DNA from: Eubacteriales bacterium
GTDB lineage: Bacteria; Bacillota; Clostridia; Lachnospirales; Lachnospiraceae
Assembly: GCA_030524175.1 (NCBI GenBank)
Contig: JAUNHC010000006.1
Coordinates: 62,001-126,000 of the forward strand
Reading direction: 5' to 3'
DNA: 64,000 nucleotides
Of the stretch, positions 1-64,000 are shown in pieces (position 1 is the stretch's first letter; each line of letters opens with the position of its first letter). A model generated the notes under the pieces. The model ran no database searches, had not been told where the DNA came from, and saw nothing but the letters and a program-made list of their open reading frames with translations. Made by a program: the position numbers and the translations under genes.

Positions 1-184
1 CAACATCCAGATCGAATCCGACATAATCTCCATTGTCGTCCATATATCCGAAAGGCGGGTACTCTGCATCAAACCCTACTGTAAAGGTAGTTCTTTCATC
101 TTCTGCTGCCTGTGCAGTCACACCTGTCATCATTCCCGCAGTCATCACCGCTGCCATCATTATTGCCAGTGTTCTCTTTTTCAT
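1..184 (-). CDS. Amino-acid ABC transporter binding protein, N-terminal part
   Basis: Only the first 61 codons are inside the window. They show a signal peptide (MKKRTLAIMMAAV, then a cut near TAQA; no lipobox Cys) followed by TFTVGFDAEYPPFGY and GDYVGFDLDV. That is the usual opening of family-3 solute-binding proteins, which capture polar amino acids outside the membrane for an ABC importer. The ATG at 184 has an AGGAGA ribosome site a few bases upstream. The neighbouring TPR gene ends 139 bases away, so this is probably its own transcription unit. The substrate cannot be told from this fragment. Confidence 0.85.
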   Translation of the reverse strand, partial: MKKRTLAIMMAAVMTAGMMTGVTAQAAEDERTTFTVGFDAEYPPFGYMDDNGDYVGFDLDV

Positions 185-322
185 TGATATATCTCCTCTT
201 TCATATTTTATGTTGTTGTATCACGTAGTCACTCTACCACGTGAAAGTGTATGGTAATCGTATCATATGCCTCACAAACTGTCAAGAGGAAAACAATGAA
301 TTTACTATGAATAATCCAATTC

Positions 323-1105
323 TTATGACCCTGTACTTCTGTGATACTCCCGTGTGAATTCCTCCAGCATGGTGTCAATATTCCGGGAATAAACTTCCTT
401 TTCGGGACGTTTGGCAAAATGCTCTAGGTCTTCCTTGATTTCCTGTCTCAGTTCTTCTTCCACATCCAGCTCTGTAAGCTTACTTTCGTATTCTATAGGG
501 GTACATATGCTCTGACAGGCCAGGAGATAAGACTTAAGCGCCTCCCTGCTCTGGCTGATCTCATATGCTTTCCGGAAACAGTCAAGGGCTTTCTCCATCT
601 GAAAGAGATAGCTGCACGCACACCCCAGATTGTGATAAACATTTTCTCTCAGCCCATCGCTGATCTTTTCCAGGTCATCCCGCTGCAAAAGCTTTTCATA
701 TACACGTATGGCATTGACATACATGCCGTTCTCCACAAGGGAATCCCCCTTGCGCTTCTCTCTGACAGCAGGTGCCTCTGCATCAAGCTTTGCCAGCTGA
801 CCGTTAAGAATGCGCAGTTCCTCATAGGAAAGATAATTGATTTCTTTAAAAACCGGATACAGAACATCCTCCGCACTGGCGAATTTGCCCAGATGAGGAC
901 GAAGTTTGGCTGCCAGTCTGGGCAGCTCCAGTTCCTCCTGTATCCAGGTACACAGACCTTCATTGATAATGGTTTTGTCCACCAGATACAGATTGTGGTA
1001 CAGGTAATAGCAAAGCTCTTCCAGAGAGTAAATATTAGTGCTGATATTCTCTATAAAATACGGTGTCTCTGCCTTCTTAGTCTGACATAAAATATATCCG
1101 CTCAT
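323..1105 (-). CDS. TPR-type helical repeat protein
   Basis: A 260-aa soluble protein without signal peptide or membrane segment. Residues about 120-195 read as tandem helix pairs (YVNAIRVYEKLLQ, VYHNLGCACSYLFQMEKALDCFRKAYEIS), the classic tetratricopeptide pattern, so it is likely a protein-interaction adaptor. The C-terminus is acidic and helical. It is the last gene of a three-gene operon, starting 12 bases after the actin-like gene with a GGAGG site before the ATG. By context it probably works with the actin/Hsp70-like protein and the 1179-aa protein. I do not recognise a named family for the full length. Confidence 0.75.
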   Translation of the reverse strand: MSGYILCQTKKAETPYFIENISTNIYSLEELCYYLYHNLYLVDKTIINEGLCTWIQEELELPRLAAKLRPHLGKFASAEDVLYPVFKEINYLSYEELRILNGQLAKLDAEAPAVREKRKGDSLVENGMYVNAIRVYEKLLQRDDLEKISDGLRENVYHNLGCACSYLFQMEKALDCFRKAYEISQSREALKSYLLACQSICTPIEYESKLTELDVEEELRQEIKEDLEHFAKRPEKEVYSRNIDTMLEEFTREYHRSTGS

Positions 1106-1117
1106 CTCTAGCCTCCT

Positions 1118-2365
1118 CTACCACTGTACAGATTCTTTCCATATTTTGCCGCTGCCCGGATACATTTCTCCAAATCCCAGGTCTTTCACCGTGATCCGGC
1201 ATTCCTTCCTGGAAACATACTGCAGATCCAAAGACAGGCGCGTGGTCTTATTAGGACGCTTGGGAAGGCCCGGGAGCTGCATGGCAACCCGCTTTTTCTC
1301 CTGTTCCCCAAAGGTGCTCACCACAAAAACAAGTTCCTGGGTATCGTCCAGAATAAATTCGCAGTACGCCTTACACTCATACCAGTTATTCCCTGCCTCG
1401 ATGAGAGGATAGTAGGTGGGGGAACCCATAACCCTCATATCCATGCCCACATCCGAGAGCACAAGGGAATCACTCATATAACGGTAGCCTTTCAGATTCT
1501 TATCCTCCAGGCGGTCTTTGCCTGCCGCACAGGCACCCTTGGCAAAGAGGTTATTGCCGTAAAACACTTTGCGTTTCTGGTAGCAGAGTGCCTTCACCGA
1601 CTGCTGTGCCCACTGCTGGTCAAAGCCTTTTCCAGTGATCTGTATACTGGAAAACAACTCAGTGCCTAAAGTGGACTGGATAAATTTACAGAACTCTAAA
1701 TCCCGGATTTCTCCCTCTTCGCTCAATTCTGTATCCACCGGCTCATCAAGACGGGCAAGAATAGGCCTGGAAGCACCGTTTAATGTCAGCTTGCGGAAAG
1801 AGACACTTTCCGGCGTAAAGGCATACCAGGCCACACTTCTGTTCCAAGTCTCTCTCTTCTGGGTAAGCGCATAATAATAGAAGCATTCCCCGTAATCCAT
1901 AAGCATATATTTCTCTTCCGGGAAGCCCAGATACTCACAGGCCTTCTGAAAGTTTGAAACCTGTACCTGATTAAGGGAGGGGGCTGATACTACCAGGCAT
2001 TTTGTGTTTTTTACCACATCCATCACACCTAAAAATTTCAGCAGTCCCTTCAGGAAATTTGCCAGAAGCTCCCATGGCTCCACCATTTCTCCCTGTATCT
2101 GGACAGTCTCATCCTTTTCGCACACATCGTAGAGACTGCCGATCATATAGCCCCCTTTTTCCCGGGCAAAATATTCCGCCTCAAGGCCTACGCAGTAATC
2201 CCCCTGCTCCACTCTCCGGCAGATACAGGTAGGTGCCTCATACTGGCTGGCCCCAACCTTCATGGAAAGGGAACGGGGTTCTCCCGCTTTTCTGTCATAA
2301 TAACATATCTGGGAGTATTCTTTTCCAAAGTCGATTCCAATTATCAAGTCACGAATTTCATTCAT
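1118..2365 (-). CDS. Actin/Hsp70-like ATPase-fold protein
   Basis: A 415-aa cytosolic protein. The N-terminus (LIIGIDFGKEYSQICYYD) matches the phosphate-1 loop of the actin/Hsp70/sugar-kinase fold. Residues about 243-285 (IQITGKGFDQQW, then NLFAKGACAAG) resemble the adenosine-binding segment and following helix of Hsp70-type proteins. The middle phosphate-2 motif is not obvious, so nucleotide hydrolysis is uncertain. The C-terminal ~100 residues are beta-rich. I recall this family as DUF5716, next to DUF5717 in Lachnospiraceae; that name is from memory. It lies 15 bases after the large gene and 12 before the TPR gene, so the three are surely co-transcribed. Function unknown; a chaperone-like or scaffold role is inference only. 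Confidence 0.7.
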   Translation of the reverse strand: MNEIRDLIIGIDFGKEYSQICYYDRKAGEPRSLSMKVGASQYEAPTCICRRVEQGDYCVGLEAEYFAREKGGYMIGSLYDVCEKDETVQIQGEMVEPWELLANFLKGLLKFLGVMDVVKNTKCLVVSAPSLNQVQVSNFQKACEYLGFPEEKYMLMDYGECFYYYALTQKRETWNRSVAWYAFTPESVSFRKLTLNGASRPILARLDEPVDTELSEEGEIRDLEFCKFIQSTLGTELFSSIQITGKGFDQQWAQQSVKALCYQKRKVFYGNNLFAKGACAAGKDRLEDKNLKGYRYMSDSLVLSDVGMDMRVMGSPTYYPLIEAGNNWYECKAYCEFILDDTQELVFVVSTFGEQEKKRVAMQLPGLPKRPNKTTRLSLDLQYVSRKECRITVKDLGFGEMYPGSGKIWKESVQW

Positions 2366-2380
2366 CTTCTGCTTCCTTCT

Positions 2381-5300
2381 CTATGCTTCCTTCTTGATGA
2401 CAAACATCTCTTTCACATACTGTTCCTGACGCAGATATTGCTTCATCTTGGACACTACCTCCTGATCCTTCTCAAGCCTTCTGGCTGACAGGATCTGATT
2501 AATAAGCTGGTATTTGCTCATAGGCGTACCGTCCACTTTATTCATGGTGATCACTCTTTCGGCAGTCTTTTTGCTCTTGCCGTTTTCTTCCACCTGGAAA
2601 TAATAGTGGAGTGTCTCACCGTAAAACAGAGTAAAGGTTTTCGTAAATATTCCTTCGTAAATATTTCTGAGAGGTTCGCTCTTATATTCCGGTTCGAGGC
2701 CAAGCCCTGTGTCCATGGCATAAAACAGAGTAACCTTTGCCTTGGGATTTGCATGATATTCCACAAAGGTTTTGTCATCCAGCTGGTAAGGACTTAAAAG
2801 CTGTGGGGAAAGTCTGCGGAAAAACGCAAATGCCATTCCCATTCCTGTACACTCTGACAGCAGCTCCTTCTCCATCTTAAGATACTCGCCTTTCCCGTCT
2901 TTTTCTTTAGACAAGGCCTTCAGAAGTGCCAGACGGCACACCACATTCACAGGCCATTTTCTAACATAAGCATATTCCAGGCATTTCCGTCCAAAAGGAC
3001 TTAAAGGATATTCCTTTACAAATGAGCCGTAAGCCAGCTGAGTGAGATATGCGCCGATAATGCGCTCCTTCCCTGACTGCTTCATATAATCCTGAAGCAC
3101 TGTCTCACCATCCTTGCGGTAATCCGAGGTAAACATCAAAAGGCCGATGATTCGTTCCTCCAGATCATAAGTATCCATCTCAAAGCCTTTTGCACTTTTC
3201 CATATAGAAAAAATCTCATCCACAGGACCAAACCTGTATTTCATCAGATACCTGAGGATCACCTCATCGTATTTTCCCCTTCGGTACACCTCTGATGCCA
3301 GTGCCAGCAGTTCCTCATCCTCTGCCATTTCACAGCGTATGATCATACGGCTGGTAAGCTTCAGAAGACAGCCCATGTCCAGACCTTCAAACCCAAACTC
3401 CTCAATAATACCAAGTGCCTGAGGAAACAGGCCTCTGGCGGCAAGTGTCTCAACAAGGGTAGTACGGTCCACCATGGCATATTCCCGGAAATCCATTTTT
3501 TTAAGATAATCATCTAAGTCCTCACCGTGGACATGAGACGCATAGTAATCCAGGATCTGCATCCGTACGGAACGCTTATAGTTCTCAGTATAGGCCTCTG
3601 ATCTGACAAGCGCCTGGAAAACATCAAGATTGTCACGTCCGGGGGCTGTGCTCTCGCAGTAATGCAGCAGAACACCCGGTTCTGTCACCCCATAGTTCAA
3701 AACAGCCGGGATCATTTCCCGCTCATCCATAAGCTTCTTTACATTAAACGCCACTGTGGAGGTATAACGGCGCTGTTTCTCATCCTGGAAGAGTATCACA
3801 GCATCCTCAGTATATATTCTCGGATAGGCCACCCCTTGTACACACGGATAAATCTCCTCACGCTCCATCTGGCAATGACGCACGATCACATGACGGATCT
3901 TCTTGTCATCACAATATAGACGGCAGGTAAACATACGCCTGGAAAGGGCTTCCGCCTCCTCTTTATTCTGAGGACTGCTGAGAAATTCCTGGTAAACAGC
4001 CGCATAATTTTCATTCATACGGCCCTCATTAAGCTTCTGGGAAGCAAAGGTGCGCATACTTTCCCTATAGCTCTCGTAAGTCTGGGGTTCTTGCTCTTTA
4101 TGGGCGATAACACTGGCATAAATGAACGCCTTTTTAGCATCCCCCAAAGTATTATTGTTATATGTAAAATACATGAGCAGAGGCTTGGGAAGTTCTCTCT
4201 GATACGAGGTATCCATAGTCTCCACATAATATTCAAAAAGCCTTGTAAGCCGAAGCCCCTGATCCACTGCAAGGGAATACCAGCGGAAATATTCCGGCTT
4301 CCGTGGATTTCCTTTCATAATATATTTACAGATAGCCTCAAGGGTATCCTCTGAAGGATAAGCCTCATATCCCATAGACATGGCACGGTACAGGCTCTGG
4401 CTGAAATTCTTCTCGTACCCTGAAAGGTAGGCAAACCTCATCACCAGTTCTTCTGTAAACAGCCTCTCTTTTCCGGCAAACAGAAAAACCTGGGCCCAAA
4501 ATCCGCTTAAACGGTGAAGCAAGGACATATCCCTTGATATATAGTTCCACGCTTCCAAATAAAGCAAAGGACTGCGGCATCCCCGTTCAAACAGCTCTTC
4601 CATCATAAAGATAACTTTGGATGGAGATGATTTTGTAGCGGGATCGATTTTCAGAAGGATACGGAAAAGCTGGAAGCTGTCCTCTTTCTGCATATAAAAG
4701 TTCTGAATCCTGCGAAGAGCCTGGGCCTTGTCTGTATACAGCCCGGTCAGAGTGCAGAGATACAAATAGATTCCTGCAAATTCCAAATCTTCCTTTGTAA
4801 AAGATTTATCCTGGTACTTGAGGAGAATCTCCGATGCGCCCTTGTCATCACCCTCCAGATGGAGAAGATAAGCTTCATACATCTGGTATTCCGGATAATC
4901 ACAGCCGGCCTCCCATAACTGGTTCAGAATAAAATGGCTGCTGCCCACCCAGGTCTTAAAATCCATCCTGCCGCAGCTGTATGCCAGATAATCACGGAGA
5001 AGCGACAGCTTATGACGTTTCTCTCCTATATTCATATTCACCCGGACCTTGGAACTCCTGGATGCCATAATATGGAAGGTAAGCTCCTGGTAAGGGCTTT
5101 TCACAATTATCTCGCCAAACTGATTCCCTCTCCCCAGCTTCTCCCTGTGGATGACATAATCCACCTGATAGGAGCTGCCGATGAAATCCTCTTCTGTGAC
5201 AACCCTTCTTGTAACCTCCAGGAAATCCCCTTTTGTCTCTACATCAAGCCTTAGATGTCCCCATCCGCTCCTCTGTATGGTGAAGGATTCCTGTACAGTC

Positions 5301-5920
5301 TCCTGCACCTCATGAAACTCTGCCCCGGGCTTTTTCAAAGAAAGATTCACCTGGTCCTTCAGCCCGGAACTGATAAAATATTCCTCCAGATGCTGGTAAG
5401 TAACAGGCTGCCTGGACATTCCTGCATACAAAGCAAGCTCCTTATTCCCTCTGTCCTTTAGGATCATGGGAAAGCTCTTATCTGTAAAAATACGGTATGC
5501 CTCACGGAAATCTTCTTTTGCAATCTCCCGGAAAGCATCTACCGTCTTCACTTCCCCTGCAGAGCTGCGGATCTGCTCCTGCTCTATCTTCACAATAAAA
5601 GGAAATTTATATTCACCGATATTCGTGGTAAAGCAGAGCCAGCCTTCCAGGCAGTCTCCCGGCTCCATACCCGTCCCGTCCACCCCGTAGGGAAGACATA
5701 CCGTAGTACCGGAAAATTTGTCAAACCCCGGCACCACCCTTCGGTTTGAAGAGGTGACAAAACCACGGATTTTCTCGTTATTGTCCGTTCCCAGATATAA
5801 ATCCCCTTTTCTCGTCTCTCCTGCTTTCAGAGTGACGGCAATCTTGTCCTGGGAAAACAAAAGCTGAGGCTGCTCATATTCAAAGTTACCGCTTAACAGT
5901 TGTTCCATTTTCTTCTTCAA
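2381..5920 (-). CDS. Large beta-domain plus helical-repeat protein (DUF5717-like)
   Basis: An 1179-aa protein with no signal peptide or transmembrane helix. Residues 1-290 look like two beta-sandwich domains, followed by roughly 650 residues of helix pairs in a TPR/HEAT-like pattern, and a beta-rich domain near 1060-1140 before a helical tail. The helical part holds many aromatic/Leu pairs typical of superhelical scaffolds. The start is a TTG at 5920 with AAGGTG seven bases upstream; an ATG four codons later has a weaker site. It heads an operon with the actin/Hsp70-like and TPR genes. I recall it as DUF5717, a family of unknown function that seems confined to Lachnospiraceae relatives. No enzymatic motif is visible. 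Confidence 0.7.
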   Translation of the reverse strand: MKKKMEQLLSGNFEYEQPQLLFSQDKIAVTLKAGETRKGDLYLGTDNNEKIRGFVTSSNRRVVPGFDKFSGTTVCLPYGVDGTGMEPGDCLEGWLCFTTNIGEYKFPFIVKIEQEQIRSSAGEVKTVDAFREIAKEDFREAYRIFTDKSFPMILKDRGNKELALYAGMSRQPVTYQHLEEYFISSGLKDQVNLSLKKPGAEFHEVQETVQESFTIQRSGWGHLRLDVETKGDFLEVTRRVVTEEDFIGSSYQVDYVIHREKLGRGNQFGEIIVKSPYQELTFHIMASRSSKVRVNMNIGEKRHKLSLLRDYLAYSCGRMDFKTWVGSSHFILNQLWEAGCDYPEYQMYEAYLLHLEGDDKGASEILLKYQDKSFTKEDLEFAGIYLYLCTLTGLYTDKAQALRRIQNFYMQKEDSFQLFRILLKIDPATKSSPSKVIFMMEELFERGCRSPLLYLEAWNYISRDMSLLHRLSGFWAQVFLFAGKERLFTEELVMRFAYLSGYEKNFSQSLYRAMSMGYEAYPSEDTLEAICKYIMKGNPRKPEYFRWYSLAVDQGLRLTRLFEYYVETMDTSYQRELPKPLLMYFTYNNNTLGDAKKAFIYASVIAHKEQEPQTYESYRESMRTFASQKLNEGRMNENYAAVYQEFLSSPQNKEEAEALSRRMFTCRLYCDDKKIRHVIVRHCQMEREEIYPCVQGVAYPRIYTEDAVILFQDEKQRRYTSTVAFNVKKLMDEREMIPAVLNYGVTEPGVLLHYCESTAPGRDNLDVFQALVRSEAYTENYKRSVRMQILDYYASHVHGEDLDDYLKKMDFREYAMVDRTTLVETLAARGLFPQALGIIEEFGFEGLDMGCLLKLTSRMIIRCEMAEDEELLALASEVYRRGKYDEVILRYLMKYRFGPVDEIFSIWKSAKGFEMDTYDLEERIIGLLMFTSDYRKDGETVLQDYMKQSGKERIIGAYLTQLAYGSFVKEYPLSPFGRKCLEYAYVRKWPVNVVCRLALLKALSKEKDGKGEYLKMEKELLSECTGMGMAFAFFRRLSPQLLSPYQLDDKTFVEYHANPKAKVTLFYAMDTGLGLEPEYKSEPLRNIYEGIFTKTFTLFYGETLHYYFQVEENGKSKKTAERVITMNKVDGTPMSKYQLINQILSARRLEKDQEVVSKMKQYLRQEQYVKEMFVIKKEA

Positions 5921-6082
5921 AATTCTTCACCTTATCGTCCTTGGTCGTTCTACTTTTTTCATGGTATCAATTATACACTACAACCGCAATCTGTGCAAGA
6001 AAGGGTCAAAATTTGACAAATCCCCCGTCCTTTGGGGTTATATCCTTGCTATCCACGTCCCAATAGGCTGCGCAAAGAAACG

Positions 6083-6940
6083 TCAAATGAGCAGCAGCAT
6101 AGTCCCCGCCACTATAAGAATAAGTCCTGTAAAAGAACGCTTATTCAGTTTTTCCTTAAACACGATCCATGCAAAAATAACGGTCACCACAATACTCAGC
6201 TTGTCCACAGGCACTACGATTCCTGCCTCCCCCTCCTGTAGTGCACGGTAATAACACAACCAGGAGGCACCGGTAGCTACACCTGAGAGACAGATAAACA
6301 GAAGCTCTTTTCCGTCCATTTGCTTCAGTTCATCTTGCTTCTTAGTTACAAAAACCATGATCCAGGCCATGATAAGCACCACAATTGTGCGAATCGCCGT
6401 TCCCAAATTCGACTCCACCCCTGTGATACCCACTTTTCCCAGGATTGCGGTGATACTGGCAAACACAGCAGATCCCACTGCATAAAGAAACCACGCCTTT
6501 CCCCTGACTGCTTTCTCCTGTTTCTTCTTCTGCACCATCAAAAGTGTACCCGCCCCTATCAGGAGAATAGAGATCCCCTTGATAACTGTCAGTCTCTCTC
6601 CCAGAAATACAGCCGCCAGCAGCATAGTGAGCACGGTGCTCGTTTTATCTATAGGAACTACCTTATTAATATCACCGTTTTGAAGGGCCTTAAAATAGCA
6701 AAGCCAGGAAAGCCCCGTGGCAATCCCCGACAAGACCAGAAACAGCAAAGTATGAAAAGACAGATTTCCCACCTGATTCCCGGAACCTACAATCAACACC
6801 ATGATCCAGGAAAAAATCACCACAACGACTGTGCGGACAGCAGTTGCCACCGTCGAATCCGTCTTCCTGATCCCACATTTAGCCAAAATAGCTGTCACAC
6901 CTGCAAACAACGCCGACCCAAACGCATAAACCACCCACAT
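6083..6940 (-). CDS. EamA/DMT-family transporter
   Basis: A 285-aa integral membrane protein with ten predicted helices in two clearly homologous halves: residues 1-137 and 150-285 share the runs GVTAILAK/SITAILGK, SGIATGLSWLCYF/SGVATGASWLCYY and VVPIDK/VVPVDK. That internal duplication with about ten helices is the hallmark of EamA drug/metabolite exporters, which move small molecules such as amino acids, nucleosides or cofactors across the membrane. The ATG has a GGAGGGG site six bases upstream. It stands alone, divergent from the HD gene. The substrate is not predictable. Confidence 0.9.
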   Translation of the reverse strand: MWVVYAFGSALFAGVTAILAKCGIRKTDSTVATAVRTVVVVIFSWIMVLIVGSGNQVGNLSFHTLLFLVLSGIATGLSWLCYFKALQNGDINKVVPIDKTSTVLTMLLAAVFLGERLTVIKGISILLIGAGTLLMVQKKKQEKAVRGKAWFLYAVGSAVFASITAILGKVGITGVESNLGTAIRTIVVLIMAWIMVFVTKKQDELKQMDGKELLFICLSGVATGASWLCYYRALQEGEAGIVVPVDKLSIVVTVIFAWIVFKEKLNKRSFTGLILIVAGTMLLLI

Positions 6941-7115
6941 CCTAACCCCTCCGCTCCCATTCTCAACTGAGAAATATTTCTAAAATCATAGCACTTTTCC
7001 ATTATTCTGTCCATAAATACCATGTTTATGAATCCCCACCATTCCCTCATCCTCTTTCCATTTTCCTCCATCACAAACACACGCCTCATCCCTAACGTTC
7101 CGGAGCCAGTAAAAA

Positions 7116-7322
7116 GATGCTGAGGCGGGAAGTGTGCCGGGGGAGGCGGTGTGCATCCCAGGCAGACTTGCGGAAGTGCGCCTGAAAATCCAGTGCTTAC
7201 GAAGACTTAGGCGCGAAGGCTCTCCTGAGCGTCTTAGCCGCAGTCAGCACTTAGTTGAAGGCAAACGAGCCTCTGCCCGGGATGCACACCGCCTCCCCCG
7301 GCACACTTCCCGCCTCAGCATC
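7116..7322. repeat. Long palindromic intergenic element
   Basis: Two perfectly matched 44-bp inverted arms (7116-7159 and 7279-7322) enclose about 120 bases that hold nested hairpins: AGTGCT at ~7192 can pair with AGCACT at ~7250, and AAGAC with GTCTT inside that. Pairing continues six bases inward from the arms after one mismatch. GC content is far above the flanks. No flanking target duplication is seen. It lies between the divergent EamA and HD genes. It resembles multi-hairpin intergenic repeats of Clostridia; whether it is mobile, a structured RNA or a nucleoid site is unknown. It occupies the only gap here longer than 300 bases. Confidence 0.85.
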
Positions 7323-7418
7323 GCCCCCTTAATTAATAGAAAATTCACACTTACCTTCTTGACTTATCAGCTAATTTCCAACATAATATAAGTATAACGA
7401 CTGAAGGGAGTGATTCCG

Positions 7419-7913
7419 ATGGATATAACCGTGTCAGATGAGATCGACCAGGAATTCCTCGAGATTGTAGGCGCCATTCTCGGGGACAGCGAATTTATAA
7501 AGCTTGGTAAATACAAGCAGCACCAATTCACCACAAGACTGATGCACAGTATCAATGTTTCTTATATTTCATGGATGGTCGCGAAGAAGTTAGGCTGTGA
7601 CGCCAAAGCAGCCGCAAGAGCAGGTATGCTGCATGATTTCTGTGTCTACGATTTCCGGGACGAAGTTCCCACCGGTGAAATGCAGGCATTCTACCATCCG
7701 AAAGCAGCAGCAAAAGCCAGCAAAGAGCGCTTCGAGGTCAATGAAAAAGAAGAAAACGCAATACGTGCACATATGTTTCCCCTGGGTCCCCTGCCGCGGA
7801 GCAGAGAAGCATGGATCATCTCCTGCTCGGATAAAATCTGCGCGTGTATGGAAGCCTGCCATGTGGCAATTGCCCTGGCAAGACGCAACCGTGTAATGGT
7901 AAGCCCGGCATAA
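7419..7913 (+). CDS. Small HD-domain protein
   Basis: A 164-aa protein with an HD metal-dependent phosphohydrolase pattern: RLMHSINVSYISWMVAKKLG, then AARAGMLHDFCVYD, giving the first His, the HD pair and a later Asp near SCSDKIC. Such proteins hydrolyse phosphate esters or nucleotides; the substrate is unknown. The start is set at the ATG 7419 because GAAGGGA sits nine bases upstream; a GTG at 7410 is too close to that site. A strong terminator follows at once, so it is monocistronic. Confidence 0.8.
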   Translation: MDITVSDEIDQEFLEIVGAILGDSEFIKLGKYKQHQFTTRLMHSINVSYISWMVAKKLGCDAKAAARAGMLHDFCVYDFRDEVPTGEMQAFYHPKAAAKASKERFEVNEKEENAIRAHMFPLGPLPRSREAWIISCSDKICACMEACHVAIALARRNRVMVSPA

Positions 7914-7938
7914 ACAGACAGTATGGTGATAAAATATC

Positions 7939-7987
7939 AAAGGGGTATGTTTCCAGGTCATCTGAACCTGGGTGACATACCCCTTTT
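7939..7987. terminator. Bidirectional terminator between HD and kinase genes
   Basis: AAAGGGGTATGT pairs with ACATACCCCTTT around an inner CCAGGT/ACCTGG stem, with A- and T-rich ends on either side. It serves the convergent HD-domain gene and PfkB kinase gene. Confidence 0.85.
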
Positions 7988-8008
7988 TCCAGCCTTCAGC
8001 ACAGGCTT

Positions 8009-8896
8009 CTATTCATTCTTCCAGTTCAACACTTCATCGCGGAGAGGAATGGATGCAGTGGCTCCGGGCCGTGAAACTGCTATGGCAGAAGCTTTCGCAG
8101 CAAGCTCAAGTCCTTTTTCCACAGGCATGGCTTCCAGGATGGAAGAAATAAAATATCCTGTGAAGGTGTCTCCTGCCGCTGTAGTATCCACTGTTTTCAC
8201 CTTAAAAATCCCCTGATGATATACTCCTGTTTCATCCTGATAAACAGAACCGTCTCCTCCTAAGGTGAGAACGATTTTTGCTTTTGGATACAAATCTTTT
8301 ATTTTACTTAAGATCTGCTCAGGTTCTTTCTCTCCTGTAATCTGATAACCCTCAATTTCATTTACCAGGAACAGACTGATCTTAGATAAGTCGCAGGCAT
8401 CAAGAGCACTGTCATACGGAGAAGGATTCAATATGATCATCATTCCTTTTTCATAGGCCTTATCAATAATGTAATCCAGCTCATTTACTTCATTCTGCAG
8501 GAGAAGAATGTCTCCCTTTTCAAAAAATGCCAGAACCTCATCCACAAAATCACGGGTAATGCTGCGGTTGGCACCGCCATACAGAAGGATGCAGTTCTGT
8601 CCGTTCTCATCCACCTGGATCACTGTATGGCCGCAGGGACCTTCGATTTTCCGTATAAACTTAGTGTTTACTCCGTTCTGCTCACAGGTTTCCAGCAGGA
8701 TTTCTCCGCCCTCCCCGATCATTCCTGCGTGATAAACCGGAATACCTGCTTTTGCCAAGGCGATGGACTGGTTCAGTCCCTTGCCTCCGCAGAAGGTATT
8801 GCGCTCTTTAGATGCCAGCGTCTCTCCAGGGATAAGGATGTGGTTCACCTGGTAGACATAGTCCAGATTCAATGATCCGAAATTTAATACTTTCAT
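8009..8896 (-). CDS. rbsK: PfkB-family sugar kinase, probable ribokinase
   Basis: A 295-aa cytosolic kinase of the ribokinase/PfkB superfamily. The N-terminal signature region (TFCGGKGLNQSIALAKAG) and the C-terminal catalytic motif (DTTAAGDTFTGYF, with the catalytic Asp in AAGD) are both present. It would phosphorylate ribose to ribose-5-phosphate using ATP. The ribose operon ends about 1.5 kb away on the same strand, which supports ribose, though a phosphoesterase gene and a terminator lie between. The start is taken at 8896 (MKVLNFGSLN) because GGAGGG lies seven bases upstream; an ATG eight codons earlier lacks a site. Other pentoses or a deoxyribose remain possible. Confidence 0.85.
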   Translation of the reverse strand: MKVLNFGSLNLDYVYQVNHILIPGETLASKERNTFCGGKGLNQSIALAKAGIPVYHAGMIGEGGEILLETCEQNGVNTKFIRKIEGPCGHTVIQVDENGQNCILLYGGANRSITRDFVDEVLAFFEKGDILLLQNEVNELDYIIDKAYEKGMMIILNPSPYDSALDACDLSKISLFLVNEIEGYQITGEKEPEQILSKIKDLYPKAKIVLTLGGDGSVYQDETGVYHQGIFKVKTVDTTAAGDTFTGYFISSILEAMPVEKGLELAAKASAIAVSRPGATASIPLRDEVLNWKNE

Positions 8897-9162
8897 TAGT
8901 TTCCCTCCATTCTGCCGCATACATAAATAGAAAACGGCGCGGTCACGTGGTATCTCCTGTATTCTGCTGTAAAAATGCCACTTTTTTCTATAGACTTCCT
9001 ACACTTAGACCGATATGTTACTATTATACAGAATGAAATTTTATAATGCAATATACTTTACTACTATAACTTAAAGTAAATGACTTTATTGGCCCTGATG
9101 CCGTGCGGCAGGGTGCACAGCCCTGTGGACAACAGCCTTTATGTTACTGCAGCATCCTTTAT
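8897..9162. other. Intergenic region upstream of the kinase gene
   Basis: AT-rich leader of the sugar kinase gene followed by sequence with a short direct repeat (CCTTTATGTTAC twice near 9137-9168). No open frame or clear promoter could be supported. Confidence 0.4.
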
Positions 9163-9201
9163 GTTACCGTTCACTGGTAATATCCCGCAAGATGTTTTCG
9201 T
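9163..9201 (+). repeat. Truncated copy of the 145-bp MITE-like element
   Basis: This stretch begins GTTACCGTTCACTGGTAATA and matches the left end of the element at 57229-57373 with about five differences in 38 bases. The remainder of the element is missing; sequence then runs into a terminator. It is best read as a decayed copy. Confidence 0.6.
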
Positions 9202-9210
9202 ATATATGTA

Positions 9211-9258
9211 AAAACAGCTGCTGTCCGGCAGTGAATATACCGATACATCAGCTGTTTT
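9211..9258 (-). terminator. Terminator of the phosphoesterase gene
   Basis: AAAACAGCTG pairs with CAGCTGTTTT across a 28-base loop that can fold further. On the minus strand the stem is followed by T residues, 12 bases past the stop of the phosphoesterase gene. Confidence 0.75.
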
Positions 9259-9270
9259 ATATTCGTTGAT

Positions 9271-10248
9271 TTAGGCGGCGTCGTCCAAGGCTTCTGAACT
9301 GTAGGAATCAATCATTCCCTGAATTTCACTGTTTCCTTCCACTCCTTCTAAATCATAGAGATATCCTTCAAAATCATCAAGAGTCCATGCTCCCTCTTTA
9401 TAGGCATAGGTCAAATCCAACCGTCCCAGATACTGGTCCTGCTCGCCCCCGCCTTGGAGAATGGGTGTACTCTTGAAATTCTCTTCTCCCGGATAATAAA
9501 TAGGATTGGTAATAATATAATGGTCATCTGCACCTACAACAGCACTCACACCTTCCACATTGGCAATCTTTGTGTCTACCGCCAGGCCTGTGTGGGAAAG
9601 AACAATGTTGATATCTGTCTGTTCCTTCACTTCATCTATGATTTTTCCCACTGTGATTTCTCCGCTTTCGAAGGTTTTGTCTGATACTTCCTTCCAGTCT
9701 CTGTCCTGGGGCTTTAAAGAGGTGACACCGATGATTCCGATATTCAGCCCGCCCACTTCTTTCACTGTATACGGTGACACATTGTCAATATATTCTCCGG
9801 TATTATTCATAGTTACATTTGCACAAAGGGTAGGAAACTCTGCAAGCTGGATCAAGTTCTGAAGCTGTTCATTCCCCTGCTCAATACTGCCGCCCTTCGG
9901 CGGAACACGAAAATCATTATTTCCTAATACCCAGGCATCATAGCCTATTGCATTCAGCAGTTTCATTTCCGGGATACCCTGCTGCTCCTGGAATTCTCCC
10001 CGCAGAAAAATATCTCCGCCGTTTAACACCAGAAGATTGTCACATTCCTCTCTTGCCTGATCAATAAGTGTTTTAAACTGAGGCAGCCGGTCCACACGTC
10101 CATGGATATCATTATCATACACAATGGACAGCTCATATGTATCCCCTTCCTTTGCCTCTGCAGCCTGTACCGTCATGGGAAAAACCGAAGTAGCTGCCAT
10201 TGCTGCTGTGATTGATAAGATTGCTGCTTTTTTCCTCATTTGAAACAT
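9271..10248 (-). CDS. Secreted UshA-like metallophosphoesterase
   Basis: A 325-aa protein with a signal peptide (MFQMRKKAAILSITAAMAAT, cut near VQAAEA). It carries the calcineurin-like phosphoesterase domain of UshA/5'-nucleotidases: YDNDIHGR, LNGGDIF, LGNNDFR, LSHTG and GADDHYI. It lacks the C-terminal 5'-nucleotidase domain found in full UshA proteins (~550 aa). The usual GNH(D/E) reads GNND and the usual GHxH reads GADDH, so two metal or catalytic His positions look altered. It may release nucleosides or phosphate outside the cell, feeding the ribose importer next door, or be inactive. The start at 10248 follows an AGGAGA site; upstream ATGs lack one. Confidence 0.75.
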   Translation of the reverse strand: MFQMRKKAAILSITAAMAATSVFPMTVQAAEAKEGDTYELSIVYDNDIHGRVDRLPQFKTLIDQAREECDNLLVLNGGDIFLRGEFQEQQGIPEMKLLNAIGYDAWVLGNNDFRVPPKGGSIEQGNEQLQNLIQLAEFPTLCANVTMNNTGEYIDNVSPYTVKEVGGLNIGIIGVTSLKPQDRDWKEVSDKTFESGEITVGKIIDEVKEQTDINIVLSHTGLAVDTKIANVEGVSAVVGADDHYIITNPIYYPGEENFKSTPILQGGGEQDQYLGRLDLTYAYKEGAWTLDDFEGYLYDLEGVEGNSEIQGMIDSYSSEALDDAA

Positions 10249-10386
10249 AACTGTTCTCCTTTTTCTATGTTTTTTCTTTTGCAGGCTTATCATAACAGAC
10301 GGTTGTAACAGCCACATCATAGGAAAATAAAAGTTATGTTAAACATTGGACTGAATTATGCAGAATCATACACAGTCAAAACTCAG

Positions 10387-10788
10387 TCAGGCTGGAAAAG
10401 CCACTCCTGCCCTGAGGATAATGTTTGGATAAGGTGTAAACTCTCCTGTTCTGATTGCGAATTTCACAGTCTTTGACATTTCTTTTAATTGTGTATGTGG
10501 AATCATCTCTGATTCCACATCCGGCAGCTTATCCCGGATATAGGCAAGAAGTTCCGGATTTTTCTCCACAATCTCTTCCGCAATGGTGTACTGCTCCACC
10601 TCTGTCTCATAAAGGACTGCATCCATTACCTGGCGGAAGGTGGGAACCCCTCCGCATAAAGCTAAATCCACAATTTCAACACCCTTAGGAACCGGCATCC
10701 CTCCGTCTCCGATCATAAATGTATCCTTATGCCCAAGACCTGCGATCAATCCCGCAAGCTGGGCATTGATGATTCCTCTCTTTTTCAT
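10387..10788 (-). CDS. rbsD: D-ribose pyranase
   Basis: A 133-aa protein of the RbsD/FucU fold: opening MKKRGIINAQLAGLIAGLGH with the catalytic His, then IGDGGMPVP and the C-terminal YPNIILRAGVAF. It interconverts the pyranose and furanose forms of ribose so that ribokinase can use the imported sugar. It is the last gene of the rbs operon, 14 bases after rbsC. Length fits the family. Confidence 0.95.
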   Translation of the reverse strand: MKKRGIINAQLAGLIAGLGHKDTFMIGDGGMPVPKGVEIVDLALCGGVPTFRQVMDAVLYETEVEQYTIAEEIVEKNPELLAYIRDKLPDVESEMIPHTQLKEMSKTVKFAIRTGEFTPYPNIILRAGVAFPA

Positions 10789-10802
10789 AAGCCTTCTCTC
10801 CT

Positions 10803-11852
10803 TTATTTGGATTCATTCCGGGCCTGAAGAGCCATTTTGGCCTGAAGGTTTCTCTGGAACTGGTCAATGATGACAGCAACGATGATCACCAGACCTCTGA
10901 TGATCTTCTGCCAGAACTCTGTGACACCGCACATAGTCATACCGTCATTGATAACGCCGATGACAAAAGCACCTACAATTGTCCCGCCGATGCTTCCCAC
11001 GCCGCCTGCCATGGAGGTTCCGCCCAGAACTGAAGCCGCGATGGCGTTCATTTCCCAGGACTCACCTGTCTTGGGAGTTGCGGAAACAAGCTGGGAGGTT
11101 GCAATGATACCCACTATGGCAGAGCAAAGACCTGAGAAAGCGTAAACCCATATTTTTACTCTGTCCACCTTAATTCCGGACAGCTTAGATGCTTTTTCAT
11201 TACCGCCGATCGCCTGTACATGCCATCCGAAAGGAGTCTTCTTGAGAATGAGTCCGGCAACTACAGCCACAAGAGCCAGAATAATTACTCCTACAGGAAT
11301 CATAGTTCCCGCAAAGTTTCTCCCGAAAAACTCAAATCCTGTATTTCCAAGTCCATCGTAACCTGCCAGGTCAGAAAAGGTTGCTCCATTGGAACGGATA
11401 TTGGCAAGACCGCGGCAGATATACATTGAGCCAAGGGTGGCAATAAAGGGCGCAACCTTAAATTTTGTGATGACCACACCGTTAAGGGCACCTACAAATG
11501 CACCCAGAAGGATTGTGATCAAAACAACAAGAGGAACGCTGAAATAAATGGTCACTCCGGCAAACTTAAGAGTAAGGCCTTCCTGGATAAGACCTCCGGC
11601 GATCATACCGGCCAGACCGGCTACTGATCCTACGGAAAGGTCAATCCCTCCGGTAATGATGACATAAGTCATTCCGATTGCCAGGATTCCGTACAGGGCA
11701 ACATGTTTGGCCACTGTCAGCAGCGATCCTACTGTAAGGAAATTGTTCGCCGTGATACTGAAGAAAATAAGTAATACAATTAAAACGATGAATGTTCTTC
11801 CCTTTAACAGGGTCATCGCCAAAGAGTTATTGGATGATTTTTTCGCTGCCAT
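10803..11852 (-). CDS. rbsC: Ribose ABC transporter permease
   Basis: A 349-aa membrane protein with about eight to ten helices. It has the family signature GIDLSVGSVAGLAG near residue 70 and the C-terminal ASVLGGTSMAGGVGSIGGTIVGA loop region, both typical of RbsC/XylH/AraH permeases. It forms the channel through which ribose is imported, powered by RbsA and fed by RbsB. It follows rbsA with three bases between. Confidence 0.94.
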   Translation of the reverse strand: MAAKKSSNNSLAMTLLKGRTFIVLIVLLIFFSITANNFLTVGSLLTVAKHVALYGILAIGMTYVIITGGIDLSVGSVAGLAGMIAGGLIQEGLTLKFAGVTIYFSVPLVVLITILLGAFVGALNGVVITKFKVAPFIATLGSMYICRGLANIRSNGATFSDLAGYDGLGNTGFEFFGRNFAGTMIPVGVIILALVAVVAGLILKKTPFGWHVQAIGGNEKASKLSGIKVDRVKIWVYAFSGLCSAIVGIIATSQLVSATPKTGESWEMNAIAASVLGGTSMAGGVGSIGGTIVGAFVIGVINDGMTMCGVTEFWQKIIRGLVIIVAVIIDQFQRNLQAKMALQARNESK

Positions 11853-11855
11853 AAT

Positions 11856-13415
11856 CTAATTCTCCTTTTCTTTATTCTGTACATGGTGTCCTTTGTAGGA
11901 CGCCAGTACCAGAGTGTCTTCCTGAATTTCGTCCCCTCTGAATTCTCCGGTCTTCAGCCCGTTGGACAGGACGATGACTCTGTCCGCAATGGCTACGATT
12001 TCCTGTAATTCAGAAGAAATGACGATAATGGATAACCCGCGTTTTGCATACTGGTTGATGATATCGAACACCTCAGTTTTAGCGCCGATATCAATACCGC
12101 GGCTGGGTTCGTCCATCAGCAGGATCTTAGGCTCGGTAAGAATGCCTTTTCCGATAACTACCTTCTGCTGATTACCGCCCGACAAGGATAAAATTGGCAG
12201 TTTCTTATCTGCTACTTTAATATGTATATCTTTGATCTGTTCCTCTACCTTTTCCTCTTCCAGCTTGCTGTTCAGAAAGATTCCTGCTGTCTTATAGTTT
12301 TTCATGGCCGAAATGGCGCAGTTCTTTTCAATATCCATGGTCTGTACAAGCCCCTGGGACTGCCGGTCCTCGGGAATGAGGGCAAATCCTTTATCAATCT
12401 GTCCTGAAATGGATTTGATATTCAGCTTCTCACCTTCCAGGTAAACTTCTCCCGTATGCTCCGGGTGAAGTCCCATAAGACATTCAAAGATTTCACTTCT
12501 TCCTGCTCCCATCAAGCCGTAAATACCAAGAATCTCCCCCTTTTTCAGCTCCAGATTTACATGATCCACAAGGTAACCGCCGCCGGCTTTGGGAAGACAG
12601 AGATTCTTAACTTCCAGAACCGTCTCCACTGCTGACCAGTCCGTTCCTGTGTTTCTTTTCGGGTAAGCCTTTTCGCCTCCTGTCATCTCATGGACGATCC
12701 AGGGAACGTCAATATCCTTTACATCCGCGTCTGATACGTATTTTCCGTCACGGAGGATCGTCACATGATCCCCGATCTGCATGATTTCTTCAAGACGGTG
12801 GGATATATACACAATGGAAATTCCTTCTGCGGTCAGTTCTCTCATAATTTTGAAAAGAACCTGCACTTCCTGCTGGCTTAAGGATGAGGTAGGTTCGTCC
12901 ATGATCAGCACTTTCAGGTCATCCGCCACCAGATTTCTAGCAATTTCAATCATCTGCTGCTGCCCCACCCGAAGCTCTCCCACCAGAGCCTGAGGATCAA
13001 TCTCATGCTCCAGCCTTTTCAGTATTTTTTCTGTTGCTTCAATGTGGGTTTTATTGTCCAGTTTGATTTTTCCTTTGGTTTTCTCTCTTGCCATAAAGAT
13101 GTTCTGATATACATTCAGGTTAGGAAAAAGGCTTAACTCCTGATGGATAATACCAATTCCATGTTTCCTGGCATCTGTGGTATTCCGAAAGGCTACCTCT
13201 TTGTCTCCGATAAATAATTTTCCTTCACTGGGGTGTTCAATTCCTGCGATCATCTTCATCAGCGTAGACTTACCGGCGCCGTTCTCGCCGATCAGAACGT
13301 TTACCTTACCTTTAAGCAGGTCGAAGGACACATCGTCCAGGGCTTTTGTTCCGGGATAAATTTTGCTGATATGGTCCGCATGGAGAAATACATGGTCCGG
13401 ACATTTGTATGCCAT
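11856..13415 (-). CDS. rbsA: Ribose ABC transporter ATP-binding protein
   Basis: A 519-aa protein with two fused ATPase domains, as in RbsA/MglA. Domain 1 has Walker A GENGAGKS, a divergent signature (RVGQQQMIEIAR) and Walker B LIMDEPTSSL. Domain 2 has the degenerate loop GLMGAGRS, signature LSGGNQQKV and LLMDEPSRGID. It energises ribose uptake at the inner face of the membrane. Its start is 12 bases after the lipoprotein gene. Confidence 0.94.
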   Translation of the reverse strand: MAYKCPDHVFLHADHISKIYPGTKALDDVSFDLLKGKVNVLIGENGAGKSTLMKMIAGIEHPSEGKLFIGDKEVAFRNTTDARKHGIGIIHQELSLFPNLNVYQNIFMAREKTKGKIKLDNKTHIEATEKILKRLEHEIDPQALVGELRVGQQQMIEIARNLVADDLKVLIMDEPTSSLSQQEVQVLFKIMRELTAEGISIVYISHRLEEIMQIGDHVTILRDGKYVSDADVKDIDVPWIVHEMTGGEKAYPKRNTGTDWSAVETVLEVKNLCLPKAGGGYLVDHVNLELKKGEILGIYGLMGAGRSEIFECLMGLHPEHTGEVYLEGEKLNIKSISGQIDKGFALIPEDRQSQGLVQTMDIEKNCAISAMKNYKTAGIFLNSKLEEEKVEEQIKDIHIKVADKKLPILSLSGGNQQKVVIGKGILTEPKILLMDEPSRGIDIGAKTEVFDIINQYAKRGLSIIVISSELQEIVAIADRVIVLSNGLKTGEFRGDEIQEDTLVLASYKGHHVQNKEKEN

Positions 13416-13427
13416 ATCTGTTACCTC

Positions 13428-14069
13428 CTATTCCACTTCCAGCTCTACAGGAGTAATCAACACCTCTGTATTGTCATTTGCAGTAAATGAACCTAAAAAG
13501 GAAATAGTCTTGCCTTCCAGGGAGCCTGGATCTGCAGGCTGTACCACCTGTTCATCCACAATCTTATTGATGCTCTGGGAAACTGCGGCCCAGTCCTGCT
13601 GGTTGGTGTAATCACCGAATTTAATGATATCCAGTGAATCACGGATGGAAGAGCCTTTATAAACAGAACCTATCTGCAGTTTGATCACCTCTGCACCGTC
13701 ATAACCGTCAAGCCTGACTGTCATATAGCCGGCCTTCTTCTCCTGGTTTACTTCATCTACCGTTCCTGTTCCCTTTACCACATAATTGATTTCCCCGCTG
13801 GTACCCATGGAATACTTGCCGTATTTGTCCACCAGCGATTTCAGGTCACCATTTGCTTCTGTCAGGAAATCCTTCAGCTCCACTGCTTTTTCTTCAAGCT
13901 CCGGCAAAGCCATGGACTCCCATATTTCCGCTACATTGTCCCCTGCATTAAACTCCGTCTTACCTGTATACTGTGCTTCTTCGCCTATTTTTACAACCTT
14001 CACGCACCCCGTCATAGTCGATGCAGTAAGGGCTAAGACAAGTCCCAAGGCTAACATACGTTTTTTCAT
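13428..14069 (-). CDS. DUF2291-type lipoprotein of the ribose locus
   Basis: A 213-aa predicted lipoprotein: MKKRMLALGLVLALTAST ending in a lipobox STMTGC at Cys22. The remainder is a small beta-rich domain with a repeated SxGEINYVVKGTG-like pattern. I recognise it as the DUF2291 family, which is often found beside ribose/xylose-type importers; its molecular role is unknown. It sits between rbsB and rbsA in the same operon, so an accessory role in sugar binding at the cell surface is likely but unproven. Confidence 0.8.
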   Translation of the reverse strand: MKKRMLALGLVLALTASTMTGCVKVVKIGEEAQYTGKTEFNAGDNVAEIWESMALPELEEKAVELKDFLTEANGDLKSLVDKYGKYSMGTSGEINYVVKGTGTVDEVNQEKKAGYMTVRLDGYDGAEVIKLQIGSVYKGSSIRDSLDIIKFGDYTNQQDWAAVSQSINKIVDEQVVQPADPGSLEGKTISFLGSFTANDNTEVLITPVELEVE

Positions 14070-14122
14070 AGCCGCTCTCCTTTAACTCCTGGAATTACTG
14101 TAATTATTCTTTTCTTTCCAAA

Positions 14123-14151
14123 GACAGGAAGGCTCTTACAGCCTTCCTGTC
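14123..14151 (-). promoter_or_regulatory. Intercistronic stem-loop after rbsB
   Basis: GACAGGAAGGCT pairs perfectly with AGCCTTCCTGTC over a five-base loop, in the gap between rbsB and the lipoprotein gene. On the minus strand it is followed by TTTGG rather than a long T run. It probably acts as an mRNA stabiliser or partial terminator, allowing more binding protein than transporter. Confidence 0.75.
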
Positions 14152-14186
14152 CTAAGATTTCTTATAAGCTTGCCTGCCGCTGTTAT

Positions 14187-15263
14187 TTATTCAGCGGCCT
14201 CATCTGCTGCATCGTCTGCTGCTGCCTCATCTGCTGCACCGTCCTCTGCTGCTGTGTCTTCTGCTGCCGCATCATCTGCTGCTACACCGTCTTCGCTATA
14301 GTTAAATGCGGATAAGTTATCTACGTTTTCAGCTGTGATCGCGATACAGTCAACTAACTGCTTTTCATCCAGGCCTGTGGAGCCTTCTTTGAGGTATTTG
14401 TCTGCCTGCTCAACAGCCATCTGAGCAATGAGTGCTGCCTGCTGTAATGCAGTACCTGTTGCCTTGCCTGCTTTGATCAATGCTGCTGCTTCGTCTGATC
14501 CGTCAACACCGATGATCGGAATCGTCAGTCCTGCTGCGTCACATGCTGCCACAGCACCTTCCAGCATAGTGTCATTTCCGCAGATGATACCGTCCAGATC
14601 CGGATTAGCCTGAAGGATTGCTTCTACTTTATCAAATGCTTCTGTCTTTTCCCAGTTTGCGGTCTGCTGTGCTACCATTTCCAGATCCGGATACTGGTCG
14701 ATCACTTCATGGAAGGCAGAGGAACGTACTCCTGCATTTGTATCAGATTCTTTTCCAAGAAGTTCTGCGTATTTGCCTTCTTCACCCATAGCTTCTACCC
14801 ATACTTCTGCGATCGCTTTTGCGCCCTGGTAATTGTTCGCAACGATCTGGGAGATTGCAACGCCGTCTTCATTGATTTCACGGTCGATAAGGAATGTGGG
14901 GATTCCTGCTTCTTTTGCTTTTTTAACAGCCTCTATCGTTGCGTCTGCACCGGCATTGTCACAGATGATCGCTGCAGCCTTATCAGCAATTGCACTGTCA
15001 AACAGTTCTGTCTGCTTGGTGGGGTCGTCATCGTGGGACGCTGCTTTTACTTCATATCCCAATTCCTCTGCTTTTGCGGAAGCAACATCAGCCTCTGTCT
15101 TGAAGAAAGGATTGGAAACAGACGGAGTGATTACATAAATAATGTTGGAGCCGCCGCCTTTCAGTGGTTCTTCAGCCTCCGCTGCCATTACGGACATGCT
15201 GCCTGCCATAGTGGATACTACCATTGCTGCGCCTAACATGATACTCAAAATTCTTTTCTTCAT
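14187..15263 (-). CDS. rbsB: Ribose-type ABC transporter substrate-binding protein
   Basis: A 358-aa secreted or membrane-associated protein. Signal peptide MKKRILSIMLGAAMVVS (cut near VMAAEA; no Cys at the cut), then the periplasmic-binding-protein 4 fold: IIYVITPSVSNPFF, DDDPTKQTELFDSAIA, DREIN, and GNDTMLEGAVAAC. These match RbsB family residues that hold ribose. The C-terminus is unusual: about 30 residues made almost only of Ala, Asp and Glu. It is first in the rbs operon. The start at 15263 has GGAGGG seven bases upstream, preferred to an ATG 28 codons earlier with no site. Confidence 0.92.
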   Translation of the reverse strand: MKKRILSIMLGAAMVVSTMAGSMSVMAAEAEEPLKGGGSNIIYVITPSVSNPFFKTEADVASAKAEELGYEVKAASHDDDPTKQTELFDSAIADKAAAIICDNAGADATIEAVKKAKEAGIPTFLIDREINEDGVAISQIVANNYQGAKAIAEVWVEAMGEEGKYAELLGKESDTNAGVRSSAFHEVIDQYPDLEMVAQQTANWEKTEAFDKVEAILQANPDLDGIICGNDTMLEGAVAACDAAGLTIPIIGVDGSDEAAALIKAGKATGTALQQAALIAQMAVEQADKYLKEGSTGLDEKQLVDCIAITAENVDNLSAFNYSEDGVAADDAAAEDTAAEDGAADEAAADDAADEAAE

Positions 15264-15743
15264 TTTTTCACCCTCCTGATGATATGTATGATTTTCTATA
15301 CCGAACAATATCTTCCGGCATATTTCGAAATCCCCTTGTGAAAGCAAATTTTATTACTTCCATAATTTGGAAATTTCGTTTTCTGGTATTTTTTATTTTA
15401 AACGCTTACGTAAATTTTTCAATATATTTTTCATATGTTTTTTACGTTTTGGTGAATATGCAAGATATTTTTCTATATTTTTTGTGCAATATAACCTTTA
15501 TTTTATAGATTTTTGCTGCTCAATTTGATTTTTCGACATCATTCTATATAAATGTTTATATAAACATTTATGCAATGTAAACACTTTTATTATTATTAAA
15601 GATGTTCTGTTTTTCCAGTATCTTTCGTTAACTCGATTAAGAATTTCGCCCAGTTCAGGTGTTTAGCTGTAAAAAAACAGGATACTTCTCACATGATTTC
15701 CAAATATTCTAAATAACAGGTCATAACCGGCATATTCCATTGC
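15264..15743. promoter_or_regulatory. AT-rich divergent control region of rbs and the LytTR locus
   Basis: A 480-base gene-free stretch. It contains a perfect 24-bp palindrome at 15548-15571 (ATAAATGTTTAT and its mirror) and, at about 15395-15408, a sequence close to a CcpA cre site on the minus strand (GTAAGCGTTTA core with two deviations). The rbs promoter must lie here but several weak -10/-35 pairs compete, so none is named. Confidence 0.5.
15548..15571. promoter_or_regulatory. Perfect 24-bp palindrome, possible operator
   Basis: Two 12-base mirror halves with no loop, starting ATAAATG. It is about 285 bases upstream of rbsB and 230 upstream of the response-regulator gene. A dimeric repressor site is plausible; chance is not excluded in AT-rich DNA. 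Confidence 0.5.
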
Positions 15744-15772
15744 TTGCCACACCTATTTCAATACAGTATAAT
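15744..15772 (+). promoter_or_regulatory. Sigma-A-type promoter of the LytTR locus
   Basis: TTGCCA, a 17-base spacer and a perfect TATAAT, 29 bases before the ATG of the response-regulator gene. Confidence 0.8.
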
Positions 15773-15801
15773 GGAATGGAAATGACCATGGAGGAATACC
15801 T

Positions 15802-16512
15802 ATGCTTAATATTGCAATTTGTGAAGATAACCCGGTACATTCCCGGAAATTAAATGCTATGATCGAAACTCTCCTTCCGCTGCCCTTTACAATCCATAAC
15901 TTCGCTTCCAGCCGTGAGTTTCTTGCATCCTGCCAGTCAGGAATTTGTCCCTATGATTTGATTTTCATGGATATTGAGCTGGATAAAAACTCGATGAATG
16001 GTATAGAATTAAGCCAGGAAATCAACGTGCGTAATCCTAAGGCACAGATCATCTATATCACTCAGCATCTTGAATACGTTTCCTGTGTATATGAGACCAG
16101 CCATACATATTTTATTGACAAAGAGCATTTAGACCTCTATCTGGAAAAAGCTTTAAGGGCAGCACTCTATAACCTGGAAACAGTCCAGCAGCAAATTCTG
16201 CATTTCAAGAGACAGCAGAAAGAGTACCGTATACCCCAGAGTGATATCCTATATATAGAAAGGTCTCTGAGAATCTCAAAGATCAACACCAGAACTGAGC
16301 AATTCACCTGCTCCCAGCGTCTTTCAGATCTTATGGAACAGCTGACACCAACTTTTGTGTACTGCCACAGAAGTTTTATCGTTAATCTGAAGACTGTCAA
16401 AACTCTGAACCGCGATGAAATCATTCTCGTTACCGGACAGGCTGTCCCTGTCTCCCGGGCCTGCTATCCGGAAGTAAAAAAAGCCTTTGCAAAAGTAATA
16501 CTCGAAATCTGA
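15802..16512 (+). CDS. LytTR-family response regulator
   Basis: A 236-aa regulator. Residues 1-120 form a receiver domain (acidic CEDN near 7-10, phospho-acceptor Asp57 in IFMDIEL), and 140-236 form a LytTR DNA-binding domain (YIERSLRISKI, HRSFIVNL, PVSRACYPEVKKAF). Such AgrA-like proteins bind promoter repeats when phosphorylated, commonly for peptide-signalled traits. GGAGG precedes the ATG. It is first in a three-gene operon with two sensor-like proteins; the targets are unknown. Confidence 0.9.
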   Translation: MLNIAICEDNPVHSRKLNAMIETLLPLPFTIHNFASSREFLASCQSGICPYDLIFMDIELDKNSMNGIELSQEINVRNPKAQIIYITQHLEYVSCVYETSHTYFIDKEHLDLYLEKALRAALYNLETVQQQILHFKRQQKEYRIPQSDILYIERSLRISKINTRTEQFTCSQRLSDLMEQLTPTFVYCHRSFIVNLKTVKTLNRDEIILVTGQAVPVSRACYPEVKKAFAKVILEI

Positions 16513-16524
16513 AAGGATCATCCC

Positions 16525-17364
16525 ATGAACAGCAAAACAAGAAGCTTCTTTATCTGTTTCTTCTTCTACCAGTTTACAGCCATCCTGTCAATCTGGCCTG
16601 ATAATATATATTTGCAGCAGGTACAGTATTCCCTTCGTTTTATCTGGCTTGGTCTGTTTACTGCCCTAAGCACAATCATGCTCTTCCGGGTTATCAAAGG
16701 GCTCGCGGAGGATGCTCAGCTAAAAGCAGATGTGGCTCTTCTGGAAAAGCAGCAGAAACTGAAAGAACAGCAAATACAGGCAATCAGTAAAAGACATAAG
16801 GAAACAGAAGCGCTCCAGGCAGAAATGACAGCACAGCTGGAAAAGCTCTATACAGATTTAAAATCCGGAAACCACAGCGCTGCCTGTGAATATTTCCGGC
16901 AGATATCCGGCGCATTTAAAGAAATACAGTTTCGCCCATGCTGTTCCGACACGCTGCTGAACGCTATCCTGGAAAGTAAGCGCCAGAAGGCGGAAGAAAA
17001 CCATATCCGTACGGAGTATCAGATTTTGCTTCCAGCCGATTACAACTGTTCCAGTGCTGTGCTTAGCTGCATCCTTTTTAACCTTCTGGATAACGGCATT
17101 GAGGCTTGTATGACCTGCCAGGCGCCTGATCCCTTTTTATATCTTTCCATTAAAACCAAAGGGGATTTTCTCACCATACATTTGAAAAACTCTAAAAATC
17201 CAGATATTCCCTTTTCCAGACATACTACCAAACAGGATGCCCTTGCCCACGGATTTGGGCTTTCTATTATCGAAGAAACTGTAGAGGAAAACGACGGCTC
17301 CTGTGAATGGCTGGACAAGGGAGATATATTTGAATCGATCATTTTAATGAGGAGAACCTTATGA
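16525..17364 (+). CDS. GHKL-type sensor kinase, short N-terminus
   Basis: A 279-aa protein with two N-terminal membrane helices (residues ~7-25 and 34-56), a coiled coil (~60-115), and a C-terminal GHKL ATPase domain: N-box FNLLDNGIEAC and glycine box HGFGLSIIEE. It resembles the kinase half of AgrC-like sensors. A phospho-accepting His is not clear in the linker (ISKRHKE is one candidate). It starts 12 bases after the regulator and overlaps the next gene by four bases (ATGA). It may need the following membrane protein as its sensing partner. Confidence 0.8.
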   Translation: MNSKTRSFFICFFFYQFTAILSIWPDNIYLQQVQYSLRFIWLGLFTALSTIMLFRVIKGLAEDAQLKADVALLEKQQKLKEQQIQAISKRHKETEALQAEMTAQLEKLYTDLKSGNHSAACEYFRQISGAFKEIQFRPCCSDTLLNAILESKRQKAEENHIRTEYQILLPADYNCSSAVLSCILFNLLDNGIEACMTCQAPDPFLYLSIKTKGDFLTIHLKNSKNPDIPFSRHTTKQDALAHGFGLSIIEETVEENDGSCEWLDKGDIFESIILMRRTL

Positions 17365-18248
17365 ATACTTTTTCTGTCTTTTATGTCCTTTCAGGAATTT
17401 TTTATTCCGTGTCCATTTCGTTTATTTACTGCAGCTTTCTTACACCAAAAGATAACATCCGTCATCCTAAGGCAGTCTCCGCTGTCATTATGTCCTTGAT
17501 CTGTGTTTTTGCCGTCATAGACTATCGTTTCGTTACATACGGGCTGCTGGTTTCCATGATGATAACTCTGCTTCTGTTCAAGGATTCCTTCGGCAGACGT
17601 ATAGCAGGCTTTATTATTGCATATATGACCCAGCTTACCACAGAATTATGCGCTGTAAATCTTTACAACCTTCTGCATTTCCTGATTTTCAAAAAATTCC
17701 CTGCAGCCAGGACAGGTCCTGCCTCTGGAATTGGGGAGCTGTTTGGCACTGTGTCACTTATTTGTATCTGCGGAACCATGATCACTGCCATTCTTTCAAA
17801 ATATATAAACAAATGGCTGTACCATTTCCGAACCAGTGCCATCTCCATGATGGGCCTTCCTCTGATCATCACCATGGTACTGTATAATATCCTGATAGGG
17901 AAATTAGGCACTCCCCAATTTTATCCATATTTGATCGTTGTATGTTTCCTGTATCTCCTATGCTATTTCCCGGTAGCACTGGGGTTCCGCAGAATACACC
18001 GCCAGGAAAAAGAAAGAGCTGCCCTGGAGAAGCATCGCGCTCTTGTCCAGGAACAGCTTGCATATTCACAGCAAATGGAAGAAGAATACAGGCAATTACG
18101 GAAATGGAACCATGATATCTCCAACCATATCATTGCTCTCTCCTATCTTTTGGACAATGGAAAATACCAGGAAGGCGCTGATTATCTGGAAATATTGCTT
18201 TCTGCATCAAAAACCGTTCACAATCCTTCGGATCAAATCACCTGTTAA
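17361..18248 (+). CDS. AgrC-like membrane sensor lacking the ATPase domain
   Basis: A 295-aa protein with about six membrane helices (residues 1-210), then a helix with the H-box-like run QLRKWNHDISNHIIALSYLL, which matches the dimerisation/His segment of AgrC/GHKL sensors. The protein stops about 35 residues later (SDQITC), so the catalytic ATPase domain expected next (~120 residues) is absent. A strong terminator begins 16 bases past the stop. It is either a natural split partner of the preceding kinase or a deletion product. The conserved WNHDxxNH core suggests it is still under selection or recently truncated. Confidence 0.75.
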   Translation: MNTFSVFYVLSGIFYSVSISFIYCSFLTPKDNIRHPKAVSAVIMSLICVFAVIDYRFVTYGLLVSMMITLLLFKDSFGRRIAGFIIAYMTQLTTELCAVNLYNLLHFLIFKKFPAARTGPASGIGELFGTVSLICICGTMITAILSKYINKWLYHFRTSAISMMGLPLIITMVLYNILIGKLGTPQFYPYLIVVCFLYLLCYFPVALGFRRIHRQEKERAALEKHRALVQEQLAYSQQMEEEYRQLRKWNHDISNHIIALSYLLDNGKYQEGADYLEILLSASKTVHNPSDQITC

Positions 18249-18263
18249 TATGAGAAATGATAT

Positions 18264-18317
18264 AAAAAATGCCTGGTTCCAGGCTGTTTCAGACAGCCTG
18301 GAACCAAGGCATTTTTT
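18264..18317. terminator. Strong bidirectional terminator
   Basis: A near-perfect hairpin: AAAAAATGCC then TGGTTCCAGGCTGT on one side pairs with ACAGCCTGGAACCA then AGGCATTTTTT. It ends the LytTR operon and the convergent esterase gene, whose TAA stop lies inside the T tract. Confidence 0.95.
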
Positions 18318-19983
18318 AAAATTGGAATTGTTTCTCACAGAAGGCGATCATTAATTCCTTCAATTTATCTTTATCTGTAACACAGCCTAAAGTGTCCTTT
18401 TCTCCCAGATTCATGTAAGCCAGCTGTGCGGAATCCGACGGCAGCCACTCGGCAAGACCTTCACTGTTGGGATTTCCCGTCTTCATGAAATTCGTCCAGT
18501 ATGACGTACAGATATCAGCAAGTTCATGATCCCATTCCGTCCATTCGCGCTGCTCCGGAATATCTCTCAAGGACCCAAAGGTATACCACAGCTCACTGGA
18601 ATGCCATGCCCAATAGTAATCTTCATTTCTTCCAGGTGTTTTATGTGCAAAAAGATATACAAAAACGTTTCCGTTTTCACTTATTGTATCGTAATGCTGT
18701 CCAAAAAGCTCTACTGCGGTAATGTTTGTAGTCATACTTGTGGAAAATCCTTGTGAATTAAGATTTCTGGCAGTCTCCAGTGCATTCTCATCTGTTACCG
18801 GCACAAGATTCTCAAAATCATATTCCTCATATAAATCTCCCAGCAGTTCTTTGTAATAGGAATAAAACTCTTCCGCCGATTCCATCGGATTTCCATTGAT
18901 ACCATCCTGAGTACTCTCACCCAGATTTGCGCCCACTAAAATATTTACATCTCCAAAAAGTCCTGCTTCATACGCTTCCTTTAAATTGTTATACTGAATA
19001 TACTTTCCATCGACTGTCATACCTTGGGGGGCATTTTTATAATTATCCTCCTTGCCCATAAACACAGCGGCATCCATTGCCTGCAGTTCCTCAAGTGACT
19101 CTTCCCCTGTAAGGCCGCATTCTTTCAGCCATGCAATGCTTATTTCCTGGATTTCTTCCTGTGTTTTGTATGCTGTATCATATTTTAATCCTGTCTGCCA
19201 AATCACATTGTCAGCCAGCCCTGCACCGATATCGCTGGCAAAAAAGGCAGCAGTTTTGCTTGTTCCTCCCGACTGTCCTCCCAGTGTGATATTTTCCGGA
19301 TTTCCGCCAAAGCCCTTAATATTTTCTTTAACCCATTCCACTGCTTTGATACTGTCCATCAGACCATAATTACCACTGGCCCCATATTCACTCTCTGCAT
19401 CCAGTTGAGGAAGAGACATATAGCCAAACACACCAAGGCGGGTACCTACCTCAACAACAACTACCCCTTTCGCAGCAAGTGCCTCCGGGTCACATTCCAC
19501 CTCGTAGGAATAGCCATGATTCAAACCGCCGCCATGAAACCAGACATAAACCGGCATTTCTTCATCTCCTGCAACAGACGGGGTCGCAATATTAAGATAA
19601 AGACAGTCCTCGCTGAATTCCGGAAGTTCATTGTAATAGAAATCTGTTTTCCAGGGATCAGCCGCCATATCATTTTCCCACTGACAGGGAGCATCCGCAT
19701 ACTTATCAAAAATCCTGACACCATCCCAAGCCTCAGGATCCTGGGGTTCCTTCCACCGCAGTCCATCAACAGGAGGCGCTGCATATGGCACACCTTTAAA
19801 TAGCGTAACATTATCATATGTATCACCTGACACACCCTGGGCTGACCCGTAGGCGGTCTCCACAGTTCCAAGCTCTTGCGTATCCCCGGCCTCAGCAAAG
19901 GCATTGACCCCAGATGAACCAACACACATAAATAGTGTCATAACTCCGGCTAAACACTTACACATCATTTTCTTCTGTCTCAT
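18316..19983 (-). CDS. Secreted type-B carboxylesterase
   Basis: A 555-aa protein with a signal peptide (MRQKKMMCKCLAGVMTLFM, cut near NAFAEAG). It has the alpha/beta-hydrolase type-B esterase architecture: FKGVPYAAPP, SEDCLYLNI, oxyanion loop FHGGGL, nucleophile in GGQSGGTS, acidic residue probably in GANLGEST, and catalytic His in AWHSSELWY. Such enzymes hydrolyse carboxyl esters outside the cell, for example plant or drug-like esters. The ATG at 19983 follows AGGAGG by eight bases. A YesM/YesN pair lies just upstream on the same strand and may control it. Confidence 0.9.
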   Translation of the reverse strand: MRQKKMMCKCLAGVMTLFMCVGSSGVNAFAEAGDTQELGTVETAYGSAQGVSGDTYDNVTLFKGVPYAAPPVDGLRWKEPQDPEAWDGVRIFDKYADAPCQWENDMAADPWKTDFYYNELPEFSEDCLYLNIATPSVAGDEEMPVYVWFHGGGLNHGYSYEVECDPEALAAKGVVVVEVGTRLGVFGYMSLPQLDAESEYGASGNYGLMDSIKAVEWVKENIKGFGGNPENITLGGQSGGTSKTAAFFASDIGAGLADNVIWQTGLKYDTAYKTQEEIQEISIAWLKECGLTGEESLEELQAMDAAVFMGKEDNYKNAPQGMTVDGKYIQYNNLKEAYEAGLFGDVNILVGANLGESTQDGINGNPMESAEEFYSYYKELLGDLYEEYDFENLVPVTDENALETARNLNSQGFSTSMTTNITAVELFGQHYDTISENGNVFVYLFAHKTPGRNEDYYWAWHSSELWYTFGSLRDIPEQREWTEWDHELADICTSYWTNFMKTGNPNSEGLAEWLPSDSAQLAYMNLGEKDTLGCVTDKDKLKELMIAFCEKQFQF

Positions 19984-20183
19984 TAATATTTCCTCCTTTT
20001 TAGACTGCTTTTTCATTTGATAGTGAGATATTACCAATAAAGTCATTTTCATTCAACGATAATATATCACTATGCACAAAGAAAATTGTATAAAAAGAAT
20101 AAAAAAACACCGTTTTCCAGAAAAAATTTCGAATAACCAATACATTTTCACCAAAGGTGAAAAATTCTACTCTTTCCCTGCTT

Positions 20184-22064
20184 TTATAGTACAGGAATCT
20201 GAGGCGGAAACTCCAGTATAATCTCCAGGCCACAGTCCGGACAGGGAACTGCCCATATGCAGAACATTTCACCATAAAGATAATCTAAACGCATCCGAAT
20301 ATTATAAATCCCTATATGCTGCTGTGTATCTGAATGCTGTTCCTGCGTACCAGCCGGTATATCTCCGAAATACTCTTTGATCTGTTCCTGGTCCATACCA
20401 ATTCCGTTATCACGTATTTTTGTAATAATCTTATCACGGTCAGAGTATATACAAATTTCAATATGACCGGGAAATAAAACATTATTTTCGTCACGATGCA
20501 AAAGTATTCCATGCAAAATAGAATTTTCCACCAAAGGCTGAAGAACATTTTTAGGGTATAAAATATTTTCACATTCAGAAGAGATATGAAATTCTAAGGA
20601 AAGTTCACTGTTGCACAGATATTGCTGGATAGTGATGTAGGACAATAATTGTTTTTTCTCATTATCCAGGGAATCATATATCTGCAGTTTAGTCATTTTC
20701 AACCTGTCCCTCAGCATACTGGTCAAAGATTCGTTAATGATCGTTATATCCTTTGGACGGTTCAGTTCTGCAAGATAGGTAATGGTGTTGAGGGTATTAT
20801 AGATAAAATGCGGATCTATCTGTGATAGCAGAAGACTATATTCAACCCTCTTTTCCTTTTGTTCCTGCTCTTTTATCTTTTTTATATTCGCCTCAATCTG
20901 ATCCATCATCTCATAAAATGTATCGGCAAGCATACCAATTTCATCCCTGCCAGAAATATTTTTAGAAACACACATCATTCCACCACGGACATTCTGCATC
21001 TGGACGGAAAGTTTTCTGAGATTATTAAGGCTATGGTTTAAAATTGCTATAACCGCTCCAATCAAGAAAATAGAAAAAACAAATAATATGATCATGATGA
21101 GTCTGCTGAAAGTCCGATAAGGCTGAAGCAATTTTTTATTCGGTAAACTTATAAAGAGTTTCAGTTGTTCCGCTTGATAAGAAATACGGGTTCCAATCAC
21201 TGTGTGGCCGTTTGTTTCTAACAAATTGACAGCATACTGATCATCCACAAAAAGAGTGTTCAGCATTCCAGATTCCATCTGACCAAAATAGGATTCCTCT
21301 TGGTTTTGAAAAAGAATCTTTTCTTCATTGCCGATCAAGCAAAAATCCGATATATCTGCATCTAGAAAATCCTGAAACAGCTGCCGGAAATCATCAAAGG
21401 GTTCTATGAGAATAAAAAGAAAATCATGCCCTTGTGTACAATTAAGCATTGCCATAGATATAAATTCTTCTGTATCTAAAACAGAATCTGACGAAAACAC
21501 AGGAGAATATATTCTTTTTCGGCGCCCATTCTCTTCATATCCGCCAGTCTGCTGCATATCATCAGACAGTTTAGAATACCATGGTGACTTAAATATCAGT
21601 TCACTGCAGCCCACAAGAGAATCTTTGGAAAACGCATATTTCCAATCAACGATCAGAATTGCATTACGAGTTGAACAAATTGCACCAGGCTGTCCTTCTC
21701 CCATTTTTTCCTCTGTAAGACCTGAAATAATCTGTTCTCTTCCTACATTCTGTGCCTCTGAGCCTGCTGAATCCAAATATTGCACTGCATCCGATAGAAG
21801 TGTTTCATTATTCATTAATTTCAAAAGATACTGTGTGTTTTGATGGAGTATATAGCTGGTTTTCGTTGCAACTGCGCCGGTCAAAACAGATAGATTATGT
21901 TGAAGCTCAGGCTTAAGCAATCGGTAAGTCCAGACTGAAACAAGATTGCTTGTAAGAAGCAACAATAAAATTGTAACGATACAGATCACATATACGATTT
22001 TTTTTATTAAAGTATTTGGATAAAGTTCTTTTAGCAGCCTGACAAACTTATTATTTTCATTCAT
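20184..22064 (-). CDS. YesM-family sensor histidine kinase
   Basis: A 626-aa membrane kinase. One helix near residues 22-43, a ~260-residue extracellular sensing region, a second helix near 295-320, a HAMP-like linker, then the His_kinase domain with the phospho-accepting His in LSQIDPHFIYNTLNTITYL and an ATPase domain (N-box PLVENSILHGI, RDNGIGMD). It should phosphorylate the AraC-type regulator encoded directly upstream; the two overlap by eight bases. The ATG at 22064 follows GAGGGAGA. Such pairs usually govern carbohydrate or glycoside loci, so the neighbouring secreted esterase is a candidate target. Confidence 0.9.
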   Translation of the reverse strand: MNENNKFVRLLKELYPNTLIKKIVYVICIVTILLLLLTSNLVSVWTYRLLKPELQHNLSVLTGAVATKTSYILHQNTQYLLKLMNNETLLSDAVQYLDSAGSEAQNVGREQIISGLTEEKMGEGQPGAICSTRNAILIVDWKYAFSKDSLVGCSELIFKSPWYSKLSDDMQQTGGYEENGRRKRIYSPVFSSDSVLDTEEFISMAMLNCTQGHDFLFILIEPFDDFRQLFQDFLDADISDFCLIGNEEKILFQNQEESYFGQMESGMLNTLFVDDQYAVNLLETNGHTVIGTRISYQAEQLKLFISLPNKKLLQPYRTFSRLIMIILFVFSIFLIGAVIAILNHSLNNLRKLSVQMQNVRGGMMCVSKNISGRDEIGMLADTFYEMMDQIEANIKKIKEQEQKEKRVEYSLLLSQIDPHFIYNTLNTITYLAELNRPKDITIINESLTSMLRDRLKMTKLQIYDSLDNEKKQLLSYITIQQYLCNSELSLEFHISSECENILYPKNVLQPLVENSILHGILLHRDENNVLFPGHIEICIYSDRDKIITKIRDNGIGMDQEQIKEYFGDIPAGTQEQHSDTQQHIGIYNIRMRLDYLYGEMFCIWAVPCPDCGLEIILEFPPQIPVL

Positions 22065-23556
22065 CTCGTCTCCCTCTGCGATAATCCTGAGGAGACAGAC
22101 CATAATTCTTCCTGAAAACCCGTGAAAAATAGGAAACTGAACTGTACCCCGTCATTTGTGCAATATCCGGCAGGCATTCTTTTCCTGCCTCAAGAAGCTC
22201 TTTTGCCTTTTCCATTCGTATTCTGGTAAGTAAACGCCCTATGGTTTCCCCCTCTTCCTTCTTCATAAGGTCATTGAGGCGATTAACACTAAGTCCTGAA
22301 AATTCAGCAATCTCTTCAACGCTGAGAAAGGGATTCCTATACTCTTTATAGATATATGCCACTGTTCTGGCCGCAGCGTCTGATTGAAAACTTTTGCGAA
22401 ATGAAAAAAAATGCGCTAAATCTGACACCTTACTTTTCAGCCATCGAAAAATCCTCCTGACACTTAAAAGGCAATAAACTTCCTCATCATATAAAATATA
22501 TGGAAGGCCCATCTTTTCCGCAGAATATTTTAACTTCTCTAAAATCCGTATTAGCAGCTCCATCGTCCCTGTAAAATCATAATTATATATAAATTCGCGA
22601 AAAAGCCGGTCTATGTACAGGTTCACTTCCTGTAACGAATGATTCAGTACGATTTCAAAATCATCCAATGACGGCATTGGCTGTGCCTTGGGCTGCTCAA
22701 ATAAATCTGCCTGCAGGACAGCACTTCTCCCCTCAAAATATCGTTGTTCAAACAAATAGCGATGTTTCTCATATTCTTGTCTGCATTGCAAAACCGATAG
22801 TGATCTCTTATACAAATAAAGAGAAAAACTGCTATCAGTTTCACTTTCCAAGAATGATTTCATATTAGTCCCCAGTTCTTCGCAATCTGCCGAATCTGCT
22901 GTTAAACCAAGAAAACGGTAACGTTCAATCCTGACCAGATTAAGAAGTTCAGGAAATTTATCCCGAAGTTCCGGGATCCAAATATGATGTTCAATTTCAA
23001 TAGTACGCATATCTGCTATCCGGGAAATTGTATCTGGTATATGATCCTGCTCCAACACAAAAAAATTAAATTTATTTTCGGAAACTTCCTGGAAAAACTC
23101 TGTGTCAAGATCCTCTATGGGTGTACGGAAACAAGCAGCCAAATGGACACGGGCAGCCCGGTTTCTCTTCTCCTCTTTTTCTTGAAAGATCCGGTTGATT
23201 TCCCTGAGTTTATTTTCCAAAAACTCTTTATTAAGCTCATGCTTAAGAATATATTCCTGTACACTAAGATCAATAGCCGCACGGGCATAATCAAACTCAT
23301 CATAGCTGGATAGAAAAATCACCATGGTTTCCGGTGCTTCCCCCTTAATGCGCCTGGCAAGTTCCCGGCCATCAATGCCAGGCATTTGAACATCAGTAAT
23401 TACAATATCAGGATGAAAACGATGAAACGCCCCTAATGCATCAATACCATCAACCGCCCCGTAAACCATCTGAAACCCAAGAGCACCCCAGTCAACCAGA
23501 TGAGTAAAATGATTTAATGCAAATTTATTGTCATCTGCAAGCATGACCTTAAGCAA
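22057..23556 (-). CDS. YesN-type response regulator with AraC domain
   Basis: A 499-aa protein: receiver domain (MLKVMLADDNKFAL, Asp in IVITDVQMPGIDG, Lys in YILKHE), a ~250-residue middle region, and a C-terminal AraC-type pair of helix-turn-helix motifs (LSVEEIAEFSGLSVNRL; IAQMTGYSSVSYFSRVFRK). The start is probably the TTG at 23556: GGAGGTGGAGG lies before it and translation would open MLKVMLADDN, standard for this family. An ATG at 23571 is in frame but overlaps that ribosome site. It is first in the pair with the YesM kinase. Confidence 0.9.
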   Translation of the reverse strand: MLKVMLADDNKFALNHFTHLVDWGALGFQMVYGAVDGIDALGAFHRFHPDIVITDVQMPGIDGRELARRIKGEAPETMVIFLSSYDEFDYARAAIDLSVQEYILKHELNKEFLENKLREINRIFQEKEEKRNRAARVHLAACFRTPIEDLDTEFFQEVSENKFNFFVLEQDHIPDTISRIADMRTIEIEHHIWIPELRDKFPELLNLVRIERYRFLGLTADSADCEELGTNMKSFLESETDSSFSLYLYKRSLSVLQCRQEYEKHRYLFEQRYFEGRSAVLQADLFEQPKAQPMPSLDDFEIVLNHSLQEVNLYIDRLFREFIYNYDFTGTMELLIRILEKLKYSAEKMGLPYILYDEEVYCLLSVRRIFRWLKSKVSDLAHFFSFRKSFQSDAAARTVAYIYKEYRNPFLSVEEIAEFSGLSVNRLNDLMKKEEGETIGRLLTRIRMEKAKELLEAGKECLPDIAQMTGYSSVSYFSRVFRKNYGLSPQDYRRGRRDE

Positions 23557-23851
23557 TACCTCCACCTCCATTTATATAAATAAACAAAAAAAGTTTGTAA
23601 CATAGTCTCTTTTTTTACAATACTCTATTTTCTCTTAAGTATCCAATGAATTCGCTATATATTTTCTACTATACCATATTTATTTTTTATCCGCATTAGT
23701 AAACCAGACTATTTCACACATATACTTTACATAGCAATGTGTGGCTTGGAATCAACTTTCTTATGAATGTTGTCCATATCCCGTAAGGTTTTACATACCA
23801 AGAAGTTTATCAACTTTTGTTTACAACAAAACAGAAAGATTTTTATAATAC
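23557..23851. other. AT-rich leader of the YesN/YesM pair
   Basis: About 295 bases, very AT-rich, without a supported gene. It must hold the promoter of the two-component genes; I could not settle on one pair of hexamers. Confidence 0.4.
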
Positions 23852-23901
23852 AAAAAAGGCTGCCACACCCATGATTAAAATCATAGGTATGGCAGCCTTT
23901 A
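23852..23901 (-). terminator. Terminator of the cold-shock gene
   Basis: AAAAAGGCTGCCA pairs with TGGCAGCCTTT, with an inner ATGAT/ATCAT stem and T residues on the minus strand, 16 bases past the cold-shock stop codon. Confidence 0.9.
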
Positions 23902-23916
23902 AACGCTGTTCTCAGA

Positions 23917-24120
23917 TTATGCAGCGTATACGTTTACAGCCTGATCTCCGCGGTTTCCAGAAGTAATATCAAATGTTACTTTCTGTCCGTCCTCTAAAGA
24001 TTTAAAACCTTCTGAAGCGATTCCTGAGAAATGTACGAATACATCTTCCCCTGTTGCATCATTAGTGATAAATCCAAATCCTTTTTGTGAGTTAAACCAT
24101 TTTACTGTACCTTTATTCAT
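23917..24120 (-). CDS. Cold-shock domain protein
   Basis: A 67-aa protein consisting of a single cold-shock OB fold: [16 protein letters not shown] (RNP1), DVFVHFSGI (RNP2) and the C-terminal QAVNVYAA. It binds single-stranded nucleic acid and acts as an RNA chaperone. AGGAGG precedes the ATG. Its transcript has a ~125-base leader containing a long hairpin, suggesting post-transcriptional control as in other csp genes. Confidence 0.96.
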
Positions 24121-24169
24121 GAAAGATACCTCCTAATATTTTATTATATTTCTCGACAAAATTAAAAAA

Positions 24170-24225
24170 TCACATATTTTTGTAAAGCATCAAACTAAGA
24201 AATGATGATTTACAAAAATATGTGA
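24170..24225 (-). promoter_or_regulatory. Long hairpin in the cold-shock mRNA leader
   Basis: A 17-bp perfect inverted repeat (24170-24186 with 24209-24225; TCACATATTTTTG opens it), extended inward by five more pairs (CATCA/TGATG) after one mismatch. It lies between the promoter at 24254-24282 and the start codon, so it will form in the mRNA leader. A temperature-responsive fold is plausible. Confidence 0.8.
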
Positions 24226-24253
24226 ATCCAAATCTCATTCAAAATACTTCGTC

Positions 24254-24282
24254 AGTATAACACGGTCTTTTACACCTGTCAA
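24254..24282 (-). promoter_or_regulatory. Consensus promoter of the cold-shock gene
   Basis: On the minus strand TTGACA (24282-24277), exactly 17 bases, then TATACT (24259-24254). This predicts a transcript start near 24247 and a leader of about 125 bases. Confidence 0.9.
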
Positions 24283-24365
24283 GCATTTTTCAAAACTTTT
24301 TTGAATTTTTATAAAATTCAGAATTTGTTACCTGTCGAATGGTGAACAGAAAGGGAAAGCACTGA

Positions 24366-24403
24366 CTGCCGCACCTGTGATTTACTAATCACTTGTGCGG
24401 CAG
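24366..24403. repeat. Imperfect palindrome downstream of the anti-sigma gene
   Basis: CTGCCGCAC pairs with GTGCGGCAG around an inner GTGAT/ATCAC stem. It sits between the anti-sigma stop and the cold-shock promoter. It lacks a T run; it may be a weak terminator for the sigma/anti-sigma operon. Confidence 0.5.
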
Positions 24404-24484
24404 CAAATGTACAATATGTATCTCCTATGTCTTCTCAACACATCTGTATGTACACTGTGTTTGCAATACCTTTCCCGAATAACA

Positions 24485-25261
24485 TCACCCTTCTGATCTT
24501 TTATTCTTTTTCTTTCTTCCCTGAATTGTAATACCTACGATCAGAAGGATCACAGCGATCACGGTATTCCCCAACCCGTTGGAAACAAAAGAAAAGAAAT
24601 ACATTCTTAATCCATCGTATTGACCGCTGAGATAATTCGTATAATAATTACCCGGCACTGCCAAAGCCGCCAGGATTCCAATCGTAAGCACCATATTGGT
24701 GCGAAGGAACACATAGCATGCCACACTCAGCCACAATATTACAGACCACAAAACAGCCACGGGCAGCCCGATTTTCCAAAACCATAAATCTCCATACTCC
24801 ATAAGATAATAAAGCACAACCTGGATAACCCCAAGGAATGCCAGCGCACATAAATTTAAAACAGCCATTGCCTTCAGGATACGATTCCTGCCTCCATTGA
24901 TTGCAATGTATCCAGGTATATATGCTGTCGCTATTCCTCCTGCTACAATATAAAACCAAGTAAGCTGCTTATCTATCACAAGATTAACAATAAAGCAGGT
25001 TAAAAGAGCTATAAACGCCGATACACCCATTATCCAGTAAAAAATACTCATCCTTGATTTTTTCAGATATTTTTTAAACGCCTTTACCTCAGGCGCTGTC
25101 TCCACAGGAATGGGCTGTTTCATTTGTTCCAGGACCGCCCTGCATTCTTCACATTGAGCAATATGTGCCTCTATAGATTTATTTGTAGACTCACTTGTCA
25201 TATTATCAATATACATCGGCAGTAAATCTCTTACTGTATCACATTCTAATCGTTGTTCCAT
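24485..25261 (-). CDS. Zinc-finger anti-sigma factor, membrane-bound
   Basis: A 258-aa protein. The N-terminus holds the anti-sigma zinc-binding pattern (CDTVRDLLPMYIDN, then HIAQCEECRAVL: His-x3-Cys-x2-Cys), followed from about residue 75 by six membrane helices. It would hold the ECF sigma factor inactive at the membrane until a surface signal arrives. It overlaps the sigma gene by 16 bases, the usual coupling. The ATG at 25261 follows GGAAGAG; an upstream in-frame ATG lies deep in the sigma gene and has no site. The signal is unknown. Confidence 0.85.
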   Translation of the reverse strand: MEQRLECDTVRDLLPMYIDNMTSESTNKSIEAHIAQCEECRAVLEQMKQPIPVETAPEVKAFKKYLKKSRMSIFYWIMGVSAFIALLTCFIVNLVIDKQLTWFYIVAGGIATAYIPGYIAINGGRNRILKAMAVLNLCALAFLGVIQVVLYYLMEYGDLWFWKIGLPVAVLWSVILWLSVACYVFLRTNMVLTIGILAALAVPGNYYTNYLSGQYDGLRMYFFSFVSNGLGNTVIAVILLIVGITIQGRKKKNKRSEG

Positions 25262-25749
25262 TCTTCTCTTCCTTTCGTCAATTTCTGTTTTCCCCTGTAA
25301 AAGGTAACTCTTGCCCACGTCTCTGTCTTTCCCATAATATTACCGATATCAGCAAAACTCAGTTCACCGGTAAGCCGCAGATACATCACTTCCCTTGTAG
25401 TCATATCAAGATTATGCAGGATGCGGAACAATTCCACTTTTTCAACATTGAGAACATAATCACGTTCTATATTTTCAAATGACCTAATCTCATCTGTTAT
25501 CTCGGATAACGGAATCTCTTTATACTTTTTCCGTTCCAGTTCTTTATACCACAGCCTCTTGGCAATCTGGCACAGCCAGACAGAAATTTTGCATTCCCCC
25601 CTGAATTGATCTATGCTCTTGGTCGCCTGATAGAAAGTTTCCTGTGTCAGTTCCTCAGTTAAATCTGCGTTATGGGTTAAGCAGAATAAATACTTATAGA
25701 CTGTTTTCACGTTGCATTCATACACCTCTTGGATATTCTGCTTATCCAC
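25246..25749 (-). CDS. ECF-type sigma factor
   Basis: A 167-aa sigma-70 family protein with only regions 2 and 4: LTEELTQETFYQATKSIDQF (region 2.2) and SFADIGNIMGKTETWARVTFYRGKQKL (region 4.2 helix-turn-helix). It redirects RNA polymerase to stress or envelope genes. The start is probably GTG 25749, because a full AAGGAGGT lies six bases upstream; the ATG at 25770 would place that site inside the coding frame. The following gene encodes its membrane anti-sigma factor. Confidence 0.88.
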   Translation of the reverse strand: MDKQNIQEVYECNVKTVYKYLFCLTHNADLTEELTQETFYQATKSIDQFRGECKISVWLCQIAKRLWYKELERKKYKEIPLSEITDEIRSFENIERDYVLNVEKVELFRILHNLDMTTREVMYLRLTGELSFADIGNIMGKTETWARVTFYRGKQKLTKGREEWNND

Positions 25750-25964
25750 CCTTACACCTCCTTCTATCATAAGTGCGGCGAAACTGTCATTCGTTACAAA
25801 AAATATAAATATTTTATTATTTTATGCCATCAGGCACAAACTACCTGCAGTCTTATGTCATTTAAAATCCCAACAGATAATTTTTTGCCTTTCTACTGTA
25901 AATATTATATACTGCCTGCATAAAAAATACAAAGCCTCTTAAAACTTATCATAACAGCAGAGTG
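25750..25964. other. Intergenic region between sigma and MerR genes
   Basis: AT-rich divergent spacer. A TGTAAC at 25793-25798 on the minus strand resembles an ECF -35 element, hinting at autoregulation of the sigma gene, but no matching -10 is convincing. No gene is seen. Confidence 0.35.
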
Positions 25965-25993
25965 TTAAGAATCCGGTTTATATGGTATTATAT
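25965..25993 (+). promoter_or_regulatory. Candidate promoter of the MerR-methyltransferase gene
   Basis: TTAAGA, 17 bases, TTATAT, about 85 bases before the chosen start codon. The match is moderate. Confidence 0.4.
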
Positions 25994-26078
25994 AAGCAGG
26001 ACTCATTTACCGGCGGATATGGTTAATCGTTTCCCGCATCTCAATCTTACCATAACTCAAGAAAGGAAATTCACATTC

Positions 26079-27260
26079 ATGAAGAAAAAGGGCTACTACT
26101 CTTCCGGTGAATTCGCACGTATGGCACATGTAACTCTGCGCACCATAAGGTATTATGACAAACAGGATGTTCTGAAGCCCTCCTGTGTAAGTGAAGCGGG
26201 GGCCAGATTTTATACGGACGAGGATCTTGCTAGACTGCAGCAGATTCTTCTGCTGAAATACCTTGGCTTCTCTCTTGAGGATATCAGAGAGATGACCATT
26301 GATGATTCTGACTACCACTTCATGCTGAATTCGCTGAACCTCCAGCTGCGTCTTGTCCGTGACAAGATTGAACAAATGCAGCTTGTCGAGAAAGCCATCG
26401 AAAACACAGCCAGCACAATTTCAGAAAATCATTCCATAGACTGGAGCAAAATGTTAGACCTGATCCATCTCACCGCTATGGAAAAAAGCCTCAAAAACCA
26501 GTATCAGAATGCCTCGAACATTTCTGCCCGAATTAACCTGCACAAGCTGTATTCCGAAAACAAACAAGGCTGGTTTCCCTGGATATACAGTCAATTGCCT
26601 ATAGAACCAGGAATGAAGATACTGGAAATCGGCTGCGGAGACGGCACTTTGTGGACAGAGAATCTGCCCCTTGTGCCCCGGGGCGTAGAAATCACACTTT
26701 CCGACATCTCCGAAGGTATGCTTCGGGATGCACGGCGGGCAGTGGGGACAGAGGATGCCCGTTTTTCAAGTCTTGTGTTCGACTGCCACCGGATTCCTTA
26801 TGATAACAATTATTTTGACCTGGTTATAGCCAATCATGTACTTTTCTACTGCGAAGATATCACCAGGACATGCAGTGAAGTACATCGGGTACTGAAACCG
26901 GGAGGACATTTCTTCTGCAGTACCTACGGTTCCGGCCACATGCATGAAATAAACCGGCTGGTCCAGGATTTTGACACAAGGATCGTTCTCTCTTCCGAAA
27001 ATCTTTCGAAAAAGTTCGGCAGAGAAAACGGATACGATATTTTAAAACCCTGGTTTACCAAAGTACAATGGAAAACCTATGAAGATTCCCTTCTGGTATC
27101 TTCCCCTGAACCATTGATTTCTTATATATTGTCCTGTCACGGAAACCAAAACCAGTATATTCTGGACCGGTATAAAGAATTTCGTGCCCACGTGAAAAAA
27201 CGGACCTCCGGCGGCTTTCATATCACAAAAAATGCAGGGATATTCATCTGTGAAAAGTAA
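26079..27260 (+). CDS. MerR regulator fused to SAM methyltransferase
   Basis: A 393-aa two-domain protein. Residues 1-75 are a MerR winged helix (YYSSGEFARMAHVTLRTIRYYD, then FYTDEDLARLQQILLLKYLGFSLEDI) with a following dimerisation helix to ~115. Residues ~165-300 are a class I methyltransferase (MKILEIGCGDGTLW motif I, LSDISEGML, FDCHRIPYDNNYFDLVIANHVLFY, VLKPGGHFF). The substrate is unknown. The ATG at 26079 follows GAAAGGAA; upstream in-frame ATGs lack a site. A 19-bp-spaced promoter of the kind MerR proteins control lies just downstream, before rfbA. Confidence 0.88.
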   Translation: MKKKGYYSSGEFARMAHVTLRTIRYYDKQDVLKPSCVSEAGARFYTDEDLARLQQILLLKYLGFSLEDIREMTIDDSDYHFMLNSLNLQLRLVRDKIEQMQLVEKAIENTASTISENHSIDWSKMLDLIHLTAMEKSLKNQYQNASNISARINLHKLYSENKQGWFPWIYSQLPIEPGMKILEIGCGDGTLWTENLPLVPRGVEITLSDISEGMLRDARRAVGTEDARFSSLVFDCHRIPYDNNYFDLVIANHVLFYCEDITRTCSEVHRVLKPGGHFFCSTYGSGHMHEINRLVQDFDTRIVLSSENLSKKFGRENGYDILKPWFTKVQWKTYEDSLLVSSPEPLISYILSCHGNQNQYILDRYKEFRAHVKKRTSGGFHITKNAGIFICEK

Positions 27261-27355
27261 CTGCATGTAAAAGCCCCGGAATACTGATATCATTACATTC
27301 AGTCAGCACAGTGCAGGCGAAAAACATCATAAATATGAGTTTTTTAAAAAAGTTC

Positions 27356-27386
27356 TTGAAGGTAACCCAAGGTCACCTTTTATAAT
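27356..27386 (+). promoter_or_regulatory. MerR-type promoter of rfbAB
   Basis: TTGAAG, a 19-base spacer and perfect TATAAT, about 71 bases before rfbA. The overlong spacer contains a dyad (AAGGTAACC facing GGTCACCTT, 8 of 9 pairs). Long spacer plus central dyad is the signature of promoters twisted into shape by MerR activators, and a MerR protein is encoded immediately upstream. Confidence 0.7.
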
Positions 27387-27456
27387 ATAAGTACGTTAAA
27401 AAGCCTACTTACTTTCTTTCACGCATTTGCGAAAAAACAAAGGAGATTTATAATTT

Positions 27457-28353
27457 ATGAAAGGGATCATTCTTGCAGGAGGGTCAGGCACACGCCTTTA
27501 TCCTCTGACCATGGTAACATCGAAGCAGCTGCTTCCCATCTACGATAAGCCTATGATCTATTATCCTATGTCCGTGCTTATGAATGCGGGCATCCGGGAG
27601 ATACTGATCATTTCCACACCTCAGGACACACCGCGTTTCCGGGAACTTCTAGGTGACGGCAGCCAGTTTGGCCTGACTCTTACCTACGCTGTACAGCCAA
27701 GTCCTGACGGACTGGCCCAGGCATTCATCATCGGTGAAAACTTTATCGGCAGCGATACTGCCGCCATGGTCCTGGGAGACAATATTTTTGCCGGAAGCGG
27801 CCTAAACCGCCGTCTGAAGACAGCTGTGGAAAATGCTGAGACCGGCAAAGGTGCAACTGTTTTCGGCTATTATGTAGATGATCCGGAACGGTTCGGCATT
27901 GTAGAGTTTGACAAAAACGGAAAAGCTGTCTCCATAGAAGAAAAACCGTCAAGCCCCAAAAGCAATTACTGTGTGACAGGTTTATACTTCTATGACAACC
28001 GTGTGGTAGAATATGCCAAAAACCTGAAACCCAGCGCCCGGGGGGAACTGGAGATCACAGACCTGAACCGTATTTATCTGGAAAATCATGAATTGAACGT
28101 GGAACTTCTGGGACAGGGGTTCACTTGGCTTGATACAGGAACCCACGAAAGCCTTGTGGATGCCACAAACTTCGTAAAAACCATAGAAACTCACCAGCAC
28201 CGCAAAATTGCCTGCCTGGAAGAAATCGCATACCTCAATGGATGGATCACCAGAGAGGATGTGCTTAAGGTTTACGAGACTCTTAAGAAAAACCAGTACG
28301 GACAATATTTGAAAGATGTTCTGGACGGGAAATATCTGGACATTCTTGGATAA
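27457..28353 (+). CDS. rfbA: Glucose-1-phosphate thymidylyltransferase
   Basis: A 298-aa nucleotidyltransferase. It opens with [17 protein letters not shown] (nucleotide-binding loop) and has [21 protein letters not shown] and [13 protein letters not shown], all diagnostic of RmlA/RfbA. It makes dTDP-glucose from dTTP and glucose-1-phosphate, the first step towards dTDP-deoxysugars. AAAGGAG precedes the ATG. It is paired with rfbB; rmlC/rmlD are absent here, consistent with an amino-sugar rather than rhamnose product. Confidence 0.96.
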
Positions 28354-28388
28354 ACAGAATTAGATAAACAGAAAAGGAGACTGATCAC

Positions 28389-29411
28389 TTGAATATTATA
28401 GTTACCGGCGGAGCCGGATTTATCGGAAGCAACTTTATCTTTCACATGCTGAAAAAGTATCCTGACTACCGCATTGTTTGCCTGGACTGCCTGACTTACG
28501 CAGGCAATCTGTCCACACTTGCCCCGGTGATGGACAATCCCAACTTTCGCTTTGTAAAAATCAGCATCACTGACCGGGAAGCCGTATATAGATTATTTGA
28601 AGAAGAACATCCTGATATGGTTGTAAATTTTGCGGCGGAAAGCCACGTTGACCGTTCCATCGAAGACCCTGAGATTTTCCTTGACACAAATATCAAAGGG
28701 ACGGCTGTCCTCATGGATGCCTGCCGGAAATACGGAATCCGCAGATACCACCAGGTATCTACCGATGAGGTTTACGGGGATCTGCCTTTAGACAGGCCTG
28801 ACCTCTTCTTTACGGAAGAAACGCCAATCCACACCAGCAGCCCCTACAGTTCCTCAAAAGCAGCCGCGGATCTTCTCGTCCTTGCCTATTACAGGACCTA
28901 CGGCCTGCCTGTGACGATCAGCCGCTGCTCCAATAATTACGGACCCTATCATTTCCCGGAAAAGCTTATCCCTCTCATGATCGCCAACGCCTTAAACGAT
29001 AAGCCGCTGCCTGTGTACGGAAAGGGCGAAAATGTCCGTGACTGGCTCTACGTGACAGATCACTGTAAAGCTATCGACTTGATCCTTCATAAAGGAAGGG
29101 TGGGGGAAGTCTATAATATCGGCGGACATAATGAAATGAAAAATATCGATATCGTAAAGATCATCTGCCGGGAACTTGGAAAACCGGAAAGTCTTATCAC
29201 TTATGTCTCAGACAGAAAAGGACATGATATGCGATACGCTATCGATCCGGCAAAGATCCACAATGAGCTTGGCTGGCTGCCCGAAACAAAATTCGCTGAC
29301 GGTATAAAAGCTACCATTCAGTGGTATCTGGACAACAAAAGCTGGTGGGAAGAAATTATTTCCGGAGAATATCAGAACTACTACGAGAAAATGTACGGAA
29401 ACCGCAGTTGA
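28389..29411 (+). CDS. rfbB: dTDP-glucose 4,6-dehydratase
   Basis: A 340-aa short-chain-type dehydratase with GGAGFIGSNF (NAD loop), STDEVYGDL (catalytic Thr-Asp-Glu) and YSSSKAAAD (catalytic Tyr-x3-Lys). It converts dTDP-glucose to dTDP-4-keto-6-deoxyglucose, the substrate expected by the aminotransferase of the convergent polysaccharide operon. The start codon is TTG at 28389, with AAGGAG about ten bases upstream; no better ATG exists. A terminator follows directly. Confidence 0.96.
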   Translation: MNIIVTGGAGFIGSNFIFHMLKKYPDYRIVCLDCLTYAGNLSTLAPVMDNPNFRFVKISITDREAVYRLFEEEHPDMVVNFAAESHVDRSIEDPEIFLDTNIKGTAVLMDACRKYGIRRYHQVSTDEVYGDLPLDRPDLFFTEETPIHTSSPYSSSKAAADLLVLAYYRTYGLPVTISRCSNNYGPYHFPEKLIPLMIANALNDKPLPVYGKGENVRDWLYVTDHCKAIDLILHKGRVGEVYNIGGHNEMKNIDIVKIICRELGKPESLITYVSDRKGHDMRYAIDPAKIHNELGWLPETKFADGIKATIQWYLDNKSWWEEIISGEYQNYYEKMYGNRS

Positions 29412-29461
29412 AAAAGAGCCTGGAAAGAAAAGCATCTCTGCTTATCTTTTCAGGCTTTTTT
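29411..29461 (+). terminator. Terminator after rfbB
   Basis: AGCCTGGAAAGA pairs with TCTTTTCAGGCT with one G-T pair, followed by six T residues. The 3' end of the small ORF on the other strand lies in the same hairpin. Confidence 0.85.
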
Positions 29462-29621
29462 CATTGTTCTGGTCATCCTCCCGGCCTTTCACTGACATAT
29501 CACTGAGAAACTTCTCCTGCTCCTCATCCTCCCTTTTCTTATCAAAGGAGGAGGTCCTTGCCAAAACTAAGAGCAAGGTTATCATACTTGAGAAAATAAG
29601 TACCATTAAAATCCAAATCAT
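29442..29621 (-). CDS. 59-aa single-helix membrane protein
   Basis: A short frame: MIWILMVLIFSSMITLLLVLA forms one membrane helix, then a strongly charged tail (FDKKREDEEQEKF, then GREDDQNNEKSLKR). A GGGGAGG lies about 12 bases before the ATG and GCGGAG closer. It is the last frame of the polysaccharide gene run, 72 bases after acpS, and its stop lies in the rfbB terminator. One-helix proteins of this shape are common in Firmicutes; no function can be assigned. Confidence 0.5.
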   Translation of the reverse strand: MIWILMVLIFSSMITLLLVLARTSSFDKKREDEEQEKFLSDMSVKGREDDQNNEKSLKR

Positions 29622-29693
29622 AACTCCGCAGCCTCCCCGACCATCTTCCTGCTTTACTTTTCACGCACCCTGTCCGTATGAACCCTTCCTGCT

Positions 29694-30071
29694 TCACTGC
29701 TCACCTTCCGCCACCGCCATTGCAATTGCTATTCCTGCCTCGTGTGAGATGGATAAATGCATTTTCTTAATATGCAATTTCCTAAGCTTTTCCCACAGCA
29801 TATCCTCCGGTTTGTAATACGGACATCCCTGGGGATCATGGCAAATAGAGATTTCCTTAAGGCCTGCGTCCGTAAATCCTGTGCCAAGCGCTTTGACAAA
29901 TGCCTCTTTCGCTGCAAAAATACCTGCCATGGTGTTATACTTCACATTTCCTTTGCCAATGATGTACGATTGTTCCTCTTCCGAAAAATACTTCCTGAAA
30001 AAACTGCTTTCCACTGTAATCTTTTCCATCCGCTCCACGCTGCAGATATCAATTCCTGTACCTAAAAGCAT
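29694..30071 (-). CDS. acpS: Holo-acyl-carrier-protein synthase
   Basis: A 125-aa phosphopantetheinyl transferase: GTGIDICSVERM with the Mg-binding Asp, and FAAKEAFVKALGTG, the conserved Lys-Glu helix. It attaches the 4'-phosphopantetheine arm to a Ser of carrier proteins. Two carrier proteins are encoded in the same operon, so a dedicated role is likely; it may equally be the cell's housekeeping copy. GGAGG precedes the ATG. Confidence 0.93.
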   Translation of the reverse strand: MLLGTGIDICSVERMEKITVESSFFRKYFSEEEQSYIIGKGNVKYNTMAGIFAAKEAFVKALGTGFTDAGLKEISICHDPQGCPYYKPEDMLWEKLRKLHIKKMHLSISHEAGIAIAMAVAEGEQ

Positions 30072-30089
30072 ATTTCCCTCCTGTCATAT

Positions 30090-31565
30090 TTAGAGGGGGA
30101 TATTTCCATGCTTTTTCCATAATCTTCTCCGCCTTTGTATTTTCTTCTTTTTCATTGTGTCCACCAAGGCTTCATAAACCTTGTCTCTTGTTTCTTCCGG
30201 CTGTATCACAGCATCGATATAACCCATCTCAAGTCCATGCTTATAATTAATTACTTCCCTGCGGTACTCTGCCTTTTTTTCTTCAAGAAACACACGCCGT
30301 TCTTCCTCTGTCTTCCCTCTGATTTCCTTGGCAAAAATAATTTCCACAGCACCATCCTCCCCCATTACGGCAATTTCAGCCATGGGCCATGAAAATACAT
30401 GATCCGCCCCTAAATGTCTGCTGTTCATAGCGATATATGCCCCTCCGTAAGCCTTTCTCATGATCACATTCAGTTTAGGAACGTCAGCTTCCGCAAAAGC
30501 ATACAACAGCTTAGCGCCATGGCGTATAATCCCTTTCTTTTCCTGGTCGGCCCCGGGGAGATAACCAGGAACATCTGTAAATGAAATCAGCGGGATATTA
30601 AAAGCATCGCAAAAACGTATAAACCGAGCCGCCTTGCTGCTGGAATCACAGTCAAGTATTCCCCCTGCACACAATGGCTGGCTGCAGACAACACCAACGG
30701 TAATCCCATATAATTTAGCAAAACCTATCACAACAGACTGAGCGTATAATGAAGACACTTCCATGAAAGAATCATCATCCATCACATTATGGACCACCTG
30801 GCGGACATCATATCCAAGCCGGGAACTATCAGGAAGCTTAAATTCCGTCTTTCTTTCCTTGATATATTCCTTTTTATTCGGTATCACTGCTTTCTCTCTG
30901 CAATTCTGGGGCAGGATACTTATAAGATAACGCAGAGCATCAAAACAAGACAGTTCATCCTCATAACAAAATTGTGATACACCGCTCTCCCTTGCATGGA
31001 CCTGCCAGCCGCCCAGCTCCTCAGCCGTTATACATCTCCCTGTGACACTCTTCACAACCTTGGGACCTGTGATATACATTTGTCCGATATTTTTCACCAT
31101 AAAAACAAAATCTGTGATCGCAGGAGAGTACACAGCTCCCCCTGCACAGGGTCCTATGATAAGAGAAATCTGGGGAATATAACCTGATGCCCTCACATTC
31201 CGGTAAAAAATCTCACCATAGCCTGCCAGTGAGTCTATTCCCTCCTGTATCCGTGCACCTCCTGAATCGTTCACAACAATCAGCGGACACTTCTTTTTTA
31301 TGGCCAGATCCTGTGCCCTTGCAATATTCTGCCCGTGCTTTAACCCCAAGGTACCGCCCCGGTATGTAAAGTCCTGAACAGCAGCAATCACATCTTTATT
31401 TTTAATTTTTCCCTCGCAGATAATTACACCGTCGCGCTCTTTTTCTGTTGTAAGTTCACTGTAGCTCCCATCATCAAACAGCTTTTCTAAACGCTCTGTC
31501 ACATAAAGCTTCCCTTTTCCATGCTGCTTCTCAATGGCCGCCAAAATCCTCTCATCGTTCTTCAT
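30090..31565 (-). CDS. Acyl-CoA carboxylase carboxyltransferase subunit
   Basis: A 491-aa biotin-dependent carboxyltransferase of the PccB/MmdA/AccD5 type with both crotonase-like halves: N half VNDSGGARIQEGIDSLAGYGE, IGPCAGGAVYSPAITDF; C half DVPGYLPGADQE and IMRKAYGGAYIAMNS. It would move CO2 from biotin to acetyl- or propionyl-CoA, giving malonyl- or methylmalonyl-CoA. No biotin carboxylase or biotin-carrier gene is nearby, so partners must come from elsewhere. It probably supplies extender units to the FabD/KASIII set in this operon. The ATG at 31565 follows GGAGG; the ATG 11 codons earlier lacks one. Confidence 0.88.
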   Translation of the reverse strand: MKNDERILAAIEKQHGKGKLYVTERLEKLFDDGSYSELTTEKERDGVIICEGKIKNKDVIAAVQDFTYRGGTLGLKHGQNIARAQDLAIKKKCPLIVVNDSGGARIQEGIDSLAGYGEIFYRNVRASGYIPQISLIIGPCAGGAVYSPAITDFVFMVKNIGQMYITGPKVVKSVTGRCITAEELGGWQVHARESGVSQFCYEDELSCFDALRYLISILPQNCREKAVIPNKKEYIKERKTEFKLPDSSRLGYDVRQVVHNVMDDDSFMEVSSLYAQSVVIGFAKLYGITVGVVCSQPLCAGGILDCDSSSKAARFIRFCDAFNIPLISFTDVPGYLPGADQEKKGIIRHGAKLLYAFAEADVPKLNVIMRKAYGGAYIAMNSRHLGADHVFSWPMAEIAVMGEDGAVEIIFAKEIRGKTEEERRVFLEEKKAEYRREVINYKHGLEMGYIDAVIQPEETRDKVYEALVDTMKKKKIQRRRRLWKKHGNIPL

Positions 31566-31578
31566 AAAAACCTCCGCA

Positions 31579-33033
31579 CTATCTTCTGTTAAATACACCG
31601 GTTATCATATCTTTTGCCCTGCGCTTCACATAACAATAGGAACTGTTTTTTGTTAAAGCTGACAAAGAAATGTACACAAAAACACCTGCAATGATCTGAA
31701 CTATAAGTTTCGGAATCTGCGCCAGCGGAAAAAGTCCGGCCAGATATACACAGATTCCCATCACTAAACTCATCCAAAGTGCCGGAAATAAATCTAAAAA
31801 CTGTTCCTTTATGGAATAATCAAGAAGCTTACTGTTTGGATATGCATTTACCAGAAGAGAAAAGACAGCAAGCGGAATGGCACATACCGCTACTGCGAAT
31901 ACTCCATACTGAATCATCCAGATAAGGCAGATAACGGTCACAGCTTTCTTCAGTATTTCAATTTTGAGGATAATATCGCTTCTCCCCATTGCTTGGATAA
32001 CCTGAAGGTTGGCTGTATGAAGAGGCCAGAAAACATAACTGAAACACCCTATCCACATATAAGGGACTGCCTCCATCCACACATCAGTGTAAAGGATCGA
32101 TATGAGATTTTCCGATACCACTGCCAGTCCCATCATACATGGAAATATGAGATAGGTACTGCTTGCAATGGATTTTCTCACAAGGCTCTTCAAGCCCATC
32201 TTATTGCCGTTGGCCGCAGAGTATGCAGGGAAGAAAACACTTTGAATGGAAGTATTCACATTTGTTATCACCAATTCAGGAAGACGGTTTCCTCTATTGT
32301 AGAAAGCCAGGTCAGCCTCTGTATATACCTTTCCGATCAGCAGGCTTCTTAAATTTTTATACAAAGTATCAATAAGATTAGAAAAAAACACCTTCCACCC
32401 AAATGAATATAGTGGCTTAAAACGTTCCAGGGAAAATCTGAAGCTGGGATGCCATTCTAACATTAACCATAGAATGACTGTATCCATTATTTGATTTGTA
32501 AGAATCTGACCCACTAACGCCCACACTCCCAGTCCGGAATAAGCCATGGCAATTCCGGCAAAAGCCGAGCATACAGTGCCTCCGATAGTTGCCTTAAAAA
32601 AGAGCTGGAACTGCATTCTTTTTGAAATATAAGCCTGCTGGATGCCGTTGATCCCGCCTAAAATAACAGACAGAGAAAGGACACGTATGATTGGTACCAT
32701 ATCAGGCTTATCATAAAAAGCAGCTACTGCCGGCGCTAAAAAAAAGAATAAAAAATACAGAGCTATAGACATAAAAATATTAAAAACAAATACTGTGGTA
32801 AAATCCAGATCGTCTGCCTCTCTTTTTTGGATAAGTGCAGTAGAAAGCCCGCTCTGGACGAAAACATTCATAATATTGATGATCACAGTGATAAGGGCAA
32901 CCGTCCCGTATGCCTCCGGACTGATGATCCTTGCCAGTACCACCGATACCACAAAGCTTACTCCCTGTGCACCGAAACGTTCTGCCAGCCGCCACAAAAC
33001 ATTTGTGGAAATTGAATTACTACTATTTTTCAT
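31579..33033 (-). CDS. Wzx-type polysaccharide flippase
   Basis: A 484-aa membrane protein with about 14 helices. The opening NVLWRLAERFGAQGVSFVVSVVLARIISPEAYG is typical of the polysaccharide-export/MOP flippases. It should flip undecaprenyl-linked repeat units outward. It overlaps the glycosyltransferase gene by 11 bases. The ATG at 33033 follows GGAAGGTG, preferred over an earlier in-frame start inside the previous gene. Confidence 0.92.
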   Translation of the reverse strand: MKNSSNSISTNVLWRLAERFGAQGVSFVVSVVLARIISPEAYGTVALITVIINIMNVFVQSGLSTALIQKREADDLDFTTVFVFNIFMSIALYFLFFFLAPAVAAFYDKPDMVPIIRVLSLSVILGGINGIQQAYISKRMQFQLFFKATIGGTVCSAFAGIAMAYSGLGVWALVGQILTNQIMDTVILWLMLEWHPSFRFSLERFKPLYSFGWKVFFSNLIDTLYKNLRSLLIGKVYTEADLAFYNRGNRLPELVITNVNTSIQSVFFPAYSAANGNKMGLKSLVRKSIASSTYLIFPCMMGLAVVSENLISILYTDVWMEAVPYMWIGCFSYVFWPLHTANLQVIQAMGRSDIILKIEILKKAVTVICLIWMIQYGVFAVAVCAIPLAVFSLLVNAYPNSKLLDYSIKEQFLDLFPALWMSLVMGICVYLAGLFPLAQIPKLIVQIIAGVFVYISLSALTKNSSYCYVKRRAKDMITGVFNRR

Positions 33034-34138
33034 CAGCAGCACCTTCCATTGCATCAAACAGACATCTCCACTTGTCACTGATGAGACTTATATCTGTGTA
33101 CTTTTGTATTAATCCCATGTTTTTCTTTTTCTTATCACAGGAATAAGTTCTGAATTCATCAAAGGTTTCTTTCTGGATGTCAAAAGCATTTTCAAGTTCA
33201 AACCCTCTCTGCTCATAATTTTCCCACATAGTGGTGTCATCCCGCAGATACAGCTTCACACCCGATGCCAGTGCAATGGCAATATTCCCCATTGCCTGCT
33301 GCCTGTTGTTAAAAAATACTGCCACATCCATATCGCTGATAAAGTTTGAATACGCTTCTCCGTCCATGGATTCAGTGACAGGAACCACCTTATCCCTGCC
33401 AAATATTTCAACAGCCTTTGTGATAACCTGTTCACGATATTCTTCAAAGTTTTTAAAACCATAGGCCAGGGGTAAATGCAGGATCAAATCCTCCTTTGCA
33501 AAATCAGTCATTAATTCCAATGCTTCCATATGACAGTTTGTCTCTGTGGCTGAATTTCCAAGAAGTATTTTAAGGGTTTTCTTATCTTTTCCCTTTGCGG
33601 AGCCTTTTTCCATAAGTCTCTCCATCACCCCCGGCCTCTGGAGGGGAACCGGATAACTGAGAGAAAAGCATTTTCCCCGGACGTGATACCACTCCTTTGC
33701 CAGCGGAAGATCCTTATCCACCAAAGTTGCTATATAACCGATGTCAGGAGCATACTTTTGCTTCAGATATTCCGTAAATTTAACGCCTATCCTTTTTGAC
33801 TCCTTTGTATGGCAGTAAATATCCCCGCCCCATATGACCCAGCAGGTCTTATTGAGCCACTCCTTTTTCCGTGAAATAAAAACAAAGTGTTTAAAATTGA
33901 ACAGGCCGTGCATTACAATGGCATCACACTTATCTATGACTGACAAATACTTAGGCAGATTTTTAGGATTGATCACTTTCGCCCAGCCCTCCCGGCGGTT
34001 CAGCCCTATTGGTGCCCAGGCATCCTTTTTCCTGGCATGTCCTGTGGCAAACTCATGGTCACTGCCGTCGAAACATGTATTGATAAGCATGTACATATCC
34101 TGGGTGTACATGGTTTGGGATAAAATATGTAAAATCAT
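33023..34138 (-). CDS. WecF-like (GT56) glycosyltransferase
   Basis: A 371-aa cytosolic enzyme resembling WecF, the dTDP-Fuc4NAc:lipid-II-like transferase (Glyco_transf_56): MILHILSQ opening, FNFKHFVFI, CWVIWGGDIY, LLGNSATETNCHMEALELM and FFNNRQQAMGNIAIAL. WecF adds 4-acetamido-4,6-dideoxygalactose from a dTDP donor to a lipid-linked sugar. Here the donor is likely a dTDP-4-amino-4,6-dideoxyhexose made by RfbA, RfbB, the aminotransferase and an acyltransferase. It overlaps the polymerase gene by four bases. Confidence 0.88.
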   Translation of the reverse strand: MILHILSQTMYTQDMYMLINTCFDGSDHEFATGHARKKDAWAPIGLNRREGWAKVINPKNLPKYLSVIDKCDAIVMHGLFNFKHFVFISRKKEWLNKTCWVIWGGDIYCHTKESKRIGVKFTEYLKQKYAPDIGYIATLVDKDLPLAKEWYHVRGKCFSLSYPVPLQRPGVMERLMEKGSAKGKDKKTLKILLGNSATETNCHMEALELMTDFAKEDLILHLPLAYGFKNFEEYREQVITKAVEIFGRDKVVPVTESMDGEAYSNFISDMDVAVFFNNRQQAMGNIAIALASGVKLYLRDDTTMWENYEQRGFELENAFDIQKETFDEFRTYSCDKKKKNMGLIQKYTDISLISDKWRCLFDAMEGAADEK

Positions 34139-35436
34139 ATTCTGTTCACCCCCCTTTTTTTAACTATTTTAATACCGGTGCTTCTTATAAATCGTCTTGT
34201 CTGTCCTTGTTCCCTGGGAAATATGAAAAATACGTACACCACCAGCATCCAGAATTGGGGATATCCCCAGAAGGTATCTGACAGAAAAAGCTTTACGTTC
34301 ACGCTTATTAAAATACAGAGAATAGATGACTGGTCCCCCTCTGCTTTTAATAAAGCCTGTACACATTTCCATATAAGAAACACGAAGATGGCAAGTCCTA
34401 AAATCCTGCCGAAATCAATGATCAATTCCAGAAACAGGTTATGGCTGTATCCCCAATAATAATAAGGAGCAATAAACTGCCTGTCTCCAAATGTCCCATA
34501 TCCCAATAAAGGCACATGGGCAATGGCTTCCCGTGCCAGCTGATAAATCGCATCCCGGCCGTTGTCTTCTGCTATGCTGCCGTTCACAAGCATTTCAACC
34601 GTTCTCAAGTTCAACCCCGAAAGGACAGAAGAAATATGGTCCAGGCTAAATTGTATGAGTATATATCCTGAAAGAGCAGCCAGAAGAATCAAGATCTTTT
34701 TTTTCAATGTAACTGTCGTCAGTTCTTTTATGGTATAAAGGATAACGAATATTAAAAAGACAAGCAGGCATCCTCTGGATCCGCCCACCAGTGCCATAAT
34801 AAATGAACAGATTCCCAGAATACCCTGCCAAATCCGGTGCTCTTTTAAGAAAAGAGAGAAAAAAATCAGTGCACAAAACATCACACTGTACCCAAAACCC
34901 AGATTATAACTTTGGGCTGCAGTCCTGCCCTGGTAATCTAATATCTGCCAGTATCCTCTGCTGCCTGCTCCCATAAACTGATATGTACTATAAAAAAACA
35001 GCAGGATCGCCGCAAGCTTCATATTCCGTTTAAGCACCTTACTGTTCTCAGAGCAGAAAACCGCCAGACAAGCCCATAGAGCACCGTTATCCGGTCTGAA
35101 AACGGAATCCCACACCCCATATGTATGGCGTGTATAATATTGCAGATAATCAGGATGAACAGCCAGAGTGACTGTGAAGAGAACTGCAGCAACAGTATAA
35201 AGAGTTGCAAATCTCAGTATACTCCCCGGCATTTTCTTTGCTTTTATCCTAAATATAAGTGTGAGTATCAATGGGATATATATGACTGTATCTGCCGCCA
35301 AAATATAGAACTCCGAAAGTCCGGCCAGTCCAAGCAGCCTTCTGCATACAATTCTTATGAGACCGCCGGAAAACCAGGTAATAAAAAACCAGGCAGCAGC
35401 AGATTCATAACTTATTTTCACCTTCACATTACCCAT
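34135..35436 (-). CDS. Wzy-type polysaccharide polymerase
   Basis: A 433-aa membrane protein with about ten to eleven helices and a long external loop (residues ~285-345) containing REAIAHVPLLGYGTFGDRQF and YWGYSHNLFLELIIDFG, the H-N-x-F/L-E pattern of O-antigen polymerase/ligase proteins. It should join repeat units outside the membrane. The ATG at 35436 follows GAGAGGGATG; the GTG/ATG seven codons earlier is less well placed. Confidence 0.85.
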   Translation of the reverse strand: MGNVKVKISYESAAAWFFITWFSGGLIRIVCRRLLGLAGLSEFYILAADTVIYIPLILTLIFRIKAKKMPGSILRFATLYTVAAVLFTVTLAVHPDYLQYYTRHTYGVWDSVFRPDNGALWACLAVFCSENSKVLKRNMKLAAILLFFYSTYQFMGAGSRGYWQILDYQGRTAAQSYNLGFGYSVMFCALIFFSLFLKEHRIWQGILGICSFIMALVGGSRGCLLVFLIFVILYTIKELTTVTLKKKILILLAALSGYILIQFSLDHISSVLSGLNLRTVEMLVNGSIAEDNGRDAIYQLAREAIAHVPLLGYGTFGDRQFIAPYYYWGYSHNLFLELIIDFGRILGLAIFVFLIWKCVQALLKAEGDQSSILCILISVNVKLFLSDTFWGYPQFWMLVVYVFFIFPREQGQTRRFIRSTGIKIVKKRGVNRI

Positions 35437-35456
35437 ACATCCCTCTCGCAGTCCCA

Positions 35457-36851
35457 TTATTTCAGTTTCGTGTAGATGATTTTTCCTGATTCATTCTTAG
35501 GCAGTTCATCAATGACTTCCGTCCCGAAAGCGGATGCATTAAGGTTCAGCTTTCCGGCTAAATATACAGGAAGCTCGTCTTTCAGGCTGTGGTCCGTGAC
35601 AAATATTGTCATTTTCCTGTCTGTACCTGTACAGGCGCATTCACAGTTATATTTCTCCTTAATGATACGTTCGCACTGGTCCAGGCTGATCCTAAGTCCG
35701 AACAATTTTAAAAATCTGGCTTTTCTTCCCACAATATAATAAAAGCCTTCCGAATCCCTTCTGGCTATATCGCCTGTATGGTACTCGCCTTTCCATTCAT
35801 CACCCTTCTGCAAATCCTTCCTGACAGTCCCGTATCCCATTGTGACATTAGGTCCCCGGTATCCCAGCTCACCCTCAGCCTCTGTCTCTTTCATCTCGTT
35901 TCCGTTTTCATCCAGTAGGAACAGTTCGCCTTCCGGGATTGCCTTTCCGATACTTCCGATTTTTCTCAAAGCCATTTCAGAAGGCAGATACGACATCCTG
36001 GCGCTTGTCTCCGTAGTTCCGAATGTGGGACAAAAACGCTTGCCGGTTTTCGCTGCATATTCTGCCAGTGTGTGAAACATATCATCTGTAAGCTTGCCTC
36101 CGCCCTGGGCGATTGTTCTCAAATCAGGGAGACTCATACGTGTGAATCTCAATTTCATCATAATTTCATAGCTATATGGGACACCGGTAAAATTCGTCCC
36201 GTGATTTGTCTGAATGAAATCCCAAAATCCAGGACTCATCAAATTACTTTTAACAAGCAGGACCGCTGCCCCTACAATAAGATGGCTGCAGATGACATTC
36301 AGGCCCATAGTGTACTGAACAGGCAGATCCATAATACATTTTTCCTTCTTTGTCCAGCCAAATACAACAGCAACATTCTTTGCATTTGACTCCAGGTTCC
36401 CGTATTTGTAACGTACTAATTTAGGACTACCTGTTGAACCTGAGGTTGTGAGAAGCAAAGAAAGATTCTCGTGTACTTTGTATATTTCATATTCTGTCTG
36501 AATCAGGCAGTATCCATAGGCGGAATATACAGGAACCCCTTTTAAGGTGCCCGCCATTGTTTCCGGAATCCAATAATAACGGGGTGTATATGTATGTTCT
36601 AAATTTTCAAGAAGCATATGGTCGATAGATGCACTTAGCAAGAGCGGTACCAGCTTTACAGTCTGGAACGCCACGATTCCTGCAAGTGCTCCGGCCGTAT
36701 TTTCGCAAAGGCAGAATACAATACTTCTTGGAAGGTTCAATTCTTTTACTGCATTTACAAAATCACATAAATCTCCATACGTCATTGTCACTCCGCTGTC
36801 ATCCACAATGGCTGATGAATCCCTGTCAAAGCTGTCAATGTCTAAAAACAT
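35457..36851 (-). CDS. AMP-dependent acyl ligase
   Basis: A 464-aa member of the acyl-CoA synthetase/adenylation family: LLTTSGSTGSPKLV (P-loop), CPTFGTTETSAR, EYHTGDIARRD and the catalytic Lys in KNESGKIIYTKL. It activates a carboxylic acid as acyl-AMP and loads it on CoA or a carrier protein. With two carrier proteins in the operon, loading a starter or finished acyl group onto one of them is likely. GGAGGAG precedes the ATG. Confidence 0.88.
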   Translation of the reverse strand: MFLDIDSFDRDSSAIVDDSGVTMTYGDLCDFVNAVKELNLPRSIVFCLCENTAGALAGIVAFQTVKLVPLLLSASIDHMLLENLEHTYTPRYYWIPETMAGTLKGVPVYSAYGYCLIQTEYEIYKVHENLSLLLTTSGSTGSPKLVRYKYGNLESNAKNVAVVFGWTKKEKCIMDLPVQYTMGLNVICSHLIVGAAVLLVKSNLMSPGFWDFIQTNHGTNFTGVPYSYEIMMKLRFTRMSLPDLRTIAQGGGKLTDDMFHTLAEYAAKTGKRFCPTFGTTETSARMSYLPSEMALRKIGSIGKAIPEGELFLLDENGNEMKETEAEGELGYRGPNVTMGYGTVRKDLQKGDEWKGEYHTGDIARRDSEGFYYIVGRKARFLKLFGLRISLDQCERIIKEKYNCECACTGTDRKMTIFVTDHSLKDELPVYLAGKLNLNASAFGTEVIDELPKNESGKIIYTKLK

Positions 36852-36866
36852 ATCTCTCCTCCGTTA

Positions 36867-37619
36867 TCACATAATAGTACAGCCGTCCACTGCAAGAACC
36901 TGCCCTGACACATAACAGGACAAATCAGATGCAAGAAAAACACAGGCCTTTGCTATATCATCCGGCTCTGCCAGCCTGCCCATGCATATATTTCGGATAC
37001 GGGGCTTAAGCTTTTCCATATCTGCCTGAGCCATCATAGGTGTGAGAGTAAGTCCAGGTGCAATGGCATTGACACGTATATTTTTTTCTGCCAATTCCTT
37101 GGCCGCAGATTTCGTCAATGATACAACAGCTCCTTTTGTGGCTGAATATACCAGTTGTCCCGGGTTACCCCGCAGACCTACCATAGAAGAAATGTTTATG
37201 ATACTTCCCCCTTGAGACTGACGGCCCATGATCCTGCTCACGATCTGAAGCATATTTATGGTACCCATTACATTCACCTGAAACATGCGGTCCATGTTTT
37301 TTCTGCTGATCATGCCGATCAATTCATTAAACTCAACGCCCGCATTATTGACCAGTACGTCAATACAGCCAGCCTCTTTTTTAATAGACATGACTGCATT
37401 TTTAACTTCAGTTTCATCTGTAATATCAAAATATGCCGCGCGCATTCTGCCGGAAAATTTTTTATTTACATCTTCCAGCCACTCATCCATACAGCCCTTT
37501 TGCACGTCATTTGCATATACCAGAGCGCCGTATCCGGCAAACAGCTCCGCCATAGCTCTGCCAATACCCCGGCCTGCACCTGTTATCACACATACCTTTC
37601 CATCAAGAAGCTTATCCAT
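36867..37619 (-). CDS. 3-oxoacyl-ACP reductase-like SDR (FabG type)
   Basis: A 250-aa short-chain dehydrogenase: GAGRGIGRAMAE (NADPH loop), NNAGVE, ISSMVGLRGN with catalytic Ser, and YSATKGAV with Tyr-x3-Lys. The C-terminal LASDLSCYVSGQVLAVDG is FabG-like. It likely reduces a beta-keto group on a carrier protein to the hydroxyl. A second SDR gene lies three genes upstream in the operon, so two reductions or two epimeric products are possible. Confidence 0.9.
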   Translation of the reverse strand: MDKLLDGKVCVITGAGRGIGRAMAELFAGYGALVYANDVQKGCMDEWLEDVNKKFSGRMRAAYFDITDETEVKNAVMSIKKEAGCIDVLVNNAGVEFNELIGMISRKNMDRMFQVNVMGTINMLQIVSRIMGRQSQGGSIINISSMVGLRGNPGQLVYSATKGAVVSLTKSAAKELAEKNIRVNAIAPGLTLTPMMAQADMEKLKPRIRNICMGRLAEPDDIAKACVFLASDLSCYVSGQVLAVDGCTIM

Positions 37620-37641
37620 ATTCTTCTATCCTCCGCGTGCT

Positions 37642-37881
37642 TCAGAATTCCACTCCGCTTTTCCGAAGTATTTCTATTCCATTCAAATAAGAACCATAAT
37701 GCAGGATATCTTCCGTCTCCAGCATTACACCAAAAGTATCCTCCAATTCAGTAATCAGATTCAGGTGGGCCACTGAATCCCAATTTGGAACAGAGCCGAA
37801 CACAAATTCCTCTCCCAGCAGTTCCTTATCCACAGAAAAAACTTTGGCGAAAATATTGTCATATAATTCCTTGTTGCTCAT
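37642..37881 (-). CDS. Acyl carrier protein (second copy)
   Basis: A 79-aa four-helix carrier protein with the attachment motif WDSVAHLNL, phosphopantetheine Ser36. The DSxxHLNL form is more common in polysaccharide- or ligase-associated carriers than the DSLxxVEL of housekeeping ACP. Its ATG at 37881 follows GGAGAGG; a GTG two codons earlier overlaps the previous stop. It is two bases from the other carrier gene. Confidence 0.9.
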   Translation of the reverse strand: MSNKELYDNIFAKVFSVDKELLGEEFVFGSVPNWDSVAHLNLITELEDTFGVMLETEDILHYGSYLNGIEILRKSGVEF

Positions 37882-37883
37882 TC

Positions 37884-38114
37884 TCACGCCTCTCCTTCCT
37901 GCATATGCTCAAGGATATCTGCCACTGTCACAAATTTTTTAATCATATCCCCTGTAAGCTGGACACCGAATTCATCATCCATCATCACAATCAATGATAG
38001 CTTGGCCATAGAATCATATTCGTCAATGTCAGCCAATTCCATATCAGGCACAAGTGTCCCTTCTTCCAGGTCAAGCAGTTCCTCTAATAAATTCAATTTT
38101 TTCATCTCGTCCAT
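37884..38114 (-). CDS. Acyl carrier protein (first copy)
   Basis: A 76-aa carrier protein with EYDSMAKLSLI (attachment Ser35) and the usual helix III VTVADILEHM. Strongly acidic. GGAGGAAAA precedes the ATG. Having two different carriers side by side suggests separate starter and extender stations, or one for chain building and one for delivery to the sugar acyltransferase. Confidence 0.9.
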   Translation of the reverse strand: MDEMKKLNLLEELLDLEEGTLVPDMELADIDEYDSMAKLSLIVMMDDEFGVQLTGDMIKKFVTVADILEHMQEGEA

Positions 38115-38140
38115 TTGTTTTCCTCCTCTGGTATCTTAAT

Positions 38141-38905
38141 TTATGAACTTGTTGTTCCGCCGTCCACCGGCAGTGTGATCCCTGTAATAAATTTAGCGGC
38201 AGGGCTGATTAAAAATGCAATTGCATTGGCGATATCTGAAGTCTCAGCAATTCCTAAATACTGACGCTTGCAAAGGTCATCTGCTGCCTGGCTGTCCGCT
38301 CCGTATTTATCTATGAACTTTTCATACATTTCTGTGGCAGTCATGGCGGGAGCCACTGTATTCAGGCATATTTTTTTATCAGCCAGTTCCTTGGCAAGAC
38401 AGCGCACAGTGGAATCCATAGCAGATTTTGTTGCTGAATATGCAGTATGGGCTTTATCTCCGCACAGAGAAGCGATGGAAGAAACACCAACAATACGCAT
38501 CCCTTCATTGTATCTGCCCCTTTTGCAGACCTGGCGCACTGCCTCCACAAAACCGAAATAGTTGATATTAAAAGCTTGCTGGAGTTTTTCCGGTTTCAGC
38601 ATTGCAAGGGGATAGGATGCTGTAATTCCGGCCGCATATACCATACCGTCGGCTTTTCCTTCAGTGGCTGCAATCTTTCTGAACAAACTTTCAATTTCGT
38701 TCACCTTGCTCAAATCGAACACAAAGTATGAATGACCTGTCCCGTAAAGAGCCTTCATGACCTCCTGAAGCTTCTGCTCCCTTCGGGCAACCAGGATCAC
38801 ATTGGCTCCTGCCCTGCTTAAAGTCACCGCAGTCTCCCTGCCGATTCCTGAAGACGCGCCCAGGACAATTATTTTTTTCCCTGTCAAATCAATTATCTTT
38901 GTCAT
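38141..38905 (-). CDS. Short-chain dehydrogenase, second ketoreductase
   Basis: A 254-aa SDR: LGASSGIGRETAV, YAAGITAS, VSSIASLCG with catalytic Ser and YSATKSAMD with Tyr-x3-Lys; ends ITLPVDGGTTSS. Related to FabG but distinct from the other SDR of the operon. Probably a carrier-bound ketoacyl reductase. The ATG at 38905 follows AGGAGA; an earlier frame start lies inside the KASIII gene without a site. Confidence 0.88.
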   Translation of the reverse strand: MTKIIDLTGKKIIVLGASSGIGRETAVTLSRAGANVILVARREQKLQEVMKALYGTGHSYFVFDLSKVNEIESLFRKIAATEGKADGMVYAAGITASYPLAMLKPEKLQQAFNINYFGFVEAVRQVCKRGRYNEGMRIVGVSSIASLCGDKAHTAYSATKSAMDSTVRCLAKELADKKICLNTVAPAMTATEMYEKFIDKYGADSQAADDLCKRQYLGIAETSDIANAIAFLISPAAKFITGITLPVDGGTTSS

Positions 38906-38921
38906 TGGCGATTCTCCTGTA

Positions 38922-40010
38922 TCAATACTTGCCCGGCTGGAATTTTCCTTCGGCAAAATAGTCCTCTGTCTCAGCAATCGGGAAAATATTCTCTGTATCC
39001 AGCACTGCCGATGTCACGCCCCAGGAAAGTCCGATGCCGAACCCACACATAAGTGCCTTTATCTTCTTACTCTCCTGAGTTCCGAAGGTATCACAAAGTG
39101 TAAGGGGAATTGATATGCCTCCTGTATTGCCGAAACGGTCCAGGGAAATCGGTACTTTCTCTTTTTGGGCTTTTATTTTTCTTGTAATTTGTTTCAGAAT
39201 AAACTGGTTTGCCTGGTGGAATACAAGTGTGTCAAAATCATCAACACTGCTGCCTGTGTAAGCCAAATATTCTTTAATCGTCTGGGGTACATCTGTGATT
39301 GAAAATGAAAATACCGAAGTTCCATCCATAAAGATGTCATAAAGTGACCGCTCAATACCGTCACTGCATAGAAAAGTTTCATGGGTGGGATTCATATCCC
39401 GGAATCCTCCTGCCGGCAATACGATTGAAGAAAAGCGATTGCCGTCGCTTTTCAGAAGTGTGGTAACCATTTCCTCCCCGCTGCGTTCCAGCAGCACTGC
39501 CGCTCCCGCGTCTCCGTACATCATTACAATAGATTTATCCAAAGGATTCACAAGCTTCGAAGCTGTCTCTCCAAGCAAAAGCAACGCATATTTCATATCT
39601 GACGATGTCATCAGAGACATGGCAGTCTGCAGCCCGTAAACAAATCCGGAACAGCCAAGCCCCACATCCATGACTGCACAATCTATGGCAAGCCCCAGTC
39701 TTTTCTGAAGAACACAGGCTGTAGCCGGCCTCCGGTAATCCGGCGATTGTGTGACAAAAACCAAAGCACCGATCTCAGAACGTTCTATACTGATTTCAGC
39801 CAGCAATTTCTCTGCCGCCGAATATGCCAGATCGCCTGCTGTCTGCTGGGGGAGTGCTTTATACATTTGGGCGATCCCCGTACCTTCGGTAAACTTATCG
39901 GCTGCTTCTTCCCCAAACACGCTGTTAAAGCTTTTCACTGTAACTTTGTTTTTAGGCACAACACAGGAAATACCTGCAATTGAAAGCCCTTTATTCGTAA
40001 AATACGCCAT
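38922..40010 (-). CDS. KASIII (FabH-like) ketoacyl synthase
   Basis: A 362-aa thiolase-fold enzyme with the complete triad: Cys120 in VGLGCSGFVYGL, His265 in VFHQANQF and Asn295 in RFGNTGGISIP. KASIII condenses an acyl-CoA starter with malonyl-carrier protein, giving a 3-ketoacyl product. It is flanked by FabD, ketoreductases and carrier proteins, so it probably makes a short acyl chain for the polysaccharide. The ATG at 40010 follows GGAGA at ten bases; the ATG three codons earlier is too close to it. It overlaps the metallo-hydrolase gene by 20 bases. Confidence 0.92.
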   Translation of the reverse strand: MAYFTNKGLSIAGISCVVPKNKVTVKSFNSVFGEEAADKFTEGTGIAQMYKALPQQTAGDLAYSAAEKLLAEISIERSEIGALVFVTQSPDYRRPATACVLQKRLGLAIDCAVMDVGLGCSGFVYGLQTAMSLMTSSDMKYALLLLGETASKLVNPLDKSIVMMYGDAGAAVLLERSGEEMVTTLLKSDGNRFSSIVLPAGGFRDMNPTHETFLCSDGIERSLYDIFMDGTSVFSFSITDVPQTIKEYLAYTGSSVDDFDTLVFHQANQFILKQITRKIKAQKEKVPISLDRFGNTGGISIPLTLCDTFGTQESKKIKALMCGFGIGLSWGVTSAVLDTENIFPIAETEDYFAEGKFQPGKY

Positions 40011-40647
40011 ACTTATCATTCTCCTTATCAGCTAAAACAAATGGTCCATAATGACCGGGATATACCTTGACTCCCCAGGGAAGGGACTGAATACGCTTTT
40101 CTGAAACAGTTTTCCAGCTTTTTATATCTCCCCCCGGGAAACCCAGTTCTGTCTTCCCTTGTTTAAATAAACTGTCTCCTGAGAAAAAATACTGATCATT
40201 AACCAGCACACCAATACTTCCCTCAGAATGCCCCGGCAGTTCAAATAGTTCTATATGGTTTCCGTTCCATGTGAACTTAGTTCTGTCCCTGAATGTAATA
40301 TCGGCCTGACATCTGTAATCATGATCAATGTCCACATCCCCCTCCTGGGCGGCATAACTCTGAAGTTTATAAAAAGCCTCAAAATACCGGCTCATATTTT
40401 TGCGGGGATTTCCTATATTACAGGCACAGGCTTCACTGCACAGCACACAGGCACCATACTTCTGCTTCCATTGGTTTACACCGGAAATATGGTCATAATG
40501 CTCATGGGTTAAAATGATTTTATCTATTTCATAATCCATGCCGGGGGCAGTATTGCGGAACGGGTCAATCACAATGGCAGATTTCTTATGTACTATAAGA
40601 TACATATTAGAAACCATCAAATCTGATTCAAACCTGAGTATCTTCAT
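39991..40647 (-). CDS. Metallo-beta-lactamase-fold hydrolase
   Basis: A 218-aa hydrolase with all metal motifs: LTHEHYDHISG (HxHxDH), LPGHSEGSI, FFSGDSLF and YPGHYGPF. The fold is that of glyoxalase-II-type thioester hydrolases. Between FabD and KASIII genes, a thioesterase that releases or edits carrier-bound acyl chains is the most likely role. It overlaps its neighbours on both sides by 20 bases, so coupling is tight. Confidence 0.85.
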   Translation of the reverse strand: MKILRFESDLMVSNMYLIVHKKSAIVIDPFRNTAPGMDYEIDKIILTHEHYDHISGVNQWKQKYGACVLCSEACACNIGNPRKNMSRYFEAFYKLQSYAAQEGDVDIDHDYRCQADITFRDRTKFTWNGNHIELFELPGHSEGSIGVLVNDQYFFSGDSLFKQGKTELGFPGGDIKSWKTVSEKRIQSLPWGVKVYPGHYGPFVLADKENDKYGVFYE

Positions 40648-41575
40648 TTATCTTCCTCAAGGACTGCACTGTCTGATTTAATGTTTTTATATCCCCTGTC
40701 CGATAGACGTTCACATTTTTTAAAGTTTTTCTCACAAGTCCCCACAGAGTTTTTCCCGGTCCGCATTCCACATAAGTATCTGTTCCTGCCGCCCGCATAT
40801 TTTCAAGTAACTGTACCCAATGGACAGGGCTCATTGCCTGACGGACAAGCAGAGCCGGAATCTCTTCCGTATTTTTCACAGGCAGGGCCGTGACATTAGA
40901 GTAAACAGGTATACGCGGACAGGAAAACTCAATGTTTTTTAACGCATTCTCCAGCTTGCGCGCTGCCGGCTCCACCAGCTTACAATGAAACGGTGCACTT
41001 ACAGGGAGCATTACTGCCTGTATGTTTCTCTCCTGTGCCAGTCTCATCACATTGTCTACCGCAGCCCTGGTACCTGATATAACAGTTTGAACCGGGCTGT
41101 TGTAATTAGCAGGTATCACATATCCGTCTTCAGCCTCTCTGCAAAGTTCCTCTACAGTCTCCGCCTCTGTTCCTATCAATGCTGCCATAGCACCTTCTCC
41201 CACGGGCACAGCCTCCTGCATGGCATCAGCACGAAGCTGCACCACCCGGAAGGCATCAGCCATTGAAATTACACCGGAAAAAACAAGCGCGGCATATTCC
41301 CCCAGGGAAAAACCTGCAGCAGCCGACGGATGGAACCCCTTTGACAAAAGTACATACCCGGCCGCTAAATCTGCTGCCAGCATACAGCATTGTGTATTAT
41401 GTGTCAGGTTTAAATCCTCCTGCGTTCCCTCAAAACACAGACTGCTCACTGGTCGTCCCAGTACCTTGTCTGCACATTCAAACACATTTCTTGCACTCTC
41501 ATATTCATCATATAAATCTCTCATCATACCCGGGTATTGGGAACCCTGGCCTGAAAATAAAAATGCTGTATTCAC
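40628..41575 (-). CDS. fabD: Malonyl-CoA:ACP transacylase
   Basis: A 315-aa FabD-family enzyme: FSGQGSQYPGM, the nucleophile in GFSLGEYAAL (GFSLG instead of GHSLG), conserved Arg in VQLRADAMQ, and His in APFHCKL. It transfers malonyl from CoA to carrier protein. Presence of this enzyme within the sugar operon, rather than a housekeeping fab cluster, supports a dedicated pathway. The changed residue next to the nucleophile may alter extender choice; that is speculation. Confidence 0.9.
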   Translation of the reverse strand: MNTAFLFSGQGSQYPGMMRDLYDEYESARNVFECADKVLGRPVSSLCFEGTQEDLNLTHNTQCCMLAADLAAGYVLLSKGFHPSAAAGFSLGEYAALVFSGVISMADAFRVVQLRADAMQEAVPVGEGAMAALIGTEAETVEELCREAEDGYVIPANYNSPVQTVISGTRAAVDNVMRLAQERNIQAVMLPVSAPFHCKLVEPAARKLENALKNIEFSCPRIPVYSNVTALPVKNTEEIPALLVRQAMSPVHWVQLLENMRAAGTDTYVECGPGKTLWGLVRKTLKNVNVYRTGDIKTLNQTVQSLRKINEDTQV

Positions 41576-41589
41576 TTGACCATCCTCCT

Positions 41590-42240
41590 TTAAAGCTTTA
41601 TCCGCCTGGCCGGATTCCCCAGCACATGGGTTTCAGGCTTCACTTTTGTAAATACAATACTCCCAGCTGCTATCACTGCATCATCCCCCACAGTGACATG
41701 GGGAACAATAAACGCATGGCCTCCTATACGTACACGTTTTCCAATGTTAACATTTCCGGTCAGCCCGCATCCTCCCATAATGCACGAATAATCGCCAATC
41801 ACCACATCATGTCCAAGTGTTGTGCCACCATTAAGCACCACACCTTTGCCGATCCGTATATTAACCGTGGCCAGCACTCCATGGGCTATGATCGCCCCGT
41901 CACCGATTTCCACCGAGTCATGGATTTCCACATCCGGGGAAACCAATGATTCAAACCTGACTCCCTGCTCTTCCAACTCCTGCTGGATACGCTCCCTTGC
42001 CTTTGGTTCTCCTATGGTACAAGAACAAAAAACATCTGTCTTATGCCTGAACATCCATTCCCTTGTTCCAAGCACCGGATATCCGTTCACCTCTGTCCCA
42101 GGTCTATAAAAACTGTCATCAACAATAAATCCTAACAGCTCATAGGTTGGACGTATTTGATTAATGCGTTCGATCAAGTAGGCTGTCTCCCTGCCAAAGC
42201 CTCCGGCTCCATATAATACTATTTTCTTCATTTCCATCAT
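41590..42240 (-). CDS. NeuD/PglD-type sugar acyltransferase
   Basis: A 216-aa protein with an N-terminal nucleotide-sugar-binding domain (KKIVLYGAGGFGRE) and a C-terminal left-handed beta-helix built from hexapeptide repeats (VEIGDGAIIAHG, TTLGHDVVIGDY, GKRVRIGGHAF). The His in LGHD is the likely catalytic base. Such enzymes acylate the 4-amino group of UDP/dTDP-4-amino-4,6-dideoxyhexoses. The donor is normally acetyl-CoA; here an acyl carrier or acyl-CoA made by the neighbouring genes is possible. ATGA overlap with the sugar-transferase gene. Confidence 0.9.
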   Translation of the reverse strand: MMEMKKIVLYGAGGFGRETAYLIERINQIRPTYELLGFIVDDSFYRPGTEVNGYPVLGTREWMFRHKTDVFCSCTIGEPKARERIQQELEEQGVRFESLVSPDVEIHDSVEIGDGAIIAHGVLATVNIRIGKGVVLNGGTTLGHDVVIGDYSCIMGGCGLTGNVNIGKRVRIGGHAFIVPHVTVGDDAVIAAGSIVFTKVKPETHVLGNPARRIKL

Positions 42241-42953
42241 TTCACTTCCAATGTTCCCATAAATTCTCCGTCAATGCGTTCCCCCCGTATCTTTGCCCTC
42301 TTTCTGTTAAAAACCAGCCTGACCAGTCTGAACAGCATAATACAATCTGTCCTGAAACTGATATTCTCAACATACCACACGTCATTTTCAAGCCGTTCCT
42401 CCCAGGATACCTCATCTCCTGCATAATCAGGCATGGGACATTCCAAGCCGGGACGCACCGCATGTCTCATATGCTGGCGCTTGTTATAACGGGGCAGGTA
42501 TTTCATAAGTAAGGGCCTTGGTCCTATCAGCGACATCTTTCCTGTAAAAATCAATCCGAACTGCAGCAGCTCATCCAGGGATGTCTTACGGAGAAGCTTC
42601 CCCAAAGACGTGATCCTCTCGTCCGGCGGAAGCAGGTCCCCGTTTTCGTCTGTATCCATGGTCATATTCCGGAATTTAATAATCCGAAATGGTATTTCGC
42701 CTAACCCGGGTCTTTCATGTACAAAAAAGACTGGCTGTCCTAAATCAAACAAGGTAAGCACTGCGATTATCAGATTTATGGGAAGCGTAAGGATAATTGC
42801 CAGCAGAGATACTATAATATCAATGGTCCGTTTTACATATTTAATATAAAATGACTTCTTGATTTTTAATTCGCCGGCAGCATATGGATTTGTGTAGTCT
42901 TGATCCAAGGCACCGAAATACGGCATATTCGTTCCCTTATTATGTAATTTCAT
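42237..42953 (-). CDS. Initiating sugar-phosphate transferase (PglC/WbaP type)
   Basis: A 238-aa bacterial sugar transferase: one membrane helix (RTIDIIVSLLAIILTLP), RPGLGEIPFRIIKFRNM, TSLGKLLRKTSLDELLQF and MSLIGPRPLL. It loads the first sugar phosphate onto undecaprenyl phosphate, starting the repeat unit on the inner face of the membrane. The ATG at 42953 follows AAGGAAG, 11 bases after the aminotransferase stop. Confidence 0.93.
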   Translation of the reverse strand: MKLHNKGTNMPYFGALDQDYTNPYAAGELKIKKSFYIKYVKRTIDIIVSLLAIILTLPINLIIAVLTLFDLGQPVFFVHERPGLGEIPFRIIKFRNMTMDTDENGDLLPPDERITSLGKLLRKTSLDELLQFGLIFTGKMSLIGPRPLLMKYLPRYNKRQHMRHAVRPGLECPMPDYAGDEVSWEERLENDVWYVENISFRTDCIMLFRLVRLVFNRKRAKIRGERIDGEFMGTLEVK

Positions 42954-42964
42954 ATTTTCTTCCT

Positions 42965-44068
42965 TTATCTGCTCATAGAGATCACGATTTCGCAAATTCT
43001 GTCAACAGCCTCCATGGGAAGATCTGCAAACATGGGCAATGTCAGTATGTTCTTAGATACCTTATCCGACACAGGTGTATTTCCATGATTCAGTTTCCCT
43101 TTATAAGCCTCAAATTCATTTGTGGCCGGATAAAAATATTTCCTTGCATAAATATCATACTCATTAAGTTTCTGGCAGAGTGTATCCCGCTCTGTTCCAA
43201 ACACCTCCGGCTCTATGTATAATGGAAAATACGAATAATTAGGAACCATACCAGCCCTGTAATGAATGGTCCGCAGGCCGTCTATCCCCTGAAAATATTC
43301 CATATACTTCTCAAAAACAGCTTTCCGTTTTAAAATTTCCTGTTTAATATGGCGCAGATTGCAGATTCCCATTGCAGCCCGGAATTCGTCCAGTTTTGCA
43401 TTAGCTCCCACATCCTCAACCTCATCTTCTGTCACAATGCCGAAGTTTTTCAGATAGTGAAGCCGTTTCCTGAAGCTCACATCAGAAAAAGTGACAGCAC
43501 CGCCTTCTATGGTATTAAAAACCTTTGTAGCATGGAAACTGAACATAGAAGCATCTCCGAAATTACCCACACCAATACCGTTATAGGTAACCCCGAAAGC
43601 ATGTGCTGCGTCATAAATAACCTTTAAATCATATTTTTTAGCAATCCTGTCAATGGCCTCCACATCACACATGTTTCCGTATACATGCACCGGAAGGATT
43701 GCCGTAGTTTTATCTGTGATAAGCTCCTCAATCTTTTCAGGATCCATAGTATAATCATCTGGCTTGATATCACAGAAAACAGGAGTGATTCCGTTTCGGA
43801 CGATCGCATGGGTGGTAGATGCGAATGTATAGGGGGTAGTGATTATCTCCCCGCTTAAATTCAATGCCTGGATCGCAAGTTCCAAAGCCATATGTCCATT
43901 GGCGAACAGGGATAGCTGGGGAACTGACAGATAATCTTTTAATTGATATTGAAACTTTTTGTATATCGGTCCCATATTTGTCAGGTAATGACTTTTCCAG
44001 ATAGGCTTAATCTCCTCTACAAATTCCTCCAGATCAGGCATTGATGAACGTGTCACAAAAATACTCAT
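42965..44068 (-). CDS. DegT/DnrJ/EryC1-type sugar aminotransferase
   Basis: A 367-aa PLP enzyme of the sugar aminotransferase family: TTPYTFASTTHAI, VIYDAAHAFGVTYNG with the PLP-binding Asp, and FSFHATKVFNTIEGG with the Schiff-base Lys. It should aminate the keto carbon of dTDP-4-keto-6-deoxyglucose made by RfbA/RfbB, giving a 4-amino (WecE/VioA-like) sugar. GAGGGGG precedes the ATG. It is the first enzyme gene of the polysaccharide operon, 201 bases downstream of the TnpB-like gene. Confidence 0.9.
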   Translation of the reverse strand: MSIFVTRSSMPDLEEFVEEIKPIWKSHYLTNMGPIYKKFQYQLKDYLSVPQLSLFANGHMALELAIQALNLSGEIITTPYTFASTTHAIVRNGITPVFCDIKPDDYTMDPEKIEELITDKTTAILPVHVYGNMCDVEAIDRIAKKYDLKVIYDAAHAFGVTYNGIGVGNFGDASMFSFHATKVFNTIEGGAVTFSDVSFRKRLHYLKNFGIVTEDEVEDVGANAKLDEFRAAMGICNLRHIKQEILKRKAVFEKYMEYFQGIDGLRTIHYRAGMVPNYSYFPLYIEPEVFGTERDTLCQKLNEYDIYARKYFYPATNEFEAYKGKLNHGNTPVSDKVSKNILTLPMFADLPMEAVDRICEIVISMSR

Positions 44069-44098
44069 TTTTAGGCCCCCTCATTCGTACGTTTTATG

Positions 44099-44269
44099 AA
44101 ATAACAATTTCTATAACTTTGAATATACCCCGCTGGCCGCGGTTCTTCGGCGACTCCTTATCGGCCCGCCCGGCGATATTCGACCAAATAATACGCGCCG
44201 CTGGCCCGTATCATTGCGCCGGTTTCCCGGCTTCTATATAAGGGCATTTTCATGCCGCTTATGCAGCTA
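44099..44269 (-). ncRNA. Structured GC-rich leader, possible guide RNA of the TnpB-like protein
   Basis: Read on the minus strand directly after the TnpB-like stop codon. It folds as: an ATAAG-GGCAT stem capped by GAAA (44243-44256 core), a GCCGG-GAAA-CCGGC hairpin (44218-44231), then a core closed by GGCC-A-GCGG (44206-44198) pairing with CCGC-GGCC (44142-44135), enclosing a GGCG/TATT stem with AATA/CGCC. Then follow TTCAA (44123-44119) and an AT-rich tail starting AGTTATAGAAATTG. TnpB omegaRNAs lie at exactly this place, at the 3' end of the gene, with the guide as the tail. TTCAA resembles IS200/IS605 right-end cleavage sites. The structure is seen; the guide role is inferred. It could instead be a leader controlling the operon. 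Confidence 0.6.
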
Positions 44270-45466
44270 TTATTCTCCCGGGCAATATCCTTTTCCCGCA
44301 AAGCTCTCCTGACATTTCCGCCCGAGATTTCTGGCATCGTTCAAAAACCGGTTTCCTGTGTGACCGTTTTCACATAATGACAGCTTTCCTTTTTTCCTCA
44401 CCTTTCCTCCGCATACCGCACAATGGCTGCTGATTCCCTCTGCTCCTGCTTCCAGCACCAGAATACCCTGACTCCATGCTTTGTACTGCAGATACCTTCG
44501 GATTCTTTGACTGAGAAACAACGGGGTAAAACTACCGGTGCGATACATTACCATCCTGGAGAAATCTATATCATAGTCAGGAACCACAATGATCCCTGCT
44601 TTTTCAACTGTGCAGAAATCTACAATTTCCCTGCTCACTTGGTGGGCATAATACTCTGACAAATGTTTCAGATGCATAAAATGCTTTTTTTCAGGCTGAA
44701 GAGAATTATCCTTTTCTGTATAGATCCGGGACTTTTTTATTTTTTCTAAAAGCTGTCTGCAATAATGGCGGTAAGCATCTCCGCCCCGGCAGGTGTGTAC
44801 AGCCTGCTGTCTTCCATTTTCATCAAGAACACAGCACATTGCAAAAATATCAGTATTAGTAAATCTTATACTGCAGATATTCTCCCCTGCTCTCATCCGC
44901 TCCTTAGCAGTACGTGAGTCCGGATTATCCTGTTTCACAGGAATATGCAGCATATACCATTTGTCCTGCCTCACAAGTGCAGGCGAAAGCAGATTACAGT
45001 GTTTCGGAAAATCACGGCCGGTAAGACGGCAGGGAACCCACTCCCATTTACATCCATTCCATAGCTTCAATGTGATTTCTGTATCTGAAAGTCCCCGGTA
45101 CATTCCTTTGAAAAAAGTGACCGATGCATCATGAATTATCGGGAATCCATTTGTACATCCTACAGAAACTGCTGACTTTACGGCTTCCGCAGCCTTATTT
45201 ATGGCCGAACGCCTGAAGTATACCGGAACCTTCTCATATGGAAGGGGATATTTGGGTATTCTTCCGTCTCTTCCCGGCACAGTAAGAATTTCCAGTTCCC
45301 TCTGAATCGTGTATATGCTCTTTGTCCAGAGCGCCTCCTCTTGTATAAGCAGTCTGTAATAAAAATCAAAAACATCCCTGTAGTACGATTCTGACCGCTC
45401 AAGCCACTGTTCCTTGGGACAAAAAAGTCTCATTTTCCAGGTTCGAATACTATATCCTGTTTTCAT
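44270..45466 (-). CDS. TnpB-family protein with substituted RuvC catalytic sites
   Basis: A 398-aa protein built like the Lachnospiraceae IS200/IS605 TnpB accessory proteins: N-terminal YSIRTWKMRLFCPKEQ and SYYRDVFDFYYRLL, beta region LKLWNGCKWEWVPCRLTG, RuvC-like C half, and a zinc ribbon (Cys349, Cys352, Cys365). By eye the catalytic Asp of RuvC-I falls on Arg201 (CSIRFTNTD), the Glu of RuvC-II on Pro296 (IIVVPDYD), and the Asp of RuvC-III on Phe374 (GNRFLNDARN). So it appears nuclease-dead, like TldR RNA-guided repressors. No tnpA or transposon ends are seen. The ATG 45466 follows AGGAATGAG; a -10-like TAGAAT lies at 45495-45490. The frame is intact, arguing for function. Confidence 0.8.
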   Translation of the reverse strand: MKTGYSIRTWKMRLFCPKEQWLERSESYYRDVFDFYYRLLIQEEALWTKSIYTIQRELEILTVPGRDGRIPKYPLPYEKVPVYFRRSAINKAAEAVKSAVSVGCTNGFPIIHDASVTFFKGMYRGLSDTEITLKLWNGCKWEWVPCRLTGRDFPKHCNLLSPALVRQDKWYMLHIPVKQDNPDSRTAKERMRAGENICSIRFTNTDIFAMCCVLDENGRQQAVHTCRGGDAYRHYCRQLLEKIKKSRIYTEKDNSLQPEKKHFMHLKHLSEYYAHQVSREIVDFCTVEKAGIIVVPDYDIDFSRMVMYRTGSFTPLFLSQRIRRYLQYKAWSQGILVLEAGAEGISSHCAVCGGKVRKKGKLSLCENGHTGNRFLNDARNLGRKCQESFAGKGYCPGE

Positions 45467-45788
45467 TTTCACTCATTCCTAATTGTCATATTCTATCAGT
45501 AATGGGATTTTTTACCGAAAACCAAGGAAACAAGCAGGATAAACACTGTTTGACCATTAACAAAACCATTTATATCGTGACATATAAAAAAGATTGGAAG
45601 CTGTAAGACACAAATAATAAAAGAAATAAAGGCTTAGAAGATGACAGCGTTCAGAACATTGACCATGATTCTGACCACTTATAGATTGTGGATAAAAAAC
45701 CTCGTGTAATATAAAAATCAAAAATACCTCCAAAAAAGGTGATTTAGACGGTAAATATGACAAATTTACAATAGACTGTCATTACGTG
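45467..45788. other. AT-rich region upstream of the TnpB-like gene
   Basis: About 320 bases without a supported gene. It must hold the promoter for the TnpB-like gene and perhaps the whole polysaccharide operon. A short inverted repeat (GTAAAT/ATTTAC near 45751-45769) is visible. Confidence 0.4.
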
Positions 45789-45817
45789 TTGACATTTTTC
45801 ATAATTCGCTGTAAACT
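45789..45817 (+). promoter_or_regulatory. Strong promoter pointing away from the polysaccharide operon
   Basis: TTGACA, exactly 17 bases, TAAACT. No open reading frame follows; a terminator comes 46 bases later. Confidence 0.75.
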
Positions 45818-45823
45818 AACACT

Positions 45824-45892
45824 GTCATATTGGAACGCACTAAAACAACAGAATTTTCTATTGTCGCAATACTGATATATTGCGACTTTTTT
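45824..45892 (+). ncRNA. Candidate ~70-nt small RNA
   Basis: Delimited by the promoter at 45789-45817 and an intrinsic terminator (GTCGCAATA / TATTGCGAC plus six T) at 45863-45892. The predicted transcript has no start codon with a ribosome site. It is encoded divergently from the TnpB-like gene. Function unknown; a regulator of the adjacent operon is possible. Confidence 0.55.
45863..45892 (+). terminator. Terminator of the candidate small RNA
   Basis: Nine-base-pair perfect stem, six-base loop, and TTTTTT on the plus strand. Confidence 0.9.
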
Positions 45893-45913
45893 CGTATAAA
45901 TTTAAAACAGCAT

Positions 45914-45954
45914 AAAAAATCCAGATTAAGTTCTACACCTAATCTGGATTTTTT
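45914..45954. terminator. Bidirectional terminator
   Basis: AAAAAATCCAGATTA pairs with TAATCTGGATTTTTT over an 11-base loop. It backs up the previous terminator and would also stop transcripts from the gene fragment on the other strand. Confidence 0.85.
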
Positions 45955-46032
45955 AATCCTATAAAACGAATATCTGCTGATACAGATATGACCAATCAGC
46001 AATGTGCACTGCATGCTTTCAAAATTATTTCT

Positions 46033-46362
46033 TTATACATAGGTAAGCCCTGTACTGCCGTTTCTCCATTTAATAGTAAAGTTCTTTTTCGCCAGAGATC
46101 CGCGGTTTCCCGGAGCGGTTGTGGTTTGCGTCATAGTAATCGTTACGGCTTTTGATTTGAGTGTCAGAACACCGGTACCTTGGTTGTTCCAGCTGTCTTT
46201 CCAGGTGAACTTGCAGGTATTTCCGTTAAGCTTTGCTGTAATGGGATAAGTCACGTAGATAGGCGAAGCATTCCGTCCGGTATATCCAATCTCAAATGTA
46301 ACAGAGTTTTTAGAACAAGATTCTATGACAGCGGCTTTACTAATCCCAATGTTTATGCTAAG
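46033..46362 (-). pseudogene. C-terminal remnant of a surface-type protein
   Basis: An open frame of 109 codons ends at 46033 but begins after an in-frame stop (46363-46365) without a suitable start. It reads as a compact beta domain: SVTFEIGYTGRNASPIYV, TYPITAKLNGNTCKFTW, KDSWNNQGTGVLTL, KNFTIKWRNGSTGL. This looks like the C-terminal domain of a secreted or lipoprotein gene whose front was lost. A 73-codon GTG-started version is contained in it, but it has no ribosome site. Confidence 0.6.
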
Positions 46363-46434
46363 CTACCTGTAAACAGATAAGTAACACTACCTACATGATT
46401 GAAACTGTATACGCATCTGAAAGGAGGTAAAATT

Positions 46435-48207
46435 ATGGGCATGTTTTTAAACAGTAGGATTCCTTTTGATTCATACAGAGCAACTGCCTCAGGCAGATAT
46501 TTTGTGGATAAAACTGATTTGATCAATGAACTAATTCCTGAACTTGGAATGGATGAACGCTTTTTCTGCATCACAAGGCCCCGCCGTTTTGGTAAGAGTG
46601 TCATGGCAAACATGGTTGCATCATTCTTTGGAAAAGCAGCTGATGCCAGTGATGTATTTGATAAACTTAAAATTGCCTCAACTAAAAGCTATCACGATCA
46701 TTTAAACCATCATGATGTATTATATATAGATTTTAGTGAAATACCAAGAGACTGTACGAATTACAAAGACTATATTGACCGCATTCAAAACGGAATAAAC
46801 AGTGATCTGGCTGACATTTATCCTGAATTAGACATTGATATATCAAATGCCACTTGGGATATCCTTACTAAAATTTATTTGAAGACAGACCACAGTTTTA
46901 TCTTTGTAATGGATGAATGGGATGCTGTTTTTCATATGCCTTTTCTTACAGAGAAGGATAAGGAGACATATCTGCTCTTTTTAAAGTCATTATTAAAAAG
47001 CAAAAGGTATGTTGAACTTGCATATATGACTGGTGTACTACCCATTGCCAAGTATTCTGATGGTTCAGAACTGAATATGTTTAAAGAATACAATATGGCA
47101 ACCCGGATTAAATTCAGTGAATATTTTGGTTTCCTGGATACAGAGGTTGACTGTTTGTATAATGTTTACCGGCAGACTACCCCAAATCCTCAGATCACTC
47201 GTGAAGATTTGCGTATCTGGTATGATGGCTATTTTACTAAAGCAGGTGACAGAATATATAATCCCCGCTCCATTGTATGCGCATTGACTGACAATGAATT
47301 GGCCAACTATTGGACAAGTTCGGGAACTTATGATTCTGTTTTCAGCTATATAAAAGATAATGTGGCGGAGGTACAGAATGATTTAGCTCTGCTTTTTGCC
47401 GGTGAGCCTATTTCCGCTGATATTCAAGAATATGCTGCAACTTCTATGGTTCTTGAAACCAAGGATGAGATTTACTCTGCAATGGTGGTTTATGGCCTTT
47501 TGACTTATAGAGATGGATATGTATCCATTCCTAATAAAGAACTTATGGACAGCTATGTAGCCATGATGAAAAAGGAAAAGTCACTAGTGCACTGACACAT
47601 TCATATTCAGCCTAACAGTGCTGCATATTTTGACATCCGCCGCGTTGTCGTCAGTCAGCGTAGCCACCGCTACGCTTCCTTCCTCCGCCTTGCGGACTGA
47701 CAAAATATGCAGCACTGTTAGGCTAAACATGAATGTGTCAGCACACTAGGTTATATTTATAATCTGGCAAGTGTTTCAAAAACTATGATGAAAGCCACCC
47801 TTGCCGGTGATACAAAGACAATGGCTGAAATCCTTAAGTTTGCACATGACACAGAATCTCCTATTTTTTCTTACAGCAGTGAGATTGAACTGGCTGCGGT
47901 TGTGAATCTTGTTTATCTGGCTGCAAGAGACACTTACCGGGTGGAACGTGAGGATAAAGCAGGGCAGGGATATGTAGACTTTATCTTCTATCCGGTACGT
48001 AAAGATGCAGATGCCCTGATTTTGGAATTAAAGACAGACAGTTCACCAACAGCAGCAATCCAGCAGATTAAAGATAAGAACTATGCACTACGGTTTAAAG
48101 GTAAGCTCGGAGAAAAGCCCAAATACACCGGAAGGATTCTGGCAGTAGGCATCAGTTATAACAAGAAGACAAAAGAGCATTTATGTAAAATTGAAGAATT
48201 GGAGTAA
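46435..48207 (+). pseudogene. AAA-ATPase/PDDEXK gene split by a palindromic insert
   Basis: N part (46435-47587): MGMFLNSRIPFDSYR, YFVDKTDLI, ITRPRRFGKSVMANM (ATP loop), FIFVMDEWDAVF (Walker B), as in the AAA-ATPase-like/DUF1703 family. C part (47750-48207): GYIYNLASVSKTMMKATLAGD, then a nuclease core GYVDFIFYP and ALILELKTD (D, ExK). Removing 47588-47743 plus one copy of the CACTAG duplication restores a continuous frame, KEKSLGYIYNL, typical of the family. With the insert, translation stops three codons in. AAAGGAGG precedes the ATG at 46435. The cell role of this abundant family is unclear; nucleic-acid processing is suspected. Confidence 0.9.
47588..47743. mobile_element. 156-bp palindromic MITE-like insert
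   Basis: Two ~50-base inverted arms (outer core CTGACACATTCAT; inner GCCTAACAGTGCTGCATATT) with about five mismatches flank a small central region that itself folds (GCGTAGC/GCTACGC). A 6-bp direct repeat CACTAG borders it at 47582-47587 and 47744-47749. No transposase is encoded, so it would move in trans or be a relic. Confidence 0.8.
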
Positions 48208-48239
48208 CTGTTCATGGTTCTGAACAGTTACGAATTGGA
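48196..48239. repeat. 28-bp palindrome between 8-bp direct repeats
   Basis: GTAACTGTTCA, six bases, and TGAACAGTTAC (48204-48231) sit precisely between two copies of GAATTGGA (48196-48203 and 48232-48239). The stop codon of the preceding gene lies in the left arm. The layout is that of a tiny insertion or an excision scar with target duplication, related in its ends to the element at 57229. Confidence 0.7.
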
Positions 48240-48280
48240 ATAATTTCACTGTCCTCTTACAAAAAATAGAGAAACACATA

Positions 48281-48314
48281 ATCAGGCCGCTGTCCCTTTT
48301 GACAGCGGCCTGAT
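48281..48314. terminator. Stem-loop after the dehydrogenase gene
   Basis: ATCAGGCCGCTGTC pairs perfectly with GACAGCGGCCTGAT over six bases, directly after the stop of the minus-strand dehydrogenase gene. T runs on either side are short. Confidence 0.8.
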
Positions 48315-48316
48315 CT

Positions 48317-49402
48317 TTAAAATTTAAATGCCACTTTTAAATCACCGTGTTTCCCGGACGCAAATTCAAATGCCTTCTCCCACTCCTCGATAGTAAACAT
48401 ACTGGTCACAACGCCATTTGTCTTTAATGTGCCTTTGATCATGTTTTCGATCACAAAGGGATATGCATAAGGACTTAAATGTGCCCCCAGGATATCCAGT
48501 TCCTTCCGGTCTCCGATAATTGACCAGTCGACTGTAGTTTCCTGTCCGAAAACGCTGAATTCTACAAAACGCCCGAGCTTACGTATCATCCCAAGTCCCT
48601 GGATAACACTTGAGGGGTGCCCTGTTGCTTCTATATATACATCACATCCATAACCGTCTGTAAGCTTCTTTATCTCTTCCTCCACATCACACCGGCCTGG
48701 ATTAAAGACTAAATCCGCTCCAAATTCTTTTGCTTTTTCCAACCGTTTGTCCTGCATATCCAGAGCAATCAGCAGTCTTGGATTTTTCATCCTGGCATAA
48801 GTGACCATTCCCAGTCCCAATGTACCTGCGCCGGAAATCACCACCACATCCTCATTTGTAATACTGCCCCTGTCAACTGCATGCTTCGAACAGCCGTAAG
48901 GCTCCACCAGCAAGGCCTGCTCAATGGTCATATCCTCCGGTACTCTGCTGATCACACAATTCTTAGGATAACGTACATACTCAGCCATACCGCCGTTAGT
49001 GTAGGACATAAAACCGAGCATATCATGGGGCTGGCACATCCAGTAATGCCCGTCCCTGCAATACCTGCATTTCCCGCAGGGAACAATCTGGTCTGCTATG
49101 ATCCGGTCTCCCAGTTTATAGCCTTCCACATTTTCCCCAAGCTCTACAATCCTGCCGAAAAACTCATGTCCCGGAATAAAGGGCGGCTTCACCCACGGGG
49201 GCTGGGTCTCATCTCCCCAAAACATAGCTGCTCCATGATTGCACTTTAAATCACCGGCACAAATACCACATGCCTCTGTCTTTATGATAATATCATCCGG
49301 GCCGCATACAGGACTTGGATATTCCGGTTCAAACCGGTAATCATCCTTTCCATATGCCACCAACGCTTTCATTGTTTTCGGTGTAGCACATTTTGAACTC
49401 AT
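48317..49402 (-). CDS. Zinc-dependent alcohol/polyol dehydrogenase
   Basis: A 361-aa medium-chain dehydrogenase: catalytic zinc site CGICAGDLK and PGHEFFGRIVELG, structural zinc loop CGKCRYCRDGHYWMC, and NAD fold SGAGTLGLGMVTYA. It resembles sorbitol/threonine/erythritol-type enzymes and would oxidise a polyol or reduce a sugar. It is the last gene of the arabinoside operon, 19 bases after a GH51 gene, so arabinose or arabitol is a sensible guess for its substrate. Confidence 0.85.
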   Translation of the reverse strand: MSSKCATPKTMKALVAYGKDDYRFEPEYPSPVCGPDDIIIKTEACGICAGDLKCNHGAAMFWGDETQPPWVKPPFIPGHEFFGRIVELGENVEGYKLGDRIIADQIVPCGKCRYCRDGHYWMCQPHDMLGFMSYTNGGMAEYVRYPKNCVISRVPEDMTIEQALLVEPYGCSKHAVDRGSITNEDVVVISGAGTLGLGMVTYARMKNPRLLIALDMQDKRLEKAKEFGADLVFNPGRCDVEEEIKKLTDGYGCDVYIEATGHPSSVIQGLGMIRKLGRFVEFSVFGQETTVDWSIIGDRKELDILGAHLSPYAYPFVIENMIKGTLKTNGVVTSMFTIEEWEKAFEFASGKHGDLKVAFKF

Positions 49403-49421
49403 GCTTCACATCCCCCTCTTC

Positions 49422-50957
<1,536 letters not shown>

Positions 50958-50960
50958 TCA

Positions 50961-52463
50961 TTATGCCTCTTCTACGCCAATCCAGATAATGTTTACCGAA
51001 TGAGGGCAAAGACTGACTTCCATTCCGGGCTGAAACATACCCAGGGATTTTTTCTCTATCTGTACAGCATCATGCCCTATGTCATTATAGGCTTCTGTGG
51101 TGTCTCCGCTGATATAATGTATTGTCACCGGGCCGCTTGCCTCAAAATCAAGCCTGAAGCTTCTCTCTTCAGAGCCATCCTTGTTTACCGCTGCAATCGC
51201 CATTCCTTTCTTATTGCTGAAAGCGGTGGCAGTCACATCCAGCAGCTCCACCTGGGTTTTCTGCTTTGAAACAGATTCCAATGATTTTACAGGACTGTCT
51301 TCTGTCCACGAATCCAGCACTACATCCCCCAGATAGTTCACATACAAATCAAAAACATGATAGGTACTGCGCAAAACGATTCCTTCATTATAAGTAAAGA
51401 TGCAGCCGCGTGTATTGACGATCGGGGCAAAGGCAGCCATCCCCACAACATTGCAGTTGCGGTTACACATATTTAAAAAGCAGGCTGTAAATACAGCGTC
51501 CGCCATGGTATAGCTGCTGTTATCATCGTTCCGGTCCCTTGGATAAAGGTATTCCTCCTTAGTCACCCCCTGCTTTACTGAATGAACCTTTGGATGATAC
51601 CATTGCCGGAGATTCCATTCATCAAAGGCAATTTTTATTTTTCCATCCAGTCCCATTGCCTGCAGCAGTCCGCTTACCTTTTTCACAGAATTATCTATTT
51701 CATTGGTGTACACCATACAGGCATCATAGTCTGCGAGATCATTTGTCTCATGGATAGGGTCCCAATACTCATGGATAGAAATCCAGTCTAAAAACTCTCC
51801 GCAGTTCTTAAGAAGATTCACGTTCCAGTCTATATCTGTCAGGGCAGCCGCTGACAGTTCTGTGCAAGGGTCTGCATGCTTCATCATTTTTGCCGCTTCT
51901 GCTGTCAGCCGGCCCCATTCATCCGGGGATTTCGCCCCGATTTCCCAGAAGCCGTAGTTTTCATTTCCTATACTCCAGTATTTAACCTTATGAGGTTCGT
52001 GATAACCATTGGCAATCCGCCACTTTGCGTAACGGCCTTCAGATTCCAGGTTGCAGTATTCCACCCAGTCACTCATTTCCTCCGCCGTTCCCGTCCCCGC
52101 ATTTGTACAGATATATGGCTGGCAGTTTATTTTCTTACACAGCTTTATGTACTCATCTGTGCCAAAAGCATTACTTTCTTCCACACGCCAAGCTTTATCA
52201 AACGTAGGGATGCGCTCGCTGCCCACTCCGTCCTTCCAATGATAAGAGGACACAAAACATCCGCCCGGCCAGCGCAGCACAGGAACCTTGATTTTTCTCA
52301 TTGCCTCAAGGACGTCTGTGCGCAGCCCGTCCTCATCTGAAAGAGGGTTTCCCGGATCATAGACGCCGCCGTATATCTGCCTGTGAAAATGTTCAATAAA
52401 ATGTCCGTATATCAATGGGCTTCTTCTCCCAAGCTCACGGTTTTTGTTTATGTATAATTTCAC
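50961..52463 (-). CDS. GH51 alpha-L-arabinofuranosidase (first)
   Basis: A 500-aa paralog of the following gene: PLIYGHFIEHFHRQIYGGVYD, VLRWPGGCFVSSYHWKDGVG, acid/base Glu in WSIGNENYGFW and nucleophile Glu in KIAFDEWNLRQWY. It lacks a signal peptide. Two GH51 enzymes in tandem probably split linkage or chain-length preferences on arabinan or arabinoxylan fragments. It starts 21 bases after the permease gene. Confidence 0.93.
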   Translation of the reverse strand: MKLYINKNRELGRRSPLIYGHFIEHFHRQIYGGVYDPGNPLSDEDGLRTDVLEAMRKIKVPVLRWPGGCFVSSYHWKDGVGSERIPTFDKAWRVEESNAFGTDEYIKLCKKINCQPYICTNAGTGTAEEMSDWVEYCNLESEGRYAKWRIANGYHEPHKVKYWSIGNENYGFWEIGAKSPDEWGRLTAEAAKMMKHADPCTELSAAALTDIDWNVNLLKNCGEFLDWISIHEYWDPIHETNDLADYDACMVYTNEIDNSVKKVSGLLQAMGLDGKIKIAFDEWNLRQWYHPKVHSVKQGVTKEEYLYPRDRNDDNSSYTMADAVFTACFLNMCNRNCNVVGMAAFAPIVNTRGCIFTYNEGIVLRSTYHVFDLYVNYLGDVVLDSWTEDSPVKSLESVSKQKTQVELLDVTATAFSNKKGMAIAAVNKDGSEERSFRLDFEASGPVTIHYISGDTTEAYNDIGHDAVQIEKKSLGMFQPGMEVSLCPHSVNIIWIGVEEA

Positions 52464-52484
52464 CCTTCCGCTCTCCTTTCTTTA

Positions 52485-53318
52485 TCATCCTTTCACTCCT
52501 CCGGCTGTCATACCTTCAATGAAGTAACGCTGGAAGCATATAAAAAGAATCAATATGGGAACAATGGCAAAACAGGATCCTGAAATTAAAAGATCGTAAT
52601 TATTTCCATATGGCGAAAGAAGACTCTGAAGTCCTACCGGCAGGGTGATTTTATCAATAGAATTTGTCACCACCATCGGCCAAAGGAAATTGTTCCAGCT
52701 TGCCATGCCCTGATAAATTCCCATGGCTGCAAAAGCAGGCTTCATCAGCGGAATCATGATCCGGATGAAAATACCATACTCTGAGCACCCGTCCACCCTG
52801 GCTGCATCCAGGAAGTCCTTTGGAATACCGGACAGATATTGTCTGAAAAAGAAAATCAGCATGGGGATTACAATATACGGCAGAATAATACCCCACATAG
52901 TGTTCATAAGCCCCATCTTGATAATAAGCCTGTATAACGGCAGCAGAATTACCTCTGTAGGGATCATCATTACAAGAAGGACGTTCATAAACAGGATACT
53001 CTTCCCTTTAAATTCATACATGGCAAATCCATATCCTACACATGCGCTGAAAAATAAGGCTAATGCCACCTGCACCACTGTAATGATAAGACTGTTTTTA
53101 TACCATGTAAAATAAGCATTCTGTCCGCTGAACAACATCCTGTATTCATCCAGATTAATGTTTTTCCAGTCTATATTAAAATTCAGCCCGCTCCTCATCA
53201 GTTCTGTTCCTGGCCGCAGAGAGGAGACAGCCAGCAGCACTAAGGGAAGCAAGGTGACCGCCGCTACAATTACAAAGAAAATAACCAGAAAGACAGTAGC
53301 TCCTTTTGATTTTTTCAT
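52485..53318 (-). CDS. Sugar ABC transporter permease (MalG type)
   Basis: A 277-aa protein with six membrane helices and the EAA loop DAARVDGCSEYGIFIRIMIPLMKP. It forms half of the channel of a carbohydrate importer together with the preceding permease (two bases apart). Like other oligosaccharide importers of this type it lacks its own ATPase gene, so a shared MsmK-like ATPase is expected elsewhere. Confidence 0.92.
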   Translation of the reverse strand: MKKSKGATVFLVIFFVIVAAVTLLPLVLLAVSSLRPGTELMRSGLNFNIDWKNINLDEYRMLFSGQNAYFTWYKNSLIITVVQVALALFFSACVGYGFAMYEFKGKSILFMNVLLVMMIPTEVILLPLYRLIIKMGLMNTMWGIILPYIVIPMLIFFFRQYLSGIPKDFLDAARVDGCSEYGIFIRIMIPLMKPAFAAMGIYQGMASWNNFLWPMVVTNSIDKITLPVGLQSLLSPYGNNYDLLISGSCFAIVPILILFICFQRYFIEGMTAGGVKG

Positions 53319-53320
53319 TG

Positions 53321-54223
53321 CTATTTCTCCTTTCTAAAAAATCCATTGACAAAAAGCTGAACCACATTCACCACCAATACGATCAACAGGAAGATCACAC
53401 CGATCGCACTAGCGATTCCGATATTATTCTGCTCAAAGCCCATCCGGTAAAGCATACCTACCAGAGTGGTACCTACATTGTTGGGTGATTTATTTCCGTT
53501 AAACAGCATATAGGATTCAGAGAACATTGCCATACCGCCGAAAATAGAAATGGTCAATACATATACGGTAGTCGGTTTGATCAACGGAATTGTTATATAC
53601 CTGAATTTCTGCATCATAGTTGCGCCGTCGATAGATGCCGACTCATACAAATCCTCAGGTATCTGCTGCAGGCCGGACAGATAATACATCATATTCACAC
53701 CTGTCCAACGCCAGAGACACAGCATAAACAGGGCTGCCCATACAGTTACGGGATTTCTCAGCCATATGAAAGGGCCTTTCCCCCAAAGTGAAATCAATTC
53801 ATTCATAAAGGAGCCTTCAAGTTCCCCGAACATCAGCCGGAAAACCACACCGGATACTACAACAGAGGTGAGGGCCGGAATGAAGAGAATACTGCGGAAG
53901 GCCGCTCTTCCTTTCATATTTCTGCTGTTCAGCATTGCAGCCATGATAAGCGGTATCGGTATCATCAGCGCACAGGAAACAACTGTGTAAAAAATACTGT
54001 TCTTCAGACTTTTTATAAAAACAGCATTATTAAGAATCTTATAGTTATCCATGCCTATAAAAACGGCACTTCCTCCTGCCACCTTCTGAAAACTCATAAT
54101 CACCATACTCACAATGGAATAAGCAAAAAACACAAGAAAGGTTACGAGGAAAGGCGCAATAAAAACATAGGGAGCCGCCTTCTTGGAATAGAGAAATTTG
54201 TCTAAAAATGATTTTTTCTTCAT
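53321..54223 (-). CDS. Sugar ABC transporter permease (MalF type)
   Basis: A 300-aa protein with six helices and the EAA loop ESASIDGATMMQKFRYITIPLIKP. It pairs with the MalG-type permease downstream to import arabino-oligosaccharides, by context. A stem-loop separates it from the binding-protein gene. Confidence 0.92.
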   Translation of the reverse strand: MKKKSFLDKFLYSKKAAPYVFIAPFLVTFLVFFAYSIVSMVIMSFQKVAGGSAVFIGMDNYKILNNAVFIKSLKNSIFYTVVSCALMIPIPLIMAAMLNSRNMKGRAAFRSILFIPALTSVVVSGVVFRLMFGELEGSFMNELISLWGKGPFIWLRNPVTVWAALFMLCLWRWTGVNMMYYLSGLQQIPEDLYESASIDGATMMQKFRYITIPLIKPTTVYVLTISIFGGMAMFSESYMLFNGNKSPNNVGTTLVGMLYRMGFEQNNIGIASAIGVIFLLIVLVVNVVQLFVNGFFRKEK

Positions 54224-54283
54224 GATGCCCTCCTTACCAACATTCTGTTAACCCCAAAACGGACAAATCCGCTTCTTATCATA

Positions 54284-54326
54284 AAAGAGGGGCGGCGCCT
54301 GTGGTGATTCCGCGCCGCCCCTCTTT
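54284..54326 (-). terminator. Attenuating stem-loop after the binding-protein gene
   Basis: AAAGAGGGGCGGCGC pairs perfectly with GCGCCGCCCCTCTTT. It lies between the binding-protein gene and the permeases, so it should lower downstream expression relative to the binding protein. Confidence 0.85.
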
Positions 54327-54337
54327 AAATACGATAT

Positions 54338-55672
54338 TTAATAGATGATGGTATCCTGTTCGCCCTGCAGCAGCTCCATAGCATCCTGGTCAGTGGAGAT
54401 TTCAAATGCATTTGCATAGGTTGTAGATACTAAAGTGCTGTAGGTAGCGGAATAATTTCCTGAAATATCCGGTGCAGTCAGATCAGTTCCGTTTTTCTTC
54501 AAAATTTCAAATGGATTAGTTGTGAAATACTTAAGGAACTTATTGTCTTTATTTTCCGTGATCGCAGGGTCATCCCACAGTTCTGTACGAATGGGGTCAA
54601 AGCCCAGCACTTCCCATTCATAAGTACATCCTTCTGCAGAAAGCTTGGCAAAAGCCAGAAATTCTTTGGCCAAATCTGCATTTTCTGTATACTTGATCAC
54701 AGATGTGCCTGTACCTCCCTGAAGGACTTCACGGGTATCTCCCTCATTCCAAACCGGGATTTCATAGATTCCCATCTTTCCGGCTAAATCAGGGCAATAA
54801 TCTGTAAATCTTCCCATATACCACAAAGGTAAGGCAACGGAAGCAACATCCCCGTTGTTGAGATGGCCGTACCACTCTTCCATATGATATCCGCCGCCCG
54901 GGGCAATTTCACAGATTCCCAGGTCAATCATTTCTCTGATGTAATCGATGACATCCGCATGTTCCTGTGTTGCAATATTGGGATTGCCTTCTTCGTCAAC
55001 ATATTGAACACCCTTTTCAAGAAGCATAAGCTGGGGAAGGAAAAGGTCGGCTGTCTCAACAGCACACATAGGCTTGCCTGTGGTTTCCAGAACCTTCTTG
55101 CCGGCTTCTACATAATCATCCCAGGTCACAATGTCCGCCGGGTCAACGCCTGCTGCGTCCATAATGTCCATATTATAGTAGCACACCGTAGCTCCAAGGT
55201 GGAAATCTGCTCCGTAATAATTGCCTTCCTTATCCCCATACATTTCAACACGTGACATAACAATATCGTCCTTATAGGGTTCAACTGCGTCATTGATGGG
55301 AAGGAGATATCCATCCTTTAAAAAGGAGCCATAATAGCCGATTTCTATATCCGCCATATCAGGAGCTCCTTCCCCAGCCTGACATGCAATAAGAAGCTTG
55401 CTGTGCAGGGAGTGGGATTCACCGGTAGTCACAGTGAGGTTAATAGGCCTGTCAGGATTCTGCTCATTCCAAACATCTGCCATTTCTGTCCAGAAACCCA
55501 CGTGCAGCTCCTGGAAAGTCCAAAAGGACAACTCTGTTCCTCCATCCACAAAAGTATTCGTTCCCTGAGTGGATGCATCATCTGCACTTGCACTGACACT
55601 GACACCGCCCGTCAGCACCATTGACATTGTCATTGCAGATGCTAAAATACCTGCCATAAGTTTTCTTTTCAT
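54338..55672 (-). CDS. Carbohydrate ABC transporter binding protein
   Basis: A 444-aa family-1 solute-binding protein. Signal sequence MKRKLMAGILASAMTMSMVL with no lipobox Cys (GGVSVSASA cut region). The mature part has WTFQELHVGFWTEMADVWNEQ, PDMADIEIGYYGSFLKDG and GGTGTSVIKYTENADLAKEFL, as in oligosaccharide binders. By gene context it captures arabino-oligosaccharides. It is first in the operon under a LacI-type operator. The missing lipidation Cys is unusual for a Gram-positive binder. Confidence 0.9.
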   Translation of the reverse strand: MKRKLMAGILASAMTMSMVLTGGVSVSASADDASTQGTNTFVDGGTELSFWTFQELHVGFWTEMADVWNEQNPDRPINLTVTTGESHSLHSKLLIACQAGEGAPDMADIEIGYYGSFLKDGYLLPINDAVEPYKDDIVMSRVEMYGDKEGNYYGADFHLGATVCYYNMDIMDAAGVDPADIVTWDDYVEAGKKVLETTGKPMCAVETADLFLPQLMLLEKGVQYVDEEGNPNIATQEHADVIDYIREMIDLGICEIAPGGGYHMEEWYGHLNNGDVASVALPLWYMGRFTDYCPDLAGKMGIYEIPVWNEGDTREVLQGGTGTSVIKYTENADLAKEFLAFAKLSAEGCTYEWEVLGFDPIRTELWDDPAITENKDNKFLKYFTTNPFEILKKNGTDLTAPDISGNYSATYSTLVSTTYANAFEISTDQDAMELLQGEQDTIIY

Positions 55673-55706
55673 AAACCTTCTCCTTTCGTTTTGCTTTTTG
55701 ATATAG

Positions 55707-55756
55707 GTTAACGTTAACTCTTACTATAGTTTAACGTTATCCTTACAATTTGTCAA
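55707..55756 (-). promoter_or_regulatory. Promoter and double LacI-type operator of the arabinoside operon
   Basis: On the minus strand TTGACA (55756-55751), 17 bases, TAAACT (55733-55728). One operator, TTTAACGTTA, overlaps the -10; a second perfect one, GTTAACGTTAAC, lies at 55707-55718 just downstream, with centres 23 bases apart. The AACGTT core is typical for LacI-family regulators, and a LacI gene is divergent. Confidence 0.85.
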
Positions 55757-56002
55757 GATATTTTTATGTTTTAACCGTATATTTGTATAATATACACTTA
55801 ATTTAAATAGTTTTTTTATGCATTATTACTCTTATCTTGTTTTATTGAGTATTTTCCGTTGCTTTAGCTTGTACACAATCTTGCGGCATGTTATAATTAT
55901 TTTTCGGCAATGCAACTATCTGCTCTTTTCGATGCTCCTAACCCGCCGTGTCTCTCATAGTTGCCTGCCAACACACAATTGTATTTAACAGGAGAGTCGC
56001 CA

Positions 56003-57022
56003 ATGAGTCAGAACCGTATTACTTTAAAAACTATAGCCGCAGAATGCGGATACTCTGTAAATACAGTATCCCGGGCACTGCGGAATGATACAAAACTGCC
56101 TCCGGAAACACTGGAGAAGATACAGACCTCTGCCCGTAATCTGGGATATATACGAAACAGTCTGGCCTCCTCCCTCCGTTCCGGAAAAAGCCATGTCATC
56201 GCTGTTATTGTTGAGGAAATACAGAATCCCCACTATTCCTATCTGGTTTCCCAGCTTGATTCAAAGCTGAGAAAGTTGGGGTATGTTGTTATGATCCTCT
56301 GTTCACATGCCAGCGAAAAAATAGAACAGCAAATGGTCAATATCGCCATCTCTCATTCCGTTGACGGGATTTTGCTGTTTCCCCACAGTAATAAAAGGCA
56401 CTCTGCAGAGCTTATTACCAAGAATCAAGTACCGCTTGTATTGATCGACCGTGAAATCAAAGACTTTACTGCTGATATCGTATGTATTGATGATTACGGC
56501 GGCGGTTACTTTATCGGAAAGCGTCTGGCTGAGCTTGGACACCAACGTTTTTTATACATAGCCGGCCCCCTCAATAATGACTCTCAGCCCAAAAGGCAGA
56601 ACGGCTTTGTCAAAGCCTTGACAGAAGCCGGGATACCGAAAAAAAATATACGTATCATCCCCTCCAAAGACATGTTATCAGCAATTTCCGCCAATACCAT
56701 ACGTGATCTTTTATTACCGGTTGACTATACTGCTGTTTTCTCCTTCAATGACGAGATGGCGTATTATGCAGTCAATTGCCTGCACAATGAAGGTTTCCGT
56801 ATGCCGGAAGATCTTTCCATTGCCGGATTTGACCACATACGAAAAAATATTTCCTACCTGCTGCCTTTATCCAGTATCTCCTGTCAGGAAAATTGCAATA
56901 TCGCGGAAATTGCCATAGAGCTTTTATTGAAACGAATAGAAAATCCCGATTTACCCATCCAGTCCCGGGTTCTCCCTGTATCCTTCTATGACGAAGGCAC
57001 CATCGGCCCGGCTCCCATGTAA
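56003..57022 (+). CDS. LacI-family transcriptional regulator
   Basis: A 339-aa repressor: helix-turn-helix ITLKTIAAECGYSVNTVSRALRN and a periplasmic-binding-like effector domain (VIAVIVEEIQNPHYSYLVSQLD, ADIVCIDDYGGGYFIGKRLAELGH, LSIAGFDHI). It should bind the AACGTT operators before the divergent arabinoside operon and release them on sensing arabinose or an oligomer. The ATG at 56003 follows AGGAGAG; an ATG 14 codons earlier has none. Confidence 0.92.
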   Translation: MSQNRITLKTIAAECGYSVNTVSRALRNDTKLPPETLEKIQTSARNLGYIRNSLASSLRSGKSHVIAVIVEEIQNPHYSYLVSQLDSKLRKLGYVVMILCSHASEKIEQQMVNIAISHSVDGILLFPHSNKRHSAELITKNQVPLVLIDREIKDFTADIVCIDDYGGGYFIGKRLAELGHQRFLYIAGPLNNDSQPKRQNGFVKALTEAGIPKKNIRIIPSKDMLSAISANTIRDLLLPVDYTAVFSFNDEMAYYAVNCLHNEGFRMPEDLSIAGFDHIRKNISYLLPLSSISCQENCNIAEIAIELLLKRIENPDLPIQSRVLPVSFYDEGTIGPAPM

Positions 57023-57228
57023 TCTTGCTGACTTCTCATGGCTGTGTCAGAAGGCAGGAAAATCTGCTGCCGGGTTTCCTGCCTTCTGGGTAATAACCTG
57101 TCACATAACATTCTTATTCCGTCTGCATCTCATTACAAATTCTTATCTTAACCATATGGGTATCCATATCTTTTCTCTGTATCATCACTTATATCATTTC
57201 AGCTAAGCCTGAACTGTTATCATCACTT
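57023..57228. other. Intergenic region after the LacI gene
   Basis: Just past the stop, GGCAGGAAA and TTTCCTGCC (57052-57080) can form the stem of a weak terminator. Nothing else is supported before the mobile element. Confidence 0.45.
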
Positions 57229-57373
57229 GTTACTGTTCACTGGTAATATTCCGCGAGGTGTTTTCATGCATCTATGCATGAAAATCCCGAGACATACAAC
57301 GTGCGAAATTATGCAGTATGCATAATTTCTGTACATCGCGAAGCGTGTTACTGGTCACGGAGTGAACAGTAAC
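57229..57373. mobile_element. 145-bp MITE-like element with 8-bp target duplication
   Basis: Ends are 13-bp perfect inverted repeats (GTTACTGTTCACT and AGTGAACAGTAAC). It is bordered by the direct repeat CATCACTT at 57221-57228 and 57374-57381. Inside are two perfect hairpins: TTTTCATGCAT/ATGCATGAAAA (57261-57284) and GAAATTATGCA/TGCATAATTTC. No protein is encoded. Confidence 0.85.
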
Positions 57374-57412
57374 CATCACTTTTCCCCCGTTGTATAACTT
57401 TTCTGAATCCCC

Positions 57413-57465
57413 TTGACATTCAGCAGTAAAGCATATATAATCCTTTTATATAAATTAGTTATATA
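57413..57465 (+). promoter_or_regulatory. Promoter and operator of the TetR gene
   Basis: TTGACA (57413-57418), 17 bases, TATAAT (57436-57441). Directly downstream TATATAA, five bases, TTATATA (57447-57465) forms a perfect dyad where a TetR dimer could block transcription, implying autorepression. Confidence 0.85.
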
Positions 57466-57493
57466 ATAAACTTATATATTTGGAGGAACAACA

Positions 57494-58069
57494 ATGCCGA
57501 AACAAAAAATCACAAAAGAAATGGTGGTGGATGCTGCTTTTGAGCTGGCAAGAGCCGGAGGAATGGAGCAGGTGATGGTAAAGAACATCGCAGAAAAGTT
57601 AGGCTGCTCTGTACAGCCAATCTATAGCTATTGTAAAAATATGGACGGACTTCGAAAGGATGTCACAGAACGGGCACGGCAGTTCATACAAAAATTTGTA
57701 GCTGCCCACATTGATAAAAATGACTTATTCCGCAGTACAGGCAGGGCATATATACAAATTGCTAAAGAGGAACCCCATATTCTTAAAATGTTTATTTTCC
57801 AACAGCGTAAAAATATTTCTTCTTTGGACGATTTATATCAGTGTGAAGCAAGCCCCCAAATGGCACAAACCATAGCGGATGAGCTGAATATCACTGTAGA
57901 AAAAGCTAAACAGTTACATTTGAATATGCTGATCTATACCATTGGCATTGGCACTATTTTTTCTGTGACAACCCCGGGGATACCCCCTGAGGAAATCTAT
58001 TCCCAACAGGAAAATGCATATCGTGTTTTTTTAAGAGCAGCTTTGGAGGAGAATAATGATGAACAATAA
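57494..58069 (+). CDS. TetR-family regulator
   Basis: A 191-aa protein with an N-terminal TetR helix-turn-helix (MVVDAAFELARAGGMEQVMVKNIAEKLGCSV, then QPIYSYCKNMDGL) and a helical ligand-binding half. GGAGG precedes the ATG. It overlaps the flavodoxin-like gene by 14 bases and probably represses this two-gene operon from the dyad upstream. The inducer is unknown. Confidence 0.9.
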   Translation: MPKQKITKEMVVDAAFELARAGGMEQVMVKNIAEKLGCSVQPIYSYCKNMDGLRKDVTERARQFIQKFVAAHIDKNDLFRSTGRAYIQIAKEEPHILKMFIFQQRKNISSLDDLYQCEASPQMAQTIADELNITVEKAKQLHLNMLIYTIGIGTIFSVTTPGIPPEEIYSQQENAYRVFLRAALEENNDEQ

Positions 58070-58598
58070 AGTCTTAGTAGTGTATAAAAGTATCAGTGGA
58101 TTTACCAGGAAATATGCAGAAATGATATCACAGGAAATTGACTGCACACTTATGGATTTTAAAGAAGTGAATGAAACAACTATGTCAAACTTTGATACTG
58201 TTATTTTCGGCGGCAGGTTACATGCCGGAACAGTTGACGGGCTGAAAAATGCAAAAAAGCTTTTTATGCAGAGCAAAGCTTCACAATTCGTGGTATATGC
58301 CACCGGTGCCATGCCCAATGAATCCACAAAAGTAATCGAAGAAATGTGGGGTAATAATCTCTCTCCTGAGGAACTCTCAGATATTCCCCATTTCTATATG
58401 CAAGGCGGCATATCCTACGAAAGACTGCCCTTGTCTGACAAACTGATGATGAAAATATTCAGCGCTATGCTGAATAAGAAAAAAGATAAAACTGAAGACG
58501 AAAAACAAATGGCCCAGGCAATCTCCGGTTCTTACGACATTTCCTCCAAAGATTATATTATGCCCCTGATTTCTTCCCTGAAATCCGGCAGGAAATAG
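58056..58598 (+). CDS. Flavodoxin-domain protein
   Basis: A 180-aa protein with a flavodoxin fold: VLVVYKSISGFTRKYAEMIS (FMN phosphate loop), FDTVIFGGRLHAGTVDG and FVVYATGAMP. Similar proteins include HemG-type menaquinone-dependent oxidases and stress flavodoxins. It probably carries electrons or reduces quinone-like compounds under control of the adjacent TetR protein. GGAGGAG lies before a doubled ATG; either could be used. Confidence 0.82.
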   Translation: MMNNKVLVVYKSISGFTRKYAEMISQEIDCTLMDFKEVNETTMSNFDTVIFGGRLHAGTVDGLKNAKKLFMQSKASQFVVYATGAMPNESTKVIEEMWGNNLSPEELSDIPHFYMQGGISYERLPLSDKLMMKIFSAMLNKKKDKTEDEKQMAQAISGSYDISSKDYIMPLISSLKSGRK

Positions 58599-58739
58599 CA
58601 TACTTTATCCTCTATAGGTATGACAGTTTTTCACTGAATGATATCACCGTTACATAAACAAACGTCTTATTTCGTTGGAAAAGCACGAAAAGCACGTCCC
58701 GGGCATAAACTATATAGAAATCCCCTTTGAGGTGAAGAT

Positions 58740-59114
58740 TTGAAGACGTTCTTGAAACCTTTGACATTAGCCGAGGAAAAAACCTATCTTCAACGTTACC
58801 AGGGGGGCGACTTAGAAGCAAAGAATATCCTTATCGAACGTAACCTCCGTCTTGTGGCCCATGTGGTAAAAAAATACCAGGGCACTGACGAAGATTTGGA
58901 TGATTTGATTTCCATCGGGACCATTGGACTGATCAAGGCAATTTCAACCTTTGATGCAAATAAAGCCACAAGGCTGTCCACATATGCTGCCCGGTGTATT
59001 GATAATGCTATAGTTACCCAATGGCTCACAAGGTACATAAACTACTTTTTCACATACCATATCTTAAGGATATATCATCAGAAATGGTGGTGCCGGAACA
59101 CTACACCACTATAA
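58740..59114 (+). pseudogene. Sigma-K-like sigma factor fragment
   Basis: A 124-codon frame starting at TTG 58740 (GAGGTG site). Residues 1-95 match the N-terminal half of sporulation sigma-E/K factors: LTLAEEKTYLQRYQGGDLEAKN, LIERNLRLVAHVVKKYQG, DDLISIGTIGLIKAISTF, STYAARCIDN. After NAIV the similarity ends and the last ~28 residues are unrelated; regions 3 and 4 are missing. It is most likely a truncated relic. A split sigK interrupted by an element, as in some Bacilli and Clostridia, is conceivable, but no recombinase or second half is in view. Confidence 0.75.
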
Positions 59115-59125
59115 TTCTTAACCAA

Positions 59126-59155
59126 AAACCGGGACCTCCTCAGAGTTCCCGGTTT
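59126..59155. terminator. Bidirectional terminator
   Basis: AAACCGGGA pairs with TCCCGGTTT over a 12-base loop, between the sigma fragment and the convergent transporter operon. Confidence 0.8.
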
Positions 59156-59188
59156 ATTGGATCAATTCAATATTTACTTATTTGAATA

Positions 59189-59680
59189 TCAGATATCACC
59201 CATACCTTCAAAGCCGTCCGTACCAAGCTCATCTACAGGCGTATCAGTATCTACAGGTTCTTCCTCAGGTTCCTCTACAACCGTCTGGACAAACTCAGAA
59301 AGATAAGCCTCCTCCGGGAGGTCTGCCAGAAGTGCAGGCATATTTAAAATGATACCGTCCATATTTTGGGGAAGTTTCACCGCAAGTTCACGTGTCGTGG
59401 GTTCATCCCCTTTGTTTTCCGTAATCTCAACAGTCATTTTAAAGTTTGCGCCCATCCAGGATGCCATGCCTCGCTCATCCGCTTTGAGCTTGGCGGCTCT
59501 CTCTTCTTTTACATAAACATCGATACGGTATGGAGTAGTATAGGTTTTTCCCTCATACTCCGTTTCCACATTGTCGAAATAAACTGTATGGCCTCTGCCG
59601 ATCACCATCATAGCAGCGGCGATCAACAGAAGGACAAGAACTGCCAGAACTCTGATCAGGATTGTTTTTTTCTTACTCAT
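59189..59680 (-). CDS. Membrane-anchored accessory protein of the ABC operon
   Basis: A 163-aa protein with one N-terminal helix (ILIRVLAVLVLLLIAAAMMVIG), a small extracellular domain beginning HTVYFDNVETEYEGKTY, and an acidic tail (VEEPEEEPVDTDTPVDE). I associate it with the DUF6672 family found at the end of such transporter operons, from memory only. It overlaps the permease gene by eight bases. The ATG at 59680 is nine bases from GGAGG; the ATG three codons earlier is too close. Function unknown. Confidence 0.65.
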   Translation of the reverse strand: MSKKKTILIRVLAVLVLLLIAAAMMVIGRGHTVYFDNVETEYEGKTYTTPYRIDVYVKEERAAKLKADERGMASWMGANFKMTVEITENKGDEPTTRELAVKLPQNMDGIILNMPALLADLPEEAYLSEFVQTVVEEPEEEPVDTDTPVDELGTDGFEGMGDI

Positions 59681-60809
59681 CTCCCTCATCCTCCTTCTGT
59701 GCTTCCTTCAGACCCTGTCCTACTCTGCTCTTTATCCTGCGCTTTTTGGTCTCATACATGGTGAGGGCAACTGTGATAACACCGTAGGATACAAATACAC
59801 GGAAATACTCGCCGATCATGGAATCGCCTGTGATCTTCGTACCTGTAGAAGGCGCAACGATAAACATAAGATGAAACAGAATTACGCCAAGAAATACATT
59901 CTTGATGGATGCACGGTCTACGGAAGCACCGCCAATCAACAGAGCCGCTATACAGAACATACCAATCTGTGAATGAGCGGTATAGGTAGGCAGATTTCCC
60001 ATATTCTGGATGTAAATGACCATACCGAAGCCTGCAAGCACTGTAGAAATAACGATGGAAATAATACGTGTCCTGTCTACATTGATACCTGCGTCCCGTG
60101 CAACATCCATATCCTGGCCCACAGCCCTCATATCCTGGCCCAGCTTCGTTTTCCTGAACCACACAATGAACAGACAGAGTACACCGATAATAATAAAGGT
60201 AAGGACCGGAATCTTAACACCCTTTATGGTAACGCTCATCAGGTTATCAAGACACTGCCGCATATTCAAAAGACTTACCGTATTCCGGATGCCGTAGCCT
60301 CTTGGAAGCCTGATGCTTGAATGCTTGATCGGGATGATAGATCCCATCAAATACAAAACAATAAGCTGATAGATACCATTGATAAAGAAGCTGATGATAT
60401 AACTGGTGATCATCTCACGCCCCTTTGCCATATTCAATATCTTTCCGCAGAAAATACCAAGCACTACTGAAATCGGTATGGAAATGATCATAGCAAGGAT
60501 AACGCCGGGTATTCCGTAAATCTGCCAGTCAGCCACGAAAATAAGGCCGATCTCACCTGCCATAGCTCCCAGAGTCATACCAAAGTTCAGTCCCATTCCG
60601 GCCATAATGGGGATCAGCAAGCATAGAATGAGGAAAGTATTTCTTCCCATACGAGTCATAATCTCATTTAACAGATAGCTTGGAGAAAATCCGGATACCG
60701 GAATACATACAGCACAGATTATGATAAACATGATCGGTACAGGATTATCGGACAAAAATCTCCGCAGTTTTTTTCCAAAACTAACTTGTGTCGTCGTATT
60801 ATTTTTCAT
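59673..60809 (-). CDS. ABC transporter permease (second)
   Basis: A 378-aa membrane protein with about ten helices, of the branched/simple-sugar permease family: GMGLNFGMTLGAMAGEIG, QDMDVARDAGINVDRTRIISIVIS (cytoplasmic coupling loop) and CIAALLIGGASVDRASIKNV. It pairs with the preceding permease, overlapping it by four bases. The substrate could be a sugar, nucleoside or similar compound. Confidence 0.88.
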   Translation of the reverse strand: MKNNTTTQVSFGKKLRRFLSDNPVPIMFIIICAVCIPVSGFSPSYLLNEIMTRMGRNTFLILCLLIPIMAGMGLNFGMTLGAMAGEIGLIFVADWQIYGIPGVILAMIISIPISVVLGIFCGKILNMAKGREMITSYIISFFINGIYQLIVLYLMGSIIPIKHSSIRLPRGYGIRNTVSLLNMRQCLDNLMSVTIKGVKIPVLTFIIIGVLCLFIVWFRKTKLGQDMRAVGQDMDVARDAGINVDRTRIISIVISTVLAGFGMVIYIQNMGNLPTYTAHSQIGMFCIAALLIGGASVDRASIKNVFLGVILFHLMFIVAPSTGTKITGDSMIGEYFRVFVSYGVITVALTMYETKKRRIKSRVGQGLKEAQKEDEGDE

Positions 60810-61879
60810 TTCGAGCCCTCCGTCCTTCTGGTCAAAGCATACAGAATCATACCGTTGGAAACAATGATTCGGATAACTTCGCTCACGTCCATATGAATGA
60901 TAGAGTTCATAACAGTAGGGGTCATGGTTACAATACCCTGGAACAGGAAGGTCCCAATGATCACATTGGGGATGGATGCCTTATTTACGGAAGCACCGCC
61001 GATAAGGATTGCAGATACCGCCGGAAGGGCCATATAAAATGGTGCCATATAAATCTGTACGAACCCAAAGCCCTGCTCATAAACAAGAATACCTATAGCC
61101 GCCAGCCATGTAGACATGATTACGGAAATCATACGCATTTTATCTACGTTTACGCCTGCCGCCTTTGCAAATGTGGGATTTGAACCGGCAGCCGTCATGG
61201 CTGTACCTGTCTTAGTGTGGAAAAATGCCCACACTGCCACAGCCAGCACAGCAAAAAACAGAAGGTTGCCTACAGGGATGGAAAAGCTTCCGATGTCAAT
61301 TTTCAGGAAATTTGACAGCACCTGTGCATAATAGCCTTCAAGAGAAATAGTAGTACGTAAGCCTTTCCCGGACAGTCCCCAAACCATATTGGGAGCATGG
61401 AAAGGAAGCAGGATCCACATCATACACATAAAGGATACAGCCGAAAAGCCTACATAGGTAGCGATCATCATCTCGCCGCCTTTAATCTTATTTAAAAGCC
61501 AGCCGTAGCCGCTTCCCAGAACAAGCGCAAATGGTGTGGCAAGAACAATGGCCACGAAGAAGCTTAAGCCTCCCGTAAACCCAAGCTCGATGGACAACGT
61601 TGCGCCCAAAAGCCCGGAAATAATACCAAGAGGCAGACCGAAGTTCAATCCGCAGCCTGACTGGACCATTGGCACCATAGCCAGAACCAGAATGGCATTC
61701 CAGCCAAAACGGTTAATTACATTTGTTAATTGTGTGAAAATATTTGCTCCTACAAAAGGAGACGCAATAAAGAGCAGCAGAAGGAAACCGGCAATAATCA
61801 GTCTCGGCAGGCCGAAGCTTTCCATTAAGCCCCGAATGCGTCCGCCTGCTGTCTTCTCTTCAGAAGTTTTAGCGTTCAT
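60806..61879 (-). CDS. ABC transporter permease (first)
   Basis: A 357-aa paralog of the next gene with the same layout: SGCGLNFGLPLGIISGLLG, ANPTFA-type coupling loop (SNPTFAKAAGVNVDKMRMISVIMS) and SAILIGGASVNKASIPNV. Two different permeases imply a heterodimeric channel, as in nucleoside-type importers. It starts ten bases after the ATPase gene. Confidence 0.88.
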   Translation of the reverse strand: MNAKTSEEKTAGGRIRGLMESFGLPRLIIAGFLLLLFIASPFVGANIFTQLTNVINRFGWNAILVLAMVPMVQSGCGLNFGLPLGIISGLLGATLSIELGFTGGLSFFVAIVLATPFALVLGSGYGWLLNKIKGGEMMIATYVGFSAVSFMCMMWILLPFHAPNMVWGLSGKGLRTTISLEGYYAQVLSNFLKIDIGSFSIPVGNLLFFAVLAVAVWAFFHTKTGTAMTAAGSNPTFAKAAGVNVDKMRMISVIMSTWLAAIGILVYEQGFGFVQIYMAPFYMALPAVSAILIGGASVNKASIPNVIIGTFLFQGIVTMTPTVMNSIIHMDVSEVIRIIVSNGMILYALTRRTEGSK

Positions 61880-61889
61880 TTTATCCTCC

Positions 61890-63482
61890 TTATTTAACCT
61901 GGCTGATCATCAGCATACCAAACTTTTCTGATGACTCAGCAGCAGGAAGTATTCCGGCAACCTTACCGCCTGATACAATTGCAATCCTGTCACAGGTCTG
62001 TCTCAGTTCTTCCAGTTCAGACGAGATCACCACCACCGTAGCGCCGTTCTCCCGGTTGAATTTTTTGATGGCCTCCAGTACCAGGCTCTTAGCGCCTACG
62101 TCAATACCACGGGTAGGCTCTGATACGAACAGCAGCTTCGGTTCCATGGCAAAGGCTTTTGCCAGGCAGATTTTCTGCTGGTTTCCGCCGGAAAGCTCTC
62201 TGGCCTTCTGTTTGGAGCTTGTGCATTTGATCATAAAGCTTTCTATGTACTTTTCCGTAACATCATGGATGGCTTTTTCGTCTCTCCACTTAATAAGACC
62301 GCCTAAATAATTCTTCAGATACTTATTCTGCACCTGCATGGCCGGGAATGCAATATTCCATTCCAGTGTCTCGTCAAGAAGCAGACCTACGCTTCTTCTG
62401 TCCTCGGAAACAAAGGCAATAGAGGAATCCAGGCACTTTCTTGGGTTGTTCAGGGGAATCTCCTGCCCGTTAAAGGTGATCGTTCCGCCTGCATCGTACA
62501 GCCCCATGATGCCGTTAGGGATTCCAAGCTTCCCTTGTCCTGCCAGACCGCCGATACCCAGGATTTCTCCTTCTTTAATATCAAGATCCACATTCCGCAC
62601 TGTCTCGCCGGGCATATCAACCCACAGCTTACGGACTGTCATGATATTAGGCGCATCTGTCCTTATTTTTGCTTCTTTATTTGCAGCAGCTGAACCCACG
62701 TCACGGCCAACCATCCATTTGGTGATTTCCTCCACATTGGTTTCTTTGGATTCAACATCTTTGACAACATAACCGTCACGCATAACAAGAACACGGTTGC
62801 ACACAGACAAGATTTCATGCAAACGGTGTGTGATGAAAACAACGGAAATCCCTTTTGCCGACATGTTGCGGATAGATTCCAGCAAAGCGTCCGCTTCTTT
62901 TTCTGTCAAAACGGCTGTCGGCTCATCCAGAATCAACAGTTTCAAATTCTCTTTGCTAAGCTCTCTGGCGATTTCAGTAAACTGCTTATGCCCTACAGGC
63001 ATACTATTGATGGGCATGTCCGCATCAATCTGAAAGCCCATCTTGTCAATAGCCTCTGCTGCGGTTTCCCCCATCTGGCCGCGGTTCAGCGTATCCAGAC
63101 GATCACCGAACACTTCTGAAAGTACGTTTTTCTTCTTCTGCTCTCTGTTGAGCACGATATTTTCTGTTGCGGTAAATCCCGGAATCAGCGAAAATTCCTG
63201 ATGAACCATGCCGACCCCTGCCGCAAGAGCGTCAAAAGGCGTATTAAACTGAACCTTTTCTCCATTGATCAGGACATCACCTTCATACCCTCCGGTTTCT
63301 CTGATCACATCCATACCAAAAAGAATCTTCATCAGGGTACTTTTACCGGCTCCATTCTCACCTACAAGACCAAGGACTTCTCCCTCTTCCAGCTTGAAAT
63401 TGATGTCTGACAGTACCTGATTTTCGAAGAAACTTTTTTTAACGTTTTTCATCTCCAATAACGGAGCTTCGTTATTCTTCAT
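61890..63482 (-). CDS. ABC transporter double-domain ATPase
   Basis: A 530-aa protein with two ATPase domains. Domain 1: GENGAGKS, altered signature VGHKQFTEIAREL, LILDEPTAVL. Domain 2: degenerate loop GLAGQGK, signature LSGGNQQKICLAK, LFVSEPTRGID. The arrangement matches RbsA/MglA/nucleoside-importer ATPases. It powers the two permeases that follow. A ~380-base spacer with repeats separates it from the binding-protein gene. Confidence 0.9.
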   Translation of the reverse strand: MKNNEAPLLEMKNVKKSFFENQVLSDINFKLEEGEVLGLVGENGAGKSTLMKILFGMDVIRETGGYEGDVLINGEKVQFNTPFDALAAGVGMVHQEFSLIPGFTATENIVLNREQKKKNVLSEVFGDRLDTLNRGQMGETAAEAIDKMGFQIDADMPINSMPVGHKQFTEIARELSKENLKLLILDEPTAVLTEKEADALLESIRNMSAKGISVVFITHRLHEILSVCNRVLVMRDGYVVKDVESKETNVEEITKWMVGRDVGSAAANKEAKIRTDAPNIMTVRKLWVDMPGETVRNVDLDIKEGEILGIGGLAGQGKLGIPNGIMGLYDAGGTITFNGQEIPLNNPRKCLDSSIAFVSEDRRSVGLLLDETLEWNIAFPAMQVQNKYLKNYLGGLIKWRDEKAIHDVTEKYIESFMIKCTSSKQKARELSGGNQQKICLAKAFAMEPKLLFVSEPTRGIDVGAKSLVLEAIKKFNRENGATVVVISSELEELRQTCDRIAIVSGGKVAGILPAAESSEKFGMLMISQVK

Positions 63483-63517
63483 AATTTTTCATTCCTTGTC
63501 CAAGAATCTTATTTTAC

Positions 63518-63794
63518 TATGAAAGTCCCGTACAGCAGCCATGAGACGGCGCATGCTTGCATGCAGAGTCTTATGGATATCGGACGGGCTAACCCGTATG
63601 AGCAAGGAGGCCGACAGGCCGGATCGCGAATACGGGTGGCGATTGCGGGAACGCGTAAGCGCGGAGCAATCGGCTTTCATGATTGGTGATGTCTGCGTCA
63701 GCAGACATATCTACGAAAGTCCCGTACGGCAGCCGTGAGACGGCGCATGCCTGCATGCAGCGTCTCATGGATGTCGGACGGGCTAACCCATATG
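63518..63794. repeat. 83-bp repeat present twice in an operon spacer
   Basis: 63518-63600 and 63712-63794 are about 88% identical, both reading GAAAGTCCCGTAC...GCAGCC...GAGACGGCGCATGC and ending GGACGGGCTAACCC. Each can fold (GAGACG/CGTCTC, GCATGC/GCATGC). The ~110 bases between them also fold (ACCCGTAT/ATACGGGT, GATTGC/GCAATC, GTCTGC/GCAGAC). The mirror-rich design suggests a structured RNA or intergenic repeat family. Confidence 0.8.
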
Positions 63795-63809
63795 ATTTCC
63801 GAAAAGAAC

Positions 63810-63831
63810 GGGGAGGAAAATTTTCCTCCCC
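63810..63831 (-). promoter_or_regulatory. Perfect 22-bp palindrome after the binding-protein gene
   Basis: GGGGAGGAAAA and its mirror, 34 bases past the stop codon of the binding-protein gene, followed on the minus strand by GTTCTTTTC. Probably an attenuator or mRNA-stabilising stem. Confidence 0.7.
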
Positions 63832-63865
63832 ATCTTGCTTGAATCATGACTAAACTGAGAACAGT

Positions 63866-64000
63866 TTATTTAACGGTGAAGTATTTTTCTGGAACCTCAA
63901 CCTCTGTAGAACCCATGAAATGTCCGGGATCACCCATAATATAGGTATCCTGGTAGATCAAGAATGTGTTGTCGGATTTCACGCCTGTCTCAGCGTTTGT
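63866..64000 (-). CDS. Transporter-linked binding protein, C-terminal end
   Basis: The last 44 codons of a gene entering from the right edge: SDNTFLIYQDTYIMGDPGHF, then EVEVPEKYFTVK and TAA at 63868-63866. It is co-directional with the ATPase and permease genes and lies where the binding protein of the importer would be. It may belong to the DUF3798 family that often precedes such transporters; the fragment is too short to be sure. Confidence 0.6.
   Translation of the reverse strand, partial: TNAETGVKSDNTFLIYQDTYIMGDPGHFMGSTEVEVPEKYFTVK

Follow-up and report, generated by a model that had tools for sequence, protein, structure and literature searches.

A TldR-like family associated with polysaccharide operons in gut Clostridia and its possible role in RNA-guided control of the sugar coat

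Why should a TnpB-type protein that has lost its nuclease be encoded at the head of a polysaccharide operon? This question is raised by a gene in a 64,000-nucleotide stretch of Lachnospiraceae DNA, analysed here as a whole and called the window. The gene is located at 44270..45466 on the reverse strand, with an ATG start at 45466 and a possible GTG start at 45472. The original prediction, made by eye, described a domesticated, nuclease-dead TnpB homologue that retained the full TnpB layout and had no tnpA nearby. In the window protein, the positions of the RuvC triad are occupied by Arg, Pro and Phe instead of three acids, and the intact D/E/D of an active TnpB nuclease was found in none of the 36 sequences in the profile alignment (0/36), in which the second and third places were set by the profile and the first by the motif and the predicted strand. 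The predicted structure has the Cas12f/TnpB fold over most of its length, and the zinc ligands are invariant across the family. The sole Pfam match was the Cas12f TNB domain, and membership of the NusG-like or UpxZ proteins was not indicated by this search. The assembly of the same genome (90.7% complete) contained no PF01797 (tnpA) match and no canonical TnpB, and in six other genomes searched, no listed PF01797 match came closer to a tldR copy than about 14 kb (G052). These results bear out the original prediction for the three catalytic positions, the layout and the absence of tnpA.

The region 3′ of the tldR stop is conserved in structure, and not merely in sequence. A guide-RNA (omegaRNA-like) scaffold core is located at 44118..44233 on the reverse strand, and it scored 100.2 bits with the covariance model R1. 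In alignment A1, which contains 30 of the 33 extracted copies after omission of three close duplicates, a four-helix structure including a pseudoknot was paired in 87.1% of the cells, as compared with 69.4% for shuffled and at most 42.4% for slid sequences, a score that is favoured because the structure was written from those very sequences. Double-sided changes occurred in 24 of the 30 scaffold pairs. The pseudoknot strands (44176-44181 and 44121-44126 in the window, reverse strand) were paired in all 30 copies (100% of the cells), with compensatory changes such as AU to GC and UA to CG. When the covariance model was applied to 64 genomes of the genus, 33 matches were obtained in 14 genomes, and every one was located 3′ of a tldR, no more than about 0.5 kb from it and before the following genes. 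None was found away from a tldR in these genomes, although weak stand-alone scaffolds could escape, because the filters were strict and the model was built from 30 of the 33 matches. A search of Rfam yielded one chance-level miRNA match only. In the distant locus L160, a weak scaffold match (9828-9971; 16.9 bits, E 0.064) lies 5′ rather than 3′ of the tldR.

The scaffold core is followed by the putative guide GTTATAGAAATTGTTA at 44102..44117 on the reverse strand, which has a near-constant GTTAT and is variable thereafter; the boundary between scaffold and guide is presumed. The scaffold 3′ ends were located by a pattern that itself requires AAGT(T/A)NT, and this pattern was in place in 34 of the 39 family entries, a count that includes two misplaced rows (L045 and the first of L064). 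The guide started with GTTAT in 33 of 37 copies and with GTTATA in 19 of 37, the window copy among them, and no column exceeded 0.83 bits after GTTAT. The scaffold ends of distant relatives differ (GAGTTAT, GAGATAT and others).

A degrading transposon relic without function would be expected to leave broken copies, and a few are present: L150 has one internal stop and L046 is split. Most copies, however, have open reading frames, and these frames and the invariant zinc ligands indicate selection, as do the compensatory RNA changes and the constant layout of the loci; moreover, the genome of the window copy lacks a detectable tnpA. We regard a relic as very improbable.

The genes behind tldR are mostly those of polysaccharide synthesis. 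In the window, the operon at 30090..44068 on the reverse strand, presumably a single transcript, encodes a DegT aminotransferase, a PglC-like sugar transferase, a PglD-like acetyltransferase, acyl-chain enzymes, Wzy_C, GT56, a flippase and a carboxyltransferase (30090-31598). It includes, at 35457-41575, a small fatty-acid/polyketide-like set composed of a FabD-like acyltransferase, KAS III, carrier proteins, SDRs and an AMP ligase, which hints at a coat sugar carrying a tailored acyl chain. In a set of 86 downstream proteins, which includes four window proteins, the top Pfam families were nucleotide-sugar epimerases, Polysacc_synt_2 and glycosyltransferases. Polysaccharide-type genes were found behind tldR in 36 of the 39 loci tested (28 of 30 loci, 7 of 8 further loci and the window, a few being close strains), including loci from distant Clostridia. 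For the count of 30 loci, one downstream gene each was submitted to Pfam, mostly the first long one and in some cases one 2-4 kb on; 27 fitted by the gene submitted, and L060 fitted by its second gene, FdtA. Four loci, L033 (CoA_binding_3), L042 (GHMP kinase), L061 (DUF4422) and L063 (DUF1972), were counted on the assumption that these domains keep their usual company. The exceptions were L049 (rhamnosidase, AraC), the second L064 copy (AAA-ATPase_like) and L140 (Ig-like surface protein). The placement at the head of a polysaccharide operon recurs among the relatives, as the original prediction supposed. The family has the features of TldRs, namely an inactivated RuvC triad, an adjacent guide-RNA scaffold, no tnpA and a stable association with non-transposon genes, and judged by sequence it is a polysaccharide-associated, TldR-like family, in keeping with domestication. 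L053 and L054 are homologous up to a point 11 nt past GTTAT (L053:9339-9350), beyond which their genes are unlike. It looks as if tldR and the guide RNA form a fixed module placed before swapped capsule operons.

The family was found in 16 of 145 relatives' genomes, counting the genome of the window, which has four tldR-like copies and no further guided_TnpB match. In a sample of the family-rank group, 9 of 397 genomes, from 8 of 334 genera, were positive. Blautia schinkii, B. massiliensis, B. parvula and Coprococcus comes are the named carriers. The distant members (29-36% identity) belong to uncultured Clostridia and Lachnospiraceae, and those that were aligned also lack the RuvC acids. In genome G419, a family member has a canonical TnpB as a near neighbour (L117:1-1032), the frame of which has an intact D-R-D motif. 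Phage records gave one weak TnpB-type match, and plasmid records gave five.

How the expression of such a locus may be set is suggested by the region upstream of tldR. In the window, an inverted-repeat arm that is likely a recombinase site adjoins tldR at 45485..45507, and the outer arm is located 356 nt away at 45864..45886. The two arms are 74% complementary, weaker than those of the relatives and under the threshold of the family repeat scan. The likely invertible segment between them contains a promoter, TTGACA-17-TAAACT, at 45789..45817 on the forward strand, which matches 10 of 12 consensus positions and is the best of 11 promoter-like sites (6.3 expected). This promoter points away from tldR, and the window copy is probably off, because its best promoter faces away from the gene. 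In L050, a similar promoter (9/12) faces tldR, although chance alone would give 5.1 such sites and the likeness to the window promoter was judged by eye; on this reading, three of the four copies in the genome are off and L050 is on.

Inverted repeats of at least 14 nt (14-49 nt, with one mismatch allowed in the core and an enclosed segment of about 0.14-1.6 kb) were found upstream of 40 of 44 copies, counted without a shuffled control; three of the 40 were 14 nt only, and two of these three look like chance. The best consensus promoter of each segment pointed away from tldR in 24 cases and toward it in 11, with two ties and three segments without any, again without a control. More direct evidence was obtained from pairs of copies. 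Between L061 and L062, a 1,447-bp segment (91.6% identical) is reversed, while its flanks are 97-98% alike, and at the level of the aligned sequences this is proof of promoter inversion in the relatives. The reversed segment contains a Phage_integrase gene. Similarly, L043 and L063, two copies in one genome, have a common 371-bp segment in reversed orientation. All five of the integrase-like upstream genes submitted to Pfam belonged to tyrosine-type phage integrase families, the contig-cut integrase of L050 being matched mainly through its N-terminal domain. No integrase adjoining the window switch was present among the ORFs listed, and the recombinase would therefore act from elsewhere. Upstream of the switch, at 46399-48207, the window contains pieces of AAA-ATPase_like (PF09820) and PDDEXK_9, and one L064 copy is followed by a gene combining both domains.

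A second element was found in leaders. A search of seven genomes for GATAAGTTATAWWA gave six matches, all of them in tldR leaders (6/6), and none for the reversed control. The same 14-mer gave 19 matches in 64 genomes, 9 of them in tldR leaders, as compared with 10 for the reversed control; seven of the ten matches outside tldR leaders were viewed, and by eye five of them did not resemble polysaccharide leaders. The related GATAAGTTATA was located between the guide RNA and the first gene in L039 (NTP_transferase) and L150 (fucose pyrophosphorylase), and 38 nt before a Bac_transf gene in L199, on a contig of G046 without a tldR match. The element, GATAA-GTTATA, contains the near-constant start of the guide and precedes polysaccharide genes with and without tldR. 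We regard these leader elements, with moderate confidence, as putative operators for sibling control. In L200, a leader element at oriented position 1107 (reverse strand) lies near an ORF whose end resembles, by eye, the GlmS-like ORF upstream of tldR in L056, and is followed by a 2088-aa protein without a Pfam match; L200 is perhaps a lost tldR locus.

In many loci of Blautia-type gut bacteria, the gene between the switch and the polysaccharide genes looks like an RNA-guided regulator of the choice of sugar coat. The TldR-like protein would be a TnpB that has lost the nuclease and kept the fold and the guide-RNA scaffold, encoded in loci with the order promoter, tldR, guide RNA and polysaccharide operon. 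A tyrosine recombinase would probably flip the promoter between its on and off orientations, and the RNP would therefore be produced only while that locus is on. The binding site of the RNP would be a short operator in the leaders of sibling polysaccharide loci, a TAM-like GATAA followed by GTTATA, which would be read by the first six nucleotides of the guide, and transcription would be blocked there but not at the RNP's own locus. The template strand, on which dead Cas12 blocks elongation more effectively, would be the one paired with the guide. Such cross-silencing would limit the number of sugar coats made simultaneously, in the manner of UpxZ. The sequences support the dead active site, the predicted fold, the conserved RNA, the promoter inversion in relatives, the multi-copy association with polysaccharide genes and the motif common to seed and operator; the TAM, the DNA binding, the repression and the regulatory direction, as well as the guide boundary, are inferred. 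Taken together, we put RNA-guided cross-silencing of sibling loci at slightly less than an even chance. The comparison with UpxZ, drawn already in the original prediction, gains weight from three features not noticed there: the promoter is invertible, each genome has several copies, and a leader element includes the start of the guide. A prediction of this proposal is that the window protein binds the leader of the C79 copy (L051) of its own genome.

The distribution of seeds and operators speaks partly for and partly against this proposal. Against it, the GTTATA operator is absent from the own leader in 25 of 37 copies, including the window copy, and none was found in G009 and G020. The GTTATA seed occurred in 1 of the 12 copies with a GTTATA operator, as compared with 18 of the 25 others (Fisher p 0.0004); on the tree, however, this contrast comes down to 3-4 independent pairs, is not significant and is contradicted by L043. 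In its favour, of the 19 copies that have the operator in some form, the own seed was equal to the own operator in one, while 4.0 were expected (permutation p 0.008, uncorrected for kinship). The GATAA-GTTATA motif was picked after inspection of the data, and guide and operator have only five to six nucleotides in common. Guide nucleotides 6-15 matched the leader elements no better than shuffles (p 0.75), and AAGTTAT had only five scattered occurrences upstream of copies without the leader element. It is possible, although we consider it rather doubtful, that in phase-variable capsule loci a short TldR seed silences siblings at GATAA-GTTATA and that a mismatch between own seed and own operator lets each locus escape, which would be a self/non-self rule without a CRISPR array.

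The same leader can be read at the level of RNA. By binding the scaffold while the leader is being transcribed, the protein may cause antitermination or attenuation, with DNA targeting lost and GATAAGTTATA serving as an ops-like element, a logic for a long operon like that of UpxY, LoaP and RfaH. The position of the scaffold between tldR and the next genes in all 33 matches, the lack of conservation in the guide beyond GTTAT, and the occurrence of the element on the sense strand before polysaccharide genes even without tldR are consistent with this. On the other hand, most of the protein is predicted to fold like DNA-targeting proteins, and the known TldRs work on DNA (PMC13418256). We consider this role improbable.

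Cross-silencing through a longer guide was also considered, but the search with four guides in five genomes gave no convincing match in trans, and this form is unsupported. The window guide (18 nt, up to three mismatches) matched itself at zero and 15 other places at three mismatches, while the reversed control gave 23. The L067 guide in G014 found only itself within two mismatches, and 8 matches in total vs 45 in the control. The totals for the L053 guide in G052 and G004 were 51 and 52 vs 53 and 57 in the controls; two places with one mismatch were common to both genomes, and three of four one-mismatch matches were viewed, which lie in long frames without GATAA or GTTAT directly before them. 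The L056 guide gave 86 matches in G005 (16 in the control), of which one had a single mismatch; this match and one at two mismatches were viewed, and both are within long frames. Guides matched upstream regions of siblings about equally well in the same genome (9.44/12) and in other genomes (9.38).

The window guide has no perfect match other than itself, which would also be expected if the RNP acts in cis, on its own scaffold/operon junction or own leader, so as to adjust the output of its own operon. The guide is complementary to this junction by origin, it varies with the downstream operon, as at the L053/L054 boundary, and the scaffold is found beside tldR only. Against autoregulation, the own seed is unlike the own operator in 18 of 19 copies, and the sequence that we suppose to be the TAM, GATAA, does not precede the guide in the own scaffold. 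We judge autoregulation in cis unlikely. If the cross-silencing of siblings is true, TnpB-derived, RNA-guided transcription factors govern the choice of surface polysaccharide in common gut commensals. It would add a new target class of TldRs besides flagellin and peptide transport, a Gram-positive counterpart to the capsule exclusion of Bacteroides, and a natural example of very short guides coupled to DNA inversion.

In the literature search, no paper was found that links polysaccharide loci with TnpB or TldR, although a mention in the 2024 Nature TldR paper is possible, and the text of the 2026 TldR paper (PMC13418256), as far as it was available, has no word starting with polysaccharide, capsul, Blautia or Lachnospir. 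As far as the literature found shows, three features are new: the association with polysaccharide genes, the switch of the tyrosine-recombinase type and a short seed that recurs in a leader operator. With regard to active TnpB and omegaRNA of IS200/IS605, the family is alike in the predicted fold and in the scaffold at or behind the 3′ end of the gene, but differs in that the nuclease residues are absent in 36 of 36 aligned sequences and the own genome is without tnpA. In Bacteroides fragilis, capsules are controlled by UpxY and UpxZ together with Mpi inversion, UpxY being NusG-like and UpxZ a NusG-inhibiting protein, with no guide RNA. As in that system, a regulator gene heads phase-variable capsule operons at several loci per genome, with possible cross-silencing, whereas a protein with a predicted Cas12 fold and a guide-RNA scaffold are found here. 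The csrA-associated TldRs of Oscillibacter and Flavonifractor also belong to gut Clostridia and are likewise multi-copy, with four loci in one Oscillibacter strain; PMC13418256 describes hin, a serine invertase, mostly upstream of these csrA-linked loci, DNA inversions in Flavonifractor, and guides that match their CsrA and fliC targets. In the present family, in contrast, the upstream inversions are accompanied by tyrosine-type integrases and polysaccharide genes, with no csrA among the Pfam matches listed. The flagellin-associated TldR of Enterobacter prophages resembles the present family in its TnpB homology, inactivated RuvC, adjacent scaffold and link to genes for a surface structure, and a 6-nt guide was enough for it in an E. 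coli motility test (PMC13418256). Unlike that TldR, the guide here is unconserved past about five nucleotides and its target is putative, and the family is associated with polysaccharide operons in Lachnospiraceae and other Clostridia, with several paralogues per genome and an invertible promoter.
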